DNA of 64,000 nt. Source: an uncultured Lachnoclostridium sp. (lineage in GTDB: Bacteria; Bacillota; Clostridia; Lachnospirales; Lachnospiraceae). Shown piece after piece: positions 1-64,000 of the stretch (position 1 is its first letter; every line of letters begins with the position of its first letter). The DNA is taken from the NCBI GenBank assembly GCA_944376715.1, contig CALWDO010000001.1, positions 140,647 to 204,646 on the forward strand. Reading direction: 5' to 3'. The position numbers were made by a program, and so were the translations under genes. The notes under the pieces were generated by a model. That model had not been told where the DNA came from. It saw nothing but the letters and a program-made list of their open reading frames with translations, and did no database searches.

Positions 1-656
1 TCATTGGAATTGATGAAAGCTTTCAGGTGTGTCCCCGGCATGGTCTTGTCCACCACATCGTAGGCAATCACATCGCATCCGTAAGCGTCCAGGATCCTGC
101 AGAGTATATGCCCCACAAGCCCCAGTCCGATAACAGCCACAGTCTCGCCCGGCATCACTTCCGCCTGATGGATTCCTTCCAGGGCGATACCGCCCAGCGC
201 GCAGAACGCGGCCTGCCGGTAATCCTCCAGTTCCTCCGGCACTTTCGTCAGCATTGTACGGCTGACGCGGTTGATCTCGCAGTGATATGCGGTGCCTACC
301 ATCGCCACCAGATCCCCTGCCTGTACTTCTGTCACGCCTTTACCGCAGGCGATAACCCTTCCCACTCCGGAATAACCCATGGGCATGGGCTCCGCCAGTT
401 TATTAAAAGCGCTTTCCATCGTAGTGACAATACCGTCTGTGGACAGCTTTTCCAGCACCTTCTTTACCTGATCCGGACGCTCCAGCGCTTTCTGGATCAG
501 GTTCTTGCCTCCAAAGGAAGTAAGCCCCCTCTCCGTTCCCGCGCTGACCACGGTATACAGGCTTTCCACCAGCGCCATATTCTCTTTTACCGTCGGCATG
601 GGCTGATCCAGCAGCTTCATGCTTCCGTCCTTTACGTTCAGAAATAACTGTTTCAT
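1..656 (-). CDS. Bi-domain oxidoreductase, N-terminal part (cut by window edge)
   Basis: The reading frame starts at the ATG at 656, preceded by AGGAGA, and stays open to the window edge, giving 218 residues of the N-terminal half only. It reads as a zinc-type medium-chain dehydrogenase: a GroES-like part with VVSAGTERG near residue 35 and MPMGYSGVGRV near 95, then the start of a Rossmann fold (VAVIGLGLVGH near 185). This layout matches the bi-domain oxidoreductases of glycan loci, in which an alcohol-dehydrogenase-like half is joined to a Gfo/Idh/MocA half. The family commonly sits with a heparinase II/III-like gene, and one lies at 4898-6571. The second half is off the window, so the fusion is inferred. 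It is divergent from the plus-strand gene at 750. Confidence 0.8.
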   Translation of the reverse strand, partial: MKQLFLNVKDGSMKLLDQPMPTVKENMALVESLYTVVSAGTERGLTSFGGKNLIQKALERPDQVKKVLEKLSTDGIVTTMESAFNKLAEPMPMGYSGVGRVIACGKGVTEVQAGDLVAMVGTAYHCEINRVSRTMLTKVPEELEDYRQAAFCALGGIALEGIHQAEVMPGETVAVIGLGLVGHILCRILDAYGCDVIAYDVVDKTMPGTHLKAFINSN

Positions 657-694
657 ATTCTTCTATCTCCTGACCTTCAAAATCTCAGAACATT

Positions 695-723
695 TTGCTT
701 TTTATCCTGCCTTACAGTATAAT
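695..723 (+). promoter_or_regulatory. Sigma-A-type promoter for the glycosyltransferase at 750
   Basis: TTGCTT (695-700), a 17-base spacer and a perfect TATAAT (718-723) lie 26 bases before the ATG at 750, with the ribosome site AGAAGGAG between them. Confidence 0.7.
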
Positions 724-749
724 ACCATACCAGAAGGAGTTTTAATATC

Positions 750-1979
750 ATGAATATTTTATTTTTAAACACCACTTATATATGCGGAGGCGCTGAATCC
801 GTCGCCAGCCAGATTCTGCAGGGAATGTCTGCCCGGGGGCATCATGTATATGAGATCGTCAGCTACCACAAACGTCCGGAACCTCTGCCCGGCAATGTTT
901 CAGCGATTTACGATACAAAAGCACGTCTGCTGCTGAACCGTCTCATCACACATAACCACGGAAACGACAGCCTGACCATCCCTTACAGCCTGCGCAAAAT
1001 ATCCGCTTTTATCAAGGATAAACACATCGACGTTATCCATCTTCACAATGCACACGGCAATTTTCTTGGCATCCGCGACATCCGGAAGCTGAGCATGCTC
1101 TGCCCGGTTGTCTGGACCATACATGATTTCTGGCCGCTGACCGGTCACTGCGCTTCTCCCACGGGCTGTCCTGACCTCTGGAAAGAAGGTTGTTCTTCCT
1201 GCCCTCACCTGGATAATTATCCTCCGCTCCGTCAGGATAAGGCTGCCGCCCTTCTGAAAAAAAAAGAGGAATGCTTTAACCGTCCCTCTATCCTGTACAC
1301 GGTTCCGTCCCACTGGATGGAACAGCAGTTCCGGCAGTCTGTGATCGGCCGGCAAAAATGTATCTGCATCCACAACAGCCTGGACACAGATCTGTGGAAA
1401 CCCATAGACAAGATTTCTCTGAGGGAAAGATACGGGCTGCCGGCAGACAGGCACATCCTTGCCTTTGTCGCCGCTGATCCGCAGAAAAAATCAAAAGGTA
1501 TGGATCTCCTTCTCGGCGCTCTGGAAAAACTGCCCTCCCCGGAAGATTATCTTCTCCTGATCGCGGGACGCGAAGGCGGGTTGGAAAAGATCCGGCAACA
1601 CGGTTTCGCGGTGCGGCATTTTGGATATATCTCAGACCAGGAAAAAATGAATGAATTTTACGCCATGGCCGATCTGCTGGTCAATCCATCCCTGTATGAG
1701 ACTTTCGGCCTTGTCAATATCGAAGCCATGTCCTGCGGAACGCCGGTTATCGCATTTTCTGTCTGCGCCATGGAAGAGATCATCGCCGATACCGGATGGT
1801 GCGTCCCACAGATCGACAGTAATGCATTATGTCTTACGATCCAGGAGGCATTCTCATCGCCAGATCTCTTACACTTAAAGTCAGTAGCATCCCGCCAGAG
1901 AGTTTTAAAATATTTTTCTGAAAAACAAATGCTGGATGCTTTCGAAACCACATATTTGAGGGCCATGGCTATTTCGTAG
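750..1979 (+). CDS. Family 4 glycosyltransferase
   Basis: A 409-residue cytoplasmic GT-B glycosyltransferase. The N-terminus has the sugar-acceptor fold (FLNTTYICGGAES at 5-17, a glycine-rich GGAE loop) and a WTIHDFWPLTGHC segment near 130, as in WcaC/WcaI-like enzymes of exopolysaccharide loci. The C-terminal donor domain carries the family 4 signature NPSLYETFGLVNIEAMSCGTP (about 312-332) with the E-x7-E pair. The ATG at 750 follows AGAAGGAG by eight bases. It is a one-gene unit with its own promoter and terminator, on the opposite strand from the surrounding operons, so it may be a late addition to the locus. The sugar transferred cannot be read from sequence. Confidence 0.9.
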   Translation: MNILFLNTTYICGGAESVASQILQGMSARGHHVYEIVSYHKRPEPLPGNVSAIYDTKARLLLNRLITHNHGNDSLTIPYSLRKISAFIKDKHIDVIHLHNAHGNFLGIRDIRKLSMLCPVVWTIHDFWPLTGHCASPTGCPDLWKEGCSSCPHLDNYPPLRQDKAAALLKKKEECFNRPSILYTVPSHWMEQQFRQSVIGRQKCICIHNSLDTDLWKPIDKISLRERYGLPADRHILAFVAADPQKKSKGMDLLLGALEKLPSPEDYLLLIAGREGGLEKIRQHGFAVRHFGYISDQEKMNEFYAMADLLVNPSLYETFGLVNIEAMSCGTPVIAFSVCAMEEIIADTGWCVPQIDSNALCLTIQEAFSSPDLLHLKSVASRQRVLKYFSEKQMLDAFETTYLRAMAIS

Positions 1980-2005
1980 CCATGGTCTCAAATATCCTTT
2001 CTTTT
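1952..2005 (+). terminator. Rho-independent terminator of the 750-1979 gene
   Basis: A long near-perfect hairpin (left arm from 1952, loop TTTCG around 1972, right arm to 1994) is followed by a T-rich tract. The TAG stop of the glycosyltransferase lies inside the hairpin, at the base of the right arm. Confidence 0.8.
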
Positions 2006-2029
2006 TGCCAAAGATAGACTGCTTTTCCA

Positions 2030-2557
2030 TTATCGGAAGATTTCCAATTCTTTCAGAGAAGCAGCTTCATATGCAATATAATTTTCATCTTCATATACTG
2101 CTTCCATTTTTTCCTTTTCTGGAAGCACAATTTGCTCATCTTCTTCTTTGGTAAGAATCAGCAACGCTGTTCCTTCTTTTTCATAAATATCTACCGGACA
2201 CAGCCAATCATATCTACTGGCTTCTCCCGTATCTTCATCACACTCAATATTGGCAAACTGTATTCTTCCGTCCGTGAGTTCTGTTATCACATTTCCATTC
2301 CAAAACGTCGCAATTCCAATAGAATAACCTTTTTCCTCGACAAAATCAATGACCCTTCTTTTTGCTTCATTATCATCCAAAGTAAAAATATTCTTATATT
2401 CTCTGACTCCTAAAAGAATACACGCCATACATAATATCATGTAAAAAAATCTTTGTTTATTTTTGTGTTTTCCCTCCAGCGAAAACATAAATAAGACCAT
2501 TAAAGGCAGACACGCCATCATATATCTTGGAGTTACATATTTTGTTACTACGAACAC
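2030..2557 (-). CDS. C-terminal part of a frameshifted polytopic membrane protein
   Basis: The 175 residues from the first ATG begin inside a membrane segment and go on to YVTPRYM, one more hydrophobic stretch, and a soluble C-terminal domain of about 120 residues. That domain (ending YEDENYIAYEAASL) resembles the extracytoplasmic tails of GT-C-like membrane proteins in this locus. There is no convincing ribosome site. The frame is open upstream to just before the nine-G run at 2608-2616, where it meets the frame of the 2578-3654 gene. One extra G (ten) or two fewer (seven) would fuse both parts into one protein of about 540 residues. It is therefore best read as the second half of one gene, not as an independent protein. 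Confidence 0.75.
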   Translation of the reverse strand: MFVVTKYVTPRYMMACLPLMVLFMFSLEGKHKNKQRFFYMILCMACILLGVREYKNIFTLDDNEAKRRVIDFVEEKGYSIGIATFWNGNVITELTDGRIQFANIECDEDTGEASRYDWLCPVDIYEKEGTALLILTKEEDEQIVLPEKEKMEAVYEDENYIAYEAASLKELEIFR

Positions 2558-2577
2558 AAATAGATTAAAAAATAAAA

Positions 2578-3654
2578 TTAACGACGAGACAAAAGATAAA
2601 TCACAAACCCCCCCCCTATTTTCTGATATTCATTTATATTATTATAATTTATCTGTTTTCTTTTATATTTTCTTATTGATATCGCACATTTCATTAACAT
2701 TATACCTGTTAATATTAATGCGAGAGTGTTACAAATTCCATCCAACGAAAAAATATACGTTTCCGCTATATAGCCAACCGCTTCAACCAAATCATTCCAA
2801 ACGTCAAATATACTTCCTGCAGAAAAATATCTATATTTCATATCTGAATATGATTTGAAATTATACATACCAGAAAGGATAAACGTATTCACCAGAAAAC
2901 CTGCCAGACTTGCAGCTGCACACCCCATATTTTCAAGCCAAGAAATCCAAAAATCTTTATTAAAAAATATTTTCTTCCAACCTTGATATTCCAGATATTT
3001 CCACAAATCCAGACATAAAAATATTCCCAGCGGTATATATGTCAATTGAAGAGAGCGGATTCCGCCCAAACCTGCAGCAAAACCAAGCAAAATCCCCAAC
3101 ACAAAATTAATTGTCTTTTTCTTTTGATACCTTATTCTTAAAGCAAAGCCAAATGCCACAAAACTGATCGCTATATGGGGAACATAGTAACTTTTCATAT
3201 TCAGAAAAGTCCATGCCTCACTCATAGGAATCAGCAGGAAAAATGCTGTAGCACAAAATCTTCTGCTTGCTTTCCCCGGCTCCATAGAATGAAGCAGGAA
3301 ATAATAGGAAACCAAAAGAATAATTGATAAAATTATTTGTCCCAGCACTCGAACTATTCTGAAATCAGAGAAGAAATGAAAAAGAAGCATGTATACTAAT
3401 TGCGTATTTAACACTCTGATTTCCGTGGAGTAATACCAATTAGAAGACATGATCTCTCCATTTTCTGCCAGCATTTTAGACAGAATCAGCTCGGACGCGT
3501 CATCAGAGTCAATAAAATTAAAATAATTAATCCAAGTAACCCCGGCATTTACAAGCAGGAAAAGCAAAATCATGGCTATCCCAAGTATCATTAATATCTT
3601 TTTATTATTTTCTTCTGACAACGTCATATTTTTCTTGTCAAATAAATATTTCAT
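2578..3654 (-). CDS. Polytopic membrane protein, N-terminal part (GT-C-like), ending after a G9 tract
   Basis: A 358-residue protein with about eight hydrophobic segments. After the first membrane helix comes a loop with FNFIDSDDASE (about 45-55), an acidic loop in the position typical of GT-C glycosyltransferases. The ATG follows AAGAGGG and lies 23 bases after the wecC-like stop, so the two are co-transcribed. The frame ends at YLLSRR immediately after a GGG-GGG-GGG run, while the rest of the protein continues in another frame (2030-2557). It is the last gene of the operon that starts at 10902. The family is not firmly recognised. Its likely job is transferring or remodelling sugars on the outer face of the membrane. 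The present state looks translationally OFF for the full-length product. Confidence 0.75.
   Translation of the reverse strand: MKYLFDKKNMTLSEENNKKILMILGIAMILLFLLVNAGVTWINYFNFIDSDDASELILSKMLAENGEIMSSNWYYSTEIRVLNTQLVYMLLFHFFSDFRIVRVLGQIILSIILLVSYYFLLHSMEPGKASRRFCATAFFLLIPMSEAWTFLNMKSYYVPHIAISFVAFGFALRIRYQKKKTINFVLGILLGFAAGLGGIRSLQLTYIPLGIFLCLDLWKYLEYQGWKKIFFNKDFWISWLENMGCAAASLAGFLVNTFILSGMYNFKSYSDMKYRYFSAGSIFDVWNDLVEAVGYIAETYIFSLDGICNTLALILTGIMLMKCAISIRKYKRKQINYNNINEYQKIGGGFVIYLLSRR
2608..2616 (-). repeat. Poly-G tract (nine G on the coding strand)
   Basis: Nine consecutive C on the plus strand (G on the coding strand) lie in the roughly 50-base window where the two frames of the membrane-protein gene overlap. 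Such tracts change length by slipped-strand mispairing. Seven or ten G would keep the frame open, whereas eight or nine give early stops. Confidence 0.8.
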
Positions 3655-3677
3655 TCATCTGCCCTCTTGCCACTATT

Positions 3678-4901
3678 CTACAGCCTGTACACCCCGTCCA
3701 GGAAACAGATATGCCTGGTATCCAGCACCACTTTTCCTTTCAGCTTATCCATATTCTCTTTGATCTCATCGTGTCCCACCAGGAGCACCACAAAATCCAC
3801 ATCCGCCAGAAACGCATCCAGATCGTGATATTGGTTGGGAACCATGTCCTTCGTCACAAAAGGATCATATACTTTAATCTGTCCGCCGCACAGGTGCCGC
3901 TCCATGCTTTCCAGCATCTGAAGCGTGGGGCTTTCCCGCACATCGTCCACATTTTCCTTGTAAGTCAGACCATACAGGCCCACGCGCCCCACATCGGTCA
4001 TGCCCTTTTCTTTCATGATATTGTGGATCCGCTCCAGTACAAAATCCGGCATGGAATCGTTAATCTTTCTCGCCGCCAGTATGATATTGGCAAGTCCCGG
4101 ATAATCCCCTACCAGGAACCAGGGATCCACGGAGATGCAATGACCTCCTACGCCCGGTCCCGGGCTCAAAATATTAACCCTGGGATGCTTGTTGGCGATC
4201 CGGATGATCTCGTACACATCCATATTGTCAGACCGGCAGATCTTCGCCAGCTCGTTGGCAAACGCAATATTGATATCGCGGAACGTATTTTCCACCACTT
4301 TCGTCATCTCAGCGGTACGGATATCGGTCACCACGATCTCTCCTTCACAGAAGGAAGCATACAGATTTTTGATCTTCTCTCCGATCTCCCTGCTGTCCGC
4401 GCCGATCGTCCGGGAATTGTGCTTCAATTCATATACCATATTTCCAGGTATGATCCGCTCCGGAGCATGCGCCAGATGAATATCCCGGCCGATCACAAAA
4501 CCTTTTGCCTCCACTACCGGACGGACGTATTTGTCAATCGTACCAGGGGACACGGTAGACTCGATCACCACCGTGGCTCCTTTCGGGCACACTTCCATGA
4601 CATTTTCCACGGCCGCCGCCACATAGCTTGCGTCTACTTTTTTGCTTGCTTTATCATAAGGCGTCGGTACCGCCACAATGTAAACGTCCGTCTTCTGATA
4701 TTCATGTGAGAAACGGATCCCTTTCCGGACCGCTTCCTGGAACAGTTCATCCAGACCGTCTTCTTCAAAAGTGGTCTTACCTGCGATTAATGTATCCACC
4801 AGGGCTTTATTATAATCCGTACCGACCACTTCCACTCCGTGGGAAGCGAACATCAGCGCGGTGGGTAATCCGATATATCCCAAACCTACTACGTTAATCA
4901 T
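3678..4901 (-). CDS. wecC: UDP-N-acetyl-D-mannosaminuronate dehydrogenase (WecC type)
   Basis: A 407-residue cytoplasmic nucleotide-sugar dehydrogenase that oxidises C6 of UDP-ManNAc in two NAD-dependent steps. The N-terminal Rossmann motif is VVGLGYIGLP (4-13). The central part reads HAPERIIPGNM (about 145-155) and HPRVNILSPGPGVGGHC, with the catalytic Cys at 255. These two stretches match the WecC branch better than UDP-glucose dehydrogenases. The ATG overlaps the stop of the heparinase-like gene by four bases (ATGA), so translation is coupled. A WecB-type epimerase at 17688-18785 would supply UDP-ManNAc. A second, WbpA-type dehydrogenase (26003-27322) belongs to a different branch. Confidence 0.88.
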   Translation of the reverse strand: MINVVGLGYIGLPTALMFASHGVEVVGTDYNKALVDTLIAGKTTFEEDGLDELFQEAVRKGIRFSHEYQKTDVYIVAVPTPYDKASKKVDASYVAAAVENVMEVCPKGATVVIESTVSPGTIDKYVRPVVEAKGFVIGRDIHLAHAPERIIPGNMVYELKHNSRTIGADSREIGEKIKNLYASFCEGEIVVTDIRTAEMTKVVENTFRDINIAFANELAKICRSDNMDVYEIIRIANKHPRVNILSPGPGVGGHCISVDPWFLVGDYPGLANIILAARKINDSMPDFVLERIHNIMKEKGMTDVGRVGLYGLTYKENVDDVRESPTLQMLESMERHLCGGQIKVYDPFVTKDMVPNQYHDLDAFLADVDFVVLLVGHDEIKENMDKLKGKVVLDTRHICFLDGVYRL

Positions 4902-6571
4902 ATGTTTTTCCTCGTTTCTGTAAAATTCAACTGTATCATGTGTTCTGACCCGTCCGCCGTCCAGGAAACCTCCAGCACTTCCGTCTGCTCAAGCCTGCCG
5001 AACTCCGGAGCATAAGAGCAAATCTGCCCCTGACGGTGTACCGTGATATGGTCCCCCGGCGTGACCTGTACCGTGCAGATCAGTTCTCCGGCTTCGCTTT
5101 GAATCTGCACCTTCCTGTCCTGTTCCTCATAAAAGAAGCCCGGAGCCAGATGAAAATAAGCCTGTGCCAATCCATGGACCTGATCCCAGATCTCCACGCT
5201 CTGTCCGTTCCACTCTATGGAACGTCCCTGGGGTTTTCCCGTACAGGTAAGGAGCTTTCCCCGGATCCGGCCTGGCTCGGCCTGTCCGGACACCTGGCTT
5301 ATCCTTCGCGCCACCCGGTGCTCTCCCCAGCACTCGGACTGTTCTTCTCCATCGATCACCACAGTGTTATGGGCTGCCGTACTGCGAAAATAAGGCCGAA
5401 GCTCTCCCTGGTACAGCCCTGTCCCGGAATTGACCAGGAGAGGCTTCCCGCACCAGGACAATTCAAAACTTAAGGCGTCGCAATGTCCGTGTCCCGGCAT
5501 ATAGGACGGAGCGATCTCTCCCGCGTCCATAAGAATCTTGATATTCTTGCCGTGCAGGCAGTAATATCCCGCGTCGGGAAACGCCTGTCCGGGCACCGGT
5601 GTGATCAGAAATTCTTCCCTCAGCGCCGCCAGCAGGCTTGTCATACTCCGGGCCACATTATCTCCCGCGTCATTGAACAGCGGCGTGCGCCCCAGTCCTT
5701 CTTCCAGCGAATACATGGCGTCGGCCATCTTCTGAATCGTGCCCAACAGTTCCTGATACAGGAGATGGTCTGCCGGTTTTACCGCTTTCGCGGTGCGCAT
5801 CAGATCCTCCAGAATCAGTTTATGGTACATAAGACTCCGCTCATAGTGTACCCCGTCCGGCAGAATCTGCTCCGCGATTTCATCGCCCAGCCTGATCTTA
5901 TACGCGTCATATACGCCCGGCTCTTTAAAATACAGCGCACCCAGCATAACTGCCTTCAGATTCTCAAAATAATGATTCCCCAGCAAATGCAGTTCCAGCC
6001 GTTTCTGGAGATGCTGGTACTGGGCATACATACTGTCATTCAGCTGCCGGAAAAATTCCTTATCCTCCCTCACCACTTCTCCGAATCCGTCCAGGCAGAT
6101 CCACAGGTTGGTAAGTCTCAGAGAAATCGTATAAGGATGCCAGCCGTCTCCGGTACCCTCCCGGTTATCCTCTATCCATCTGCGGCAGTAATCCCGGAAA
6201 CATTCATAATACTTCCGGTCCGGCTCCTCTCTCCAGGCGGCCGCAAGAGGAATCAGGAATTCCAGATAATGCAGATTAAAATTCCACAGATGCGATTTCT
6301 CCGGCTCCCGCCAACCCGGTCCGCCGGGATGGCCGCACTCGTGGAGCAGAGTAACCTTGCCCTCCAGCAGCTCTTCCACCGAAAACCGCTTCCGGTAATC
6401 AGGATGCTGGTCCAGCCTCGGTATCCAGAGCGGCAGTTCCCCGTAGGCAGGCGCCTGCGCGGACGTTTCCGCCTTCTTTCTGCTGATCAGCCGATTGCGG
6501 ACCAGATATTTGATCTGGCTTTTTTTCAGATATTTTAATGTCTGGTAATATCGGTCAATCTTTTTCCACAC
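4898..6571 (-). CDS. Heparinase II/III family protein without signal peptide
   Basis: A 557-residue protein with an alpha-helical toroid-like N-terminal half (LWNFNLHYLEFL near 92, HPYTISLRLTNLW near 144, LGNHYFENLKA near 196) and a beta-rich heparinase II/III C-terminal half (MPGHGHCDALSFELSW near 358, YFRSTAAHNTVVIDG near 393). The family includes polysaccharide lyases, but glycan biosynthesis loci often carry this intracellular type beside a bi-domain oxidoreductase. The N-terminus is basic and shows no secretion signal. It overlaps the GT4 gene upstream by 17 bases and wecC downstream by four. I infer a role in making or trimming a uronic-acid-containing precursor; activity is unproven. 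Confidence 0.85.
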   Translation of the reverse strand: MWKKIDRYYQTLKYLKKSQIKYLVRNRLISRKKAETSAQAPAYGELPLWIPRLDQHPDYRKRFSVEELLEGKVTLLHECGHPGGPGWREPEKSHLWNFNLHYLEFLIPLAAAWREEPDRKYYECFRDYCRRWIEDNREGTGDGWHPYTISLRLTNLWICLDGFGEVVREDKEFFRQLNDSMYAQYQHLQKRLELHLLGNHYFENLKAVMLGALYFKEPGVYDAYKIRLGDEIAEQILPDGVHYERSLMYHKLILEDLMRTAKAVKPADHLLYQELLGTIQKMADAMYSLEEGLGRTPLFNDAGDNVARSMTSLLAALREEFLITPVPGQAFPDAGYYCLHGKNIKILMDAGEIAPSYMPGHGHCDALSFELSWCGKPLLVNSGTGLYQGELRPYFRSTAAHNTVVIDGEEQSECWGEHRVARRISQVSGQAEPGRIRGKLLTCTGKPQGRSIEWNGQSVEIWDQVHGLAQAYFHLAPGFFYEEQDRKVQIQSEAGELICTVQVTPGDHITVHRQGQICSYAPEFGRLEQTEVLEVSWTADGSEHMIQLNFTETRKNI

Positions 6572-7817
6572 TTTTTATCACCTGATATAAACGCTCCGTC
6601 AACACAGAAAAGTCAAAATCCTTCGCGCCCTCTCTGGCGTTTACCGCCATCTGCGCATACGTATCCTCCGGCATGTCATGAATCTTCAGGATCATATCCG
6701 CCAGAGCCCTCGGCGTACACTCTTCCAGAGAAAGTCCACACTGGTATTTGTCAAGAATGCAGTACCCCATCTTCACTGTAGATATGATCGGTTTCCCGCT
6801 TGCCATATACTCAAACAGTTTGTTGGAACTGTTTCCTCTGGACCAGTTATAATGAGACTGTGAATAATTCAGGATATTCACGGAGGAACGGCTCAGAATG
6901 TAAGGAATATATTTCTTTTCCACATATCCCTTCAGCTTCACATTGTCCAGATGCTCGTCTTCCGCGCGTTTCTTAAGCCTCTCCAGCTGATTTCCGCTGC
7001 CGAAGATCAGGAAGCGGATATCCTTATGATCCTGCAGCAGCTTTGCCGTATCCAGCAGATTATCCACATTGTTGACCGGACGCAGAGTCCCTGTATAGAC
7101 CACCTTAAAGCTGTCGTCCTCCAGATCCGGATCCGGCAGAACGTCTTCCTGAATACTGCGGTAATAATCATCCAGTTTCACTCCATTATTCACATAATGG
7201 CATTTCTTCAGATCGATTTTTCCTCCATGGGCCGTGTCCCAGCCCATCTCTTTGATATGATCCACATCCCCTTCTTTTGTAAACACGATGGCGTCCGCGT
7301 GTACATACATCCATTTTTCGCCGGCGCTTAAAGCCCTTCCCACCAGGCTCTCCATCTTTACTTTGCCGAATGAGAAGATCGCTTCCGGCCACAGATCCCG
7401 CACCTCTACAATCACCGGCACATGGAACCGCCTTGCTACCAGGATCCCCGCGATACTGGTCAGCGGATGAGCGCTGGATCCCATGATCAGATCCGGCTTT
7501 CCGTACTGCCGCGCATATTTTTTTGAGATGCGCAGCAGACCGAAAAAGAACGACAGCATGTTAAAAACCCGGGAGATGCCGTTTCCCCGGTATTTGCTGG
7601 TCTTAACAAACACAAAGGGAACCCCCTCCTCTTCTGTGCGAAGATAGGGCTTTCCCATCGTATCTACCGACGTCCCGGTCTGATGCAGCTCATTCGCCGC
7701 AAAGACCGTCGTCTCTATGTCCTTTTCTTTTAAATATTCCGCGAAATAATAATGTCTCAGAAGCGGCCCTGTCTTAGGGGTCGTGGCATAATGATTAAAT
7801 ATCCAAAATCTACGCAT
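6555..7817 (-). CDS. Family 4 glycosyltransferase (WbuB-like)
   Basis: A 420-residue GT-B enzyme. The N-terminus WIFNHYATTPKTG (5-17) and the segments VIVEVRDLWPEAI (about 134-146) and NGVKLDDYY are typical of WbuB-like amino-sugar transferases. The donor half has VYTGTLRPVNNVDNLLD and KLFEYMASGKPIIS, the family 4 donor-binding region. The start follows GGAAGGG and overlaps the end of the initiating transferase gene by eight bases, so it probably adds the second sugar to the lipid-linked unit made by that enzyme. A related enzyme, 27326-28582, sits next to the second initiating transferase in the same arrangement. Confidence 0.9.
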   Translation of the reverse strand: MRRFWIFNHYATTPKTGPLLRHYYFAEYLKEKDIETTVFAANELHQTGTSVDTMGKPYLRTEEEGVPFVFVKTSKYRGNGISRVFNMLSFFFGLLRISKKYARQYGKPDLIMGSSAHPLTSIAGILVARRFHVPVIVEVRDLWPEAIFSFGKVKMESLVGRALSAGEKWMYVHADAIVFTKEGDVDHIKEMGWDTAHGGKIDLKKCHYVNNGVKLDDYYRSIQEDVLPDPDLEDDSFKVVYTGTLRPVNNVDNLLDTAKLLQDHKDIRFLIFGSGNQLERLKKRAEDEHLDNVKLKGYVEKKYIPYILSRSSVNILNYSQSHYNWSRGNSSNKLFEYMASGKPIISTVKMGYCILDKYQCGLSLEECTPRALADMILKIHDMPEDTYAQMAVNAREGAKDFDFSVLTERLYQVIKSVEKD

Positions 7818-9162
7818 GGTTCTGCCCTTCCTCTACGCCTTCCGTACTCTCTTTTGTAAACATGATCTTCAGCGTCAGGAAGATCAGCCTGATATCCTGC
7901 AGGATCGAATAACTCTCGATATACATCAGATCCATCTTCAGCTTGTCCAGCGGCGTGGTATTGTACTTGCCGTATATCTGCGCATATCCGGTCAGCCCTG
8001 CCTTCACTTTCAGCCGGTAAGTGAATTCCGGCGTCTCTTTGCAGAACTCGTCTATATAGGTCTGACGTTCCGGTCTGGGGCCTACGATACTCATATCCCC
8101 TTTCAGGATATTCAAGAGCTGGGGCAGCTCGTCCAGTCTCAATGCGCGGATCACTCTGCCTACCTTCGTGATCCGGTCATCGTTCTTGGAAGAGAATCTC
8201 GCGCCCTGCTTCTCCGCGTCCACGATCATGCTGCGGAATTTATAAATCCAGAACTTTTTCCCGTTCAAGGTAACACGTTCCTGCTTATACAATACCGGTC
8301 CGTGATCCTCCAGCTTGATCGCCAGAGCTGTCACCAGCATAAACGGGGACGCCACCACCAGCATAAGCGCCGAAAGCACAATATCCATCAGGCGTTTGAT
8401 CAGTTTCTGTTCAAAAGAAAGACCGTAATTGCGCAGCAGCAGAAACGGCGTATCAAAGGAATGAAGGCGGTCCGCCCCGCGGAGCAGGATGTCCGAGATC
8501 TCCGGCGCCACGTAGATACGGATGGATTTCTCGAAACAGTACTTCACCAGATCGTTGCGCTTCTGCTCTTCAATGCCATAGAGCATCATGGCGTCGCAGT
8601 CCTGCACCTCTTCCTTCAGACGCTCCAGCGGTTCTTCCGCCGACACACATTTAGACACTTCATACAAGTCTTTTCTTCCCGCGATCTTCCGGAGCAGATT
8701 TTCCTTGTTTTTCAAATCACAGATCACCAGTAGCCTTTTGGGCGGAAACAATCTGTGGAACATCCGGTCCGAGATCTGATTCAGGATCACGATCACCACA
8801 AAATCCACTGCACTTGCCAGCAGCATAGGCCACACGATCGGAAACGGGAAAACGCCGAATGCTATAATAATCTGCACATACATGACCGCATTGGCAATCA
8901 AAGTGCCCAGTGCCTGGGACAGGATCAGCTGTCCTTTCCGGTAATAGGCATATTTTGTTCCTCCGTACAGATACACAAAAACGATCAGATACAGCACATA
9001 AAACCCGATCATCATCCAATGGCCCTTGTTTTCAAAAGGCGTGACCATCCTGATATTATATATTTCAAGCCAGATATATCCAAAGAAAACCGCTTCAATT
9101 AGGATCTCCAGGCTGACCACTCCGGTGCGGATCAGGCGTTTATACTGGTTAAAGCTGTCCAT
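7810..9162 (-). CDS. Initiating polyprenyl-phosphate sugar phosphotransferase (WbaP/PssY type)
   Basis: A membrane protein of about 450 residues: four N-terminal hydrophobic helices, a central Rossmann-like region (LLVICDLKNKENLLRKI near 145), a membrane re-entrant helix near 265, and the C-terminal catalytic domain with WIYKFRSMIVDAE, LDELPQLLNILKGDMS and IVGPRPE. It transfers a sugar-1-phosphate from a nucleotide sugar to undecaprenyl phosphate and so starts a repeat unit. Two ATGs compete: 9168 lies two bases from GAGGAA, while 9162 has an eight-base spacing, so 9162 is preferred. It is co-transcribed with the membrane protein upstream and the GT4 gene downstream. It is the first of two initiating enzymes in the window. 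Confidence 0.92.
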   Translation of the reverse strand: MDSFNQYKRLIRTGVVSLEILIEAVFFGYIWLEIYNIRMVTPFENKGHWMMIGFYVLYLIVFVYLYGGTKYAYYRKGQLILSQALGTLIANAVMYVQIIIAFGVFPFPIVWPMLLASAVDFVVIVILNQISDRMFHRLFPPKRLLVICDLKNKENLLRKIAGRKDLYEVSKCVSAEEPLERLKEEVQDCDAMMLYGIEEQKRNDLVKYCFEKSIRIYVAPEISDILLRGADRLHSFDTPFLLLRNYGLSFEQKLIKRLMDIVLSALMLVVASPFMLVTALAIKLEDHGPVLYKQERVTLNGKKFWIYKFRSMIVDAEKQGARFSSKNDDRITKVGRVIRALRLDELPQLLNILKGDMSIVGPRPERQTYIDEFCKETPEFTYRLKVKAGLTGYAQIYGKYNTTPLDKLKMDLMYIESYSILQDIRLIFLTLKIMFTKESTEGVEEGQNHA

Positions 9163-9219
9163 AGGCATACTTCCTCATTTTCTTATAATCTTTAGTATTC
9201 TACCACTTTCTGACGATGT

Positions 9220-10902
9220 TTACAAGGATTGCAGACTGTAAATCTCAAATCCGGGGATGTCGTCCACTTTCGTACACTCCACGTCGGGATAAAGGCTTAC
9301 CAGATATTCCAGGCCTTTGTCAAAACTGCAGATCAGATATACGTTATCCTGCCCATACAACGCGTCTTTTACGGATGTGATGCCCTCCTGTTCCAGTTTT
9401 TCTTTCCAGACAGGGCTGAAACTCATCCAGTCGCCCAGGGACATATAGTTCATCACATACGGCTGATCCCGCCACAGACGGACATTATAGGTCGTAAACG
9501 CCAGCGATGTAACGTCGTTGAAATAGAAGTTGTCGGGATGTTCCATACAGTATTCTTTCAGTGATTCAATATTCTGGTTCCACCGGCTCAGTTCCTGATT
9601 TTTCCCGCGAAACTTCGCCGTCTGCGCTCCTGCCAGATAGCAGAGAACAAACATACATGCCAAGGCTCCGGCCTTTCTGGCCGCGCCGGGCAGAGAAATT
9701 TTGGGGAAAATTTCCCTCCACAAAAGAAACGCTGTGACCAGAAGCATCAGGTTCATACTGTAGATTACACGGTCCGGGATCCGCCCTTTATAAAGTAAAT
9801 AGATCCACATTATCCCCTGGATTCCCCCTGTGCAAAGCGTCTTCCCCAGCAGGCTCCACTCTTTTTTCCACAATGCCAGGATTACCAGTCCAATGTACAT
9901 GGCCAATCCCAAAAGATGCTGCATATTAAACCGATTGTCCCGAACCCCCTTAAGATAATCTTTCACGCTCTGCACCAGTCTCTGTACAGCTGTCTGTTCA
10001 GAAGGATACATCTTCTGATAGGCTTCAATATAATCGCGAAAGAATTCCGGCGTAATCTGATCATCGGCAGTATAGTTGTAGTTAATCAATGTCCTCGCAC
10101 GGCTTTTTGTCTCTATTCCGACGCTGCTGTAAAGTTCTTCCGCCCCTTCATATTCGGGAAATGTATAATCCGGAAAATCATAGATTGCCGTACGGCTGTT
10201 ATCATACGCTTTATATGCGCGCCACTCGGCGCTCCCGTATCCGGCAAGATTCCCCAGAGCAGCAGCGGCAAATATCAAAACCACAAGAAGCGGAAGCAGA
10301 TACTGCTCCGGATATCTTTGTTTCTGCACTACAGTCCGAAAAGTCCAGAGTACCGCACAGACAGGCACTACCATACAGAAAATATCATACCGTACCTGGC
10401 TGGTCAAAAAAAGCAACGCAAAAAGAAGGAGGACATCTTTTGCGCAGATTTTTTCCGTCATCGCATACCAGAAAACTGCCGTCACCCCCAATACTGCCGC
10501 CGTTGTTGTAAAAGAAATCTGAACAGTCGCCTGCAGCCCAAAGGCAACAAATATCAGAAAGGAAAATATAATACAGGCTGCTTTTCCTCTTTTCTCTTCC
10601 CTGAAACACAGCAGACGGTACACAATCAAACACATACATATTGCCTGCAGCATCAGAAAACAAAACGCATACCAGTCTATATTCGGCACTGCAGTATAAA
10701 GTACAGTGAGAAATACAGAATACCAATATCCCAGAAAAATAGTATGAGGATCCGGCGCCCCAAGATACTGTCCGGATACGATCTCCATCATAGACCGGTC
10801 GTCAATAATTCCATAGACAAATGGGATCAGCCTTCCAAGAATGACCATGTAGAGCGCCGCACATACAAGAGCGAGGCAAAGATTAATTTTATGAGTTTTC
10901 AT
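9220..10902 (-). CDS. Polytopic membrane protein, GT-C-like
   Basis: About 560 residues with roughly ten membrane helices. The first helix is followed by an acidic loop, YGIIDDRSMMEI, with DD in the place expected for a GT-C glycosyltransferase. A large soluble loop (about 230-320) and a C-terminal soluble tail (NVYLICSFDKGLEYL near 525) follow. An ATG at 10953 is possible, but the ATG at 10902 has AGAAAGG seven bases before it and begins directly with the first helix, so 10902 is preferred. It is the first gene of the minus operon that runs to 2030. The family resembles lipid-linked sugar transferases or uncharacterised polymer-modifying proteins; the exact role is unknown. Confidence 0.8.
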   Translation of the reverse strand: MKTHKINLCLALVCAALYMVILGRLIPFVYGIIDDRSMMEIVSGQYLGAPDPHTIFLGYWYSVFLTVLYTAVPNIDWYAFCFLMLQAICMCLIVYRLLCFREEKRGKAACIIFSFLIFVAFGLQATVQISFTTTAAVLGVTAVFWYAMTEKICAKDVLLLFALLFLTSQVRYDIFCMVVPVCAVLWTFRTVVQKQRYPEQYLLPLLVVLIFAAAALGNLAGYGSAEWRAYKAYDNSRTAIYDFPDYTFPEYEGAEELYSSVGIETKSRARTLINYNYTADDQITPEFFRDYIEAYQKMYPSEQTAVQRLVQSVKDYLKGVRDNRFNMQHLLGLAMYIGLVILALWKKEWSLLGKTLCTGGIQGIMWIYLLYKGRIPDRVIYSMNLMLLVTAFLLWREIFPKISLPGAARKAGALACMFVLCYLAGAQTAKFRGKNQELSRWNQNIESLKEYCMEHPDNFYFNDVTSLAFTTYNVRLWRDQPYVMNYMSLGDWMSFSPVWKEKLEQEGITSVKDALYGQDNVYLICSFDKGLEYLVSLYPDVECTKVDDIPGFEIYSLQSL

Positions 10903-10934
10903 ATATATGCCTTTCTGCCTGTCCATTTTGCTCC

Positions 10935-10963
10935 ATTGTACCCTGTCCGGCACCGTTTGTCCA
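10935..10963 (-). promoter_or_regulatory. Promoter of the operon 10902 to 2030
   Basis: On the minus strand TGGACA (10963-10958), a 17-base spacer and TACAAT (10940-10935) each match consensus at five of six positions and lie 32 bases before the ATG at 10902. Confidence 0.7.
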
Positions 10964-10970
10964 CCAGGGC

Positions 10971-10999
10971 TTGCCCTGAAAGCAATTTTTCTCTATAAT
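10971..10999 (+). promoter_or_regulatory. Promoter of the glycosyltransferase at 11030
   Basis: TTGCCC (10971-10976), a 17-base spacer and a perfect TATAAT (10994-10999). It is back to back with the minus-strand promoter, the two -35 boxes being only seven bases apart. Confidence 0.7.
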
Positions 11000-11029
11000 A
11001 ATCCATCATATACCAAAGGAGATACTTTT

Positions 11030-11818
11030 ATGTCAGATCCCATTTTATCCATCATCACCGTATGTTATAATTCCTCCGATGTACTGCCGGGTACTCTGAA
11101 CAGTCTGCTTGCCCAGACCTGGTCACAGTTTGAGTATGTAGCTGTGGACGGCGCATCCACAGACGACACGGTCGATCTCCTTGCAGAAAACCAAATATGT
11201 TTTGAAGAAAAAGGAATTCCATTTCATTTTATCTCGGAGCCGGACAAAGGCATTTACGACGCCATGAATAAAGGCGTATCCATGGCGGCCGGCAAATGGC
11301 TGCTTTTTCTGAATGCAGGCGATCTGCTGGCTTCCTCCGATGTTCTGGAAAAGGTATTCTCTGTTCCTTCCCGGGGACAAGTCATCTACGGAGATACGTT
11401 ATGTGTTTATCAGGGACAGCAGAAGCTTTATCCTGCCCTTCCTCTGGAACATCTTCGCTGGGAAATGGCATTCTGCCATCAGTCTGTTTTCGTAGAACGC
11501 CGGCTTCTGGCAGAACAGCCTTATGATATTTCCTACCGGGTATGTGCCGATCATCATTTCTTCCTGTCCATGTATTTAAAGGGAATCGCTTTTGACTACC
11601 GCCCTTTCCCGGTCAGCATTTATGAAATATCAGGATATTCTGACCGAAATAAGCTGTTGTCCCACAAAGAAAAGCTGCGGATGCAGAAGGAGTTTGGAAT
11701 CTTCCGTCCGTCCCCCCGCTGGCTTCTGAGGGAAATAGAATTCTATGGGAAAGAAGGAATCAAATATCTCTTTGGGCAGCGTCTGACTGACAGAGTAAGA
11801 AAAAACCGTCTGCGCTGA
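11030..11818 (+). CDS. Family 2 glycosyltransferase
   Basis: A 262-residue GT-A enzyme. LSIITVCYNSSDVLPGTL (6-23) is the nucleotide-binding start, VAVDGASTDDTVDLL (about 39-53) the family 2 loop, and KGIYDAMNKGVSMAAGKWLLFLNAGD (about 76-100) the metal-binding end in which NAGD replaces the usual DxD, as in WcaA-like transferases. The ATG at 11030 follows AAAGGAG by eight bases; an in-frame extension upstream to 10907 would run across the promoter and is rejected. It is a single gene with its own promoter, ending in the hairpin shared with the convergent flavoprotein gene. Confidence 0.9.
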   Translation: MSDPILSIITVCYNSSDVLPGTLNSLLAQTWSQFEYVAVDGASTDDTVDLLAENQICFEEKGIPFHFISEPDKGIYDAMNKGVSMAAGKWLLFLNAGDLLASSDVLEKVFSVPSRGQVIYGDTLCVYQGQQKLYPALPLEHLRWEMAFCHQSVFVERRLLAEQPYDISYRVCADHHFFLSMYLKGIAFDYRPFPVSIYEISGYSDRNKLLSHKEKLRMQKEFGIFRPSPRWLLREIEFYGKEGIKYLFGQRLTDRVRKNRLR

Positions 11819-11844
11819 AACGGTTGCGCAGACGGTCAGATTTT
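11800..11844. terminator. Bidirectional terminator between convergent genes
   Basis: A perfect 11-bp stem (11805-11815 with 11826-11836) has TTTT after it on the plus strand and six T after it on the minus strand, so it can end both the glycosyltransferase transcript and the 20-gene minus operon. Confidence 0.85.
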
Positions 11845-13405
11845 ATGCCTTTTCTTCGTGATATTCTTTTTCTGTATTTACATTCCAAATATTTTCTCTG
11901 GACTTTTCCCCCGTCAGGATATTTTTTACCGTCTCAAACGCCGTTACCATGGAGTGGTCCATGTTATTGTAGCGATGCTGCCCGTTGCGGCCTACGCAGT
12001 ACAGGTTTTCAAATCCGTTCAGGTAGGAGATCAGCTGGTCGATCTGGCTGTAGGTATCAAAATAAGCCGGATACGCTTTCTTAACTTTTTCCCTGTGGGA
12101 ATCCAGCACATCTTCCCTGCGGTTAATCACTCCCATGCGAACCAGTTCTTCTGTTGCCAGACGGACACATTTATCCTCCGACAGATTCCAGAAAGAGTCG
12201 CCTTCGTTGCAGAAATATTCCAGGCCAATCCATACCTTTGAATCCACATCTTCCACCAGGTAGGGAGACCAGTTATTAAAGATCTGAATCCGTCCCAGTT
12301 TGACTCCGGTGTCCTGCACATAGATCCAGCAGTCCGGTACAATATTGTTCAATGTCCGGATCTTTGTCAGATTTTTCAGATTCAAATGATCCACTAACAA
12401 TCCCACTGTGACAAAATCTCTATATGGTAGGCCCTCGGCAATCGCGCGAATATCTTTGGGAACTGTCTCGCCCATGCTTGCCACAAGATCCTTCAGAGGC
12501 ATAGAAGAAATAAAAATATCCCCCTCTATAACCTGTTTACCGCCATCTGTTCCTTCCGTCTCCAAAGCTGTTACTTTTCCGTTTTCTGTCTGTACCCCGG
12601 TCACTTTACAGTTTTTCAGAATCTGTCCGCCCATAGTCTCAATCTCCGCCGCGGCCGTCTCCCAGAGCTGTCCGGGACCATATTTAGGATAAATAAATTC
12701 TTCGATCAACGAAGTCTCTACTTTGCGCCTTTTTTTGCCCGGAACCATTTTCCCGAACATGTCTTTCACTACCGCCGTAATAGACAGTCCCTTTACCCTC
12801 TGGGCTCCCCAATCGGCAGAAATCTCCCGGGGATGGCGTCCCCATAATTTCTCCGTATAACCTTCAAAAAACATACCGTAGAGGACGCGGCCAAAACGGT
12901 TCACATAAAAATTCTCCAGAGAATTTTCCGGAAGTTTATGAAAGCATGCCTCCAGATAACTCATCCCGGCCCTTACCGTCTGCGCAAAACCCATGTTGAT
13001 AAAGGTCTGCGGCTTCATGGATACCGGATAGTCAAAAAACTTTTTCTTATAATAGATACGGGATACCCTCTGACGCACCAGCATCACCCGGTCTTCTTGC
13101 TCCGGATCCGGTCCTCCTTTTACGAGAGGTTTTTCCCTGCCAAGCTTTTTGTCATCATATGCAGGTGCTCCCTGCATCGGCATCAGATCTTTCCACCATT
13201 TCATGACTTCCGGATCTTTAGAGAAAAAGCGGTGCCCGCCAATATCCATCCGGTTATTCTTGTACTTGACAGTCCGGGAAATACCCCCGATATTCTCACT
13301 TTCTTCCAGAACCGTCACATCATAATCCCTGGAAGCCTTTTTTAAAAGCTCAAATGCCGCTGTCAGTCCGGCCGGACCAGCTCCGATAATTATTACTTTT
13401 TTCAT
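11843..13405 (-). CDS. FAD-dependent oxidoreductase (UDP-galactopyranose mutase/amine oxidase-like)
   Basis: A 520-residue flavoprotein. The FAD-binding dinucleotide motif [18 protein letters not shown] is at 4-21, and the second flavin contact [11 protein letters not shown] near 38. The segments GGHRFFSKD (about 57) and [20 protein letters not shown] (about 188-207) are typical of the COG1232-like flavoproteins found in glycan loci, which are longer than true UDP-galactopyranose mutase (about 380 residues). It is the last gene of the 20-gene operon and overlaps the upstream membrane gene by four bases. Possible roles are sugar ring contraction or oxidation of a lipid-linked or nucleotide sugar; the substrate is not evident. 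Confidence 0.8.
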
Positions 13406-14640
13406 TTGCCCGCCTCCTCTACAATTTTCCCTTCAGAATTTCTTTCCCTCAAAATCGCAGCCAGAAATACCAAGCCGCCAAACAGCGCCACCAGCTGTGC
13501 CCTATAGGTATACCAATAGTGAATCTGGGAATGATTGGACATCACCAGATACCAGATATATGGATATGCTGCCACAAATAAGATCGGCACATATGCCCCT
13601 ATGGTCTTCCAGTCCTTCAATTTTCTCCATATTATCAGCACCACCGCCACAATCAGAATCAGCAGCGCGATTTTGCTCCAGGAAATCACTCCTCCATCCT
13701 GTACATTCAGCCATGCTTTCAAATTTCTCTGGATCGTCCCGATCCGATCCAGCGGTTCCTCTTCGCTGCCTTCCAGGCGGTATTGTATTACGCCCATGGT
13801 TCTCCAAAAATAACGGACGCCTAAGATCGCCGCAGACAGCAGCCATTTGCTGATCCAGGTCAGCGCATACCCGCAAAACCAGGATAACGACGCCTTGAAC
13901 ATAAACCAGAAATTATCTTTGAAGTCTGCCTTCTCATCTCTCACCCGGAACCAGAGCAGAAGGATCAGCGGAATCCCCAGGGTGATGATCGGGTAAGTCA
14001 AAAAATCGAAGAAATTTTCCACCATACCCACAATGAAGAAATATAACATCCATTTCACAGCCGGCAGCGGTTTCTCTTTATCATACCGGCTCAAAAGAAC
14101 GATCAACGATACAAACAGCACCAGGAACGTGGTCAGGAACTGGAAACACACAGGCAAAAATACAACATAGCCGCTGGCTACCGTCAGTACATATAACATC
14201 GCATACAATGGCTTTGTCTTCTTTGCCATCAGCCAGGCGCTCCAGAAAAACAGCAGATGAAAAGTCAGCATACCCAGATACCGCAGCTCCTGAACCTGAA
14301 AGATCACTGTCAGCGGTCTCAACAGTACCTGATACCCGTGCCAGTAGCGAGGATATTGGTTAATACTCATTGCTGCCTGAATCGGATTGTAATAATCCCT
14401 GTTCTGGATCAGACTCTCATACATCAGTTTATCCGTATGAACATCGATAATTGCGCTGTGACGGTAGAAAAAGTACATGGGATATTCCCCTTCTCCTTCC
14501 ATCACCTCTAAGGACTTCTCCACATTTCCTTGTATCCAGGAAGTCGGAATACAGTATACCAATGTCATAGAGACAAAAAAGACGGCAATCAATATAAAAA
14601 AAGTCTTTGCGAACGGCTTCAGTTCTTTTATTCTTCCCAT
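13402..14640 (-). CDS. Polytopic membrane protein, paralogue of 36848-38113
   Basis: 412 residues, about ten membrane helices with short charged loops. After the first helix an extracytoplasmic region of about 80 residues leads to [15 protein letters not shown] (about 99-113). [14 protein letters not shown] (about 214) and [14 protein letters not shown] (near the C-terminus) follow. All three stretches recur in the same order in the protein at 36848-38113, defining a small family. The start overlaps the upstream gene by 13 bases. I do not recognise an established function. Topology and context suggest an extracytoplasmic glycosyl- or phospho-transferase acting on lipid-linked glycan. Confidence 0.75.
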
Positions 14641-15434
14641 TTCCTTGTATCCTGCCCTTCTTCATAATTTACATCTACAAAAATCCGGAATTCACTGGTT
14701 GTCCCATATTCGCGGTATCCGTAGTCCTCCCAGTTCCCTTTATATGTTCTGTTCAAAGAAAAAACGAGGAATGTGCACCCCTGTTCCCGGGCAAGCGGTC
14801 CCACAACATCCACATCGATCTCCGATTCCTGGACCGCTTTATACAGATTGGCTGTTGCGCCGCGATTTGATACATCTTCAACGCCGTTAAAGATCAACGC
14901 ATTTCTGGCATATTCCAAAGTAATAGTCGGATCGTACAATCTCACATACGGCGTCAGACGGTTGGACATTACCGCATGAATATTTCCGGGAAGCAAGTCG
15001 CACACGTCCACCACATACTGTGGAATCTTGTATACGTTGGTGGACGCTTCAAACCATTCTGCCGAAAGAACACTTTTCCCGCCGAGCACCAGTACTGCCA
15101 TCAACCCTACAAATGCTATTTGGCGCTTAACACCCGTCAACATTTTCAGAAGCATGCATCCTGCATAAGGGATAACCGCCGCCAGAGGGATCAGCCATAA
15201 TACCCTCCAATACACATCCTCACCTAGTAACTTAATAAACAGCTGCCCTGATAAAGGACACCAGTATAAGGCCAGAAACGCCAACGGAAGAATTCCAAAC
15301 AGAATCTTCCTGCTCCATTCCTTCTCTTTCACCAGAATCCAAATAATACTGATTATTAAAATCGGGAAAATCCATGCCCCGCCGAAAGTGGCCAGAAAAT
15401 CTGATTTTGCCGTTTCAAAAAATTCCTGTAACAT
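14628..15434 (-). CDS. Membrane protein with C-terminal soluble domain (second DUF6077-like part)
   Basis: 268 residues: three or four membrane helices in the first 125 residues, then an extracytoplasmic domain of about 145 residues (LLPGNIHAVMSN, EQGCTFLVFSLN). The ATG follows GAAGGA by seven bases, and the gene begins 13 bases after the membrane gene upstream. Proteins like the DUF6077 family carry both portions in one chain, so this and 15448-16479 may be a naturally split pair. They are in different frames with a good ribosome site between them, which argues against a simple recent stop mutation. Confidence 0.65.
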   Translation of the reverse strand: MLQEFFETAKSDFLATFGGAWIFPILIISIIWILVKEKEWSRKILFGILPLAFLALYWCPLSGQLFIKLLGEDVYWRVLWLIPLAAVIPYAGCMLLKMLTGVKRQIAFVGLMAVLVLGGKSVLSAEWFEASTNVYKIPQYVVDVCDLLPGNIHAVMSNRLTPYVRLYDPTITLEYARNALIFNGVEDVSNRGATANLYKAVQESEIDVDVVGPLAREQGCTFLVFSLNRTYKGNWEDYGYREYGTTSEFRIFVDVNYEEGQDTRKWEE

Positions 15435-15447
15435 AAGGCCGTCCTTC

Positions 15448-16479
15448 CTAGTGCGTCAGATAAATATAATACAGTCCCAGTACCAGACACGGCAGACAGG
15501 ATGCCAGACCGCATAACACATAAGAAACCGTCCGCTTCTGCACAGCGATCAGAACCGCCGCCATTCCAATAAAGACAGGAATCAACATGATCCCCATGGA
15601 AGACAGCAGACATCCGCCGAGACCGCTGATTCCTAAAAGCAGCCATTCTTTATAAGTATTTTTCCGGGACACACGCAAAACCAGCAGGAAAAGCATCGGC
15701 AAAAGCACTGCAGCCAATACTCCTTTCCCTACCCACGGAGTAATACTCAAGAAAGTAAGTCCCGCCGTATGCTGACCGCTCATGAAAAGATGCAGCAAAA
15801 CTGCCATCGCCAGAAACATCCCCTGTAATTGGCTGTCTTCGGGAAACAATTTTTTCCCGATCAAAGCATATACCATATACGCCAGAGGAATGACCAGCCA
15901 GGGAAGAATCGTGTGGGCCATAATTGTGGGAATAACCCCGATCAGTTTCGACAGCCAGGCATAGAAAATCGGCCATAATGACAATACATATCTTTTATCA
16001 AAATCCGGAAAGGAGCCGGTCTCAGGATATACCCAGTAGATCTGATTCGAATAGACGGCTTCATTTGCCAGGTTCACATAATACGTATCATCCCACTCCA
16101 AATACATATGATGATGAATATAAACCAGCTGATATACAATAAACCCAAGTGCAGCCAGATGGCCAAACGTCAGATACTTTCTCCACTCTTTTGCCAGCAT
16201 CTTTCCATCTTCCATGATATCTTTCCAGCAGCAGATCCCGCAGACTGTCAGCACCGCTGCTGCCGCGCTGTACACATATACAAAGCTTTGGAAAGATACA
16301 TGCAGCATGGTCATAGGCACCAGTATCAATTCCATCAGCGCCCACCAGAGCATAGTCCCGGCTGTTATAGAAAATAAAAATCCCTCATTCTTTATTTTTA
16401 TCAGACGGCGCAGAGCATATCCGGAAAAAAAGGTTCCTCCAAAAAATATGCCTGCGGACAACAGAATTTCCAGACGCAT
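15448..16479 (-). CDS. Polytopic membrane protein (first DUF6077-like part)
   Basis: 343 residues with about nine hydrophobic segments. The loop YLEWDDTYYVNLANEAVYSN (about 126-145) has the acidic pair WDD expected of a GT-C-like active site, and FPDFDKRYVLSLWPIFYAWL follows. The ATG comes after AAGGAGAG. It is nine bases after the EpsG-like gene and 13 bases before the next membrane gene, with which it may act as one unit. By family resemblance it handles a lipid-linked sugar outside the membrane; specific function unknown. Confidence 0.65.
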   Translation of the reverse strand: MRLEILLSAGIFFGGTFFSGYALRRLIKIKNEGFLFSITAGTMLWWALMELILVPMTMLHVSFQSFVYVYSAAAAVLTVCGICCWKDIMEDGKMLAKEWRKYLTFGHLAALGFIVYQLVYIHHHMYLEWDDTYYVNLANEAVYSNQIYWVYPETGSFPDFDKRYVLSLWPIFYAWLSKLIGVIPTIMAHTILPWLVIPLAYMVYALIGKKLFPEDSQLQGMFLAMAVLLHLFMSGQHTAGLTFLSITPWVGKGVLAAVLLPMLFLLVLRVSRKNTYKEWLLLGISGLGGCLLSSMGIMLIPVFIGMAAVLIAVQKRTVSYVLCGLASCLPCLVLGLYYIYLTH

Positions 16480-16488
16480 AATCTCTCC

Positions 16489-17691
16489 TTAATCCTGGTT
16501 TTCAATTCTCCAAAGTTCCTGGTCTTCCACATTATTTCTGTATATCTTCCACACTCCATCCTGATAATCAAAATAAGAGTTCATCTCATCTGAATTAAAT
16601 ATAGATATATATGGATAAGTCCACACGGTCACACCGTTTTCCCTGTAATAATATGCCTCGGAAACCATCGCATTTAAATTTTTGATCCCCATCACCAACG
16701 TCAGACCCAGAAAGAATGCCGCCCCTGTTTTTGCGATTTTGTCGCGTTCTGATATCAGCAGCACAACCACCGCGCATTCCAGTACTTTAAAAATCACGCA
16801 GTACCGGCTTGCATAATAAGAGCTGCCGCACATCAGCATGTAAAAACATGTCCCGCATAAATAGGCTTTCAGAAGAAGCGTCGTCCTCTGCTCCGGCTGA
16901 CCGTCCTTTCTCTTTTTCCAGAAATACAAAATCAGTATTGCCGCGGCGCTGACCAGTCTCTCCCCCACGGCAAAAAGACTTACCTCGCCGTCCAGCAGAA
17001 ACTGCTTTACATGATACATAGGCAGAACATTCGTAATCAGCTGCTCCACCGCTCCTATCTGCAGGATCAGTCCTCCCGCGATAGAAAGACCGAACAAAGC
17101 AAGAATTACATACAACGGCAGATAATACACGACGGGAAGCACCAACCATGCGTATCCAACCCGGTGGAACGAAGCCGCGATCAATACACTTACTATATAC
17201 CGCACCCACTTCTTCTCCAGGTAAAACGGGACCGCAATCCCCAGGAATATGCAGATCGCCAGTCCCTGGCGAAGCCCGGACACCAGATAGACCAGATACA
17301 ATACCGGATAAGAGAGAAACAGCCCCGCTGTTCTCAAAGGAACATATTTATTCAAAAACCGATGCAAAAGCAGCATATCCGCCAGCCCCAGGGCAAAAAT
17401 AAATACCCAGAACGGGGCATGGAACAGTTTGAACACCGCCGATATGAGACGCCACCCGATCTCCGGATAAAATCCGCAGATATATCCCTGCGACAGGTCA
17501 ATATAGGCCGGTATGGTTTCATAAAGCCCATGATACGTCACATAATCCGTACCCTGTCCAAAACGCAGGCACAGACAGGCGGCAGCCAGTCCCCAGCAGC
17601 ACCAGTAGATATATTTTCCATACTGCGGCCGAAACCATTCCCATACTGCTCCCGCAGCAAGGATCAAAAATATGATCAAATATAAATTCAT
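16489..17691 (-). CDS. EpsG-family membrane protein, putative polysaccharide polymerase
   Basis: 400 residues with about ten membrane helices. The family signature near the N-terminus is present: LRFGQGTDYVTYHGLY (about 42-57), then YPEIGWRLISAVFKLF (about 75-90) and GLRQGLAICIFLGIA (about 138-152). EpsG proteins join repeat units of exopolysaccharide on the outer membrane face. The C-terminal hydrophilic tail of about 40 residues is extracytoplasmic by prediction. It overlaps the wecB stop by four bases. A second, unrelated polymerase candidate lies at 42794-44047, so two polymers or two linkages may be made. Confidence 0.85.
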   Translation of the reverse strand: MNLYLIIFLILAAGAVWEWFRPQYGKYIYWCCWGLAAACLCLRFGQGTDYVTYHGLYETIPAYIDLSQGYICGFYPEIGWRLISAVFKLFHAPFWVFIFALGLADMLLLHRFLNKYVPLRTAGLFLSYPVLYLVYLVSGLRQGLAICIFLGIAVPFYLEKKWVRYIVSVLIAASFHRVGYAWLVLPVVYYLPLYVILALFGLSIAGGLILQIGAVEQLITNVLPMYHVKQFLLDGEVSLFAVGERLVSAAAILILYFWKKRKDGQPEQRTTLLLKAYLCGTCFYMLMCGSSYYASRYCVIFKVLECAVVVLLISERDKIAKTGAAFFLGLTLVMGIKNLNAMVSEAYYYRENGVTVWTYPYISIFNSDEMNSYFDYQDGVWKIYRNNVEDQELWRIENQD

Positions 17692-18785
17692 GCTTTTCCT
17701 TCCAAGATGTCTGCAATTCTCTTCGAGGCAAATCCATCACCGTATGGATTGCTCGCCGTACTCATTTTTCTGTAAGCTTCCTGATCTTCCAGAAGCATTT
17801 TGAAGTTCTCATAGATCGTCGTCTCGTCTGTGCCCACCAGCTTCAGGGTCCCCGCCGCGATCCCTTCGGGACGCTCGGTGGTATCCCGCATCACCAATAC
17901 CGGCTTACCCAGGGACGGCGCTTCTTCCTGTATCCCGCCGCTGTCTGTCAGGATCAGATAGCTCCTGGCCAGAAAATTATGGAAATCCAGCACGTCCAGC
18001 GGTTCTATGATCCGGATCCGTTCGTCGTCTCCCAGGATGGCCTGGGCCGTCTCGCGCACTGCCGGATTCATATGAATCGGATAGACCGCCTTGATATCCG
18101 GATGTTCGTCACAGACCCGGCGGATCGCCCGGAACATATGCTTCATGGGTTCTCCCAGGTTCTCCCTGCGGTGCGCCGTAATCATAATCAGTCGACTGTC
18201 CCCGGCCCACTCCAGAACCGGATGGGTATAATCCTTCCGTACGGTAGTCTTCAGTGCGTCGATGGCGGTATTGCCCGTCACATAGATAGTCTCCGGCTTC
18301 TTTCCCTCTTTCAGCAGATTCTCCTTCGACAATTCTGTGGGCGCGAAATGATAGGCAGCGATGATCCCCACTGCCTGTCTGTTAAATTCTTCCGGATACG
18401 GAGAATAGATATTATAAGTGCGCAGTCCCGCCTCCACATGCCCTACCGGGATCTGAAGGTAATAGCAGGCCAGAGCCGTCACAAACGTGGTAGAAGTGTC
18501 CCCGTGTACCAGCACCACATCGGGACGCACAGTCTCCAGCACCTCCCTGATCCGGTTCAGAATATTCGTCGTCACATCGAACAAAGTCTGACGGTCTTTC
18601 ATGATAGACAGATCGTAGTCCGGAACCACGGAAAAAGCCTCCAGCACCTGATCCAGCATCTGCCGGTGCTGACCGGTCACACAGACTATCGTCTCTATCT
18701 CTTTTCTTGTCTTCAGTTCATTGACCAGCGGACACATCTTGATCGCCTCCGGCCTGGTCCCGAATACCAGCATTACTTTTTTCAT
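17688..18785 (-). CDS. wecB: UDP-N-acetylglucosamine 2-epimerase (non-hydrolysing)
   Basis: 365 residues, the usual length for WecB/MnaA. Clear signatures are MLVFGTRPEAIKM (5-17), VHGDTSTTF (about 93-101), HVEAGLRTYNIYSPYPEEFNR (about 115-135), ITAHRRENLGEPM (about 201) and LTDSGGIQEEAPSLGKPVL (about 273). It interconverts UDP-GlcNAc and UDP-ManNAc in the cytoplasm. The product can feed the WecC-type enzyme at 3678-4901. A homologue of this fold (WbpI) also epimerises UDP-2,3-diacylamino-glucuronate, so it might instead serve the 3-amino sugar pathway immediately upstream in the same operon. SD GGAAGGA precedes the ATG. Confidence 0.92.
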   Translation of the reverse strand: MKKVMLVFGTRPEAIKMCPLVNELKTRKEIETIVCVTGQHRQMLDQVLEAFSVVPDYDLSIMKDRQTLFDVTTNILNRIREVLETVRPDVVLVHGDTSTTFVTALACYYLQIPVGHVEAGLRTYNIYSPYPEEFNRQAVGIIAAYHFAPTELSKENLLKEGKKPETIYVTGNTAIDALKTTVRKDYTHPVLEWAGDSRLIMITAHRRENLGEPMKHMFRAIRRVCDEHPDIKAVYPIHMNPAVRETAQAILGDDERIRIIEPLDVLDFHNFLARSYLILTDSGGIQEEAPSLGKPVLVMRDTTERPEGIAAGTLKLVGTDETTIYENFKMLLEDQEAYRKMSTASNPYGDGFASKRIADILEGKA

Positions 18786-18786
18786 G

Positions 18787-19875
18787 CTATCCTTCCTTCA
18801 GTTCTTTCCTGATCTGCTCTGCCAGTTTATGATTATTCTTCTCCACATGCACCCTGGAGATAAATCTGTCCACCTGTTCCGTCCACCTGCTGTAATCGCC
18901 CGCAAGCTTCCTGACCGCTGAGACATAATCGTCCGAAGCGATTCCTATGCCGTACTTTTCACAGAGTTCCTTAAGAGGAGGATTCGTGGAAGTAAGCACC
19001 GGTATTCCCTCGTACAGGAACTCAAATATCTTCCCGCTGGCACAGTATTTATTGTTAAGATCCCGCTGATGATAGGCCACAAAACCGATCTGACAGTTCT
19101 CAATAAAATACTTCAGATGATCCTGATCCATGCGGGGCAGTATTTTCACATTCGTAAGTCTCAGTTCCCGAATTGTGGCGCCTGCCAGGATCTCGTCCTC
19201 CTCGTCATTTTCACCGACCAGAAGAAGTTCATATTTTCCGCCCAGCTCCTTCATGGCTTCCAGCAGTTTGCCGGTAGTCCGGCTCATATCGCAGCCTGCA
19301 GTAGAAATAATACGGAATCTTTTCTCCCGGAAAAAATCTCCGTTTTCTTCCTCCATCTGCCTCTGCTTTCCTGCCGCCGTATATTCCAGTCTGCGGATGT
19401 TTTCATAGTTCAAAGGCGTTTTCTTAAGCCCGAACATTTTTACCATGATTTTAGCCCGGAATGGATTGGCGGCGATGACCACGTCCGAATGCCTGGTAAA
19501 TATTTTTTCCATGATGCAGCCGATCTTCCCCGGAATACCGGCAGCGCTCTTCATATCGTACAATTCTCTGCAGTCCTGTACTACATACCTGGCGCCGCAG
19601 ATACCCTTTGCCAGATATCCGGGCAGGATGCCTTTCCGGTTATCGATAAAGATCAGATCCACTTTCCCCAGCCGCCTGGCCTGCAGGCAGCAGAAACGGA
19701 TGAAAGCCGGATATCCATGGTCCGTATAAAGGATATGATTTTTTTCCTGCGGCTCTTCTCCGTCGGAACGGCGGGTGATATAGGTCACCTCGCCCAATTC
19801 TTTGGCGACTTTAATCAGTTCCCGAAGACGCCCATCATATTTCCAATGGTCGTAGGAAATCAACAATATCTTCAT
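18787..19875 (-). CDS. Glycosyltransferase, family 4-like
   Basis: 362 residues, GT-B shape: MKILLISYDHWKYDGR at the start, YVVQDCRELYDMKS (about 97-110) in the acceptor half, then STAGCDMSRTTGKLLEAM and GKIFEFLYEGIPVLTST in the donor half (about 280-296), where the usual E-x7-E pair is reduced. Its ATG overlaps the aminotransferase stop by four bases, and it ends one base before wecB. The tight coupling to sugar-nucleotide genes on both sides suggests that it transfers the sugar they make. Confidence 0.82.
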   Translation of the reverse strand: MKILLISYDHWKYDGRLRELIKVAKELGEVTYITRRSDGEEPQEKNHILYTDHGYPAFIRFCCLQARRLGKVDLIFIDNRKGILPGYLAKGICGARYVVQDCRELYDMKSAAGIPGKIGCIMEKIFTRHSDVVIAANPFRAKIMVKMFGLKKTPLNYENIRRLEYTAAGKQRQMEEENGDFFREKRFRIISTAGCDMSRTTGKLLEAMKELGGKYELLLVGENDEEDEILAGATIRELRLTNVKILPRMDQDHLKYFIENCQIGFVAYHQRDLNNKYCASGKIFEFLYEGIPVLTSTNPPLKELCEKYGIGIASDDYVSAVRKLAGDYSRWTEQVDRFISRVHVEKNNHKLAEQIRKELKEG

Positions 19876-21008
19876 ATATCTGCTCCTGTTTTCTCACGGA
19901 TCAGCCGGATCACCTTCGCCTGGTCCTCCTCTGTCAGATACGGCGACAAAGGAAGCGCCAGCACTCTCTGACATACGTCTGACGTCACCGGGAACGTTTC
20001 TCCATACAGTCTGCATCCCGCGAACGCCGTCTGCTGGTGCATCCCTCTGGGATAATAAATATTCGTAGGCACGCCGTGCTCCTTCAGGTATTCCTGCACT
20101 GCGCCGCGCTCTTCTCCGTCTTTTAAAAGGATACTATACTGTGCCCATCCGGAACCATATCCCTCCGGTATCTTCGGTACTTTCACACAATCTGACAGCC
20201 CTTCCTCATACCGGGCTGCTATACGGTCCGTATCCTTCAGTTCATACTCCCGGAAAGCTTTCAGCTTTACCCGCAGTACCGCTGCCTGGAGTGTGTCCAG
20301 GCGGGAATTCATCCCGATCCGGACATTGTCATACTTGTCCGTTCCCTTTCCATGGATCCGCAGAGAACGGATCAATTCCGCCCATTCGTCATTATCCGTG
20401 AAGACGGCGCCGCCGTCTCCATAGCATCCCAGGGGCTTGGCCGGGAAAAAGGATGTAGTCGCGATATCGCCGAAACTTCCTGCCCGTCTGCCATGGAGAC
20501 TTCCTCCAAATCCCTGAGCCGCGTCTTCCAGAATATACATGCCGTAACGATCCGCAATCTCCCGGATCCGCTCATAATCTGCGGGCAGTCCGAAAAGATC
20601 CACCGCCACGATTACCCGGGGCTTCAATTTCCCTTCTGCCAGTACCGCCTGCACCGCCCTCTCCAGACTGTCAGGATCCATATTAAAAGTGTCTTCCAGA
20701 ATGTCGGTGAACACCGGCGTCGCGCCTTCATACGCCACGGTTTCGGCAGAAGAGAAGAAAGTAAAGTCCGGCACAAAGACCGCGTCTCCCTCTCCGATCC
20801 CCCATGCCATCAGAGCAAGGGTCAGTGCATCTGTACCATTACCGCAGGTAATACAATGTTTCACGCCCACGTACTCCGCCAGCTCTGCTTCCAGCTGTGC
20901 CACCGACTTTCCTCCGATATAGGCAGACTCTTCCAGAACCTGTCCGATCGCGGCATCCATCCCGGACTTCAACACCTGATACTGCTTTTTCAGATCACGA
21001 AATTCCAT
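19872..21008 (-). CDS. DegT/DnrJ/EryC1-family sugar aminotransferase (WbpE-like)
   Basis: 378 residues. The PLP lysine is Lys191 in TTSFFPAKPLGCYGDGG; GNGTDALTLAL (about 56-66), DFTFFSSAETVAYEGATPVF and LEDAAQGFGGS (about 160-170) are further PLP and substrate contacts. The family transfers an amino group from glutamate to a keto sugar nucleotide. With the WbpA-like and WbpB-like genes upstream, the likely substrate is the 3-keto form of UDP-GlcNAc-uronate, giving a 3-amino sugar. It starts one base after the carrier-protein gene, which favours a shared pathway. A 4-keto substrate cannot be excluded. Confidence 0.88.
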   Translation of the reverse strand: MEFRDLKKQYQVLKSGMDAAIGQVLEESAYIGGKSVAQLEAELAEYVGVKHCITCGNGTDALTLALMAWGIGEGDAVFVPDFTFFSSAETVAYEGATPVFTDILEDTFNMDPDSLERAVQAVLAEGKLKPRVIVAVDLFGLPADYERIREIADRYGMYILEDAAQGFGGSLHGRRAGSFGDIATTSFFPAKPLGCYGDGGAVFTDNDEWAELIRSLRIHGKGTDKYDNVRIGMNSRLDTLQAAVLRVKLKAFREYELKDTDRIAARYEEGLSDCVKVPKIPEGYGSGWAQYSILLKDGEERGAVQEYLKEHGVPTNIYYPRGMHQQTAFAGCRLYGETFPVTSDVCQRVLALPLSPYLTEEDQAKVIRLIREKTGADI

Positions 21009-21009
21009 C

Positions 21010-21240
21010 TCACTCTTCCTCTCTGATCCGCTGGATCAAGTTCCAGATCCCCTCCGCGGAATTCAGATTCTCCGGCACGATCTCCTCTGCCGGGATCTCT
21101 ACCCCGAACTGATCTTCGATCTCTGCGATCAGGGTAATCACATCAAAAGACTCCAGCAGTCCGTCGTCGATCAGTTCTTTTTCTGTTTCAAAATCAATCT
21201 CAGGCTTCAGGGCCTGCAGAAGCTCCATTAATTCTTCCAT
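21010..21240 (-). CDS. Acyl/aminoacyl carrier protein
   Basis: A 76-residue acidic protein with the phosphopantetheine site at Ser31 in DDGLLESFDVITLIAEIEDQ. The pattern is closer to stand-alone carriers such as DltC than to fatty-acid ACP (DSLD). It would carry, as a thioester on a phosphopantetheine arm, an acid activated by the ligase at 22492-24003. SD AGGAGA lies about ten bases before the ATG. No thioesterase or condensation domain is nearby; the LpxD-like transferase at 24026-24931 is the obvious acceptor-side partner. Confidence 0.9.
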   Translation of the reverse strand: MEELMELLQALKPEIDFETEKELIDDGLLESFDVITLIAEIEDQFGVEIPAEEIVPENLNSAEGIWNLIQRIREEE

Positions 21241-21302
21241 ATTACAATCTTTCTCCTGACACTTAGTATTGTTTGCTATCAGGACATTTTATCATGCCTG
21301 CA

Positions 21303-22484
21303 TTATGAACGCAAGTCTTCCGTGTTCCATGGCCATGTTTCCAACGCGCCGCGCACCAGTCTGACGCCTTCTTTTTCCCCGTAAAGGTAGATCTTCGGCA
21401 TCCGGCGGCTCAGGAACAGATAGATCCCCTCTGTCACCGAATAGGCCCCGATATTATGGAAAACCAGGTAATCCCCAATCCTTGCGTCGCAAAGCGGCAG
21501 CTTTTTCAGAAGAATATCCGCCACCGTACACAGGGAGCCATAGACCGTCCATTCCTCTTCCTTCTCCTGCTCCAGCGGATGCTGCGGGAAGTAAGAAAGG
21601 ATCGGCGTCTTCATAGCCATATTCTGGCCGTAGTAATTCACATGATTGATCCCGCCGTCCACGATGCACACATTGACCGCGTCATTCCTCTTCTGGTCCA
21701 TGATCTTCGTCATATAATATCCGCAGGACGCGGTCAGATAACGCCCCATCTCAAACGTCACTTCATAAGGCCTCTTCTCCCGGAACAGTTCCATGAACGA
21801 CTCCAGAAGACGCCGGTCTTCCGAAAAATCATCCTTTGTAAAATATGGTACTCCCAGCCCAGGACCGAATTCCAGTTCCCTGGTCACAAAGCCTTCCTCT
21901 TCCTTCAGACGCCGGATCAGTCCTTCTATATATTCCACTTCAGCCGCGATCTTTTTGATTACTTTCTTCTGGGTGCCTGTAAAATACTGAAGTCCGCGGA
22001 TATTTACATATGGATATTTATCCCTTTCACGGATCAGCTGCCGCGCATCCTCTTCACTCATTCCAAACTGGTTGCCGCTGGTCACCCGGAGCAGGATCTC
22101 CACATGCCGTTCCAGTTCTTCCGCGCAGCAGCTCACCAGATAAAACTGACTTCCGGACTCCGCGGTATAATGTACCACGCCCTGCTCCATGGCATAGCGC
22201 ACATCTTCATATTCCTTATTTACACCGGACAGAACAATTTTCTTCATATCCAGCCCGTTCTGTACACAGATATGGAATTCTCCCGGGGAACACACCTCGT
22301 ACCTCTCCACATATGCGTCCAATGTCTTCACCAGAAACGGGTTTGCCTTCATGGCAAAACACAGCTTTGCAGGGCGGATCGTATCCGCGATCCACCTGGC
22401 ACGCTCTGTCAGGATATCTGTATCAAATACATAAGACGGCGTATCCAGCGATACCGCCAGTTCCCGCAGCTTTTCCTCGTTCAT
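21303..22484 (-). CDS. Fold-type III PLP-dependent decarboxylase (LysA-like)
   Basis: 393 residues. The PLP lysine is Lys46 in KLCFAMKANPF; the barrel contains HYTAESGSQ, FGPGLGVPYF (phosphate-binding) and FEMGRYLTASCG. The C-terminal loop YGSLCTVADIL carries the Cys-x3-Asp of amino-acid decarboxylases, which argues against a racemase. The family includes diaminopimelate and related decarboxylases. It lies between the carrier protein and the adenylating ligase, so it most likely prepares or processes the acid loaded on the carrier. A decarboxylation product can be loaded only if it keeps a carboxylate, as from aspartate or glutamate. Substrate unknown. SD GTGAGG precedes the ATG. Confidence 0.85.
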   Translation of the reverse strand: MNEEKLRELAVSLDTPSYVFDTDILTERARWIADTIRPAKLCFAMKANPFLVKTLDAYVERYEVCSPGEFHICVQNGLDMKKIVLSGVNKEYEDVRYAMEQGVVHYTAESGSQFYLVSCCAEELERHVEILLRVTSGNQFGMSEEDARQLIRERDKYPYVNIRGLQYFTGTQKKVIKKIAAEVEYIEGLIRRLKEEEGFVTRELEFGPGLGVPYFTKDDFSEDRRLLESFMELFREKRPYEVTFEMGRYLTASCGYYMTKIMDQKRNDAVNVCIVDGGINHVNYYGQNMAMKTPILSYFPQHPLEQEKEEEWTVYGSLCTVADILLKKLPLCDARIGDYLVFHNIGAYSVTEGIYLFLSRRMPKIYLYGEKEGVRLVRGALETWPWNTEDLRS

Positions 22485-22491
22485 TTAAGCC

Positions 22492-24003
22492 TCACTTTCT
22501 GTACTCCGCCATCAGGGCCTTCCTGTCAATCTTGCCGTTCTTGGTCACCGGCATATCGTCTACCCGGTAAAACACGTTAGGAATCATAAAACGGGGCAGC
22601 TTTTCCGCCAGCCCTTCAATGATCTCTTTCGCTTCCGGCGCGCCCACATAGAATCCTACGATCTTCGTATTTGGCTCGTCATAGATGCAACATGCGCGGG
22701 AAACCCCGTCCAATGCCTGGAACGCCGCCTCGATCTCTCCCAGTTCGATCCGGTGTCCCATATGCTTGATCTGGAAATCTTTCCGCGTCACATAATAAAG
22801 TTCTCCCCGCTCATCATAGCGTCCCAGGTCGCCAGTGCGGTAGACCGGTTCCAGATAACGCCGGTTCAGCGGATTCTGCACAAATACCTCTTCCGTTTTC
22901 TCCCAGTTCCGGAAATATCCCAGAGCAAGCGCCGTACCCGACACGCAGATCTCCCCCAGTTTCCCCGGCTCCGTCAAAAGCCTGTCTTCTTCATCCAAAA
23001 GGAAGACTCTCTCATTCGGGAAAGCCTTCCCAATGGGCAGTACTTCATCTTCCGCGAATTCTCTGTCTACAATATAATAAGTACAGTTGCAGGTAATCTC
23101 GGTAGGTCCGTATAGGTTTACATAGAGCGCGTCCGGCAGATAACTTCTCCAATAGTTCAGATGTTTCACCGGCATCACTTCGCCGCTGAACATGACTCTG
23201 CGGATCGTCTTCGGTACTTTATACCGGAATCCTTTCAACATAGAGATGATGCACAGCGCGGAAACAGCCCATGTAAGATTTGTCACCTTTCTGTCATCCA
23301 GGAAATCCAACAGTTTCTTCGGTACCGAGAAAAATTTCTTTGGAATCACTTCCAATGTAGCCCCTGTCTTCAGCGCAGGGAAGATGTCTTTCACTGAGAC
23401 ATCAAAGTCGAAAGGCGCCTGATTGGCAATCACATCATCCCTGCCGATTCCGAATATTCTCACAAAATGCTCCGTAAAATCGATCACAGACCGGTGGGAT
23501 ACGACCACTCCTTTCGGCGTCCCGGTGGAGCCCGAAGTAAAATTTGTATACAGAGGATCCACATCACAGGAAGCTTCTCTCCTGGACTTCAGCACAGTCT
23601 CACAGATCTCATGCTCCGCCAGATCCTCGGCCAACAGAATCTTTCCGGAAAATCCCAGTTCCCGCACCTTCTGTTCCAGCTTCCTGCCGGTCACCAGAAC
23701 ATCAGCCTCCAGGGTGGACAGGATCGTCAGGATCCGCTCCGCCGGCTGTTCCGGCTCCACCAACGAATAAAAGCAGCCTGCATAGACTGCTCCCATAAAT
23801 ACATTCAGTGTCCACGCCTCTTTTTCCATCAGAACCGGTACCGGCGCATTCTGAGGAAGCACTGCCGCCAGGGCACTGCCGATCCGTTTTCCGTATTCTC
23901 TGACCTGCGCATAGGTGTAGCTCTGCTCCAGGTCCTCGACCGCCGCCTTATCCGGGCACTGCGACGCGCTGCACTCCAGATAATCCAGGATATTCTGAAC
24001 CAT
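22492..24003 (-). CDS. Amino-acid adenylating ligase (NRPS A-domain/DltA-like)
   Basis: 503 residues from the ATG at 24003, which has AGGAGAG before it; a longer frame to 24129 has no support and overlaps the upstream gene. Core adenylation motifs are in order: YTNFTSGSTGTPKGVV (152-167), NLYGPTE (296-302), YRTGDLGRYDERGELYYVTR and the final NGKIDRK with the catalytic Lys at 491. The substrate-pocket stretch FDFDVSV has Asp201 at the position that binds the alpha-amino group in A-domains, pointing to an amino acid rather than a fatty acid. It is a stand-alone enzyme; the partner carrier is the ACP at 21010. The gene starts 22 bases after the LpxD-like acyltransferase gene ends. Confidence 0.9.
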   Translation of the reverse strand: MVQNILDYLECSASQCPDKAAVEDLEQSYTYAQVREYGKRIGSALAAVLPQNAPVPVLMEKEAWTLNVFMGAVYAGCFYSLVEPEQPAERILTILSTLEADVLVTGRKLEQKVRELGFSGKILLAEDLAEHEICETVLKSRREASCDVDPLYTNFTSGSTGTPKGVVVSHRSVIDFTEHFVRIFGIGRDDVIANQAPFDFDVSVKDIFPALKTGATLEVIPKKFFSVPKKLLDFLDDRKVTNLTWAVSALCIISMLKGFRYKVPKTIRRVMFSGEVMPVKHLNYWRSYLPDALYVNLYGPTEITCNCTYYIVDREFAEDEVLPIGKAFPNERVFLLDEEDRLLTEPGKLGEICVSGTALALGYFRNWEKTEEVFVQNPLNRRYLEPVYRTGDLGRYDERGELYYVTRKDFQIKHMGHRIELGEIEAAFQALDGVSRACCIYDEPNTKIVGFYVGAPEAKEIIEGLAEKLPRFMIPNVFYRVDDMPVTKNGKIDRKALMAEYRK

Positions 24004-24025
24004 ATACTCTCTCCTGTCTTTACAT

Positions 24026-24931
24026 TTATTTCTTTTTGATTTCCAGTACCTTCCTGGCCGGATTGCCAAACTGCTTCTCACCCTCCGGCACATCCTTGAT
24101 CGCCACTGCTCCGAGTCCCAGATACGCATGATCCCCGACCTCTATCCGGTTCGTCGTCACCGCCATGGGCGCTACGTACGCCTGATCGCCGATCCGGCAG
24201 TGTCCTGAGATACTGGCCTTCCCGCTGACCAGGGTCTCTTCACCGATCCGGCAGTTATGTCCCACATCTCCCAGAAGGCCAATCATGGACCCTCTTCCAA
24301 GCACGGTCGTCCTGGTGTCCCCTGCCGCCAGCACGGAACCCGCCAGCAAAAGACAGCCATCCTCGATCACCGTTCCTGCCAGATGGGGCAGCGTCCTGCA
24401 GGCTCCGTCTTCTGTCCGGTATATATCCGCGTCTTCCACGCCTATCAGACATTTTTCACGGATCTGCACATCTCTTCCGATCCGCACATGATCTCCGATC
24501 ACGGTCCCTGCTCCGATCCGGGAATTATCTCCTATCACTACATCTCTTCCAATAACGCAGAAAGGTCCAATCTGCACATTTTCTCCTATCTGAAGATCCT
24601 CACTGAAGCAGCATCCGGCAGCCATTCTCTGCCCTACATGAGGCATAAGACATTTCAGCCTCTCCAAAAGCTCTCCATAAAGATTTTTAGGATAAGAACA
24701 TTTCAGTTGTATACTGGATGGATCCAGACTTACTTCCATATCTTTTTTCGTGATGAAAATGCATTCTTTGACCTTTTCTGCATCCTCGGACACATCATTT
24801 TTCACGAATATAATAGAATGGTCTTCCGGCGCTTCCGGATCAGACACGCCATAGATCCTTCCTTCCAGATCCCTTCCTTCGGGAAAACCCTCCAGAAGAT
24901 CCCGGATCGTGATCTCACATATCTTAAACAT
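24026..24931 (-). CDS. LpxD-like left-handed beta-helix acyltransferase
   Basis: 301 residues from the ATG at 24931 (GGGAGAG before it). The first 105 residues form a small domain like the uridine-binding N-terminus of LpxD. From about 109 the sequence is a run of hexapeptide repeats (IGENVQ IGPFCV IGRDVV IGDNSR), ending with a plug helix and GNPARKVLE. GDVGHNCRIG holds His225 in the position of the LpxD catalytic base. LpxD enzymes take an acyl group from a carrier protein to an amino group of a UDP-sugar. With an adenylating ligase and a dedicated carrier in the same operon, I infer N-acylation of the 3-amino sugar nucleotide from that carrier. It overlaps the oxidoreductase gene by eight bases. 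Confidence 0.82.
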   Translation of the reverse strand: MFKICEITIRDLLEGFPEGRDLEGRIYGVSDPEAPEDHSIIFVKNDVSEDAEKVKECIFITKKDMEVSLDPSSIQLKCSYPKNLYGELLERLKCLMPHVGQRMAAGCCFSEDLQIGENVQIGPFCVIGRDVVIGDNSRIGAGTVIGDHVRIGRDVQIREKCLIGVEDADIYRTEDGACRTLPHLAGTVIEDGCLLLAGSVLAAGDTRTTVLGRGSMIGLLGDVGHNCRIGEETLVSGKASISGHCRIGDQAYVAPMAVTTNRIEVGDHAYLGLGAVAIKDVPEGEKQFGNPARKVLEIKKK

Positions 24932-26006
24932 CGAACTCTCCCGCCATATCTGTACTTTCAAAATCTTTCAACGGCAGCTTCACCGGCACGCCTTCTTTCT
25001 GGCTCTTGTAAATGGCCAGCACCAGTTCCAGGGCATTCCTTCCTGCCGCAGCGTCCACATACGGCTTCCGGTCATGTTCTATCGCGTCTATCATATCCGC
25101 ATACAGACTGGTATGACCATTCCCGTAGACATTGCTGGTGGCCTCTTTAAGCCCCTTATTGGCGTCATCCCTGGCTTCTTCGTCCGCAAAGTCCCACACA
25201 TCAATATTGTTCGTGGACTTTCCTCCGATCTTCACAGTTCCCTTCTCTCCGAAGATATACAGAGTCTCTTCCAGATTCTGCGGATATACGTTGGTCGTCC
25301 CCTCTATGGTGGCAATCGCGCCGTTTTTAAACTTCACCACTGCCATGCCCACATCCTCTGCCTCCAGGTAATGGTGGAACTGCTGACGGGTCTGTCCGTA
25401 GACTTCTTCCACTTCATCCCCGAACATCCAGCGGAGGAGATCGATGCCGTGAATACACTGATTCATCAGCGCTCCCCCGTCGGAAGCCCATCTGCCTCTC
25501 CAGGGAGCCTGGTCATAGTAGCTTTTATTCCTGTTCCATCTCACATGAACAGAGCCGTGGGAAAGTTTTCCGAATCTTCCTGCCTCCAGCGCTTTCCTGG
25601 TCTCCTGCACCGCGATGTTGAACCGGTTCTGATGGCAGGCGGAAACTTTCACGCCTTTCTCTTTGGAACGGCGGACAATCTCATCCGCATCCTTCATGCT
25701 CATGGCAATGGGCTTCTCGATGATGCAGTTCACTCCATGATCTATGCAATACAAAGCGATCTGTGCATGCACGCCGCTCTCTGTGGCGATCCCCACCAGC
25801 TCCGGACGTACCTCTTCCACCATTTTTCGGTAGTCTGTATATCTGGCGATAGAAGAGTCCTTCTCCAGTTCATGCTTTGCCAGCAGGTTCTCCATCTGCT
25901 GCGGATCCACGTCGCAGACCGCGGCAAATTCCAATCCGTTGTTCAATACCGCTTTTACATGATTTGTGGCGATGCGTCCGCATCCGATCAACGCGTATTT
26001 CATCAC
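24924..26006 (-). CDS. Gfo/Idh/MocA-family oxidoreductase (WbpB-like)
   Basis: 360 residues. The N-terminal Rossmann fold ALIGCGRIATNHVKAV is at 4-19, IEKPIAMSMKDADEIV near 94 holds the catalytic Lys of the EKP motif, and NQCIHGIDLLRWMFG near 183 holds the His-Asp pair of the substrate domain. WbpB enzymes oxidise C3 of UDP-GlcNAc-uronate for the following aminotransferase. The start overlaps the WbpA-like stop by four bases, and the next gene is the acyltransferase; gene order supports the same pathway. Confidence 0.88.
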   Translation of the reverse strand: MMKYALIGCGRIATNHVKAVLNNGLEFAAVCDVDPQQMENLLAKHELEKDSSIARYTDYRKMVEEVRPELVGIATESGVHAQIALYCIDHGVNCIIEKPIAMSMKDADEIVRRSKEKGVKVSACHQNRFNIAVQETRKALEAGRFGKLSHGSVHVRWNRNKSYYDQAPWRGRWASDGGALMNQCIHGIDLLRWMFGDEVEEVYGQTRQQFHHYLEAEDVGMAVVKFKNGAIATIEGTTNVYPQNLEETLYIFGEKGTVKIGGKSTNNIDVWDFADEEARDDANKGLKEATSNVYGNGHTSLYADMIDAIEHDRKPYVDAAAGRNALELVLAIYKSQKEGVPVKLPLKDFESTDMAGEFDV

Positions 26007-27322
26007 AATACCTCGATATTCTCTCTGTTTTCTATGTTTTTCATGACATTCTTGGTGTCAAAGACGGCTTTTGCATGCCGCTGCACCAGTTCATAATCCA
26101 CGTTGGTATGGGCCGTCGTGATCATGACCAAATCCGCGCTCTCGATCAGATCCTCCGTCAGTTCCGGCTCGCTTACGCGCTCCTGTCCCTTGAATCTGTA
26201 CTGTCTGACCCAGGGATCATAATAGACCACATCCGCTCCTGTCTTTTCCAGTTCCTCGATCACGCGCAGGGCAGGGCTCTCCCGGTAATCATCGATGTCC
26301 TGCTTGTAAGCCACGCCAAGGATCAGCACTCTGGAACCGTTCAGGGATTTCCGGAAACGGTTCAGGATCTTTCCTGCCCGTTCCACACAGTATGCCGGCA
26401 TCTTATCGTTAATCATCATGGAACTTTCGATCATGGAAGTATGGAATCCGTATTCCCTCGCCTTCCAGGACAGATAATAGGGATCCAGCGGAATGCAGTG
26501 GCCGCCCAGTCCCGGTCCCGGATAAAACGGCTGGAAGCCGTAAGGCTTCGTGCTGGCCGCGTCAATGACCTCCCAGATACTGATGCCCATCTCGTTGCAG
26601 AGCATCGCCAGTTCATTGATCAGGCCAATATTGATGTTCCTGTAAGTATTTTCCAGAATCTTCTCCATCTCCGCGATGGCCGGGGAAGACACCTCTTTCA
26701 CATCGCCTTCCAGGACTGCCCGGTACATGGCTGCGATGACTTCCGTGGCGTCTTTGCCCACTCCGCCGATCACTTTCGGAGTATTCTTCGTCTTATAGAT
26801 CAGATTGCCCGGGTCCACACGTTCCGGAGAAAATCCCAAGTAAAAATCTTCGCCGCATTTCAGCCCTGATCCTTCCTCCAGGATCGGCTTCACCAGCTCT
26901 TCTGTAGTACCCGGATAGGTAGTGGACTCCAGCACGACCATGGTGTTCTTCGTCAGATATTTTGCGATATCTCTCGTGGAGTTCCGCACACAGCTCAGAT
27001 CCGGCTCCTGATGGACGTCCAGCGGCGTAGGTACGCAGATGGCGATAAAATCCACATCCTTGATAAAGCTGAAATCCGATGTGGCGGACAACATTCCTTC
27101 TTCCACCAGACGTTTCAAGTCCTTATCTACCACATCTCCAATATAATTGTGCCCCTCGTTGACCAGCTTCACTTTGTGCGGCTGTTCATCGAAACCGATT
27201 GTCCTGAATCCGGCTTTCGCCTTCTCCACCGCCAGCGGCAGACCCACATAGCCCAGGCCGATCACACCGACTACGATCTCCTTTTTCGCGATTTTATCCA
27301 ATAGTAATTGTTTCATGCCCAT
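26003..27322 (-). CDS. UDP-N-acetylglucosamine 6-dehydrogenase (WbpA-like)
   Basis: 439 residues. VGVIGLGYVGLPLAVEKAKAG is the NAD-binding start (18-38), VPTPLDVHQEPDLS near 98, FSPERVDPGN near 164, and the catalytic Cys276 is in GPGLGGHCIPLDPYYLSWKA. YGFQPFYPGPG and the C-terminal KTGADVVYYDPW fit the WbpA/Vi-antigen TviB branch rather than the WecC branch at 3678. It oxidises UDP-GlcNAc to UDP-GlcNAc-uronate. SD AGGAAG is eight bases before the ATG. It is the first step of the cassette that continues through 24924, 24026 and 19872. Confidence 0.88.
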   Translation of the reverse strand: MGMKQLLLDKIAKKEIVVGVIGLGYVGLPLAVEKAKAGFRTIGFDEQPHKVKLVNEGHNYIGDVVDKDLKRLVEEGMLSATSDFSFIKDVDFIAICVPTPLDVHQEPDLSCVRNSTRDIAKYLTKNTMVVLESTTYPGTTEELVKPILEEGSGLKCGEDFYLGFSPERVDPGNLIYKTKNTPKVIGGVGKDATEVIAAMYRAVLEGDVKEVSSPAIAEMEKILENTYRNINIGLINELAMLCNEMGISIWEVIDAASTKPYGFQPFYPGPGLGGHCIPLDPYYLSWKAREYGFHTSMIESSMMINDKMPAYCVERAGKILNRFRKSLNGSRVLILGVAYKQDIDDYRESPALRVIEELEKTGADVVYYDPWVRQYRFKGQERVSEPELTEDLIESADLVMITTAHTNVDYELVQRHAKAVFDTKNVMKNIENRENIEVL

Positions 27323-27325
27323 CTT

Positions 27326-28582
27326 TTATCTTCCTTTCCTGCCCATACAAGTGTTCAGAATCTCCAGATACTGTCCTGCCAGCAAAGAATAATTATATTT
27401 TTCACGGATCTCCCTGCGTCCTCGTTCACCCATTGCCCTGCGCTCTTCCTCCGGCATCTGATATATCCGTAAAAGCGCTTCCGCAAAAGCTTTCGGATCT
27501 CCGCACGGCGTCACTATTCCTCCGCCGGATTCCTCTACCACATTGACAGAGTTGCAGGCGAATACTGTAGGAACGCCGGAATACAGATAATCATTCAGCT
27601 TATTCAGACTCAGGCCCAGATCGTTCAACACCCGGTCGTCCTTCAGCGCCGCGATGCAGGCGCCCGCTTTGGAAAGTACGACCGCCACCTGATCCGGTTC
27701 AATCCGCCCGAAGATTTTAACATGGTCCAGTTTTTCTTTTCGAACCTTCTCTTCCATTTTCGCTCTCAGATGCCCGTCCCCGATAAAAGCAAAGTGGATC
27801 TGATCCTGTCCCATTTTCTTTAAATATGCCGCTGCGTCAATCATATCTAAAGGTCGTTCTGAGTCCACGAAACTCCCGGTGTATACCGCGCACCAGTTCT
27901 CTGTCAGATAATGTTCCATCTCTTCCGGGAGATGCACGTTGCCCGACGCCAGTATCTGGTCAATTCTCTCCGTATGATAACCGTTAGGGATCCAGAATAC
28001 ACGGTCTTTTTTCACATACGGAAACTGTTTCAGATATTGGTATCCAAACTCCATCGTCATCACAATGGCATCCGCCCTCCGATATGCCCGGCGCTCCAGC
28101 GCAGAGAACAAAAGGCATACCGGATGGTATTTGGACCATCCGTAGATCTCTATAAAAGACAGGGGCCAAAAATCCCGAATTTCACAGATAAACGGGATTT
28201 TACACTCTTTGGCAATCCTGCATGCGCTTTCCCAGGCAAACGGGTGCACAGAAGAACCGATTACTGCGTCCGGTTTTCCAAAGCGTTCATAAAATTTCTT
28301 CTCATATTTTCTCATCAGGCGGCTGTAATCCATCATATTCAGGATACGGGCGGCGCCATTGCCATGATAGGCAGGAGAAGTATGCAGCCAGACGTATGTT
28401 ACGCCATCTGCCACCTTTTTTACAACTGCTTCTTTTTCATATAAATATGTCTCTCCCCGATGGCTGTAGCCGGACATAAAAACGACTACTTCCAAATCAT
28501 TTTTCACAAACTCTTTCGCCAGTTCAAAGTGGCGGTCACCTTCCAGCCCGGAATGATGATTTAATATCCACAGCTTTTTCAT
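27326..28582 (-). CDS. Family 4 glycosyltransferase (WbuB-like)
   Basis: 418 residues: LWILNHHSGLEGDRHFELA at the start, VIGSSVHPFAWESA near 107, FICEIRDFWPLSFIEIYG near 130, then VYTGSFVDSERPLDMID and KLNDYLYSGVPTVFACNSV in the donor half. The overall plan matches the GT4 enzyme at 6555-7817, and both follow directly after an initiating sugar transferase gene. It overlaps that gene (28579) by four bases and probably adds the second sugar to its lipid-linked product. Confidence 0.9.
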   Translation of the reverse strand: MKKLWILNHHSGLEGDRHFELAKEFVKNDLEVVVFMSGYSHRGETYLYEKEAVVKKVADGVTYVWLHTSPAYHGNGAARILNMMDYSRLMRKYEKKFYERFGKPDAVIGSSVHPFAWESACRIAKECKIPFICEIRDFWPLSFIEIYGWSKYHPVCLLFSALERRAYRRADAIVMTMEFGYQYLKQFPYVKKDRVFWIPNGYHTERIDQILASGNVHLPEEMEHYLTENWCAVYTGSFVDSERPLDMIDAAAYLKKMGQDQIHFAFIGDGHLRAKMEEKVRKEKLDHVKIFGRIEPDQVAVVLSKAGACIAALKDDRVLNDLGLSLNKLNDYLYSGVPTVFACNSVNVVEESGGGIVTPCGDPKAFAEALLRIYQMPEEERRAMGERGRREIREKYNYSLLAGQYLEILNTCMGRKGR

Positions 28583-29229
28583 CGTGCTACTTGCTCTTTC
28601 TGTTTTCTCGCTTCCCTTTCCTCTGCCAGATTAGACTCTACCACAGCGGTATCCACTGCTATCCCCTCTCTGGCAAATACCTTTGCCACAGTGCATATTA
28701 TAATTTTCACATCACCAAGAAATGTAATATGCTCCGCATACTGCGCGTCTAATTCCAGCCGGTCGTCCCAGGCCAGCATATTTCTTCCATTCACCTGGGC
28801 AAGCCCGGTCAGCCCCGGCATAACGCTGTGCCGTTTCTTCTCCCGTTCTGTATAATACGGCAGATAACTGCAAAGAAGCGGCCTGGGGCCTACAATGCTC
28901 ATATCACCTTTAAAAATATTAAACAGTTCAGGCAGTTCATCCAGGCTTGTCTTTCTCAAAAGACTTCCAAACGGTGTCAGACGTTTTTCATCCGGCAGCA
29001 GATTTCCATCTTTATCACATGTATTCGTCATAGTCCGGAACTTATACATTTTAAAAATCTTTTCATTTTTCCCTGGCCTCTCCTGGCAGAAAATAACCGG
29101 TTTCCCGAGCTTTACACGTACCAGTACCGCTGTCACAGCCAGCACCGGACTCAGTACCACTAACGCTCCTCCTGAAAGAACCACATCACAGGCCCGCTTC
29201 CCATATCTGGCGTATATTCCTGTTTTCAC
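28579..29229 (-). CDS. Initiating sugar phosphotransferase, small PglC-like form
   Basis: 216 residues, the size of the minimal monotopic phosphoglycosyltransferases. One re-entrant hydrophobic helix (VVLSGGALVVLSPVLAVTAV, about 15-34) leads into the catalytic core: IFCQERPGKNEKIFKMYKFR, LDELPELFNIFKGDMS and IVGPRPLL. It transfers a sugar-1-phosphate to undecaprenyl phosphate. PglC takes UDP-diacylated bacillosamine; here the PglF-like and PglE-like genes upstream in the same operon would supply a related 4-amino-4,6-dideoxy sugar, so that substrate is plausible. It is the second initiating enzyme of the window. Confidence 0.9.
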   Translation of the reverse strand: MKTGIYARYGKRACDVVLSGGALVVLSPVLAVTAVLVRVKLGKPVIFCQERPGKNEKIFKMYKFRTMTNTCDKDGNLLPDEKRLTPFGSLLRKTSLDELPELFNIFKGDMSIVGPRPLLCSYLPYYTEREKKRHSVMPGLTGLAQVNGRNMLAWDDRLELDAQYAEHITFLGDVKIIICTVAKVFAREGIAVDTAVVESNLAEEREARKQKEQVAR

Positions 29230-30200
29230 GGCGCAGTCTCCTCTTTGCGCATCATGATTTCATTATATTTCATCATGACCCATCCTTCCTCATATTCCCC
29301 GATCCGAGGAATATTTTCCTCTCCCTTAAGGTTTTGTACAATGTATGCCATATGATTTACCCCGCATTCATACGCATGGGGATAACCGCCGCCGAAACGG
29401 GGATTCACCTCCGATATATAATATTGTCCGTCACAGTCGAAGATATCAATGTCAATCTGCCCGGTGAATCCGCTCTCCTTTACAAATCGGCTGATCAATT
29501 CAAAGAGCTCAGAATCTTTAAAAGAGAGCCCTTTATCAGTCTCCCCGGCTCTCATCACCAGCTTCTTTTTTGTAAAAACAGAGATCGGTTCTTTACTAAT
29601 CAGATCAATATAGCAATCCGCGCCAATCTCCTGTCCCTGCAGATACTCCTGGATCATCAATCCTTCAGAATGGGCAAACAAAAGCTCAACCGTCTCCCGG
29701 TCATATGCCTTTGAAATAGCAATGCTGGCGCTTCCACGCACCGGTTTCACAAACACCGGATAGGTAATAAATCCCTGATCCACATCTTTAAAAAAAGCAT
29801 TCTGGTCTACATAACTCCTTGCACAGCGATAACCATGAGAAGACAGCCATTGATACATCTGCCACTTATCCAATGTTCTCTCGCACAATTCATAAGAAGA
29901 CCCTATCACTCTGACTCCCAGCTCCCTGAACCGTTCCTCATTTTGGGCCAGCAAAGACAGCTCCGGATCAATCAGAGAAAAAACCCCGTTAATCTTCTCT
30001 TTCCGGCAAATATCCAGAATTACATCCAGATATCCGGGCTCCGTCATTCGGGGGACAATATAATACTTATCCGCCTCATAAAGAGCAGGCGCATTTGGGC
30101 TCATGTCTGTCGCAATCACCATGCCCTCACCGGCAAGTTCTCTTTTCATATACTGTATGATTTTGTTCCGGGTTCCACAACTGAGAATCAATACATTCAT
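29226..30200 (-). CDS. ATP-grasp ligase (carbamoyl-phosphate-synthase-like)
   Basis: 324 residues from the ATG at 30200, which overlaps the preceding stop as ATGA; a longer frame to 30236 lies inside the upstream gene. The N-terminal pre-ATP domain is VLILSCGTRNKIIQYM; FVKPVRGSASIAISKA (about 142-157) is the ATP lysine and glycine loop, IQEYLQGQEIGADCYI follows, and QIDIDIFDCDGQYYISEVNPRFGGG is the metal site (DIF, E-x-NPR). ATP-grasp ligases of this type join a carboxylate to an amine through an acyl phosphate. Beside a 4-amino sugar pathway, amide formation between an amino acid and the sugar amine is a reasonable inference. Confidence 0.82.
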   Translation of the reverse strand: MNVLILSCGTRNKIIQYMKRELAGEGMVIATDMSPNAPALYEADKYYIVPRMTEPGYLDVILDICRKEKINGVFSLIDPELSLLAQNEERFRELGVRVIGSSYELCERTLDKWQMYQWLSSHGYRCARSYVDQNAFFKDVDQGFITYPVFVKPVRGSASIAISKAYDRETVELLFAHSEGLMIQEYLQGQEIGADCYIDLISKEPISVFTKKKLVMRAGETDKGLSFKDSELFELISRFVKESGFTGQIDIDIFDCDGQYYISEVNPRFGGGYPHAYECGVNHMAYIVQNLKGEENIPRIGEYEEGWVMMKYNEIMMRKEETAP

Positions 30201-31363
30201 TCTTCCGTTCCCTGCACATATTCTTTTACGCCCCATCTGCGGCGTACACAGGTAATCCTTCCTTTATCCTCCAGATATACATCCGGGTAGTAACTGATAA
30301 ACAGCGGAGACAGGCACATAGTATATGCCCCCACTTTTTCATATACGATCCGATCGCCGCACTGCAGTGCCGGCGCATCTGTCAACTGAAACAATCGATC
30401 GTCTTCCATACAGGTAAATCCTGATATAATCTGCGTCTTTACAATCCCTTCTCCTGACCTCATCGGCTCAACGTGATAAAAATAACTTTTTTTCCTCATC
30501 AAAGGATCCACATGGATCCTGCTGCCGTCTGTGATAACAAAACGATTTCTGTTAGTTTCCTTTACATCTGTCACCGTCGTTACATATTCAATCGGAGGGC
30601 AGATCAGAGAAGTCCCCGGCTCTACAATCAGACAGGTCCGTTTAGGATCAAAGCTTTTTCTCAATATCTCCGACATTACATTCAGATAATCGTCGTATTG
30701 AGGTTTATCTGGCAGTCCGCCAAAGTATCCTCCGCCTACATCTACATAATCCGGCTCTAATTTATACTCGTCGCATATTCTACACGCCGTCTCTGCTATC
30801 GCGCGATATATATTCAGGCTTCTGGTTTTAGAGCTACAATGCAGATGAAGTCCTGCAAACCTGATTCCAGGAAGCTTTTCCAACTCACCTACGACACGGC
30901 GAAGGCTCCCATTTTCATAGTTGAATCCAAAACGTCCGCCCTCTTCTCCACCGGATGCCTCTCCCGGACACATTGACTCCAGGTCGAAATTCACTCTCAG
31001 TCCCACATTTATGGTCTCTTCGGAATCCGCAGCCTCTTTCAACCATTCTATTTCCCTCTCTGCATCCAGATTGACAATATGTCCGGCTTTACATGCCCTT
31101 AAAAAACTTTCTTTCCCTTTTACCGGGCCATTATATATGATGTGTCTAAACCCCATATATTCCGCGAGCTCGTATTCGTCTTCCGACACAACTTCCGCAT
31201 AACAGCCATGTGCTTTCATAAAGGAAAGTACCCACGGAAGCGAATTGGTCTTAAACGAATAACCGACCACAGAATTGGGCCAATGGCGTTTCAATGCCAT
31301 ATGCAGTCTGTCCATCTCTTCTTCAAGAATGCTTTGATGAATTAAATAATAAGGTGTTTTCAT
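30197..31363 (-). CDS. Fold-type III PLP-dependent decarboxylase (second, LysA-like)
   Basis: 388 residues. PLP lysine Lys38 is in VVGYSFKTNSLPW; GLHLHCSSKTRSLNIY near 173, YVDVGGGYFGGLP near 206 and IVEPGTSLICPP near 246 are the usual barrel elements, and SGFTCMEDDRL near 316 is the Cys-x3-Asp loop of decarboxylases. It shares the fold but little sequence with the enzyme at 21303-22484. Both stand next to an acid-activating enzyme, here the ATP-grasp ligase with which it overlaps by four bases. Substrate unknown. Confidence 0.83.
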   Translation of the reverse strand: MKTPYYLIHQSILEEEMDRLHMALKRHWPNSVVGYSFKTNSLPWVLSFMKAHGCYAEVVSEDEYELAEYMGFRHIIYNGPVKGKESFLRACKAGHIVNLDAEREIEWLKEAADSEETINVGLRVNFDLESMCPGEASGGEEGGRFGFNYENGSLRRVVGELEKLPGIRFAGLHLHCSSKTRSLNIYRAIAETACRICDEYKLEPDYVDVGGGYFGGLPDKPQYDDYLNVMSEILRKSFDPKRTCLIVEPGTSLICPPIEYVTTVTDVKETNRNRFVITDGSRIHVDPLMRKKSYFYHVEPMRSGEGIVKTQIISGFTCMEDDRLFQLTDAPALQCGDRIVYEKVGAYTMCLSPLFISYYPDVYLEDKGRITCVRRRWGVKEYVQGTEE

Positions 31364-31376
31364 ATATCCTCGTTTT

Positions 31377-32510
31377 CTATGCCCACAATCTGCGGATGAT
31401 CCCGCAGACTCTCTCCAGATCTTCCTCCGTCATCTTGGTATCACTTGGCAGACATACTCCCCGGTTGAACAGTGTCTCCGCCACGCCGCCATGATCAATA
31501 TAATCGCATCCCGCAAATACCGGCTGAAGATGCATGGGTTTCCACACCGGACGGCTCTCCACGTCTCCCTGCTCCAGCGCCACCATCACATCCAAAGGTT
31601 TCACCGGGCAGTCCTCCGCGATCTGTATAACAGAAAGCCAGCAGTTAGCCCGCTCGTTTTCATGCACAGGCATAAAGGAAATGCCTTCCAGATCTCCCAG
31701 ATATTCCTGATAATACGCGAATATCTTCCGCTTCTGTTCGACCCTCTGCTCCAGCACCTTCATCTGTCCGCGGCCGATTCCGGCCAGGATATTGCTCATA
31801 CGATAATTATAACCGATTTCTTTATGTTCATAATGGCGCGCCGGCTCCCTGGCCTGAGTCGCCCAGAAACGCACCTTCGCGATCCGTTCTTTCGCTTTTT
31901 CCTCCTCCAGATTGCAGACCAGCATACCTCCTCCGGAAGTGGTGATGATCTTGTTCCCATTAAAAGAAAAAGCCCCGTAATCTCCAAAAGTTCCCGTATA
32001 CTTCCCATGATAAATGGTGCCAAGGCTCTCCGCCGCGTCCTCGATCACTGGCACGCCGTATCTCCCACAGATCTCCATGATCCGTTCCATATTGGCCGGA
32101 TTGCCGTACAGATGCACCGGCATAACCGCCTTCGCATTCGGATACTTTTTCAGCGCATCTTCCAATGCCTCCGGAGACATGTCCCAGGTCTCATAATCGC
32201 TGTCCACAAATACAGGCACCGCTTTTTCATACGCCACCGGATTCACCGTGGCTGAAAACGTCAGATCCTGGCAGATCACCACATCCCCCTGCCGCACCCC
32301 TGCCGCTTTTAGCGCCAGATGGATCGCGGAGGTGCCGGAAGAAAGAGCCGCCGCATCAGAGGCTCCCACGTAAGAAGCCAGCTCCTTCTCAAATTCGTTC
32401 ACATTTTTCCCAAGAGGAGCGATCCAGTTGGTATCAAACGCTTCTTTGATGTACTCCTGTTCATAGCCTTCTGCGCTCATGTGCGGAGAAGCCAGATAAA
32501 TATGTGCCAT
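31377..32510 (-). CDS. DegT-family sugar aminotransferase (PglE-like)
   Basis: 377 residues. PLP lysine Lys187 is in GAFSFNGNKIITTSGGGML; the N-terminus YLASPHMSAEGYEQEYIKEAFDTNWIAPLG and ALSSGTSAIHLAL are typical of C4 aminotransferases that act on UDP-4-keto-6-deoxy-GlcNAc (PglE/LegC branch). It follows the PglF-like dehydratase gene by 18 bases, so the pair should give UDP-4-amino-4,6-dideoxy-N-acetylglucosamine. The sugar would then go to the ATP-grasp and PglC-like enzymes downstream. Confidence 0.9.
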   Translation of the reverse strand: MAHIYLASPHMSAEGYEQEYIKEAFDTNWIAPLGKNVNEFEKELASYVGASDAAALSSGTSAIHLALKAAGVRQGDVVICQDLTFSATVNPVAYEKAVPVFVDSDYETWDMSPEALEDALKKYPNAKAVMPVHLYGNPANMERIMEICGRYGVPVIEDAAESLGTIYHGKYTGTFGDYGAFSFNGNKIITTSGGGMLVCNLEEEKAKERIAKVRFWATQAREPARHYEHKEIGYNYRMSNILAGIGRGQMKVLEQRVEQKRKIFAYYQEYLGDLEGISFMPVHENERANCWLSVIQIAEDCPVKPLDVMVALEQGDVESRPVWKPMHLQPVFAGCDYIDHGGVAETLFNRGVCLPSDTKMTEEDLERVCGIIRRLWA

Positions 32511-32528
32511 ATCTATGCCTCTTTTCCA

Positions 32529-34388
32529 TTAATTCTTATTCATATGATAAGTGGGGACAACCTCCGTCACTTTCTCCTTGATCAGCGGGCTGTCCTCCCT
32601 GGACAACCGATCCAATTCCTCTAACTGTTGTATGAACAGCTCTTCGTCAAATTCTATGGGTTTTCCAATATGGATCAGTTCATTGGCGGTACTCTGCAGG
32701 CCTTCTTCGTCCATCAACAGCTCTTCATACAGCTTTTCTCCAGGACGGAGCCCGGTAAACTGGATATCAATATCTTCGTAGGGCTTGTACCCCGACAAAC
32801 GGATCAGGTTTAACGCCAGATCCAGAATCTTCACCGGTTTTCCCATATCCAGTACAAAGATCTCCCCGCCTTTCGCAAAAGCACCTGCCTGTAATACCAG
32901 GGAGACCGCCTCCGGGATCGTCATGAAATAGCGGATAATATTGGGATCCGTCACCGTAACCGGACCTCCCTCTTCGATCTGTTTCTTGAACAGAGGAATC
33001 ACGCTGCCGTTGCTCCCCAGCACATTTCCAAAGCGGACCGCCACGAATTCCGTTTTGGACCGGCCGTTCATCATCTGGATCACCATCTCGCAGATGCGTT
33101 TGGACGCCCCCATGATATTGGTAGGATTCACCGCCTTGTCTGTGGAAATCAGCACAAAACGCGATGTGCCGTACTTGTCAGCAGCCTGGGCAGTCTTGTA
33201 TGTGCCAAATACGTTATTCTTAATCGCCTCGTTGGGACTGTCCTCCATTAAGGGCACATGTTTGTGAGCCGCCGCATGGTACACAATCTCAGGACGGTAA
33301 GTCTCAAACACACTGTTGATCCGATGCGTGTTTCTCACCGAGCCGATCAGCACGACCAGATCCAGTTCCGGATACTCATGCTTCAGTTCCTGCTGAATAT
33401 CGTAAGCGTTGTTTTCATAAATGTCAAAGATAATCAACCGCTTGGGGTCATGTCTGGCGATCTGCCTGCACAATTCGCTTCCGATGGAGCCTCCGCCCCC
33501 CGTGACCAGCACGGTCTTTCCCGACACATATCCCATAATGCTGTCAATCTTGGTGTTAATGGGCTCTCTTCCCAGCAGGTCTTCGATCTCTACGTTCCTT
33601 AACTTGGAGACACTGACCTCTCCATTGGCCAGCTGATACAGTCCGGGCAGTACTTTCAGCTTGCAGCTGGTCTGACTGCAGATATCCAGAAGTTCCTGTA
33701 TCTCGCTATGGGACGCCGAAGGGATCGCGATCATAATCTCATCGATGTCGTATTCTTCTGCAAGACGGCAGATATCGTTGCGGGTCCCCGCCACCGGCAC
33801 TCCGCGCAGATACTTTCCCTGCTTACCCGGATCGTCATCCACCAGGCAGCATACATGCTGCTCGCTGAACCGGCTGTTCTGAAGCTCTTTCAGCAAGGTA
33901 TTGCCCGCTTCCCCGGCGCCTACGATCATCGTATTCTTCTTCCCTGTATGGATCAAATCCTCTTTTTTCTGCTGGATATATCCCAGGATCCGGTACATGA
34001 ACCGAAATATAGATATACCCAAAGTCAGAATAAAGAAATACATAAACGGATAACTTCTCGGATAGTCCAGATGCATCAGCCGCATGCCGGCTGCCTGCGT
34101 CACAGCCGATATCAGGCAGGCCACAATAATATTTACAAGGTCTGAAGCGCTGGCATATTTCCATATACCCTGGTACAGCCGGAAGGCATAGAAAGCCGCT
34201 ATCGTAACAATTAAATTTATGGGAAGATAGCGGAAAATATTTTCGATAAATTCAATCGCCCGGGCTTCAAAGAACAGATTATAACGCACATAGATCGCCA
34301 GCGGACCGGATAACGTGATAATCAGAATATCCATCAGCACGAGCAAAAGGATCCGATAAATCATCTTTCTGCTTTTATGTCTAAACAT
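32529..34388 (-). CDS. Membrane-bound UDP-GlcNAc 4,6-dehydratase (PglF/CapD type)
   Basis: 619 residues: four N-terminal membrane helices (to about 140), a CoA-binding-like Rossmann region (TMIVGAGEAGNTLLKEL near 153) and a C-terminal SDR domain with VLVTGGGGSIGSELCRQI (about 291-308), YHAAAHKHVPLME and ISTDKAVNPTNIMGASKR, where TDK replaces Ser-Tyr-x3-Lys as in PglF. It makes UDP-4-keto-6-deoxy-GlcNAc. The ATG at 34388 has AGGAG six bases before it. It is the first gene of the 20-gene operon ending at 11843, with its own promoter upstream. Confidence 0.92.
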   Translation of the reverse strand: MFRHKSRKMIYRILLLVLMDILIITLSGPLAIYVRYNLFFEARAIEFIENIFRYLPINLIVTIAAFYAFRLYQGIWKYASASDLVNIIVACLISAVTQAAGMRLMHLDYPRSYPFMYFFILTLGISIFRFMYRILGYIQQKKEDLIHTGKKNTMIVGAGEAGNTLLKELQNSRFSEQHVCCLVDDDPGKQGKYLRGVPVAGTRNDICRLAEEYDIDEIMIAIPSASHSEIQELLDICSQTSCKLKVLPGLYQLANGEVSVSKLRNVEIEDLLGREPINTKIDSIMGYVSGKTVLVTGGGGSIGSELCRQIARHDPKRLIIFDIYENNAYDIQQELKHEYPELDLVVLIGSVRNTHRINSVFETYRPEIVYHAAAHKHVPLMEDSPNEAIKNNVFGTYKTAQAADKYGTSRFVLISTDKAVNPTNIMGASKRICEMVIQMMNGRSKTEFVAVRFGNVLGSNGSVIPLFKKQIEEGGPVTVTDPNIIRYFMTIPEAVSLVLQAGAFAKGGEIFVLDMGKPVKILDLALNLIRLSGYKPYEDIDIQFTGLRPGEKLYEELLMDEEGLQSTANELIHIGKPIEFDEELFIQQLEELDRLSREDSPLIKEKVTEVVPTYHMNKN

Positions 34389-34426
34389 GCCATGCTCCTA
34401 AACAGTTTTTGTACATATTCTGTAAT

Positions 34427-34455
34427 AGTGTATCACCTTTGCCTTTATTTTACAA
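34427..34455 (-). promoter_or_regulatory. Promoter of the 20-gene operon
   Basis: On the minus strand TTGTAA (34455-34450), a 17-base spacer and TACACT (34432-34427) lie 38 bases before the ATG of the PglF-like gene and just after the terminator of the preceding operon. Confidence 0.6.
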
Positions 34456-34470
34456 GTATTCAAAACAAAT

Positions 34471-34494
34471 ATAGCGTCCCCTCAAGGACGCTGT
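34471..34494 (-). terminator. Terminator of the operon 44047 to 34502
   Basis: A stem AGCGTCC/GGACGCT (34473-34479 with 34486-34492) is followed on the minus strand by a T-rich stretch, seven bases after the last stop at 34502. It separates this operon from the PglF-led one. Confidence 0.7.
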
Positions 34495-34501
34495 ATTTTC
34501 C

Positions 34502-35686
34502 TTATATATTCTGGTATTTTCCAGGGTCTCTAAAAAGCTTTTCCCACTCTTCTCCTACCCTTTCAACCGAGAAATCCCTTGCCCTTACCGAGGCATTCTC
34601 TGACATTTCTTTACGCAGTTTCTCATCCTTCATCAGCCGTTCCACTGCATCCGCAAACTGTTCCAGGTTAAAATTGTCCACCAGATATCCGTTTTCCCCA
34701 TCCCGGATGATTTCTGACGGTCCATCCGTCTTAAATGAGACTACCGGAAGACCGCATTCCATCGCTTCTGTCACCACCATGCCAAAACCTTCCCAGCGGG
34801 AAGTACACAGAAAAACTGAAGCCCTGGTATAATAATCTATCACATTCTTCTTCTCACCGAGCAGGTCCACATAGTTCGCCAGACTATATTCTGCGATCAT
34901 TTTCCTGACCTCTTCCATACCGCTTCCTGCTCCCACTATCTCCAGCTTCCAGTCTGTATGCCCACGCTGATGAAATAATATATCTGCTATACGGATCAGA
35001 AAATCAAGTCCTTTTTGCTGCGTTTCCAGCCGACTGACAAACAGTAACTTCTTCTCACTGGTATCCGCCTTCTTTTCACTCGAAAAACTCAGCGGATTAT
35101 ATATATACTTTGCTTCTAAATCCATCCATCGTTTATATTCATCTTTATCCTGCCGGGTCAACGTCACCAGAGCGTCCAGTCTCTTCAGCACTTTTCCTGC
35201 AAGTTTTTGTTGGATATACGCGCTTTTCCCCGGAGTCTGGAAATAAATAGAAAAAGAATTGTGATGCCATCCTATTTTTTCTACATCTCTCATTTTTCCC
35301 GCCATAAGCCCTAAAAGAACAGAGCAAAAAGCTGTAGACGCAATCAGGCAGTCATACCCCTCTTTCTCCCATTTTTCTTGGAGTTCCCGGATGATTTTAC
35401 CCGGATAATAAGCGTGCCGCGCCGCCCAGGCAGGCAGCACGAACTGATACTTTCTCGCCGCCGCCCGTACGGCTCCCCACGGGATCTGATTCTTTACTCT
35501 TTGAAAAATGTCTTCATAGACCACTCGAACCCGCCGGTCCAATTCATAATATGGCGGCATACTGCCATCTTCCAGCGCAATAATTATGACCTGATGTCTT
35601 CCTGCGAGATCATTCGCCAACAATGTCTGTACCCGCTGAAGTCCTCCACATACAGATAAAGAAGGGGTAATAAAACCTATCTTCAA
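34502..35686 (-). CDS. Family 4 glycosyltransferase
   Basis: 394 residues, classic GT-B layout: IGFITPSLSVCGGLQRVQTLL at 3-23 with the glycine-rich acceptor loop, LLFVSRLETQQKGLDFLIRIADIL near 215, and FLCTSRWEGFGMVVTEAMECGLPVVSF (about 295-321) with the E-x7-E donor motif. A DGPSEIIRDGENGYLV segment follows. It is the last gene of the Wzy-led operon and overlaps the gene before it by four bases. Donor and acceptor are not predictable. Confidence 0.92.
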   Translation of the reverse strand: MKIGFITPSLSVCGGLQRVQTLLANDLAGRHQVIIIALEDGSMPPYYELDRRVRVVYEDIFQRVKNQIPWGAVRAAARKYQFVLPAWAARHAYYPGKIIRELQEKWEKEGYDCLIASTAFCSVLLGLMAGKMRDVEKIGWHHNSFSIYFQTPGKSAYIQQKLAGKVLKRLDALVTLTRQDKDEYKRWMDLEAKYIYNPLSFSSEKKADTSEKKLLFVSRLETQQKGLDFLIRIADILFHQRGHTDWKLEIVGAGSGMEEVRKMIAEYSLANYVDLLGEKKNVIDYYTRASVFLCTSRWEGFGMVVTEAMECGLPVVSFKTDGPSEIIRDGENGYLVDNFNLEQFADAVERLMKDEKLRKEMSENASVRARDFSVERVGEEWEKLFRDPGKYQNI

Positions 35687-36846
35687 CTTTTCTTTCCCTT
35701 TCTACTTACTTTCTGCAGGAGCCTGTCCAGTGCCCATTTCATCAAGTCTCTCCCGTTGATCACGCCATACCCGTACTCCAGGAAACGAAGTCTTTCTTTG
35801 CTATCCGGCTTATAATCCGGTATTCTTTCACTTGTGTCATATAACGTAATATCTTCCCCGTCGATATGATTTATCACATTCAGCTCCATCGGCTTCATGC
35901 ACATGGAGAACCGGCGAAGCAGACGGTATGGTCTTTTACAGCAAGTCAGCAAATATCTTCTGTAGGAAGCCTCCTGCTTCCTTCCCCAGAAGTCACAAGT
36001 CAGCTCATCCTCCGGGATATCCAGATACCTGCCCAGCCCGACCGGTTCTCCGTAGATATCATATTTAACTCCTTCTGTGAAATCAGGCATCCGGTATTCT
36101 TTTGTCCCATAAAACAGGACGGACTGGAAAGCGGAAGAAGCATGGTTAAAATGCTCCCCGGCGTCTCCAAAATTAGTCGTCAGAGAATCATAGCTGAACA
36201 CATAATACTTCTCTTTTTCCGCCACATAAGTCTGGTAATATTTCGCCCAGGAAGTCTCCGGATAATGCAGAATCGTCTGCGGTACCTTGACACTTGCGGG
36301 CAGAACCTGGTTCTGTTCATACCAGTCCTTAAAATCTTTCCACATTCTTCTGTTCCATACCTGCCCCCAGGAAGAGGCAAACTGTTGAAAATACACATCA
36401 TATCCCGTATGGAGAGGATAAAATGGATACGGACTTTCCAGAAGCTCTTTTCTGGTATTCAGCGATATACCGGCGATCTGCGGACAGTCCCCGTATTTTT
36501 CAAGAGCCTGCATGGCATAATTGTAATAATCCGGAGAAACATACAGATCATCTTCCAGAATCATCACCGCGCCATATTCTTCTGTAAGATCACCGCAGGA
36601 GATGATATGCTTCCGAAGGCCAAGACGTTCCGGTTGATATACCACTTTCTTTTTCCCATGTTTCCATTCAAACATCTTTGCAATATCAACCACTTCTTCG
36701 TTGCCGCTGTGATCTATGCTGATATGAAGAGGGACGTCTGTGTAGTTATAATCTGCCTTTGCAAGCGACTCCAGAATCCTTTTCAAGGAATCCGGTCGGT
36801 TATATCCTACTACAACAATCGCAATTGCACCCCTTTTCTTTTCCAT
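35683..36846 (-). CDS. Glycosyltransferase, GT-A fold (GNT-I/GT2-like)
   Basis: About 387 residues. IAIVVVGYNRPDSLKRILESLAK near the N-terminus, then ISIDHSGNEEV, and YGAVMILEDDLYVSPDYYNYAM (about 95-115) with EDD as the metal-binding motif. This ILEDD-VSPDF pattern is that of GNT-I-like transferases. SSWGQVWNRRMWKDF near 170 is a likely acceptor-binding piece. A GTG at 36858 is possible, but the ATG at 36846 lies seven bases after AGTGAG and one base after the upstream stop, so I prefer it. Its closest functional relatives in glycan loci are uncharacterised. Confidence 0.8.
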   Translation of the reverse strand: MEKKRGAIAIVVVGYNRPDSLKRILESLAKADYNYTDVPLHISIDHSGNEEVVDIAKMFEWKHGKKKVVYQPERLGLRKHIISCGDLTEEYGAVMILEDDLYVSPDYYNYAMQALEKYGDCPQIAGISLNTRKELLESPYPFYPLHTGYDVYFQQFASSWGQVWNRRMWKDFKDWYEQNQVLPASVKVPQTILHYPETSWAKYYQTYVAEKEKYYVFSYDSLTTNFGDAGEHFNHASSAFQSVLFYGTKEYRMPDFTEGVKYDIYGEPVGLGRYLDIPEDELTCDFWGRKQEASYRRYLLTCCKRPYRLLRRFSMCMKPMELNVINHIDGEDITLYDTSERIPDYKPDSKERLRFLEYGYGVINGRDLMKWALDRLLQKVSRKGKKS

Positions 36847-36847
36847 T

Positions 36848-38113
36848 TTATATCTCACTTTCTGTTCTTCTTGTTTCTAGTGTTTTCTCTTTTATATATT
36901 CTGGTATCATTGTCAAAGCAAAAACGCTTACTGCTAGGGCTCTAAATGTATACCAATAGTGAATGTATGAATGATTCGCCATCGTCAAGTACCATAGAAC
37001 AGGCATGCACGCGACCAGTCCCAACGGCAGCAATTCCATTCCTTTCACTTTCCTATGCTTTCTATATATAAAAACAATTATCCATACAATAACCAGCACC
37101 GCTAATGCAATTCCTATAAAATTAAAATAAATATATCCATTTCTCAACACCGCCATAACTCGGTTCAATTTTTCCTCGTAAGCCTGACCTGACATACGGA
37201 AAGTAACTACGCCTAGTGCAGAATCCAAAAGATTTTCCCCTGTCAATAAAGAACCGATAAGCCATTTTCCTGCCCACATAATACCATATCCAAATCCCCA
37301 TGCAATTCCATTATTTATAATAAACTGCAGTTTTTTTCGATACTGTACCTCTTTATTCAGAATTAAACACATAACCATCGGCATTCCAAATGTAAAAAGA
37401 GGATATGTTAGGAAATCGAAATAGCTGGTGCACATTCCAACGATCTCAAAAAAATAAAGATAATGATTTTTCTTTACCCATTCTGAATTCTTTTTTACGA
37501 CTAACAGAAGCGCTATGTTGCCTATGTAAAACACTGTGGAAAACTGTAGTGAATACGGAATTGCCATGGGAAACATACTGAAGACAGCCAGCAAATAAGC
37601 GATGACTCCTTTCCACATTTTCTTTCTTAACAATTCCAGAACAATCCAGATTATAATGCAAAGAATAAATACTCCATTTATCCCTCGAATCTGCATATAG
37701 TCAAAAAAAGACAGTAATGGCTTCAAAATCACCAGATATCCATGCCAATATCTGGCATATTCTGTATGTTCCTCAGTTTTTTCTCCTTTCAAATACAACG
37801 CCAGCGACTCCATCGGCGCATCTTCAACGCCAGAAGCGCGCGACACCCGCATTGCACGTTCCGGCAACGATCCATGATCTTCTCCATAAACCGCACTTCC
37901 TAACATAATCGCATCCGTATAATTATCCAGAGAACTTCCTTTATATCCTTCCAGGACAAATGGATTCTCTCCTTCCGCCATAAATGCTTCCAACGACTTT
38001 CTGACGTTCTCCTGCATTTGTTCAACAGGGAGCAGATATACTGCGCATATACACAATGTTCCAATAATCATTCCGGTCAGAAGTATCACCATCATCTTAA
38101 TCACGCTGCGCAT
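36848..38113 (-). CDS. Polytopic membrane protein, paralogue of 13402-14640
   Basis: 421 residues, about ten membrane helices. One N-terminal helix is followed by an extracytoplasmic region of about 100 residues that ends in YARYWHGYLVILKPL (about 119-133). FDFLTYPLFTFGMP (about 233) and NHSYIHYWYTFRAL (near 390) follow in the same order as in 13402-14640. The ATG follows GGGGGAG and overlaps the DUF6020-like gene by 17 bases. Function unknown; the conserved Tyr, Trp, His and Arg residues facing outside suggest an enzyme, not a channel. Confidence 0.75.
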   Translation of the reverse strand: MRSVIKMMVILLTGMIIGTLCICAVYLLPVEQMQENVRKSLEAFMAEGENPFVLEGYKGSSLDNYTDAIMLGSAVYGEDHGSLPERAMRVSRASGVEDAPMESLALYLKGEKTEEHTEYARYWHGYLVILKPLLSFFDYMQIRGINGVFILCIIIWIVLELLRKKMWKGVIAYLLAVFSMFPMAIPYSLQFSTVFYIGNIALLLVVKKNSEWVKKNHYLYFFEIVGMCTSYFDFLTYPLFTFGMPMVMCLILNKEVQYRKKLQFIINNGIAWGFGYGIMWAGKWLIGSLLTGENLLDSALGVVTFRMSGQAYEEKLNRVMAVLRNGYIYFNFIGIALAVLVIVWIIVFIYRKHRKVKGMELLPLGLVACMPVLWYLTMANHSYIHYWYTFRALAVSVFALTMIPEYIKEKTLETRRTESEI

Positions 38114-39644
38114 CAGTCTCCCCCTCTTTTTTGCAAAGCATTCCTAATACCAAAGCAAATGTAATCACTGTATTAAAAGAAAAGAATCGAAAATCAGGGC
38201 CGCATAGCAACAATGCCGTACCAAAATTATAGCATAGCACAGGAATCCATAAAAGAACCTTAGGAAGTTCTTTTTTTAGTCTGCTGACCCCGACCAGCAA
38301 AAGCAGCAGAATATAAAAACCTATATGCCAGCACCATGTCAGAACAAATGATCCATTCAAAGATACATCTCTTACAGCATCCAATACTGTTTGTAAAACC
38401 GCTACTCCTTCTGTCTCATATCCGTACGAATTCCCTTCCTGAACAGATACATTATATCCCCATTCCACGTGGTTTCCAAAGGGTTTCCACACCACTTCCG
38501 TCAATTTTACAACCGCACGGTATGCATAATATGGCGCGCTCTTCACGGCGTCCCATGTATAACGAATAATATTCGCCGCGCCTTCCTCTTCCATTACATC
38601 ATTGGAAATATCATCCCCCATCCACTTTGCGCTATTCCAGCTGCCTTCTCTGTAATTTTCTTCCCAAAGTTCCTGATCCCCAATCCGGTATAAAAAATCT
38701 CTCGCTTCCGGGTCCAGTTTTTCCGGTTCATTTACCAATACGTTGGCCAACACAGTCATAGGAAGCCCCAGCATCTCCGCGCTGACCTGCGCGTGTGGCT
38801 GCACGTTTAACACGCGGTATACCGGGCCCTTTATAATTCCCATAAAAGCCACTGTCAGGACACCAGCAATCAAGCCATAGTATTTCAATTTTTTCCAGTA
38901 CAGCACAGCGACCAGAAGCATAAGCGGAGCAACCAGCAGAACAGCGTTATGTCTCATTAAAGCGGCAAGCGCCCCAAAAACGGCGAAGCATACTGTGTTG
39001 CACCATTTTCTCAGCCACTGCCCATCAGAAAATAGTATCTGAAAAGTCTGTCCCGCCAGCACGATCGCAAAAATCGTCAATGCAGTGTCTTTCCAGCAAA
39101 ACGAAAGCACAATAGAAGAAGAAGGTACAACTACTCCAAGGAAGCATACCAAAAAGCACCACCTTTTCCTGATACCCCAGCTCTCCAGAACCAGCCCAAG
39201 ATACGCAACAGCAAGACTAATCCAGATCATCTGAACAAAATTCACAAAAGCCAGACTGTCGCAGATCAGAGAAGGAAGCCACAAAAAAAGCAGCGTGTGT
39301 ATCGCAGGATGCCAGTCTACCAAAAATCCTTTGTCCACCTGGTACCATTGATTAAAAGTATCAATAATCAACCCTCCCGGATAATACGCCAAGTAATAAA
39401 TTCCCAGAACAGTAAACGAAATCCCGAACAGCAGGAGACCAAATTTCCAGTTCTTTTTCGCCGCCTTAGAACGAATTATCAAAGAAAATTTTGACAACTT
39501 ACCACAAATAATGTGTACTGCCGCGCCAAAAAGCAGCAGCCGCAAAGGCGCCGTCCAGGTCAGCGGTACTGTCTGCGTATAAAAATAGCTGATAAAATAC
39601 AGATACAATGTCAGGAGAACCTCTCCTAATAAACACAGACTCAT
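38097..39644 (-). CDS. DUF6020-like polytopic membrane protein (GT-C-like)
   Basis: 515 residues, about 12 membrane helices. The key loop YYPGGLIIDTFNQWYQVDKGFLVDWHPAIHTLL (about 88-120) has the Asp of DTFNQ and the DWHP motif seen in DUF6020 and related GT-C proteins. SFCWKDTALTIFAIV near 180 and RHNAVLLVAPL near 230 also fit the family. A large soluble loop (about 270-400) faces outside. These are probably glycosyltransferases using polyprenyl-linked sugars; the sugar is unknown. It follows the GT2 gene at 39659 by 14 bases. Confidence 0.78.
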   Translation of the reverse strand: MSLCLLGEVLLTLYLYFISYFYTQTVPLTWTAPLRLLLFGAAVHIICGKLSKFSLIIRSKAAKKNWKFGLLLFGISFTVLGIYYLAYYPGGLIIDTFNQWYQVDKGFLVDWHPAIHTLLFLWLPSLICDSLAFVNFVQMIWISLAVAYLGLVLESWGIRKRWCFLVCFLGVVVPSSSIVLSFCWKDTALTIFAIVLAGQTFQILFSDGQWLRKWCNTVCFAVFGALAALMRHNAVLLVAPLMLLVAVLYWKKLKYYGLIAGVLTVAFMGIIKGPVYRVLNVQPHAQVSAEMLGLPMTVLANVLVNEPEKLDPEARDFLYRIGDQELWEENYREGSWNSAKWMGDDISNDVMEEEGAANIIRYTWDAVKSAPYYAYRAVVKLTEVVWKPFGNHVEWGYNVSVQEGNSYGYETEGVAVLQTVLDAVRDVSLNGSFVLTWCWHIGFYILLLLLVGVSRLKKELPKVLLWIPVLCYNFGTALLLCGPDFRFFSFNTVITFALVLGMLCKKEGETDAQRD

Positions 39645-39658
39645 AGGTCATCCTCCCG

Positions 39659-40624
39659 TCACTTTTTTCTGATTTTTTTTGACGCATCATTTACAATGCA
39701 ATATAAGTGCACACTCAGACAGCACAGCATAACCCGCAGCCGATTATATTGGGTAGCGGCTTTTCCAAGCAAAAATTTCTTATCTAAAAGTTTCCTGTAT
39801 TCTTTTCGGTACATTCTCGCTTCGTATACCATATTCAAATAACTATTTACCAGCGCGTTTTTCATCCATCTGCAAAGTTCTTCATCCTGCTGATCCGCCA
39901 ACTCATCCAACTCCTGCAATGTTTGAAACAAGTCTCGGATATTCTTTTCTTTATTTTTTGACGTACTGATTGATCCTTCCCGTATCACATAATGATACAT
40001 CTGTTCCGGAATCTCCAGCACCCGTTCGGCCGACAATAAGGCTCTGGGCGTAAACTCCACATCCTCGTGGAGAATCCCCTCTTTAAAACATAAGGCATTT
40101 TCCTGTAAAAAAGCTCTCCGATACATATACAGGCAGGCTTCTGCGCTCAGATTCCTGTTTCGATAGCATTTCACCAGATAATCTCTCCCGTTCATTACCG
40201 TGATGATACAATCATCCTGCCTTCGCATAGGCACCTTTCTATCTCCATAATCTTCCGTTCCATTGAATACTACCGCATCAAGTTCGCCATAATCCCTGAC
40301 CTTGTCCATAAGAACGCAGCAGGCGTCCGATTCCAGATAATCGTCTGAATCCAAAAACAGGATATAAGTTCCTCTCGCCCTCTGAAGGCCCGCGTTTCTT
40401 GCAGAAGAAAGTCCCCCGTTTTTTTTATGGATCACACTTATATTCGCAGCCTTTTTCGCCAGCTCATCACATATCAAACCGCTTCTGTCACTGCTCCCGT
40501 CGTCTACAAGCACAATCTCTATCGATTCCTCTTTTTGTTCCAAGACAGATTCCACACATATATTCAGATAATTTTCAACATTATACACCGGCACAACCAC
40601 GGATATTTCAAACTGTTCCAACAT
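39659..40624 (-). CDS. Family 2 glycosyltransferase
   Basis: 321 residues. ISVVVPVYNVENYLNICVESVL (8-29), IEIVLVDDGSSDRSGLICDEL (about 35-55), KNGGLSSARNAGLQRARG (about 68-85) and ILFLDSDDYLES with the DSD metal motif (about 88-99) form a complete GT-A domain. The C-terminal third is basic and may touch the membrane. Four bases separate it from the upstream GT2 gene; the two are related in their first 110 residues and look like an old tandem duplication. Confidence 0.92.
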   Translation of the reverse strand: MLEQFEISVVVPVYNVENYLNICVESVLEQKEESIEIVLVDDGSSDRSGLICDELAKKAANISVIHKKNGGLSSARNAGLQRARGTYILFLDSDDYLESDACCVLMDKVRDYGELDAVVFNGTEDYGDRKVPMRRQDDCIITVMNGRDYLVKCYRNRNLSAEACLYMYRRAFLQENALCFKEGILHEDVEFTPRALLSAERVLEIPEQMYHYVIREGSISTSKNKEKNIRDLFQTLQELDELADQQDEELCRWMKNALVNSYLNMVYEARMYRKEYRKLLDKKFLLGKAATQYNRLRVMLCCLSVHLYCIVNDASKKIRKK

Positions 40625-40628
40625 ATAA

Positions 40629-41597
40629 CTACTTTCCCCCGCTCAGCCTTAAAAGGTCAACGTGCATCTTTTTTATTCTCATCTTACCGGTAATTATTTT
40701 TCCCATCCTGCACTCTGTCCATACTTTCGTCCAGACCGGATCGCGCAGGACCGCGCATATCTTTTCCTGCATCTCCGGCGAGCGGACTGTCCTTTGCCGG
40801 TCTTTGTATATTTTCAGAGTCAGATACAGCCGGTTCCAGAACAGCTGAAAATATAATCTTTTGTTCTCATTGTTCCAGACATTCATATCTTCCAAAAAGA
40901 GCCGCAGCTGTTGAAACATATATAACTGCAGATCAAAAAGATCCATCCGGAAACATCCGCTCAAACTCTCCTGACTGCCCTGGCGATAATAATACAGATC
41001 TTTTGAAGAGACATAATAATTCCGCGGCGCATATCTCAGATAATTTAAGTTAAAAATCATATCCTCCCCCAGGCTCATCCCTTCCGGGAAATAGATATGA
41101 TGATGTCTCAGAATATCCAGACAGTAGATTTTATTGCATGGAGAATTCACATGTCCTGCACAAAAAAATTCCATAAAACGCGAAAGGGAATATGGCCGCT
41201 CTGTTGGTCCTGCCTGCTGCAGTTCATTTGTGAATTCCATCTCTGTCACTTCCCGGATCCGGCATACCGGCATACCGCCACCTTCCAGATGCTCATAATA
41301 GTATTCCAGCAGCTGCCGGTCTGCGCAATCATCAGAATCTACAAAAATCAGATATTCTCCTGAAGCCGCATCTATCCCCGCATTCCTCGCCGAAGAGACA
41401 CCGCCGTTCCTTTTATAAATCACTTTCACACGGGAATCCTTCAACGCATATTTTTCACAGATCTGTCCGCTTTCATCCGATGAACCGTCATCCACCAGTA
41501 TAATCTCAAAGGCAGGAACCGTCTGTGCAAGTAAAGAATCTATGCATTCGTTCAAATGCGCCGCCGCATTGTACACCGGAATCACAACACTAATCAT
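40629..41597 (-). CDS. Family 2 glycosyltransferase
   Basis: 322 residues. ISVVIPVYNAAAHLNECIDSLLAQ (2-25), FEIILVDDGSSDESGQICEKYA and KRNGGVSSARNAGIDAASGEYLIFVDSDD (about 62-90) are the full GT-A core with DSD. VNSPCNKIYCLDIL and MSLGEDMIFNLNYLRY (about 150-190) match the ExD base region of capsule GT2 enzymes. It follows the 41602 gene by four bases. No substrate can be named. Confidence 0.92.
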   Translation of the reverse strand: MISVVIPVYNAAAHLNECIDSLLAQTVPAFEIILVDDGSSDESGQICEKYALKDSRVKVIYKRNGGVSSARNAGIDAASGEYLIFVDSDDCADRQLLEYYYEHLEGGGMPVCRIREVTEMEFTNELQQAGPTERPYSLSRFMEFFCAGHVNSPCNKIYCLDILRHHHIYFPEGMSLGEDMIFNLNYLRYAPRNYYVSSKDLYYYRQGSQESLSGCFRMDLFDLQLYMFQQLRLFLEDMNVWNNENKRLYFQLFWNRLYLTLKIYKDRQRTVRSPEMQEKICAVLRDPVWTKVWTECRMGKIITGKMRIKKMHVDLLRLSGGK

Positions 41598-41601
41598 ATC
41601 A

Positions 41602-42807
41602 TTACCACGCTTTTCCCCAGCTCATGCTGTCGATCTTCCATCCATTCTTATAGATCAACTCCAGATTAATCACGAAATAGCTTCCATCATAGCTGAATCC
41701 TATCTGATAGACGCTTTTCCCATCTTTTTCTTCTAAAAATTGAGGATCACCAAAACTTGCAAAAATCATGTTGGATATTCGCAGTTGCGACATGAGATAA
41801 TCCGGTTCATCTGACAGATGCCGGTATATCCACGCCAGTTCATTTTCATCATGCAGAAATATATCATAGTAGAATTTCTGAATTGTCTTTGCAGTCTCTC
41901 CCTGCTTTTTTACCACGTCCCTGTCCAGCACATCAGGGTCTATGGAATCATACAAATTAAAATATGACATTGCCGACCGAAGATCGCCTCTCTGCAGATA
42001 CAGGGCAAAATCATGCACCAGCTTTTCCGGTGTTTCTTCCGAATCGTCATTCACTATATAGCAGTTTGCCGGCAGAATATCTTCTTCCTGATCACTATAG
42101 TCCCATGGGTCCCGTCCTTCCGGAGACCAGCTGGTTTCCCTTATATCCGGTCCAGGAATCTCATATCGATCCAGAGTAGTAAAAAGGATCACTTTCCAGA
42201 AGCGTTTGTACTGCGCAAGGGAAAAATGGATTTCTTTCGGTTCTCCATCTATTGTCACATAGGCGATCACTTCTTCCACATTTCTGCATCCCAGGATCTC
42301 ACAGATCTTATTCCTCGTCTGATAATACATCCCGTCAGGATTTTCCGGCACATCCTTCACTATATCATAAAGCACCAATTCATGACCATCTAAAGCCTGT
42401 CCGGCAAACTGCTCCAGCAAGCTTATATACTCTGACGCCATTCTCGCTTCTGTTATATAAATATATGTTTCATCATCATAATCCGCAGAAGGTATCATCT
42501 CCGCATAGGAAAATTCATCCATTTCTTTCAGATAGGCGATCAGGGAAAAGTATTCAGCCACCTCTTCCACCGCGCAGCCCCGCACCGCGAGATCATAGTC
42601 TCCCTGCTGCATCTGACGAATCACATACGCTACCACATCTTCCGGTTCTTCGTACCCGTCCAGTGTCTGTTCTCTGGCTGTCTCCGGCCCGTAAACAGGA
42701 TCCGGCCCTTCAGGAACTACCGCAACCGCCTGATATCCTCCCAAAAAAACAACCAGCAGTACTGTTAAAGCGGCGCCGATCCAGACAGGCCAATCAATTC
42801 TTTTCAT
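41602..42807 (-). CDS. Membrane-anchored extracytoplasmic protein of unknown function
   Basis: 401 residues from the ATG at 42807, which has AGGAGG seven bases before it; an earlier start at 42858 lies inside the upstream gene. One N-terminal helix (WPVWIGAALTVLLVVFLGGY) with a basic start anchors a soluble acidic domain outside the cell. Two stretches look like copies of one unit: PEDVVAYVIRQMQQGDYDLA near 50 and PEKLVHDFALYLQRGDLRSA near 265, each followed by helices and a beta region, which suggests two NTF2-like domains. I do not recognise a family. Position between a Wzy-like polymerase and glycosyltransferases suggests an accessory role in assembly on the outer face. Confidence 0.75.
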   Translation of the reverse strand: MKRIDWPVWIGAALTVLLVVFLGGYQAVAVVPEGPDPVYGPETAREQTLDGYEEPEDVVAYVIRQMQQGDYDLAVRGCAVEEVAEYFSLIAYLKEMDEFSYAEMIPSADYDDETYIYITEARMASEYISLLEQFAGQALDGHELVLYDIVKDVPENPDGMYYQTRNKICEILGCRNVEEVIAYVTIDGEPKEIHFSLAQYKRFWKVILFTTLDRYEIPGPDIRETSWSPEGRDPWDYSDQEEDILPANCYIVNDDSEETPEKLVHDFALYLQRGDLRSAMSYFNLYDSIDPDVLDRDVVKKQGETAKTIQKFYYDIFLHDENELAWIYRHLSDEPDYLMSQLRISNMIFASFGDPQFLEEKDGKSVYQIGFSYDGSYFVINLELIYKNGWKIDSMSWGKAW

Positions 42808-44047
42808 CACTTTTCCTCCTGCTTTTTGTTCTCTCCTTCGTATCCGCAAATACCGCAAGCAAAAACGGGCAATAGATCAGTTGGAAAATGTTGGCCTCGA
42901 TTACGCCGTTGATAGAAACAAATACCAGAATCCATAAAAAGTCCCACTGTTTCTCTGCCCTTGCCCTGCAGCAGAGAAACAGCAGCATCAATAAGATCAG
43001 GGCCAATATCACCAGACCATACTGAAGAGAGAACTGCATATATGCACTGTCAAGGAAAAAATACTGTGTTGGCTGCGTCGTCGTTCCTCCGCTTCCAATC
43101 ATACGAATATTCCTTCCCCAAGCAGAAAAACCAAACAAATCCACGCCTTTTTTGGCAAGAGCCAAACGATTCGTAATGAATTGGTTCAAAAATACCAACA
43201 AAGAGTTTTTCTCTGTATAAAGTACCGATAACACATTTATTCCTCCCGCACAGAGGACCGGCGCCAGAGCCAGTATCCCGGAACAAACCGGATTTATGCG
43301 GTAGATCCGCCCCTTTCTTCTGCAATACACTCTATACAACACACAGCAACACATAACAAACGCCAGCAACAACAGCGATATACTGGTAAAACGCGCTTCA
43401 CAGAATACATACACAAAAACACCGAAAAATGCTGAGATAATCGGATCTGCTATCGTCAGTTTTTCCGCTCTCAAATACCAGAAACACAAAACGAGAAAAT
43501 ATATATGCGCCGCAAAAGATGTAGGATAGCCAAAACCAAACGCAATCCGGATATTCCTTCCGGCCTGCTGATACACCAGGTTTTCGATCAGACCGGCCTG
43601 GGATCCCGCTGCCACTCCTACCGTAACAAGCAAAGAGACCGCGAAAAATACTTTCACAATTTTACGGAAAGATATCCCTCTGGCTCCCAATATCATAAGT
43701 ACCATAAACAAAATATTATCATAACCATTGATGCCAGCCGCATGCCGCGCACATATCAGAAGCAGCACTCCGGCCGTCCACTCTCTCCAGTCATATTTTC
43801 TGCTTATTAAAAATCTGAGAATCACCAGCCAAAACAGAATATACTGTGGTTCCATCAAAATTAACCGATACAGTTCATGCAGAAGCGGCTGCTCTGCAAA
43901 GAGAGTATCCCATACTATGTCAATCTGTGTTGCGCACAGGGTATCATACGCAACCAAAAGCGCAAGCAACACCAGATATACAACTTCCAATATGTCCGCT
44001 GCCTTTTCTCTGACCTTTCTGATCCCATTCAAGTATTTTTCAAACAC
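42794..44047 (-). CDS. Wzy-like O-antigen/capsule polymerase
   Basis: 417 residues with about 11 membrane helices. The large periplasmic-type loop typical of Wzy lies at about 285-345 (NRLALAKKGVDLFGFSAWG, then YFFLDSAYMQFSLQYGLV), and an Arg-containing loop lies near 210. This is the family pattern for repeat-unit polymerases. The start codon is GTG at 44047 with AAGGAG seven bases before it. It is the first gene of the operon that runs to 34502, with a promoter and a hairpin in its leader. Confidence 0.82.
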   Translation of the reverse strand: MFEKYLNGIRKVREKAADILEVVYLVLLALLVAYDTLCATQIDIVWDTLFAEQPLLHELYRLILMEPQYILFWLVILRFLISRKYDWREWTAGVLLLICARHAAGINGYDNILFMVLMILGARGISFRKIVKVFFAVSLLVTVGVAAGSQAGLIENLVYQQAGRNIRIAFGFGYPTSFAAHIYFLVLCFWYLRAEKLTIADPIISAFFGVFVYVFCEARFTSISLLLLAFVMCCCVLYRVYCRRKGRIYRINPVCSGILALAPVLCAGGINVLSVLYTEKNSLLVFLNQFITNRLALAKKGVDLFGFSAWGRNIRMIGSGGTTTQPTQYFFLDSAYMQFSLQYGLVILALILLMLLFLCCRARAEKQWDFLWILVFVSINGVIEANIFQLIYCPFLLAVFADTKERTKSRRKSDEKN

Positions 44048-44074
44048 GCCGCTGCTCCTTAAATCATACTAAAA

Positions 44075-44106
44075 TCGCCATGATGTACCGCTGTACATCA
44101 TGGCGA
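44075..44106 (-). terminator. Strong hairpin: terminator of the GH25 gene and leader hairpin of the Wzy operon
   Basis: A perfect 14-bp stem with the tetraloop CGCT, followed on the minus strand by TTTT. It lies downstream of the GH25 stop (44170) but also downstream of a promoter at 44118-44146, so it may attenuate the Wzy operon. Confidence 0.75.
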
Positions 44107-44117
44107 CACCATTTTAT

Positions 44118-44146
44118 ATTATAGACAAACTTCTCCCCAAGCGCAA
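44118..44146 (-). promoter_or_regulatory. Promoter of the Wzy-led operon
   Basis: On the minus strand TTGCGC (44146-44141), a 17-base spacer and a perfect TATAAT (44123-44118). Transcription would enter the hairpin at 44106-44075 within a few bases of the expected start. Confidence 0.65.
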
Positions 44147-44169
44147 CACTCTGCACCTTTATTTCTTTT

Positions 44170-47100
44170 TTATTTATAATTCTTATAGCTTACATTCCGG
44201 TCCACATTTCCGGAGATACCACTCACGCTTCCGCTGCTGGTATACTGCCACATGGTCAGATTTCCCGGTCCGTTATACCCCGGGCCCTGTTCCAGACTTC
44301 TCCATCTGGCCAGCCAGATGTCCACGCCTTCCAGGGCTTCCGGCTCAATGTAATTTTCCAGCCATGTCTTATTGGCATACAGCGCGAATTTGTAGCCTGC
44401 CCGTTCTACGATCTTCTTATACTCCTGTATGATCTCCGTCCGTTTCTCCCGGGTTGTATTATTCAGCACCGAGGAGTCTTCCAGATCCAGCACGATCGGA
44501 TATTCCAGATATCTTCCGCCCAGCGCATCCACGATCTCTGTCGCCTCCTGGCGGGCGCCCGACTTCGTATAAGCATAGGTATACCGGTAAACGCCGACCT
44601 TAATCCCTGCTGCCCTTGCATGCTGGTAATTATACTCAAAATATGAGTCTTTATCCAGATTCGACGTCCGCTTTCCGGTCAGGATCCGGATCATGGCAAA
44701 ATCGATGCCGCCGTCCGCCACTTCATCCCAATCTATCCTTCCCTGGTAACTTGACACATCGACTCCGTAGTACATATTTTTTTCTGCCGAAGGCTTCGAC
44801 GGCTGAGCGACCTGCTTCGGAGGCTTCGTCGTCTGGCCTGTCGGTCCCAGAGTATTGGTCTGATAGATCCCGGCAATCGCATACACCTTATAGTAATAAG
44901 TGGTTCCCGCCTGGAGCCCCTTATCCGTATAAGAAGTCTTCTTCGCCCTGCTGATCTCCACGTAGTCGCCGTCCGCGCTGTCTGACCTCATCAGCACATA
45001 CGCCTGCGCGCCGCTGACGCTCTTCCAGGAGATTTTCAGCTGATTGGTCCCCGTCTTCACTTTCAGGTTCTTCAGTTCTCCCAATACCGGTCTCCCTGAA
45101 GTCACGTTGGAGTATTCCCCATAAAAATAATCCCTGGTTGCCCGGACTTTATAATAGTAGGTAACGCCCGTCGTCAGTTTTTTATGTGTATAGCTGGTCC
45201 CTCCCTGTGTCTTCAGAAGCTGATAAGGGCCATCCGGCGATGTCGCATAATAGATCTCATATTTTTTGGTATTCTTTACTTTGCTCCATTTGATGGTTAC
45301 ACTATTGTATTTCGTTTTGGACACATATACCGTCGGCGTGCCTGTGAGCACTGTCCGGCCGGACACGGCAGCGCAATAATCGCTGTAATATTTTACTTTT
45401 CCTATCTTCTCATAGGTACGGATCTTGAAGTAATAGGTCTGCCCGCATTTTGCTTTTGTAAATTTATATGTAGTACTTTTTGTAGTCTTTGCCTTTTTAT
45501 AGCCGCTGTCCGGAGATGTAGAATAATATACCTCATAAGTCTTCGCATCCCCTGATGCGTTCCAGCTCAACTGAAGGGTATTGTATTTCGTCATCTGGAC
45601 ATACAGCCCCGTCACCTGGCTCAACTTGACAGTTCCGCTCCCCGCTGACGAGTAACCAGAATACACCGTCTTCCCGGCTGCCGTACGATACGCACGAATC
45701 TGGTAATAGTAAGTACTCTCAATCGTAAGCCCCGTGTCACGATACTGTACTTCCCCACCGGACAGATTAGCAACCAAAGTATAGCCGTTTCCGGAAGACG
45801 ACGAACGGTATACCTCATATCCATTGGCCCCTTCCACCGCATCCCAGGACACAGCCAGTGACTGCATGTCTGAAGCAGACACGCTCACTGCCGAAGGCGT
45901 ATCCAAAGCCGTCTGTACCGACTGTTCTCCCGAATAGTCTCCATAAAATGTCTGACTGCCTAACTGTTTTACCGGGCGGATTCGGTATGTATACGTAATC
46001 CCCGGTTCAACGGTATCTGTATAGGACGCAGTACCTGCCCGGATATCCGCGATCTTGGCATAAGCCCCATTGTCGGCTTTCCGCTCAATCTCATACCCTG
46101 CCGAAGCATCTGCAGCCTGCCAGGTGAGTTGAACCTGATTCCACGCCTCAGATACGGCTGTCAGTGAGACAGCTTCCAATACCGGCACTTCCGTTCTCGC
46201 TTCTACTACCCCGGTATAGCCGGAATACGCTGCCGCATCTCTCTGTTTCTGTCTCACAGCGCGCACACGATAAGTGTAAGAAGCGTCATATTCCAGGCCC
46301 TCATGAAGATAGGAAGTCTCCCTCGCAGTTCCCAGCAAAGTATACTCACCGGTCACGGCATCCTGCACTTCTACTTCATAACCGGTGGCGCCCTCTACGC
46401 TGTCCCAGGACAGTTCCACCGCATTCCCGGCGCCGGAGGCCTGGAGATTCGCCGGGGCGTCTGCTTCCGCATGAATCTCGACAGTTTCTGAAAGGCCGCT
46501 CCGATAGGTTCGGATACCATCCGAGTAAACTGCCGCCACCTGATAGACGTAGTCTGTTCCGTACAGTACGCCTTCATCCTGCCAGGACAGCGTCCCGCTG
46601 CCGTCTTCCGTCCGGTAAACAGGTTCTTCCGGAACTGCCGCTGCGGAATCATCTTCCGTCTTCTCAGTTCTGTATATCTCATACGCGTCCGCGCCTTCCA
46701 CGGCGCTCCAGTTCAAAGACACACCCGTGAAATCATGCACTTCCGCAGATACTTCCGGAACGTCCAGAACCAGATAACTGAACGTCAGCGTCTGTACAAT
46801 CTGTCGCTGCGCATCCTCCGTCTCCGGATTCTCCACATCTCCTGTATCTTCTATAATATATGCATAAGATACCTGCGGGCGCAGACAGGAGGTGTCATAT
46901 TCCGGATCCCAGATCATATATTCCAGCAGATCCTTGACCACATCCAGACTCAACGCTTCTGACGCCACATCCACAGACTCCGTACTCCGGTCTATCCATG
47001 TCTGCGTCAGTACCGCTGTCAATTCTTCATATCCGGAAGAATCAAATGTATTTTCTGCCTGCACATCGAAAGACAGTTTAAGTTCACCTGTCTGGATTGC

Positions 47101-47502
47101 CGGCTGCAGTTCCTGCAACAGCATGCCATTATCTGCACCGGCAGTCGGCAGACTGTTTGAAATATTCGGAGCGAAAGTATCCACAGGAATATCCTGCTGT
47201 GTCTCTCCATCCTCTTTTTCAGGAGCTTTGCTTGAAGCATTTTCATCAATTCCAGCATCCGGGCCGTCGGCTCCGCTGTCATCTACAGGTATGTCCTGGC
47301 CGCCGGTTTCGCTGTCGTCTACAGGTATGTCCTGGCCGTCGGTTCCGCTGCCATCTGCCGCTGCGTCCTGACCGCCTGTCTCGCCGTCATCTGTCTGCAA
47401 ACTTACTCCGTCTGTAACTGCCGCGGCCTGCAAAGGCGTTTCAAAAAGCATCGTACACGCCAGCGCGCAGGATAAGATTCTCAATACTGTCTTTCTCTTC
47501 AT
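44170..47502 (-). CDS. Secreted GH25 muramidase with FnIII repeats
   Basis: 1110 residues. A signal peptide (MKRKTVLRILSCALACTMLF, cleavage probably after PLQAAA) is followed by an acidic low-complexity region with four 12-residue repeats (38-85). A domain of about 130 residues with no known match comes next, then seven fibronectin-type-III-like repeats (about 249-895), each with the W..V.GA..YE..R pattern. After a Lys/Pro-rich linker the C-terminal GH25 domain (910-1110) reads GVDVSSYQGRIDW, YPIVLDLEDSSVL with the catalytic acidic pair, and LTMWQYTSSGSVSGISGNVD. GH25 enzymes cut the MurNAc-GlcNAc bond of peptidoglycan. No LPXTG or choline-binding motif is present, so attachment would be through the FnIII region. 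It is a one-gene transcript with its own promoter. Confidence 0.92.
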   Translation of the reverse strand: MKRKTVLRILSCALACTMLFETPLQAAAVTDGVSLQTDDGETGGQDAAADGSGTDGQDIPVDDSETGGQDIPVDDSGADGPDAGIDENASSKAPEKEDGETQQDIPVDTFAPNISNSLPTAGADNGMLLQELQPAIQTGELKLSFDVQAENTFDSSGYEELTAVLTQTWIDRSTESVDVASEALSLDVVKDLLEYMIWDPEYDTSCLRPQVSYAYIIEDTGDVENPETEDAQRQIVQTLTFSYLVLDVPEVSAEVHDFTGVSLNWSAVEGADAYEIYRTEKTEDDSAAAVPEEPVYRTEDGSGTLSWQDEGVLYGTDYVYQVAAVYSDGIRTYRSGLSETVEIHAEADAPANLQASGAGNAVELSWDSVEGATGYEVEVQDAVTGEYTLLGTARETSYLHEGLEYDASYTYRVRAVRQKQRDAAAYSGYTGVVEARTEVPVLEAVSLTAVSEAWNQVQLTWQAADASAGYEIERKADNGAYAKIADIRAGTASYTDTVEPGITYTYRIRPVKQLGSQTFYGDYSGEQSVQTALDTPSAVSVSASDMQSLAVSWDAVEGANGYEVYRSSSSGNGYTLVANLSGGEVQYRDTGLTIESTYYYQIRAYRTAAGKTVYSGYSSAGSGTVKLSQVTGLYVQMTKYNTLQLSWNASGDAKTYEVYYSTSPDSGYKKAKTTKSTTYKFTKAKCGQTYYFKIRTYEKIGKVKYYSDYCAAVSGRTVLTGTPTVYVSKTKYNSVTIKWSKVKNTKKYEIYYATSPDGPYQLLKTQGGTSYTHKKLTTGVTYYYKVRATRDYFYGEYSNVTSGRPVLGELKNLKVKTGTNQLKISWKSVSGAQAYVLMRSDSADGDYVEISRAKKTSYTDKGLQAGTTYYYKVYAIAGIYQTNTLGPTGQTTKPPKQVAQPSKPSAEKNMYYGVDVSSYQGRIDWDEVADGGIDFAMIRILTGKRTSNLDKDSYFEYNYQHARAAGIKVGVYRYTYAYTKSGARQEATEIVDALGGRYLEYPIVLDLEDSSVLNNTTREKRTEIIQEYKKIVERAGYKFALYANKTWLENYIEPEALEGVDIWLARWRSLEQGPGYNGPGNLTMWQYTSSGSVSGISGNVDRNVSYKNYK
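47248..47391 (-). repeat. Four 36-bp tandem repeats in the GH25 gene
   Basis: Units of 12 codons (DDGETGGQDAAA, DGSGTDGQDIPV, DDSETGGQDIPV, DDSGADGPDAGI) encode an acidic spacer after the signal peptide. The two central units are nearly identical at the DNA level, so the copy number may vary between strains. Confidence 0.8.
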
Positions 47503-47559
47503 CGTTCTCCCCGTTTCTTATCGCTTTTAGTTCAAATGTACCACAACGATATCGCTTTC

Positions 47560-47588
47560 ATTATATACAAAGATAACATAAAATACAA
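47560..47588 (-). promoter_or_regulatory. Promoter of the GH25 gene
   Basis: On the minus strand TTGTAT (47588-47583), a 17-base spacer and a perfect TATAAT (47565-47560), 57 bases before the ATG at 47502, which has GGGGAG before it. Confidence 0.7.
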
Positions 47589-47611
47589 GGATGCAAAAAA
47601 TGGTCTCCGGC

Positions 47612-49273
47612 TCAGTTTCCCAAATCATAAACTATACTATCTATAGGAATGAATCCTTGAATCGCACTATCTGCAGTTTCATCAAGCGAAGCAGGGCCGC
47701 ATCTAATCATTCCTACTACTTCATGTGACAAATTTAAAACTGCACCTCCGCTTGCACCATGTACAATTCTTCCAGAAATTGTATAAATTCGTTGTCCCAA
47801 AAAAATGCGTTCTCCAATTATATTTACAGTCTGTACTTCCGGAGAATTTCCAGAACAATAATCCGGGTAGCTAATCACTATAACTTCACTTCCTATAGTC
47901 AATTCTTTAGAAGTTCCTAATTTTAGAGCCTCTTCGCTGGCCTTACCAAATGCGTAGCATGCATAATCTATACTTTCATTTTCTTTTACCAGATTTATGC
48001 CACAAGAGATGCTGCATTTTTTTTCGCCTTTATATGTTTTCACATCGAATATTTCTCCGTTTTCCGTTACATGATAATTCGTCAACAAACCAATCCCTTG
48101 TAATATAAATCCGCTGCCCTGTACTAGTTGCTTGTCCGTAGCAGACTCTAATATAAATATAGAATTTTCTATTTTATCCAAAAAACTTGGTTTTTCTTCT
48201 ATATGAAAAATCTCTTCGTCAAAAATTTCATTTATTTCTCTGACATATTTTAGAAAGACTTGATCATCTTTTCCTCTTACATATTTTACATACCCCAATT
48301 TCCCTTTTAAAACCTTTTTAAACCAGACTGCAACCTTTTCTTTATCTTCATCTGATTCATTTCCAATCAACTCTATAATTGATTTATTTTTACAATTTCC
48401 TCTTTCTATATAATCCTTTGCCGCCTCATATACCCCATCTTTTTTACAATGGTGAAGTATCGCCCTAATCTTTTTAATATACCCTCTTCTTATGTTAACA
48501 AACTGATTAACAACCAATCCTGTTACTTCTTGACGTTTTCTATAATCAAATATTCGTATCTTGTGTGTATTAACTACAAAATTTTCATTTATTAATATTT
48601 CTTTTAACTCTTTTCCAACATGTATTCCTTCTTCATCAGTATAAGCAATTCCAACCGGAAATTCATTTTTATATGAAGAAAAAGAAATATCATCTGCATA
48701 TCGTGTATATTGCAGCTTGTATTTATGAGCCAATTTAGTTAATTGTGTATCTAGTGGTGAACATACCATATTGCTTAAAACTGGAGAAGTAGGTGCTCCT
48801 TGTGGTAATTTCCCATTACAACAAGCTAATTGAGCTATGACTAACGCAGCTTCTGCTCCTATATTATATGGCGGATTCATCAACATTCCACGAACTCGTC
48901 CAAAATGAATTTGATCAAAAAAATTTTCCAGATCTATATTAAACACATATTTTTTCCCTACATGATTTTCAGCATTAGTCACTATATTTTTTTCGATAGC
49001 GAAACCATGTACAGCAGGTTTAACCTTATATACACAATTGAGAATATGTGCCATTTTCCTTTGAATATTTTTTAACCTTTTATCAGGTGCACTTATATGT
49101 CTGTCATCGCCATTTTTCTTTTTTATTATAAATTCCGAATACATATTATCGGGTTTAACAGCATATAAAAAATATCTTAAACTTTTATCTCCTATTCCTA
49201 ATAATTCTGCAACATCCTCTCGAGTTTGCAGTTTTAAGAATTTATCTTTTATTTCTTTAGTATCGTACATCAT
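47612..49273 (-). CDS. Retron-type reverse transcriptase fused to a trypsin-like protease
   Basis: 553 residues from the ATG at 49273 (GAGGAAT before it; the ATG at 49270 is an equal alternative). The RT half has the retron hallmark NAENH (100-104, the NAxxH of region X) just before VFNIDLENFF, LPQGAPTSPVLSN, the catalytic RYADD (191-195) and VTG (250-252, region Y). The C-terminal half is a serine protease: VQGSGFILQGIGLLTNYHV with His401, ESIDYA with Asp436 and VHGASGGAVLNL with Ser508. The frame extends upstream to a GTG at 49387, but that part overlaps a structured inverted-repeat region read here as the retron RNA. RT-protease fusions are known among retron-like RTs; the protease would be the toxic effector released on phage infection. 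AT-rich compared with the glycan operons. Confidence 0.9.
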   Translation of the reverse strand: MMYDTKEIKDKFLKLQTREDVAELLGIGDKSLRYFLYAVKPDNMYSEFIIKKKNGDDRHISAPDKRLKNIQRKMAHILNCVYKVKPAVHGFAIEKNIVTNAENHVGKKYVFNIDLENFFDQIHFGRVRGMLMNPPYNIGAEAALVIAQLACCNGKLPQGAPTSPVLSNMVCSPLDTQLTKLAHKYKLQYTRYADDISFSSYKNEFPVGIAYTDEEGIHVGKELKEILINENFVVNTHKIRIFDYRKRQEVTGLVVNQFVNIRRGYIKKIRAILHHCKKDGVYEAAKDYIERGNCKNKSIIELIGNESDEDKEKVAVWFKKVLKGKLGYVKYVRGKDDQVFLKYVREINEIFDEEIFHIEEKPSFLDKIENSIFILESATDKQLVQGSGFILQGIGLLTNYHVTENGEIFDVKTYKGEKKCSISCGINLVKENESIDYACYAFGKASEEALKLGTSKELTIGSEVIVISYPDYCSGNSPEVQTVNIIGERIFLGQRIYTISGRIVHGASGGAVLNLSHEVVGMIRCGPASLDETADSAIQGFIPIDSIVYDLGN

Positions 49274-49286
49274 ATTCCTCAATAAA

Positions 49287-49422
49287 AAATAGGAGAATTC
49301 TACCTTATCCATCTTCAGAGTATTCTCTGAATATGTGTCTGAAAGGATGTCAGTGGCGGATATCCGTCTGACATTGTCATACATCACTGCGGTAACACTA
49401 GCGAAAATAAATTCTCCTATTT
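49287..49422 (-). ncRNA. Candidate retron msr-msd RNA
   Basis: Directly upstream of the RT start on the same strand, 13-base arms AAATAGGAGAATT (49422-49410) and AATTCTCCTATTT (49299-49287) are perfectly complementary, as expected for the a1/a2 pair of a retron RNA. Between them lie two hairpins: ATGTCAG/CTGACAT enclosing CGGA/TCCG (49374-49347) and CATxTTCAGAG/CTCTGAAxATG with an AATA loop (49335-49310). The total of 136 bases is short for the class, and the branch guanosine was not assigned. Position and the paired arms are the main evidence. Confidence 0.6.
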
Positions 49423-49519
49423 ATCATATACTAACATATTACTCTTTAATTTGGCAATCATTATTAATCTTGAGTCCCCGAAAAATCATCCTTGGTTTAT
49501 GCGACTTCAATCTGTAGCT

Positions 49520-51226
49520 TCATGCCATCATCACCATACATTCCTTTTCATAAAATGCAATGCCATACTTGACAATCTTCTTCATATTACGGCGTCTCAG
49601 TCCTTCCGCATATTTTCTGTCCTCGATCTGTTTTAGTGCACGTGCGCATACATTTTTCAGATTCCCATTATCTGCATACTTTAACTCGATCACAATCCCT
49701 ATCTGATCCGGGGTACTGATGGAGATATCACTATAGCCTGATCCAGTCTCCGCATTCGACTGGATCAGCCAACTCCCTTGACTCCGTAAAAGTCCGAGCA
49801 GCATCCCATGGTAAAAATTCTCTTTCATATTTGCCCGTACTGCCGTATCCCCTATACTGATGGAGTCCCACAGATAATCATTAAGCATTTTCTGAATCGT
49901 GAATACATCTTCGTCCGGGAATGCCCTACAGAATTTGTTAATTCTTTCTGAATCCGACAATGTCGTTTCCTCAAACCAGTCTTTTACCAGATCAGCAAAC
50001 AGTTCCTTTACCTCCCGGTTCGGAAGGGCCAGTTTCATCTGTCTTCCGGGAAGACAGCCGCGCCGGGTCAGATAACCTGTAGAATACAGGACGCTCCAGA
50101 TATTATCAATAGAATCCTCCACATCCCGATACGTCAATTCCTGTCGGATTACCTTTATGATGGTTTCGCCGTTGATCAACCGCTCGATTTCATTTTTCGT
50201 GGTCTGATCCGCTTTCTTCAGCAAACTGCGTACAAGATCATTCCCGCTGGTATTTGCCCAGTAATTTTCCGGTTCAGCGGTCTTGTCTTTCAGTAGAATC
50301 TGGACATATTTTATGACGTCCCAGGGACAATAAACGGATACATTTCCGAACTGATATCCGTCATACCAATCACGTATTGTATCATGAAAATCTTCTAATT
50401 CATAATACCTCAAGAGTTCTGCCACATCATTTTCTGTAAAACCAAAACTATCACAGAAATAAGGATCCGATACTGTCATCACATTCAGATTATTAAGACC
50501 TGTGAAAATACTCTCCTTGGAAATTCTCAGACAGCCGGTCAGAACCGCAAAATACAGGTTTTCATTAGTTTTCAATGCATTACTGAGCATATTGCGTATG
50601 AGAGTTACCATCTCCTCATAGTACCCTGCCTGGAAAGCCTTATCCAGCGGAACATCATACTCATCGATCAGCAAGATGACTTTCTGACCGTAGTATCTTT
50701 TCAGAAGTTCCGATAAGATACGCAGACTGTCAATAAGAGTATCGTCCGTCATAAGATATGCGCCGTCTCTGACTGATGTCAATCCATTGAATAACTCTTT
50801 TTCACCCTGTGTAAGCTGATTGCCTGTTGATAAAAAGTCAAAGCGACGCGCCTCATTTCCGATTACCCGGCGCAATGCTGAGGATGCCATCTGAAAATTC
50901 GTCCCATCCACACTTTTCAGACTGATAGAAATCACAGGAAACCTTCCCATATATTCTTCGCATAGTTCCTTTTCCCTCATAATCTTCAGGCCTTCAAACA
51001 ACGCCGGATCAGAACCGATTTCAAAAAAACATTTTAACATACTCATGTTCAGAGACTTTCCAAAACGCCTCGGCCGAGTAAATAGATTCACCTCACCCCA
51101 GTTCTGCAAAAGTTCTTTAATAAATAAAGTTTTATCCGCATAATAAAAACCATTCGTTCTGATTTTCTCGAATCCGTCAATACCGATGGGGAGCTTCTTC
51201 TTCACCTTCACTACACTTCTTTCCAT
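49520..51226 (-). CDS. AAA-ATPase-like/PD-(D/E)XK nuclease protein (PF09820-PF08011 type)
   Basis: About 568 residues. KLPIGIDGFEKIRTNGFYYADKT opens the family domain; FTRPRRFGKSLNMSMLKCFF is the Walker A region, and KVILLIDEYDVPLDKA the Walker B with DEYD. The C-terminal nuclease-like domain has YSDISIS, then GIVIELKYAD, giving the D...ELK of PD-(D/E)XK enzymes. The ATG at 51226 follows AAGG; a start at 51271 is possible but weakly supported. It lies close behind the winged-helix gene (51281-51727). A related copy is at 53757-55451. The family is abundant in gut anaerobes and of unproven function. Confidence 0.85.
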   Translation of the reverse strand: MERSVVKVKKKLPIGIDGFEKIRTNGFYYADKTLFIKELLQNWGEVNLFTRPRRFGKSLNMSMLKCFFEIGSDPALFEGLKIMREKELCEEYMGRFPVISISLKSVDGTNFQMASSALRRVIGNEARRFDFLSTGNQLTQGEKELFNGLTSVRDGAYLMTDDTLIDSLRILSELLKRYYGQKVILLIDEYDVPLDKAFQAGYYEEMVTLIRNMLSNALKTNENLYFAVLTGCLRISKESIFTGLNNLNVMTVSDPYFCDSFGFTENDVAELLRYYELEDFHDTIRDWYDGYQFGNVSVYCPWDVIKYVQILLKDKTAEPENYWANTSGNDLVRSLLKKADQTTKNEIERLINGETIIKVIRQELTYRDVEDSIDNIWSVLYSTGYLTRRGCLPGRQMKLALPNREVKELFADLVKDWFEETTLSDSERINKFCRAFPDEDVFTIQKMLNDYLWDSISIGDTAVRANMKENFYHGMLLGLLRSQGSWLIQSNAETGSGYSDISISTPDQIGIVIELKYADNGNLKNVCARALKQIEDRKYAEGLRRRNMKKIVKYGIAFYEKECMVMMA

Positions 51227-51280
51227 TTTTACCTTAAAATTTATGGGAAGCCTGCTGCGCATTCTTCCCATAACTTCAAT

Positions 51281-51727
51281 TTAATTTCCAGCGAATTCTT
51301 TTTCTATAGTTTTATATAAATGTTTTATATTTTTGATACACTCTATAGTATCCTCTCTATCTTCATCATTTCCGGCAACCAGATTATAGCAGCGCGACTT
51401 TCTAATGATTTCAACCACCAGTTTTTCTAAACGCGCTATTTCTGCCGCATTGCTGCATACCTTTCCGTCCGCTTTTTTCTTAGTATCCATACTATCCATA
51501 TCTGTCGTTTTATCAGCCTGTATATATTCATATATTCCGCGTCCAGTCCTTTTTATATTGGGGTCTTTTTTTAATAATTGACCCATTACAATACCTGCAG
51601 CATTACTTTTAGGATCTAACTCTATTCCTCTGTTTGCCGATTCTTTTTTGATATCCTCCAATGTACAGTTTCCATTTGCTTTCAACAAATCATATGCTAC
51701 GTTACGGATTTCGCTGCTTTTTGACAT
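51281..51727 (-). CDS. Small winged-helix-like protein
   Basis: 148 residues. The first 70 residues (VAYDLLKANGNCTLEDIKKE, then GIVMGQLLKKDPNIKRTGRG) form a helix-turn-helix/wing pattern ending in IYEYI, as in short DNA-reader winged helices. A charged linker follows, and the last 60 residues form a coiled helix pair (IARLEKLVVEIIRKSR, TIECIKNIKHLYKTIEKEF). AGAAGGAG stands before the ATG, with a promoter upstream. It is nine bases before the possible 51271 start of the AAA-ATPase gene, so the two form an operon. It is probably the regulator or sensor of that gene; not a recognised family. Confidence 0.7.
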   Translation of the reverse strand: MSKSSEIRNVAYDLLKANGNCTLEDIKKESANRGIELDPKSNAAGIVMGQLLKKDPNIKRTGRGIYEYIQADKTTDMDSMDTKKKADGKVCSNAAEIARLEKLVVEIIRKSRCYNLVAGNDEDREDTIECIKNIKHLYKTIEKEFAGN

Positions 51728-51753
51728 ATCTTGCTCCTTCTAAATATTTATAT

Positions 51754-51782
51754 TTTATACTATATCAAATATAATTTTACAA
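51754..51782 (-). promoter_or_regulatory. Promoter of the winged-helix/AAA-ATPase pair
   Basis: On the minus strand TTGTAA (51782-51777), a 17-base spacer and TATAAA (51759-51754), 27 bases before the ATG at 51727. Confidence 0.55.
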
Positions 51783-51980
51783 TTCAACCCAAGTATTATA
51801 TATTGCCAATTACTAGCCGGAATGTGTGTTTCTTCCCCATCTCTTCCTTGCGAAACGGACCTACAGATGTTAAAATTCAACTACTCCATGGTCTTTTTTA
51901 ATACTCTCGAAATCATCTTCTGTCCCAACTCTCCCCGGAATTATCTTATATCATAAACTGAACAAGAAAGCGAGGTTACT

Positions 51981-53666
51981 ATGAAGAAATATAATGTCAG
52001 GCTGATCCCTCCTACACGATGCACATCAGACAAACATGTGCCATCAGGCAACCGCACCTTACTGCAGGTCGCGGCATATTGCCGTGTTTCTACAGGAGAT
52101 GAAAATCAGCAGTCTTCTTATGAAACTCAGAAAAGCTATTACTCGGAACTCATCAACAATACGCCAGGATGGACTCTGGCGGGCATCTACGCGGATGAGG
52201 CGATTTCCGGTACGTCCCGGGCCAAACGGAAACAGTTTAATCAGATGATCGAAGACGCCAAAAGCGGCAAAATAGATTTCATCATCACCAAATCCATCAG
52301 CCGGTTTGCGCGGAATACGGTGGATACGCTGGACTGTGTCCGGCTGCTCCGCCAGCTGGCCCCGCCGGTCGGCATTTATTTTGAAAAAGAAAATATTAAT
52401 ACCTTAGATGCCACCGGCGAATTATTTTTGACTATTTTATCCGCGCTTGCACAGGAAGAAAGCCGCTCCATCTCCGACAATATCCGCTGGGCCATACAGA
52501 AAAAGTTTCAGAGAGGCGAACCTATTATCAATCTGAATCGTTTTCTGGGATATGATCAGGGTCCCAACGGGGAATGGATCATCAATCCTGAACAGGCAGA
52601 AATCATCCAATATATTTTTCAACAGTTTATCTCCGGAAAAAGCGCTAACAAGATCGCAAAAGAGTTGAACCATACAGGGCAAAAGACACTGCAGGGATGT
52701 ATCTGGCGGGCGGATGCAATCCTACGCATATTACGAAACGAAAAATATATCGGCGACTGTGAATGTCAAAAAACCATCACCAAAGACTATCTGACCCACA
52801 GATCCTCAAAGAACAATGGCGAGGCCCCCCGCTATTATGTGAATAACCATCATACTGGAATCATCGATCGTCTGACCTGGAACAAAGCTCAGGCAATCCT
52901 GGCCGATAATCATACGCAGACAGACCATCGCCGCGGTCCCAAGGCATCCGTCTTTTACAATCTTATCTGCGGAGAAAGAAACGAGACGAACATCCGCCTC
53001 CAAAAGTATCATCGATTCATCTATAACAACATCGCCCGTGGGGATCCGATCCATGGCCGCTGCCGCCTCTCCTATCCTGTATGGCGATGCAGGAATAAAC
53101 TCTGTCTTTCCAACACCATCTACGAATACGCTCTGGAACAGAGTTTTATGGAAATGCTCTATAAGCTGAAACGCGATTATACCGCACATGGAGAATCCAG
53201 CAGGATCACGATGCTTTTTCAAAACATCTGTCTGGATAATTACTCAAAATCAGAATCAGATGTCATAAGAGCCAACTATGAATTTTTTCTTCACTGTCTC
53301 CTGGCTCTCCCCGATACCAACATATCCGGAATAAAACTGAATATCTGTGGACTGGATACTGTGAATAGCGATTCTCATAATATGACTCTTCACAGCGGCG
53401 AAGCCAACAGTCAAACTCTATATGACGCACCGGATTATCTTTCCTTTGACGCGTGTATCTACAAAGCCTTCATACAGGAAGGCGTCGTCTGCGGCGATGA
53501 AATTACCTATACTACAAACTTCGGGATAAAACTTAACTGCCGCGGCAACAGTCGGACCCTGGACGATTTCCTGGGATTCCGAAAAGTAAACAACGATGGA
53601 AGTCTCGCACTCATCGCCCAAAGATGGCAAATACCCGGAATAAGACTGCATTCCCTGCAGAAATGA
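51981..53666 (+). CDS. Large serine recombinase
   Basis: 561 residues. The resolvase catalytic domain has QVAAYCRVSTGDENQQSS with the nucleophile Ser37, YADEAISGTSRAKRKQF and TKSISRFARNTVDTL (about 100-114). The recombinase domain follows (IIQYIFQQFISGKSANKIAKELN, about 205-228). The zinc-ribbon region is degenerate: LICGERNET keeps only one of the first two cysteines, while YPVWRCRNKLC keeps the second pair. GAGG is six bases before the ATG. Such enzymes integrate or excise mobile elements. It lies on the plus strand between two related AAA-ATPase genes, and no flanking attachment site was recognised. Confidence 0.88.
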   Translation: MKKYNVRLIPPTRCTSDKHVPSGNRTLLQVAAYCRVSTGDENQQSSYETQKSYYSELINNTPGWTLAGIYADEAISGTSRAKRKQFNQMIEDAKSGKIDFIITKSISRFARNTVDTLDCVRLLRQLAPPVGIYFEKENINTLDATGELFLTILSALAQEESRSISDNIRWAIQKKFQRGEPIINLNRFLGYDQGPNGEWIINPEQAEIIQYIFQQFISGKSANKIAKELNHTGQKTLQGCIWRADAILRILRNEKYIGDCECQKTITKDYLTHRSSKNNGEAPRYYVNNHHTGIIDRLTWNKAQAILADNHTQTDHRRGPKASVFYNLICGERNETNIRLQKYHRFIYNNIARGDPIHGRCRLSYPVWRCRNKLCLSNTIYEYALEQSFMEMLYKLKRDYTAHGESSRITMLFQNICLDNYSKSESDVIRANYEFFLHCLLALPDTNISGIKLNICGLDTVNSDSHNMTLHSGEANSQTLYDAPDYLSFDACIYKAFIQEGVVCGDEITYTTNFGIKLNCRGNSRTLDDFLGFRKVNNDGSLALIAQRWQIPGIRLHSLQK

Positions 53667-53690
53667 CTCCATTCATACGGCTATAGAAAA

Positions 53691-53725
53691 GCGTTCTGCC
53701 AAGTCCATTGGGCTTCGCAGAACGC
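53691..53725. terminator. Hairpin between convergent recombinase and AAA-ATPase genes
   Basis: Stem GCGTTCTGC (53691-53699) pairs with GCAGAACGC (53717-53725). TTTT follows on the minus strand, so it mainly terminates the gene that ends at 53757; the plus-strand T-run is weak. Confidence 0.65.
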
Positions 53726-53756
53726 CCTGTTCTATTATGACTGCTATTTGCCTTTT

Positions 53757-55451
53757 TTATGCCATTGCGACCATACATTCTTTCCCGCAGAAAGCAATTC
53801 CGTATTTGATGATCCGTTTCATGCCAAGGCGCTTTAACCCCTCTGCGTATTTCTTTTCTTCGATCTGCTTTAATGCTTCACCGCATGCCGTCTCCAGGTT
53901 CCTGTCATCCGCATACTTCAGTTCGATCACGATCCCTATCCGTTCCGGTGTCTGGATGGAAATGTCACTGTAGCCCTCCCCTGTCTCCGCATTCGACCTT
54001 ACGATCCAGCTATCCTGACTTTGCAGAAGACCTAACAGCATCCCATGATAGAAGTTTTCTTTCATATTCCTTCGTACCGCTGTATCCCTCACGCTGATGG
54101 AATCCCACAGATAACCGCTCAGCATCTCCTGAACCGTGGTCGTATCTCCAGCCGAGAACGCTGAACAGAACTTGTTGATCTTTGCAGAGTCTGCCTGAGT
54201 CGTTTCTTCAAACCAATTCTTTACCAAGTCAATAACCAGGTCCCTTACTTCCTGGTTCGGAAATGCCAGCTCCATCTGCTTTCCGGGCAGCTTTCCGCGG
54301 CAGGTCAGATATCCGGTGGAGTAAAGCACGCTCCAAATATTATCAATGGAATCCTCCACATCTCTGTATGTCAGTTCCTGACGGATCACCTTTGTAATGG
54401 TTTCTCCGTTAATCAGACGCTCAACATCGTTTCGCGTCGTCTGGTTTGCCTTCTTCAACAGGCGGCGAATCAAGTCATTTCCGCTGGTATTCGCCCAGTA
54501 ATTTTCCGGCTCAGCCTCCGGGTCTGCCAGCAGCTCGTCACAATAGTTGATCACATCCCATGGGCAATACACATCCGTATTTCCAAACCGGTATCCATCA
54601 TACCAATCCCGGATTACATCCTTATAGGAGTACAGGCCATAGAACTTAAGCATCTCATCCACATCCATGTTGGTAAAGCCAAAGTACTCATCATACCTGG
54701 GATCCGAGATCGTATGTACCTTCAGGTTGTTTAGCCCCGTGAAGATACTTTCTTTAAAAATGCGCAGGCATCCCGTGAGAACAGCAAAATACAGGCTGCC
54801 ATTTGTCTTCAAAGCGTTGCCAAGCAGATTTCGGATAAGACTTACCATCTCATCATAGTACCCTGCCTGAAATGCCTTATCCAGCGGGACATCGTACTCA
54901 TCAATCAACAAGATGACTTTCTGACCGTAATGCTGGGCCAACAGTTGGGAAAGTGTATTCAGGCTGTCAACCAGTGTGGCATCCGACATAGCGTAACTTG
55001 CGTCACTTTTGCTGTCTACATTGATGAGGCGCTCATAAGCTGTTTTATCTTTCTCGTCGAGGAAGCAGCTTTCACGCAGAAACCGGAAACGCTTAGACTC
55101 TTTGCCTATCACTGTCCGCAGGGCATCCGATGCCATTTTGAAATTCAATCCATCTACACTCTTAAGACTGATAGAAATCACAGGGAATTTCCCCATGTAT
55201 TCCTCACACAGAGCCTTCTCCTGCATAATTTTTAAACCCTCAAACAGTGCCGGATCGCTTCCGATCTCAAAAAAGCATTTTAACATGCTCATGTTCAAAG
55301 ATTTGCCGAAACGCCTGGGACGGGTAAACAGATTCACTTCGCCCCAGTTTTGCAGAAGTTCTTTAATGAATAATGTCTTATCCGCATAGTAAAAATCATT
55401 CGTCCTGATTTTTTCGAATCTATCAATTCCAATAGGAAGCTTTTTTCTCAC
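53757..55451 (-). CDS. AAA-ATPase-like/PD-(D/E)XK nuclease protein, second copy
   Basis: About 564 residues. Same plan as 49520-51226: KLPIGIDRFEKIRTNDFYYADKT, FTRPRRFGKSLNMSMLKCFF (Walker A), KVILLIDEYDVPLDKA (Walker B), YSDISIQ and GIVIELKYADD (nuclease-like). The first 120 residues are almost identical to the other copy, while the middle (about 125-145) and specificity-like regions differ. A GTG at 55451 with AAGGAG ten bases before it is preferred; an ATG at 55484 has no ribosome site. It is not accompanied by a copy of the winged-helix gene. Confidence 0.83.
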   Translation of the reverse strand: MRKKLPIGIDRFEKIRTNDFYYADKTLFIKELLQNWGEVNLFTRPRRFGKSLNMSMLKCFFEIGSDPALFEGLKIMQEKALCEEYMGKFPVISISLKSVDGLNFKMASDALRTVIGKESKRFRFLRESCFLDEKDKTAYERLINVDSKSDASYAMSDATLVDSLNTLSQLLAQHYGQKVILLIDEYDVPLDKAFQAGYYDEMVSLIRNLLGNALKTNGSLYFAVLTGCLRIFKESIFTGLNNLKVHTISDPRYDEYFGFTNMDVDEMLKFYGLYSYKDVIRDWYDGYRFGNTDVYCPWDVINYCDELLADPEAEPENYWANTSGNDLIRRLLKKANQTTRNDVERLINGETITKVIRQELTYRDVEDSIDNIWSVLYSTGYLTCRGKLPGKQMELAFPNQEVRDLVIDLVKNWFEETTQADSAKINKFCSAFSAGDTTTVQEMLSGYLWDSISVRDTAVRRNMKENFYHGMLLGLLQSQDSWIVRSNAETGEGYSDISIQTPERIGIVIELKYADDRNLETACGEALKQIEEKKYAEGLKRLGMKRIIKYGIAFCGKECMVAMA

Positions 55452-55597
55452 GATCCCTGCACTCCTTCCAACAACCAACGGCATGGAACATGCCAGCAGA
55501 CTTGCCCCAATATGTCTGCTTTGATATTGCCATTAAGACCAATCGTTTTCAAGGTATCTGAATATGTCCACACAAGTAAAACACCAACTGTGTACTG

Positions 55598-56938
55598 TCA
55601 TTCTATTATGACATACTTGCTGAGCCGGCCACTGCCATCTGCCTTTAAATAACCCTCTTCACAAAGTTCCTTCAGGATTTTAAATGCCTTGGTGGAGCCA
55701 ACGTCAAGCAGTTTCTCTGTTTCCTTTCGTGTGACCTCACCTTTTTCTTTTGCGTAAGAAAGAAGCAGTTCTTTTTGAATTTCCATATCCCGTCTTTGGC
55801 GTGAACCTTCTTTTCCTTTGGAAGTTGTGATGTTGTCCAGCACAGTATTATCTTCATTACGATTTGGCAATGTAACCCGAAATACTCCTTTTGCCGTTTC
55901 AAACTCCGGCTTTTTCCCTGATTCCGCATACGCCCTTTGGATCTTTTCTATCCCTGTGCCGTAGCTTTCAATCAACCGCATCCGGTACAGCACAGCAGCC
56001 AGGTTTGGATTCCTTGACCGTGACACCCCGAGAAAGATCGATTCAAGTTCCAGGCCCTGAATCAATCCGCCAAGGGAAACAAACTCTATCCGGTCATCAT
56101 AAATGTTAATAAGATTACTTCCACCAACGGAATAATCCCGGTGCGTAATGCTGTTCAGAAGAGCTTCTCTGACCGCTTCTTCCGGGTAATCACGCCTGTC
56201 AGTTCTGTTCAATCCGGTGAAGAAGGCTTTTGTCTTATTATTCAAATCAAGAAACTGGTATACATCCTCTAACTGTCTAAGTATCGATCCAAAAAACTCT
56301 TTCCTGTCTCGGAAGATCGCCTTATCCGCCCCCTGGAATAAAGCAACCTTTGTAGTTGTTTCACATTGATCAGACAAGAGATATGCAAGATTTGTATATA
56401 ACCCGTCATCACCAATCAATTTCATCGTCAACATTTGCGGCTTTCCAAACTCCATATCCCTAATCCGCATCTCCTTTGACAATGTCTCAAAAGTAAGATT
56501 CTGGTTCAGACTTCTTGTACTTTCAAATGTGCGTCCACTATTTGCAATGATCATCTCGCGGATTCCCTCATCCGTCATCGGCTGGGATGAACTTCCCTTA
56601 CGGACATATACTCCCCCAGGCTTCAAGCCCTTTTCTCGGATATAGTAAGGACGGTTGGTTCCTGTAGATACTTTTATCTCAACAACCCTCTTCCTGTCCA
56701 ATTCAATTGTACGGATAGCCACGAAAGGCATGACATCCGGAGCAATGGAATCTTTCAGGGAATTCGCTGCCTGAAGCATAATCCCATCCGGATCCTCTAT
56801 ACCGACGACCGTACCGTCCTTCCGTACACCGATCAGTATAATGCCCCCATCTGCATTGGCAAAAGCTATTACTTCCTTGCGGATCTCCGGAACATATTCC
56901 TGTTTGAATTCGATAATGTCATTTTCGTGATTCATCAT
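55598..56938 (-). CDS. AlbA_2/Schlafen-type ATP-binding transcriptional regulator
   Basis: 446 residues. The N-terminal AlbA_2 domain reads IIEFKQEYVPEIRKEVIAFANADGG with VRKDGTVVGIEDPD; the central divergent ATPase part has EAVREALLNSITHRDYSVGG (about 260) and GLIQGLELESIF. The C-terminus is a winged helix (VTRKETEKLLDVGSTKAFKIL). These proteins are widespread in mobile and defence islands and often regulate themselves. Two ATGs (56938, 56935) follow AGGTGAG. The promoter is embedded in a long perfect inverted repeat, which fits autoregulation. No DNA-repair or toxin partner is adjacent. Confidence 0.85.
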   Translation of the reverse strand: MMNHENDIIEFKQEYVPEIRKEVIAFANADGGIILIGVRKDGTVVGIEDPDGIMLQAANSLKDSIAPDVMPFVAIRTIELDRKRVVEIKVSTGTNRPYYIREKGLKPGGVYVRKGSSSQPMTDEGIREMIIANSGRTFESTRSLNQNLTFETLSKEMRIRDMEFGKPQMLTMKLIGDDGLYTNLAYLLSDQCETTTKVALFQGADKAIFRDRKEFFGSILRQLEDVYQFLDLNNKTKAFFTGLNRTDRRDYPEEAVREALLNSITHRDYSVGGSNLINIYDDRIEFVSLGGLIQGLELESIFLGVSRSRNPNLAAVLYRMRLIESYGTGIEKIQRAYAESGKKPEFETAKGVFRVTLPNRNEDNTVLDNITTSKGKEGSRQRRDMEIQKELLLSYAKEKGEVTRKETEKLLDVGSTKAFKILKELCEEGYLKADGSGRLSKYVIIE

Positions 56939-56953
56939 GTTCTCACCTTTCTC

Positions 56954-57000
56954 GCTTTTTCTTTCTCACTCATTATAACAAAGTGAGAAAGAAAAAGCAA
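56954..57000 (-). promoter_or_regulatory. Promoter inside a 17-bp perfect inverted repeat
   Basis: Arms 56954-56970 and 56982-56998 are perfect reverse complements with an 11-base spacer. On the minus strand TTGCTT (57000-56995), a 17-base spacer and TATAAT (56977-56972) form the promoter of the AlbA-type gene: the -10 box lies between the arms, and the -35 box overlaps the outer arm. This is an operator-like layout. Confidence 0.7.
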
Positions 57001-57551
57001 TAAGTCCGTCCCCATATCTTTCCTTCTCCATCTCCCGATAAATGCTTTTTGCAACAAAGACCTCTTCCATGGGCACTTTCTCACGGAACATCATCTCTCT
57101 CTTGCAAGAGAAACCGCGTACGCGGAGATAAGGCTGTCCAGACGTCCCACCTTCCCTATATTTTATCACTTATCAGCATATGACAAATTTTCCCAAAACA
57201 CCAAAATACGACACACTCAAACATTACGTGGGATATGTTTACAAATCAAGATGCTTCTCACTTTTGTTCTGCACATAGGCAGCAGCACAAGCGGCTATGG
57301 CCGTTCTGATTACATGTTTTACAGCATTATAAATAAGAAATATGGGCAAGGGAATGGGTTCTCTAAATTTTTTGCTGCGTTTTACGGTAAGAATGACTTT
57401 TATCCATTGTCTGCCAAGAAATATTCGATTTTTTCAAAGTTGATTGAATAATATTTCTGCAATAAAGTAGGACGCTAAAGGGCAGGGCTAACGATTTGAC
57501 AAATATAATATAGTTGAGTCTGTACAGAGCCTTTTGCTCCACACAGAAAGT
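57001..57551. other. Intergenic stretch without a supported gene
   Basis: About 550 bases between the AlbA-type gene and the plus-strand glycan cluster. Short open frames (56966-57169 minus, 57251-57451 plus) lack ribosome sites and family features. Composition becomes AT-rich here. It may hold decayed sequence marking the island boundary; no repeat or integrase site was recognised. Confidence 0.5.
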
Positions 57552-57579
57552 TTGGGCAAAAATAATTGTACTGTATTAT
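57552..57579 (+). promoter_or_regulatory. Candidate promoter of the plus-strand glycan cluster
   Basis: TTGGGC (57552-57557), a 16-base spacer and TATTAT (57574-57579), 87 bases before the ATG at 57667. Confidence 0.45.
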
Positions 57580-57666
57580 ACATCGCCAAGTGAAGATTTA
57601 TATTAGTTTCTCTTAAACCAAAGTGAAAGGAATATGATAATTTATTAAATATCATGCAAAAGCGTT

Positions 57667-58116
57667 ATGAAAGTTTGCCTAGTAGGTTCATCTGGTGGCC
57701 ATCTCACGCATTTATATATGCTAAAGCCGTTCTGGCAGGATAAAGAACGCTTCTGGGTCACCTTTGATAAGGAAGATGCAAGAAGTCTGCTACAGGGGGA
57801 GCGCATGTATCCCTGTTACTATCCAAGTAATCGTAGCATCAAGGCTCTGATTATTAATTTCATTAAGGCATTGAAGATTCTTCCTAAAGAAAAACCGGAT
57901 TTAATTATTTCTTCCGGCGCCGCTCCAGCTATTCCATTTTTCTGGCTTGGAAAATTGCTCGGATGTAAGACTATTTATATAGAGGTATTTGATCGCATTG
58001 ATTCTCCCACCATTACCGGGAAGCTCGTATATCCTGTTACAGATCGATTCATAGTGGAATGGGAAGAAATGAAAAAAGTTTATCCAAAGGCCATTAATCT
58101 TGGAAGCATATTTTAA
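57667..58116 (+). CDS. Alg14/PssD-like glycosyltransferase subunit
   Basis: 149 residues. MKVCLVGSSGGHLTHLYML is the Alg14-like glycine-rich start, VTFDKEDARSLL near 31, KPDLIISSGAAPAIPFFWLGK (about 75-95) and TIYIEVFDRIDSPTITGKL complete the family pattern. It is the membrane-anchoring, acceptor-side half of a two-part GT28 enzyme. The partner is the next gene, 12 bases downstream. Such pairs (PssD/PssE, Cps14F/G) add the second sugar of a capsule repeat, commonly glucuronate or galactose. The ribosome site is weak. Confidence 0.9.
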   Translation: MKVCLVGSSGGHLTHLYMLKPFWQDKERFWVTFDKEDARSLLQGERMYPCYYPSNRSIKALIINFIKALKILPKEKPDLIISSGAAPAIPFFWLGKLLGCKTIYIEVFDRIDSPTITGKLVYPVTDRFIVEWEEMKKVYPKAINLGSIF

Positions 58117-58128
58117 GGTGGTATAATC

Positions 58129-58635
58129 ATGATCTTTGTCACAGTAGGTACGCATGAGCAACCGTTTAATCGGCTAATCCAATGCATTGACAACTTAAAA
58201 CGTGACGGCCTGATAAATGAAGATGTCATAATACAGACCGGTTACAGCACCTACAAGCCCCTTTTCTGTATATGGCAAAAGCTTTTTCCTTATCAAGAAA
58301 TGCTGAAGTTAGTCGAACAGGCCAGAATCGTCATCACACATGGTGGTCCGTCCAGCTTCATTATGCCACTTCAAATCGGGAAGACTCCTATCGTTGTTCC
58401 TCGGAAACATGAATTTAACGAACATGTCAACGACCATCAGGTTATTTTTGCCGAAGCCGTAGCAGAACGTATGGGAACAATTATTGTGGTTAATGATATG
58501 GAGCAACTTGCAGATACAATCAATAATTATGATTCTATTGTTAATGAAATGTCTGGAGAACTGAAAAACAATAACGCCCGGTTCAATGAAGAACTGAATA
58601 GAATCGTAGATGATATGTTTAAAGGGAAATCATAA
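58129..58635 (+). CDS. Alg13/PssE-like glycosyltransferase catalytic subunit
   Basis: 168 residues. MIFVTVGTHEQPFNRLIQ (1-18), VIIQTGYSTYKP (about 33) and ARIVITHGGPSSFIMPLQIGKTPIVVPRKHEFNEHVNDHQ (about 65-105) are the UDP-sugar-binding C-terminal half of GT28. AAGGTGG precedes the ATG. It forms one enzyme with the PssD-like product of the gene before it. Confidence 0.92.
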   Translation: MIFVTVGTHEQPFNRLIQCIDNLKRDGLINEDVIIQTGYSTYKPLFCIWQKLFPYQEMLKLVEQARIVITHGGPSSFIMPLQIGKTPIVVPRKHEFNEHVNDHQVIFAEAVAERMGTIIVVNDMEQLADTINNYDSIVNEMSGELKNNNARFNEELNRIVDDMFKGKS

Positions 58636-58636
58636 T

Positions 58637-59761
58637 ATGGCTAAAGTAGGAATAATGTCAATGCAACGCATTGCAAATTATGGTTCATTTTTACAGGCAT
58701 ATGCATTAAAGCAACTCATTGAAAACTTAGGACATAATGTAGAATTTGTTGATTATCATGTTGAAACACCTCTGGTAAAAGATAATGTTGACAATAGTAA
58801 TAAGTATAGTCGCAATATTAGAAAAGGGATTGAAACCTTCCGATATAAAGCACCGCTTTCACACAAAGTGGCCTTCATCCACTATAAACATTCTTTCAAC
58901 AAACGATACCTGCCGTTCCTGGGTGTAACAGATAAAATGAATTATAATCCCTTGCTGGACTGTTTAGTAATCGGAAGTGATGAAGTTTTTAATTGCATTC
59001 AAAAAAACGTACATGTTGGATATTCTCTTGAATTATTCGGCAAAGGCAACAACGCCAAAAGGCTTATTACATATGCAGCCTCTTTTGGAAATACAACATT
59101 AGAAAAGCTGGATAAGTACAAAAAGCAAGAGGAAATTGGTAATCTATTGAAAGAATTTGATGCATTCTCTGTACGTGACGAAAATACTGGAAGGATTATA
59201 AAAGCCTTAACAGGGCGAAAAGTCACATATAATCTTGACCCCGTATTGGCATATGATTATATGAATTGCTGTGATAAAATTCCGTACCTGCCGTCTGCTG
59301 AAAAATATCTTATTTTGTATGCGTATTCAGGTAGAATATCAAATAACGAAGCTGCCTGGATTGCTTCCTATGCAAAGAAAAAGGATCTCAAAATCTACAC
59401 AATTGGCGGAATCCAAAAATACGCAGATAGATTTATTAATTGTTCTCCATTTGAAGTTTTAGCTTACTTTCGCAATGCTGAAGAAATTATTACCGATACT
59501 TTTCATGGCACAATTTTTTCTATCATAACACATAAACCTTTTGCAACGCTTATCAGAAACAGTAGTGCTAATGATTATGGGAATGAAGAAAAGTTAAGTG
59601 ACTTATTAAAAAGACTGGATTTAACAAATAGAGCTGCTGCTAATATCAGTGATGTTGCAACAATCAACAAAATGACTATAGATTTCCAAAAACTTGATAA
59701 AGTATTAGAACATCATAGAATGCAAAGCCAACAGTATTTAAAAGAAAATATACAATGTTGA
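58637..59761 (+). CDS. Polysaccharide pyruvyl transferase family protein
   Basis: 374 residues from the ATG at 58637 (AAAGGG before it), one base after the PssE-like stop. VGIMSMQRIANYGSFLQAYALKQLIE at the start, LDCLVIGSDEVFNCIQ near 105, ITYAASFGNTTLE near 140 and ITDTFHGTIFSIITHKPFATL near 285 are the pyruvyl-transferase-family elements. Members add a ketal pyruvate from PEP to a sugar, though some may act on other donors. The following iron-sulfur protein gene is a frequent neighbour in capsule loci, and the two overlap or abut. Confidence 0.88.
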   Translation: MAKVGIMSMQRIANYGSFLQAYALKQLIENLGHNVEFVDYHVETPLVKDNVDNSNKYSRNIRKGIETFRYKAPLSHKVAFIHYKHSFNKRYLPFLGVTDKMNYNPLLDCLVIGSDEVFNCIQKNVHVGYSLELFGKGNNAKRLITYAASFGNTTLEKLDKYKKQEEIGNLLKEFDAFSVRDENTGRIIKALTGRKVTYNLDPVLAYDYMNCCDKIPYLPSAEKYLILYAYSGRISNNEAAWIASYAKKKDLKIYTIGGIQKYADRFINCSPFEVLAYFRNAEEIITDTFHGTIFSIITHKPFATLIRNSSANDYGNEEKLSDLLKRLDLTNRAAANISDVATINKMTIDFQKLDKVLEHHRMQSQQYLKENIQC

Positions 59762-59775
59762 AGGAGCAAACAGCA

Positions 59776-60945
59776 ATGGATAATATTTCTATTGTGTTGA
59801 ACAAATGTGTAGGTTGTAAAAGTTGTGAACAGATTTGTCCCAGGCAGTGCATAGTTATGGAAACCAATCACGAAGGTTTCTGGTATCCTATTGTCGATAA
59901 TGACAAATGCGTAAAATGTCATCTTTGTTTAAAAGCCTGCCCCGTAATGCATCCCGAAAATCATCGCAATGAACCACAAAGCGCATGGGCTCTGAGAAAT
60001 AAAAACGATTTTGAAATTATGAAATCTGCATCTGGAGGTGCTTCGGATCTTGCTGCCAAAGTTATTTTAAATCAAGATGGTATAGTATACGGTGCAGCCT
60101 ATGATGATTTTCTCGCAGTAAGGCATATTGAAATCACTCAAAATTCAGAGAGAGAAAAACTACAATCATCAAAATATGTGCAGTCTGATACAGCAAGCTG
60201 TTACAGCAAGGCAAAGAAACGTCTTGCAGAAGGCAGAGTCGTTCTTTTCACAGGGACTCCTTGTCAAATAGCAGGTTTATATAGCTATTTAGGCAAAGAA
60301 GATCCTAATTTGTATACAATAGATTTGATTTGCCATGGTGTACCATCGCCAAAGTTCTTTCAAAAGTATTTGGAATATCAAAGCAGAAAAATAGGTGAAC
60401 AAATTATATCTTATAATTTTCGTTCTAAAGACAAACGTGGCTGGGGAACGCAATTCCTTTTCAAAACTCAGCACAAGTCCAAGACCAATACATTGTCACT
60501 TGATCGTTACGGAAAACACTTTATACAAGGAGATTGTTATCGTGAAAGCTGTTATCAGTGCATATATGCCAATTTAAAACGTACAGGCGATCTAACAATC
60601 GGTGATTTTTGGGGCGTTTTTAATAGTCATCCTGACTTCTTCTCTTCAAAAGGGGTATCATGTGTTTTTATTAATACGCTAAAAGGACAAGTTCTCTTCG
60701 AAATGATAAAAGACTTCGCATATACAGAAAAAATAACTCTGGAAGAGAGTTTGATTAAACAAGGTAATCTGAGGCAGCCTAGCAGGCGTCCCTCAAATAG
60801 AGATGAATTTTATAGTCATATTGATGAATGTGAGTATATGGATCAATTATACGTGGGCTTACAGCTAAAAGAACGTGTTAAAGCTGCGATCCCTGTAAGA
60901 ATAATTCATTTATTAAAAAGATTAGAAAAAATCATACAACTATAA
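59776..60945 (+). CDS. F420 hydrogenase/dehydrogenase beta-subunit-like iron-sulfur protein
   Basis: About 389 residues; AAGGAG lies nine bases before the ATG at 59776, which I prefer over one at 59755 that overlaps the previous gene. Two 4Fe-4S clusters are visible: CVGCKSCEQICPRQC and CVKCHLCLKACP. The FrhB part follows: SASGGASDLAAKVIL near 77, VLFTGTPCQIAGLYSYLG near 155, DLICHGVPSPKFFQKYLEYQ, and RESCYQCIYANLKRTGDLTIGDFWG with further cysteines. In glycan loci this family is thought to reduce or otherwise act on a sugar or pyruvyl group, with the pyruvyl-transferase-like neighbour; the reaction is not established. Confidence 0.88.
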   Translation: MDNISIVLNKCVGCKSCEQICPRQCIVMETNHEGFWYPIVDNDKCVKCHLCLKACPVMHPENHRNEPQSAWALRNKNDFEIMKSASGGASDLAAKVILNQDGIVYGAAYDDFLAVRHIEITQNSEREKLQSSKYVQSDTASCYSKAKKRLAEGRVVLFTGTPCQIAGLYSYLGKEDPNLYTIDLICHGVPSPKFFQKYLEYQSRKIGEQIISYNFRSKDKRGWGTQFLFKTQHKSKTNTLSLDRYGKHFIQGDCYRESCYQCIYANLKRTGDLTIGDFWGVFNSHPDFFSSKGVSCVFINTLKGQVLFEMIKDFAYTEKITLEESLIKQGNLRQPSRRPSNRDEFYSHIDECEYMDQLYVGLQLKERVKAAIPVRIIHLLKRLEKIIQL

Positions 60946-61056
60946 TTTTCAATCACCTACGATTTTGTGACAAGCATCAAATAACGGAATATATAAATCA
61001 AAGTTATTGTCAGACAAACATACAACGAATCGAATGTAGAATTAATATATGAGGCA

Positions 61057-62043
61057 ATGTCCATGATAAAAGATAAAATTAAAAAGCTTTTGAGAGATCA
61101 GGATGCTTTTATGCGCATTATTCAATATATGTATCTTATGATTATTAATAGAAATCGATTAATGAAAAGAGAATCATATGGCAATGAAAATCCTGATAAA
61201 TGCATTTTATTAATAAGGCCCAGTACTGAAGACGGAGTACAGGGACTTATGTCTTTGTTTATCCAGGCTCTTAGGTGGATTGAATATGCAAATCTTAATG
61301 GCTATATTCCATATGTTGATTATAAAAATTACGAAACACAATACCACGATGGTGTTAATAATGCTTGGGATTATTATTTTACTCAACCCTCAAGTTTATC
61401 GCTGGAAGAAGTATATAAAAGTAAAAATGTTATATTAACGGGAGCATCATTAAGAAAAACCGTAGACTATCATTTATTCCGCAGTACGATTTTTTCAAGT
61501 AACGAGGAATGCAGACGAGCAAATAATCTTATTTTAAACAATATTAATATTAGTCCCGAAATAGAAAAGATTGTCAATGATGAGAATAGTCGTATACATG
61601 TTGAAAACTGTGCAGGTTTATTTATTAGAGGCACAGATTATATAATGTTAAAACCCACGGGAGAATATGTGCAGCCAACCATCGAGGAATATATAAAAGG
61701 AGTAGATAAATTTTTAGCGGATTACGAAGTAGAAAACTTGTTTTTAGTAACAGAAGATTATTCTTACTATAAAAAATTAACGGAGCATTATAAAAATAGA
61801 ATAAAAATAGTATCGTTTGATTCGTTTGTTCGTGGATATAGCGGAAAAGATGTATTAAGCAAAAGCAATGTTTTAATTGAAGATAAAAGAAAAAGAGGCT
61901 CTTATTATTTTTCCAAAATTGTTCTTTTATCAAAATGTAAATATCTTATTGCTTCAATTACTATGGGGTCAATAGTGGCGTATAGCTTAAACGGCGGAAA
62001 CTATGAAGGACAGTATATTTTTGATCTAGGACTATATTCATAG
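61057..62043 (+). CDS. Putative glycosyltransferase, fucosyltransferase-like
   Basis: 328 residues, soluble, AT-rich. ENCAGLFIRGTDYIMLKPTGEY (about 186-207), VENLFLVTEDYSYYKKL near 232 and FSKIVLLSKCKYLIASITMGS near 295 resemble the donor-binding half of O-/alpha-1,6-fucosyltransferase-like enzymes, in which an HxRxxD-like motif binds the sugar nucleotide; here it reads FIRGTD. The first 60 residues are basic. No clear AGGAG precedes the ATG. Family placement is tentative; it might be an uncharacterised glycan enzyme. Confidence 0.6.
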   Translation: MSMIKDKIKKLLRDQDAFMRIIQYMYLMIINRNRLMKRESYGNENPDKCILLIRPSTEDGVQGLMSLFIQALRWIEYANLNGYIPYVDYKNYETQYHDGVNNAWDYYFTQPSSLSLEEVYKSKNVILTGASLRKTVDYHLFRSTIFSSNEECRRANNLILNNINISPEIEKIVNDENSRIHVENCAGLFIRGTDYIMLKPTGEYVQPTIEEYIKGVDKFLADYEVENLFLVTEDYSYYKKLTEHYKNRIKIVSFDSFVRGYSGKDVLSKSNVLIEDKRKRGSYYFSKIVLLSKCKYLIASITMGSIVAYSLNGGNYEGQYIFDLGLYS

Positions 62044-62073
62044 ATATTATGATACAGTTAGAGGACAGATAAC

Positions 62074-62118
62074 TTGTAATAAAATGGAACACAAAGGGAG
62101 TGCCTCATTTTATTACAA
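62074..62118. repeat. 13-bp perfect inverted repeat between glycan genes
   Basis: TTGTAATAAAATG (62074-62086) and CATTTTATTACAA (62106-62118) with a 19-base loop. There is no clear T-run on either side, so terminator function is doubtful. The surrounding 198 bases contain no gene; the repeat may be a processed leader, a remnant of an inserted element, or a weak terminator. Confidence 0.5.
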
Positions 62119-62241
62119 CAAAGTATTTGGATTGAAGAACTGCTTCTGTCTTCTGCTCTAAAGTCAAAAAGATATTTAAATACCGCTTTATATTGATGAC
62201 TATTAATTTACATTTAAGGGTATAACATAGGAAATTCAGAG

Positions 62242-62991
62242 ATGGAATCAAAAAGTAGGGTTGCAGTTTTCGCAATCGTAAACAATATTGAAATATTCAA
62301 TGAGTTCAAGAGAAATCTTGATTCTCAAACAGGTGTTCATTTTGAACTATTTCCGATTATGAATTGTAAAGGTGAATTCAGTTCAGCAGGAAAGGCATTC
62401 AACGAAAAAGCCAATGGTCAGAATTTTGAATACTATTTTTTTTGCCATCCAGATATTCGGTTTTTAGATAACACGGTACTGGAGGAAATTGTAAAAAATT
62501 TGGATACAATTGGTGAATTTGGTGTTGTTGGTATTGCAGGAGCTGTCAGAACTCCAGGGGGCAGAAAAATATTAACAACAATTGTACAAGGAGATGAGAA
62601 AGAATCTGTTGGTGAAAAAATTGACAAAGCAGAAAGAGTACAGACACTGGATGAATGTTTGTTCATTGTAAAAAGAAAGTATTTTGAAAAACACCCTTTT
62701 TCTGGGTTAGATGGGTGGCATTTATATTCTGTTGAATATTGTCTCGAAGCAATATGTAACGGGTTTTGTAATTATGTGATTCCTGCTCATATTTGGCACT
62801 TATCTTCAGGTCAATCGCTTGATGAGAGATATATGGCACAACTTGAACAGTTAATTAGAAAGTATCGGGAACGGTTTGACATCATTTGCACTACGGTAAA
62901 ATCCTGGCCTACAAAGGGCTTTCCTGCTCTCATATATCGCAAGTATTACTGGCTAAAACAGAAAATAAAAAGGTTAGTTATGCGGAGGTAA
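62242..62991 (+). CDS. Glycosyltransferase, StrF-like (Glyco_tranf_2_5)
   Basis: 249 residues. VAVFAIVNNIEIFNEFKRNLD at the start, NEKANGQNFEYYFFCHPDIRFLD (about 53-75) with the HPD replacing DxD, VVGIAGAVRTPGG near 93, and TLDECLFIVKRKYFEKHPFSGLDGWHLYSVEYCL (about 134-167) with the DECLF-GWHLY pattern typical of this family. C-terminal residues are strongly basic. Donor unknown. It ends nine bases before the next glycosyltransferase gene. Confidence 0.82.
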   Translation: MESKSRVAVFAIVNNIEIFNEFKRNLDSQTGVHFELFPIMNCKGEFSSAGKAFNEKANGQNFEYYFFCHPDIRFLDNTVLEEIVKNLDTIGEFGVVGIAGAVRTPGGRKILTTIVQGDEKESVGEKIDKAERVQTLDECLFIVKRKYFEKHPFSGLDGWHLYSVEYCLEAICNGFCNYVIPAHIWHLSSGQSLDERYMAQLEQLIRKYRERFDIICTTVKSWPTKGFPALIYRKYYWLKQKIKRLVMRR

Positions 62992-63000
62992 TGTTAAATC

Positions 63001-63960
63001 ATGAATCCTTTTTTTAGTATTGTTATTCCGGTTTATAATGTGGAGGAATATCTGGATGAATGTATCCAGTCTGTGCTATCGCAGATATGCGCAGTATCTG
63101 TACCTGTTGAAATAATTCTAGTTGACGATGGCTCAACAGATAAAAGCGGAACGATGTGTGATAAATATAAAGAAAAATACGAAACCGTTAAAGTTATTCA
63201 TCAAGAGAACAAAGGATTATTGCAGGCAAGACGAGCGGGTTTTAAAGAGGCAGCGGGTGATTATATACTATGCTTGGATTCAGATGATCTGTTAGAGAAA
63301 AATGCGATAATGAGCTTATATGAAACCATTATTTTATCGCAGGCAGATATCATTTTTTACAATCTCTCGGTAATGGACTCATCAGGTATACGCCCATATT
63401 ATTCAAATGTCTTTACAAAAGAAAGCGGATGTGAATTAGAAAAAGAAGATGTATTAGATGCCTATTTTTATACAGAGTTGCCTGTTGTAATGCCTATGTG
63501 CGGAAAATTAATCCGAAGAAAGTGTTTTGACATTGACAAGGATTATTCAAGTTATGGAAAACTCTCAATGGGAGAAGATACTCTTCAATCTGCAGAGGTA
63601 ATAAGCCATGCACATACGTTTTATTATCTTAACAAGAATCTATATATTTATAGAATGGGTTCCGGAATGACAGCGAAGTTTGATCCCGCCTACTACAGCA
63701 CTTTCAAAATGATCTTATCTAATGTTATGGAAATCCAAGATTTTGCTTGCAAATCCAAATTTAGGAAAAAATATTTGGAAAAAATACTCACGACAGGATG
63801 CAGGGCAATAACACAAAGTAAACTGGCCAAGAATATGAGCTATGTGAAAAGGAAAAACTTTATTAAATCAATCACTGAAGATCATACATTTATTGAAGCA
63901 ATAAATGTATGTAATTTAAATAGCAGCAAAGTACAGTTTACAAGGGACTACACAGGGTAG
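63001..63960 (+). CDS. Family 2 glycosyltransferase
   Basis: 319 residues. FSIVIPVYNVEEYLDECIQSVLSQ (5-28), VEIILVDDGSTDKSGTMCDKY (about 36-56), NKGLLQARRAGFKEAAGDYILCLDSDD (about 69-95) and KLSMGEDTLQSAEVI near 193 are the complete GT-A core. The C-terminus FTRDYTG is abrupt, so the gene may end early here compared with relatives. A hairpin follows immediately. ATG follows GGAGG. Confidence 0.9.
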   Translation: MNPFFSIVIPVYNVEEYLDECIQSVLSQICAVSVPVEIILVDDGSTDKSGTMCDKYKEKYETVKVIHQENKGLLQARRAGFKEAAGDYILCLDSDDLLEKNAIMSLYETIILSQADIIFYNLSVMDSSGIRPYYSNVFTKESGCELEKEDVLDAYFYTELPVVMPMCGKLIRRKCFDIDKDYSSYGKLSMGEDTLQSAEVISHAHTFYYLNKNLYIYRMGSGMTAKFDPAYYSTFKMILSNVMEIQDFACKSKFRKKYLEKILTTGCRAITQSKLAKNMSYVKRKNFIKSITEDHTFIEAINVCNLNSSKVQFTRDYTG

Positions 63961-63962
63961 GT

Positions 63963-63996
63963 ATCTGACGGGAGGGGTGCCGCCAGTCAGATTTTC
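63963..63996 (+). terminator. Terminator at the end of the plus-strand cluster
   Basis: ATCTGAC (63963-63969) pairs with GTCAGAT (63986-63992) around a GC-rich core, followed by TTTT, directly after the stop of the last glycosyltransferase. Confidence 0.6.
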
Positions 63997-64000
63997 CATG

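Follow-up and report, generated by a model that had tools for sequence, protein, structure and literature searches.

A nine-gene block of an uncultured Lachnoclostridium predicted to place an omega-amino acid on a 3-amino sugar nucleotide

Which group does a 3-amino sugar nucleotide receive when the genes predicted to make it are interleaved with those for an adenylating ligase, a carrier protein and a decarboxylase? This question is raised by a gene block in the DNA of an uncultured Lachnoclostridium sp. (GCA_944376715.1, contig CALWDO010000001.1, positions 140,647 to 204,646, forward strand); the whole 64,000-nt stretch analysed is referred to here as the window. The initial annotation had described nine tightly packed genes, from a WbpA-like dehydrogenase to a 2-epimerase, and their order, coordinates and families held: all nine open reading frames lie on the minus strand, and with corrected starts the intergenic gaps range from −8 to +62 bases. 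No tRNA was found in the window, and no Rfam match there reached the gathering score.

The sugar-nucleotide genes resemble those of the Wbp pathway (WbpA, B, E, D, I), whose steps to UDP-GlcNAc3NAcA and ManNAc3NAcA are outlined in excerpts of PMC10622841, in that homologues of WbpA, WbpB and WbpE are present. The WbpA-like nucleotide-sugar 6-dehydrogenase (26003..27322) matched TIGR03026 with 438 bits, and its best PDB match was 4r16 (250 bits). The WbpB-like 3-dehydrogenase of the Gfo/Idh/MocA family (24924..26006; PF02894/PF01408) matched 3q2k/3q2i (254/232 bits), which we take to be WlbA, and the DegT-type, WbpE-like 3-aminotransferase (19872..21008; PF01041) matched 4qgr (395 bits) and WbpE itself (297 bits), in line with the annotated WbpB/WbpE-type route to a 3-amino sugar. 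The putative glycosyltransferase (18787..19875) was recognised weakly by PF13692 (E 3e-4, under the Pfam cut-off). The product of the last gene (17688..18785) is a 2-epimerase, as annotated, but not of the WbpI type; it is a non-hydrolysing UDP-GlcNAc 2-epimerase of the WecB/MnaA type (TIGR00236, 526 bits), scoring 537 bits against the UDP-GlcNAc 2-epimerase 8ahe vs. 145 bits against the UDP-diacetamido-glucuronate epimerase 8sxv, which rules out a canonical WbpI.

The block also differs from the Wbp pathway in having an LpxD-like enzyme and a carrier where WbpD would be expected. WbpD is absent from the block, as had been noted, and the same genome (88 percent complete) gave only weak hexapeptide matches to it (best E 4e-14, 33 percent). 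The window WbpA-like protein is 75–79 percent identical to dehydrogenases encoded near WbpB/WbpE-type genes at four other loci (L103, L124, L125 and L128). At L124, relatives of the window WbpA and WbpB (79/81 percent) occur together with WbpD, and wbpD directly follows wbpB; in the window this slot is filled by the LpxD-like gene and the trio of ligase, fold-III decarboxylase and carrier. WbpD is likewise found with a WbpB of 59 percent at L126 and, at L103, with a WbpA of 76 percent and a WbpB of just 23 percent.

The gene in the place of wbpD (24026..24931) encodes a putative hexapeptide N-acyltransferase of 301 aa. Of its two candidate starts, ATG 24931 is more likely than TTG 24961 (311 aa), because the longest reading frame of a relative (L100) opens at the equivalent Met. 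The protein consists of hexapeptide repeats and almost nothing further, with a His225 invariant in all 21 aligned sequences. Scores against the curated LpxD models remained under their cut-offs (119 bits vs. 242.5; PRK00892, 127 bits vs. 207, the match spanning residues 35–174 of the 311-aa form), and a true LpxD equivalog was thereby ruled out; the annotated transferase gene is present, yet its likeness to LpxD is one of resemblance only. The N-terminal LpxD domain of Pfam, PF04613, was not found in it up to E 1, and was weak in 5/21 aligned sequences (best E 0.016). The AlphaFold2 model was poor (mean pLDDT 73.7, pTM 0.67) and matched no PDB structure at E < 0.001; LpxD structures came up from E 0.16 onwards, at a TM of about 0.25. 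LpxA and LpxD hold ACP via an extra C-terminal region; no such region is recognisable in the window enzyme. At E 1e-30 the protein is rare, occurring in 4 of 398 genomes of the phylum, its own included. A related LpxD-like enzyme at L103 has carrier, KAS III, acyltransferase and phosphopantetheinyl transferase genes nearby, and small carrier-like genes lie near the LpxD-like genes of L123 and L127.

The next gene encodes a stand-alone, DltA-like adenylating ligase (22492..24003, 503 aa; TIGR01733 326 bits, TIGR01734 298 bits). The longest reading frame is 22492–24129, but the internal Met43 at 24003 is more likely the true start, because similarity to DltA sets in at residue 43 and the longer version runs into the upstream gene; the pocket residue Asp201 of the initial annotation agrees with this 503-aa numbering. 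The pocket reads D201 V202 K205 T244 M271 S273 L297 C305 N306 (DVKTMSLCN vs. DLMVLCTVA of the Dlt type), by which a canonical DltA/D-alanine pocket was ruled out. Ligases with the code DVKxxS[LV]CN had an adjacent decarboxylase at 11 of 12 loci, compared with 0/18 for other codes, with the qualification that five of the 18 lie within reading frames of more than 1,400 aa (NRPS-like), where a decarboxylase is not expected and the flanks retrieved were just 1.5 kb. Lys at PheA position 239 together with Asn at 331 was found in 53/59 trio ligases. The six exceptions are IARGCSQAS (L059, L088 and L095, gene order ligase-carrier-decarboxylase), DAKCAVLG[IV] (L037 and L041, order decarboxylase-ligase-carrier) and a cut sequence (L078). 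Lys239 alone is no marker of a decarboxylase: it also occurs in three DAK-type ligases (L138, L156 and L158) that lack such a neighbour. In NRPS domains this lysine occurs in pockets activating alpha-glutamate, where the alpha-carboxylate is then not free.

The fold-III PLP decarboxylase (21303..22484) has BtrK as its nearest solved structure (112 bits, E 3e-31), with conserved Lys46 (PLP) and Cys319-Thr320-x-x-Asp323, and shares the LCT motif with BtrK. A second fold-III protein of the cluster has CMEDD at this site. The DltC-like carrier (21010..21240, 76 aa; PF00550; DltC model NF003464 at E 2.5e-8, sub-cut-off) bears the annotated phosphopantetheine Ser31, which is invariant in 56/56 aligned related carriers. 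Gene content thus bore out a dedicated ligase and carrier with a neighbouring decarboxylase. The initial annotation had suggested that the decarboxylase could make a beta- or gamma-amino acid. With the features of the BtrK/VinO type found here (a nearest-to-BtrK fold III with PLP lysine and LCT motif, next to a ligase and a Ser-bearing carrier), its most likely substrate is a carrier-bound amino acid, as opposed to a free one whose product is loaded afterwards. According to the excerpted text of PMC7857480, BtrK decarboxylates glutamate on its carrier (Glu-S-BtrI), and in the parts of PMC11284099 that deal with VinO, decarboxylation comes after loading on the carrier.

Within the genus the gene set is kept together, as had been expected of a functional unit: trio, 3-amino-sugar genes and LpxD-like gene co-occur in 17/17 genomes. 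The one-strand order wbpB, LpxD-like gene, ligase, decarboxylase, carrier, degT, glycosyltransferase, epimerase is likewise common to all 17 as far as contigs extend: the L178 contig reaches no further than the decarboxylase, and the last gene of the block on that of L185 is the glycosyltransferase; the carrier is accordingly seen in 16, the remaining contig ending ahead of it. Six of the 17 have an extra gene between decarboxylase and carrier (one of them by spacing only). The annotated wbpA stood less firmly: it is in the block of the window and seven other genomes, absent from eight and at a cut contig in one, and in the eight genomes without it the best dehydrogenase elsewhere reached only 32–34 percent.

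Taken from homology at every step, the block probably makes a nucleotide sugar with an omega-amino acid, and not acetate, on its 3-amine. The WbpA-like enzyme, in those genus members that have it, would oxidise C6 of UDP-GlcNAc; the WbpB-like enzyme would then oxidise C3, where the WbpE-like enzyme would install the amine. In parallel, a dicarboxylic amino acid, with glutamate as the likeliest choice and aspartate as the alternative, would be adenylated by the ligase at its side-chain carboxylate and loaded onto the holo-carrier, where the BtrK-like enzyme would strip the alpha-carboxylate to give GABA-S-carrier or beta-alanyl-S-carrier. The LpxD-like transferase would pass this group to the 3-amine of the UDP-sugar in WbpD's place, and the glycosyltransferase may insert the sugar into the surface polysaccharide of the surrounding cluster. 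The sugar would thereby likely gain a free amine with a positive charge, beside a carboxylate where WbpA is present. The earlier idea that LpxD-like enzyme, ligase and carrier replace WbpD is strengthened, with substrate and acceptor deduced. We counted for it the enzyme families and gene order, the retention of the block in 17/17 genomes, the WbpD-bearing relatives, the two deacetylase queries without match in the same genome, the pocket signature, the BtrK/VinO precedents and the carriers near the LpxD-like genes of L103, L123 and L127; against it, the missing ACP-holding C-terminal region, deacetylase-like neighbours of relatives, the poor structure model, MBOAT-linked trios, the Lys239 of DAK-type ligases and of alpha-glutamate pockets, and the lack of wbpA in 8/17 genomes.

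The trio is not peculiar to this sugar pathway, being found mostly in Dlt-like operons. The 60 neighbourhoods analysed come from a list of 87 matches, mostly from its higher-scoring part, and are no random sample. The trio was complete in 58/60 by ORF-level blastp and in 54/60 by tblastn with a 3-kb limit; L058 and L069 miss one member, both at contig ends, and the carrier match of L087 is on the opposite strand. The anticipated set of ligase, carrier, decarboxylase and LpxD-like enzyme holds genus-wide for the LpxD-like coupling, but the trio itself is widespread in the family. In 51/60 neighbourhoods a DltB-like MBOAT is encoded no more than 5 kb away on the same strand, and 48/60 have an SGNH-type protein; Y-x-x-[FY] is the C-terminus of 51 of the 52 MBOAT reading frames in these stretches, and two tested against TIGR04091 scored 154 and 159 bits (cut-off 375). 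The carrier could thus serve a membrane acyltransferase, the LpxD-like enzyme being an acetyl-CoA-dependent substitute for WbpD, as acetyl-CoA is often the donor of hexapeptide enzymes of such shape. The window's own genome even has one MBOAT/SGNH pair, on another contig, with a similar motif at the MBOAT end. We nevertheless hold this explanation to be unlikely: no SGNH/MBOAT partner is in the block and a Pfam scan of 30 window proteins, part of its reading frames, gave no MBOAT, the genome's MBOAT is closest to a separate MBOAT of L041 (51 percent; others 31–36 percent among the best eight matches shown), and LpxD-like gene and trio are kept together in 17/17 genomes of the genus.

Decarboxylation ahead of loading, with the ligase receiving a free omega-amino acid (or diamine), would agree with the free amino acids used by most characterised fold-III decarboxylases and with the DapDC and ODC entries that make up most of the enzyme's PDB match list. 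We regard it as improbable, since the top solved relative works on a carrier-bound glutamate, the LCT motif is as in BtrK and not CMEDD, and the whole DVK..CN pocket tracks the decarboxylase, a pairing that makes better sense if the amino acid passes through the ligase first and loses its carboxylate afterwards. An equally small chance is given to acylation of the 2-amine by LpxC/LpxD logic, the 3-amine being free or modified elsewhere. PIG-L-like or unassigned deacetylase-like genes lie near 9 of the 11 other LpxD-like loci of the family (PIG-L Pfam-confirmed in L123; the deacetylase-like protein of L124 without Pfam match), which suggests that most relatives acylate a 2-amine. By contrast, one PIG-L and one deacetylase-like query, run at E 1e-5 without positive control, had no match in the window's own genome, so the free amine would most simply come from the aminotransferase; the fetched stretch of L128 (WbpA, WbpB, LpxD-like, DegT) has no such deacetylase either. 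Transfer to the 3-amine is still preferred. Extended to the family, and more tentatively, a carrier charged with a dicarboxylic amino acid that is decarboxylated in place might be a shared omega-aminoacyl donor, exported in most of the species possessing it by Dlt-like MBOAT/SGNH proteins for surface polymers and used in one genus by a cytosolic LpxD-like enzyme to N-aminoacylate a UDP-3-amino sugar.

Our search of open-licence papers, mostly by listing, found nothing on this gene set or on omega-aminoacylated 3-amino sugars. The combination may be new, as the initial annotation had suggested, but on-carrier decarboxylation has precedents in BtrI/BtrK and VinL/N/O. Butirosin biosynthesis (BtrI/BtrJ/BtrK) likewise combines carrier, ligase and fold-III decarboxylase to convert glutamate to GABA-S-BtrI; BtrJ is an ATP-grasp ligase and the acceptor an aminoglycoside, whereas the window has a DltA-like adenylating enzyme and presumably a nucleotide-sugar acceptor. 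VinN of the vicenistatin system is said to differ in its pocket from K239, C330 and N331 of the window ligase. As far as the excerpts of PMC11284099 go, vicenistatin VinN/VinL/VinO and fluvirucin FlvN likewise pair a stand-alone adenylating ligase and carrier with a PLP decarboxylase acting after loading, on 3-methylaspartate or aspartate, and the product feeds a polyketide synthase. The Dlt system (DltA, DltC, DltB, DltD) shares ligase and carrier types with the window and the MBOAT/SGNH partners with most family trios; the window differs by an extra decarboxylase, another pocket (DVKxxS[LV]CN) and no MBOAT in the block.

If the proposed route is correct, antibiotic-type carrier chemistry would be tied to surface glycans of common gut bacteria, and cationic sugars or polymers bearing GABA or beta-alanine, which standard annotation would label as D-alanylation, could affect surface charge and host recognition. 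DVKxxS[LV]CN with an adjacent decarboxylase would then be a search signature for such systems, and the family-wide reading, if true, would add a decarboxylating counterpart of D-alanylation, together with an omega-aminoacyltransferase that depends on a carrier protein and acts on a nucleotide sugar. The window ligase and decarboxylase also match the exosortase-A-associated families TIGR03098 and TIGR03099, far under the cut-offs (195 bits vs. 592 and 159 bits vs. 478, respectively).

Nine minus-strand genes occupy positions 17688-27322 of the window, where ORF and domain checks agree with the initial annotation on their positions and order: WbpA-like dehydrogenase, WbpB-like oxidoreductase, LpxD-like transferase, adenylating ligase, fold-III PLP decarboxylase, carrier, DegT aminotransferase, glycosyltransferase and epimerase, almost without gaps. 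Met43 of the long ligase ORF (position 24003) is very probably the true start of that gene, and the ATG at 24931 that of the LpxD-like gene. The annotation's central proposal, that an LpxD-like enzyme fed by the ligase and carrier replaces WbpD on a 3-amino sugar, is upheld; it is now set in a family-wide context, with precedent for its chemistry and a testable ligase signature. Gene content and order, and the conservation of the block and of individual residues, are what the sequences show directly.

PDB comparison matched the DegT protein to WbpE at 297 bits and to another DegT entry, 4qgr, at 395 bits, and the oxidoreductase to 3q2k and 3q2i, which we take to be WlbA, at 254 and 232 bits, respectively. 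The WbpA-like protein is a nucleotide-sugar 6-dehydrogenase; its relatives in four loci from related genomes (L103, L124, L125 and L128), 75-79 percent identical, neighbour WbpB/WbpE-type genes, with WbpD also in L103 and L124. An assignment of the epimerase as WbpI was ruled out, its sequence match being of the WecB/MnaA type. The steps of the Wbp pathway follow PMC10622841. The acceptor would be the 3-amine of the sugar.

The best solved-structure relative of the decarboxylase in the PDB search was BtrK, which converts Glu-S-BtrI to GABA-S-BtrI (PMC7857480). According to PMC11284099, VinN of the vicenistatin pathway charges VinL with 3-methylaspartate before VinO decarboxylates it, and the substrate of FlvN is aspartate. 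Decarboxylation in the window system would take place on the carrier. Among 56 aligned relatives Lys46, Cys319 and Asp323 of the decarboxylase are invariant and Thr320 is found in 55, while Ser31 of the 76-aa carrier is present in 56/56.

Of 397 genomes of the bacterial family, 86 have a decarboxylase match at E 1e-50 or better; across the phylum sample there were matches in 4/398, the source genome counted in. In neighbourhoods of 60 of the 87 family matches listed, mostly the better-scoring ones, ligase, decarboxylase and carrier occur together in 58, the two exceptions lying at contig ends. A same-strand MBOAT (DltB-like membrane O-acyltransferase) lies within 5 kb of this trio in 51/60 neighbourhoods, accompanied in 48/60 by an SGNH-type protein; the single SGNH-type protein tested gave a Pfam match below cut-off. 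The two MBOATs tested matched DltB at 154 and 159 bits, also below cut-off. Every one of the 52 MBOAT ORFs has a Tyr among its 12 C-terminal residues, and in 51 the terminus reads Y-x-x-[FY], in our judgement resembling the acyl-shuttle hexapeptide that PMC12148441 describes for MBOAT/SGNH and DltX systems. Given these partners, DltB matches and C-termini, the trio appears ordinarily to serve in a decarboxylating relative of D-alanylation. Such decarboxylase-bearing Dlt-like operons may be the common Dlt type in the family, since only 4 of 30 loci found with the DltA profile showed canonical DltA codes. In the ligase tree the window clade is nested among trio ligases, within a 17-member clade (support 0.95) of which some members are MBOAT-linked; its direct sisters are six ligases (support 0.62), five of them without a nearby MBOAT.

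The pocket of the window ligase reads D V K T M S L C N at PheA numbering. Among 59 trio ligases 53 carry DVKxxS[LV]CN and one more is cut. A DltA-profile search gave 30 loci, several overlapping the trio set, with this code in 12 (the window included) and other codes in 18, among them four of canonical DltA type and five in NRPS-length frames. A decarboxylase lay within the fetched stretch at 11/12 coded loci vs. 0/18 with other codes; the twelfth coded locus, L140, meets a contig end. Lys239 alone is shared by three DAK-type ligases that have no accompanying decarboxylase. The pocket lysine fits an acidic substrate, and the loaded amino acid would be Glu or Asp; the code does not distinguish between the two, nor between the carboxylates that could be activated.

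The LpxD-like profile matched 17/17 genomes of the genus, and in all 16 besides the window wbpB, LpxD-like gene, ligase and decarboxylase stand in this order on one strand. The carrier is the next member of the set in 15 of these; the L178 contig stops before its position. L180-L183 and L185 encode a ~515-aa protein between decarboxylase and carrier, and the spacing in L184 indicates one there too; in L181 this protein is Glucos_trans_II. wbpA is present in the window and seven other genomes (in L178 as a cut piece only), absent from the block in eight and undecided in one (L174, cut contig). A search of the eight genomes without a block copy (80-98 percent complete) gave a best dehydrogenase at only 32-34 percent. 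Because wbpA is missing from these blocks, what all members make in common would be a 3-amino sugar that is N-acylated, C6 oxidation being optional.

Weaker LpxD-like matches were found in 11 more genomes of the family; with blastp at E 1e-3 the decarboxylase was the best match in none of these neighbourhoods. A PIG-L-like gene or a deacetylase-like gene of no assigned family lies nearby in nine of the 11, which suggests 2-N reacylation in those loci; Pfam confirmed PIG-L in L123 and gave no match for the L124 protein. WbpD is additionally present in the LpxD-like loci L124 and L126. L128, with WbpA, WbpB, LpxD-like gene and DegT and with neither WbpD nor a deacetylase-like gene, resembles the window. 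The source genome (2.9 Mb, 79 contigs, 88 percent complete) gave no PIG-L or deacetylase-like match at E 1e-5 with one query each and no positive control. The surroundings of the LpxD-like gene in L103 include genes for KAS III, a carrier, an acyltransferase and a phosphopantetheinyl transferase, a neighbourhood that supports the use of carrier-bound donors by this enzyme group; in the window the LpxD-like enzyme would be the user of the charged carrier. By eye, glyoxalase-fold-like proteins were also read at L123:11487-12121 and L127:10572-11218, each beside a small carrier-like gene near an LpxD-like gene.

Elsewhere in the window, positions 28579-32510 encode a phosphoglycosyltransferase, an ATP-grasp protein (513 bits to NF009406), another fold-III PLP protein with the motif CMEDD and a LegC/PseC-type DegT protein; the ATP-grasp and second PLP genes are variably present among relatives. 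Together with the adjoining UDP-GlcNAc 4,6-dehydratase-like gene (32529-34388), these genes would form a 4-amino-sugar route with a possible ATP-grasp amide step, akin to a split PglB2. A second nucleotide-sugar dehydrogenase, a heparinase II/III-like protein, a GT4 and a second phosphoglycosyltransferase at 3678-9168 possibly constitute a second glycan module.
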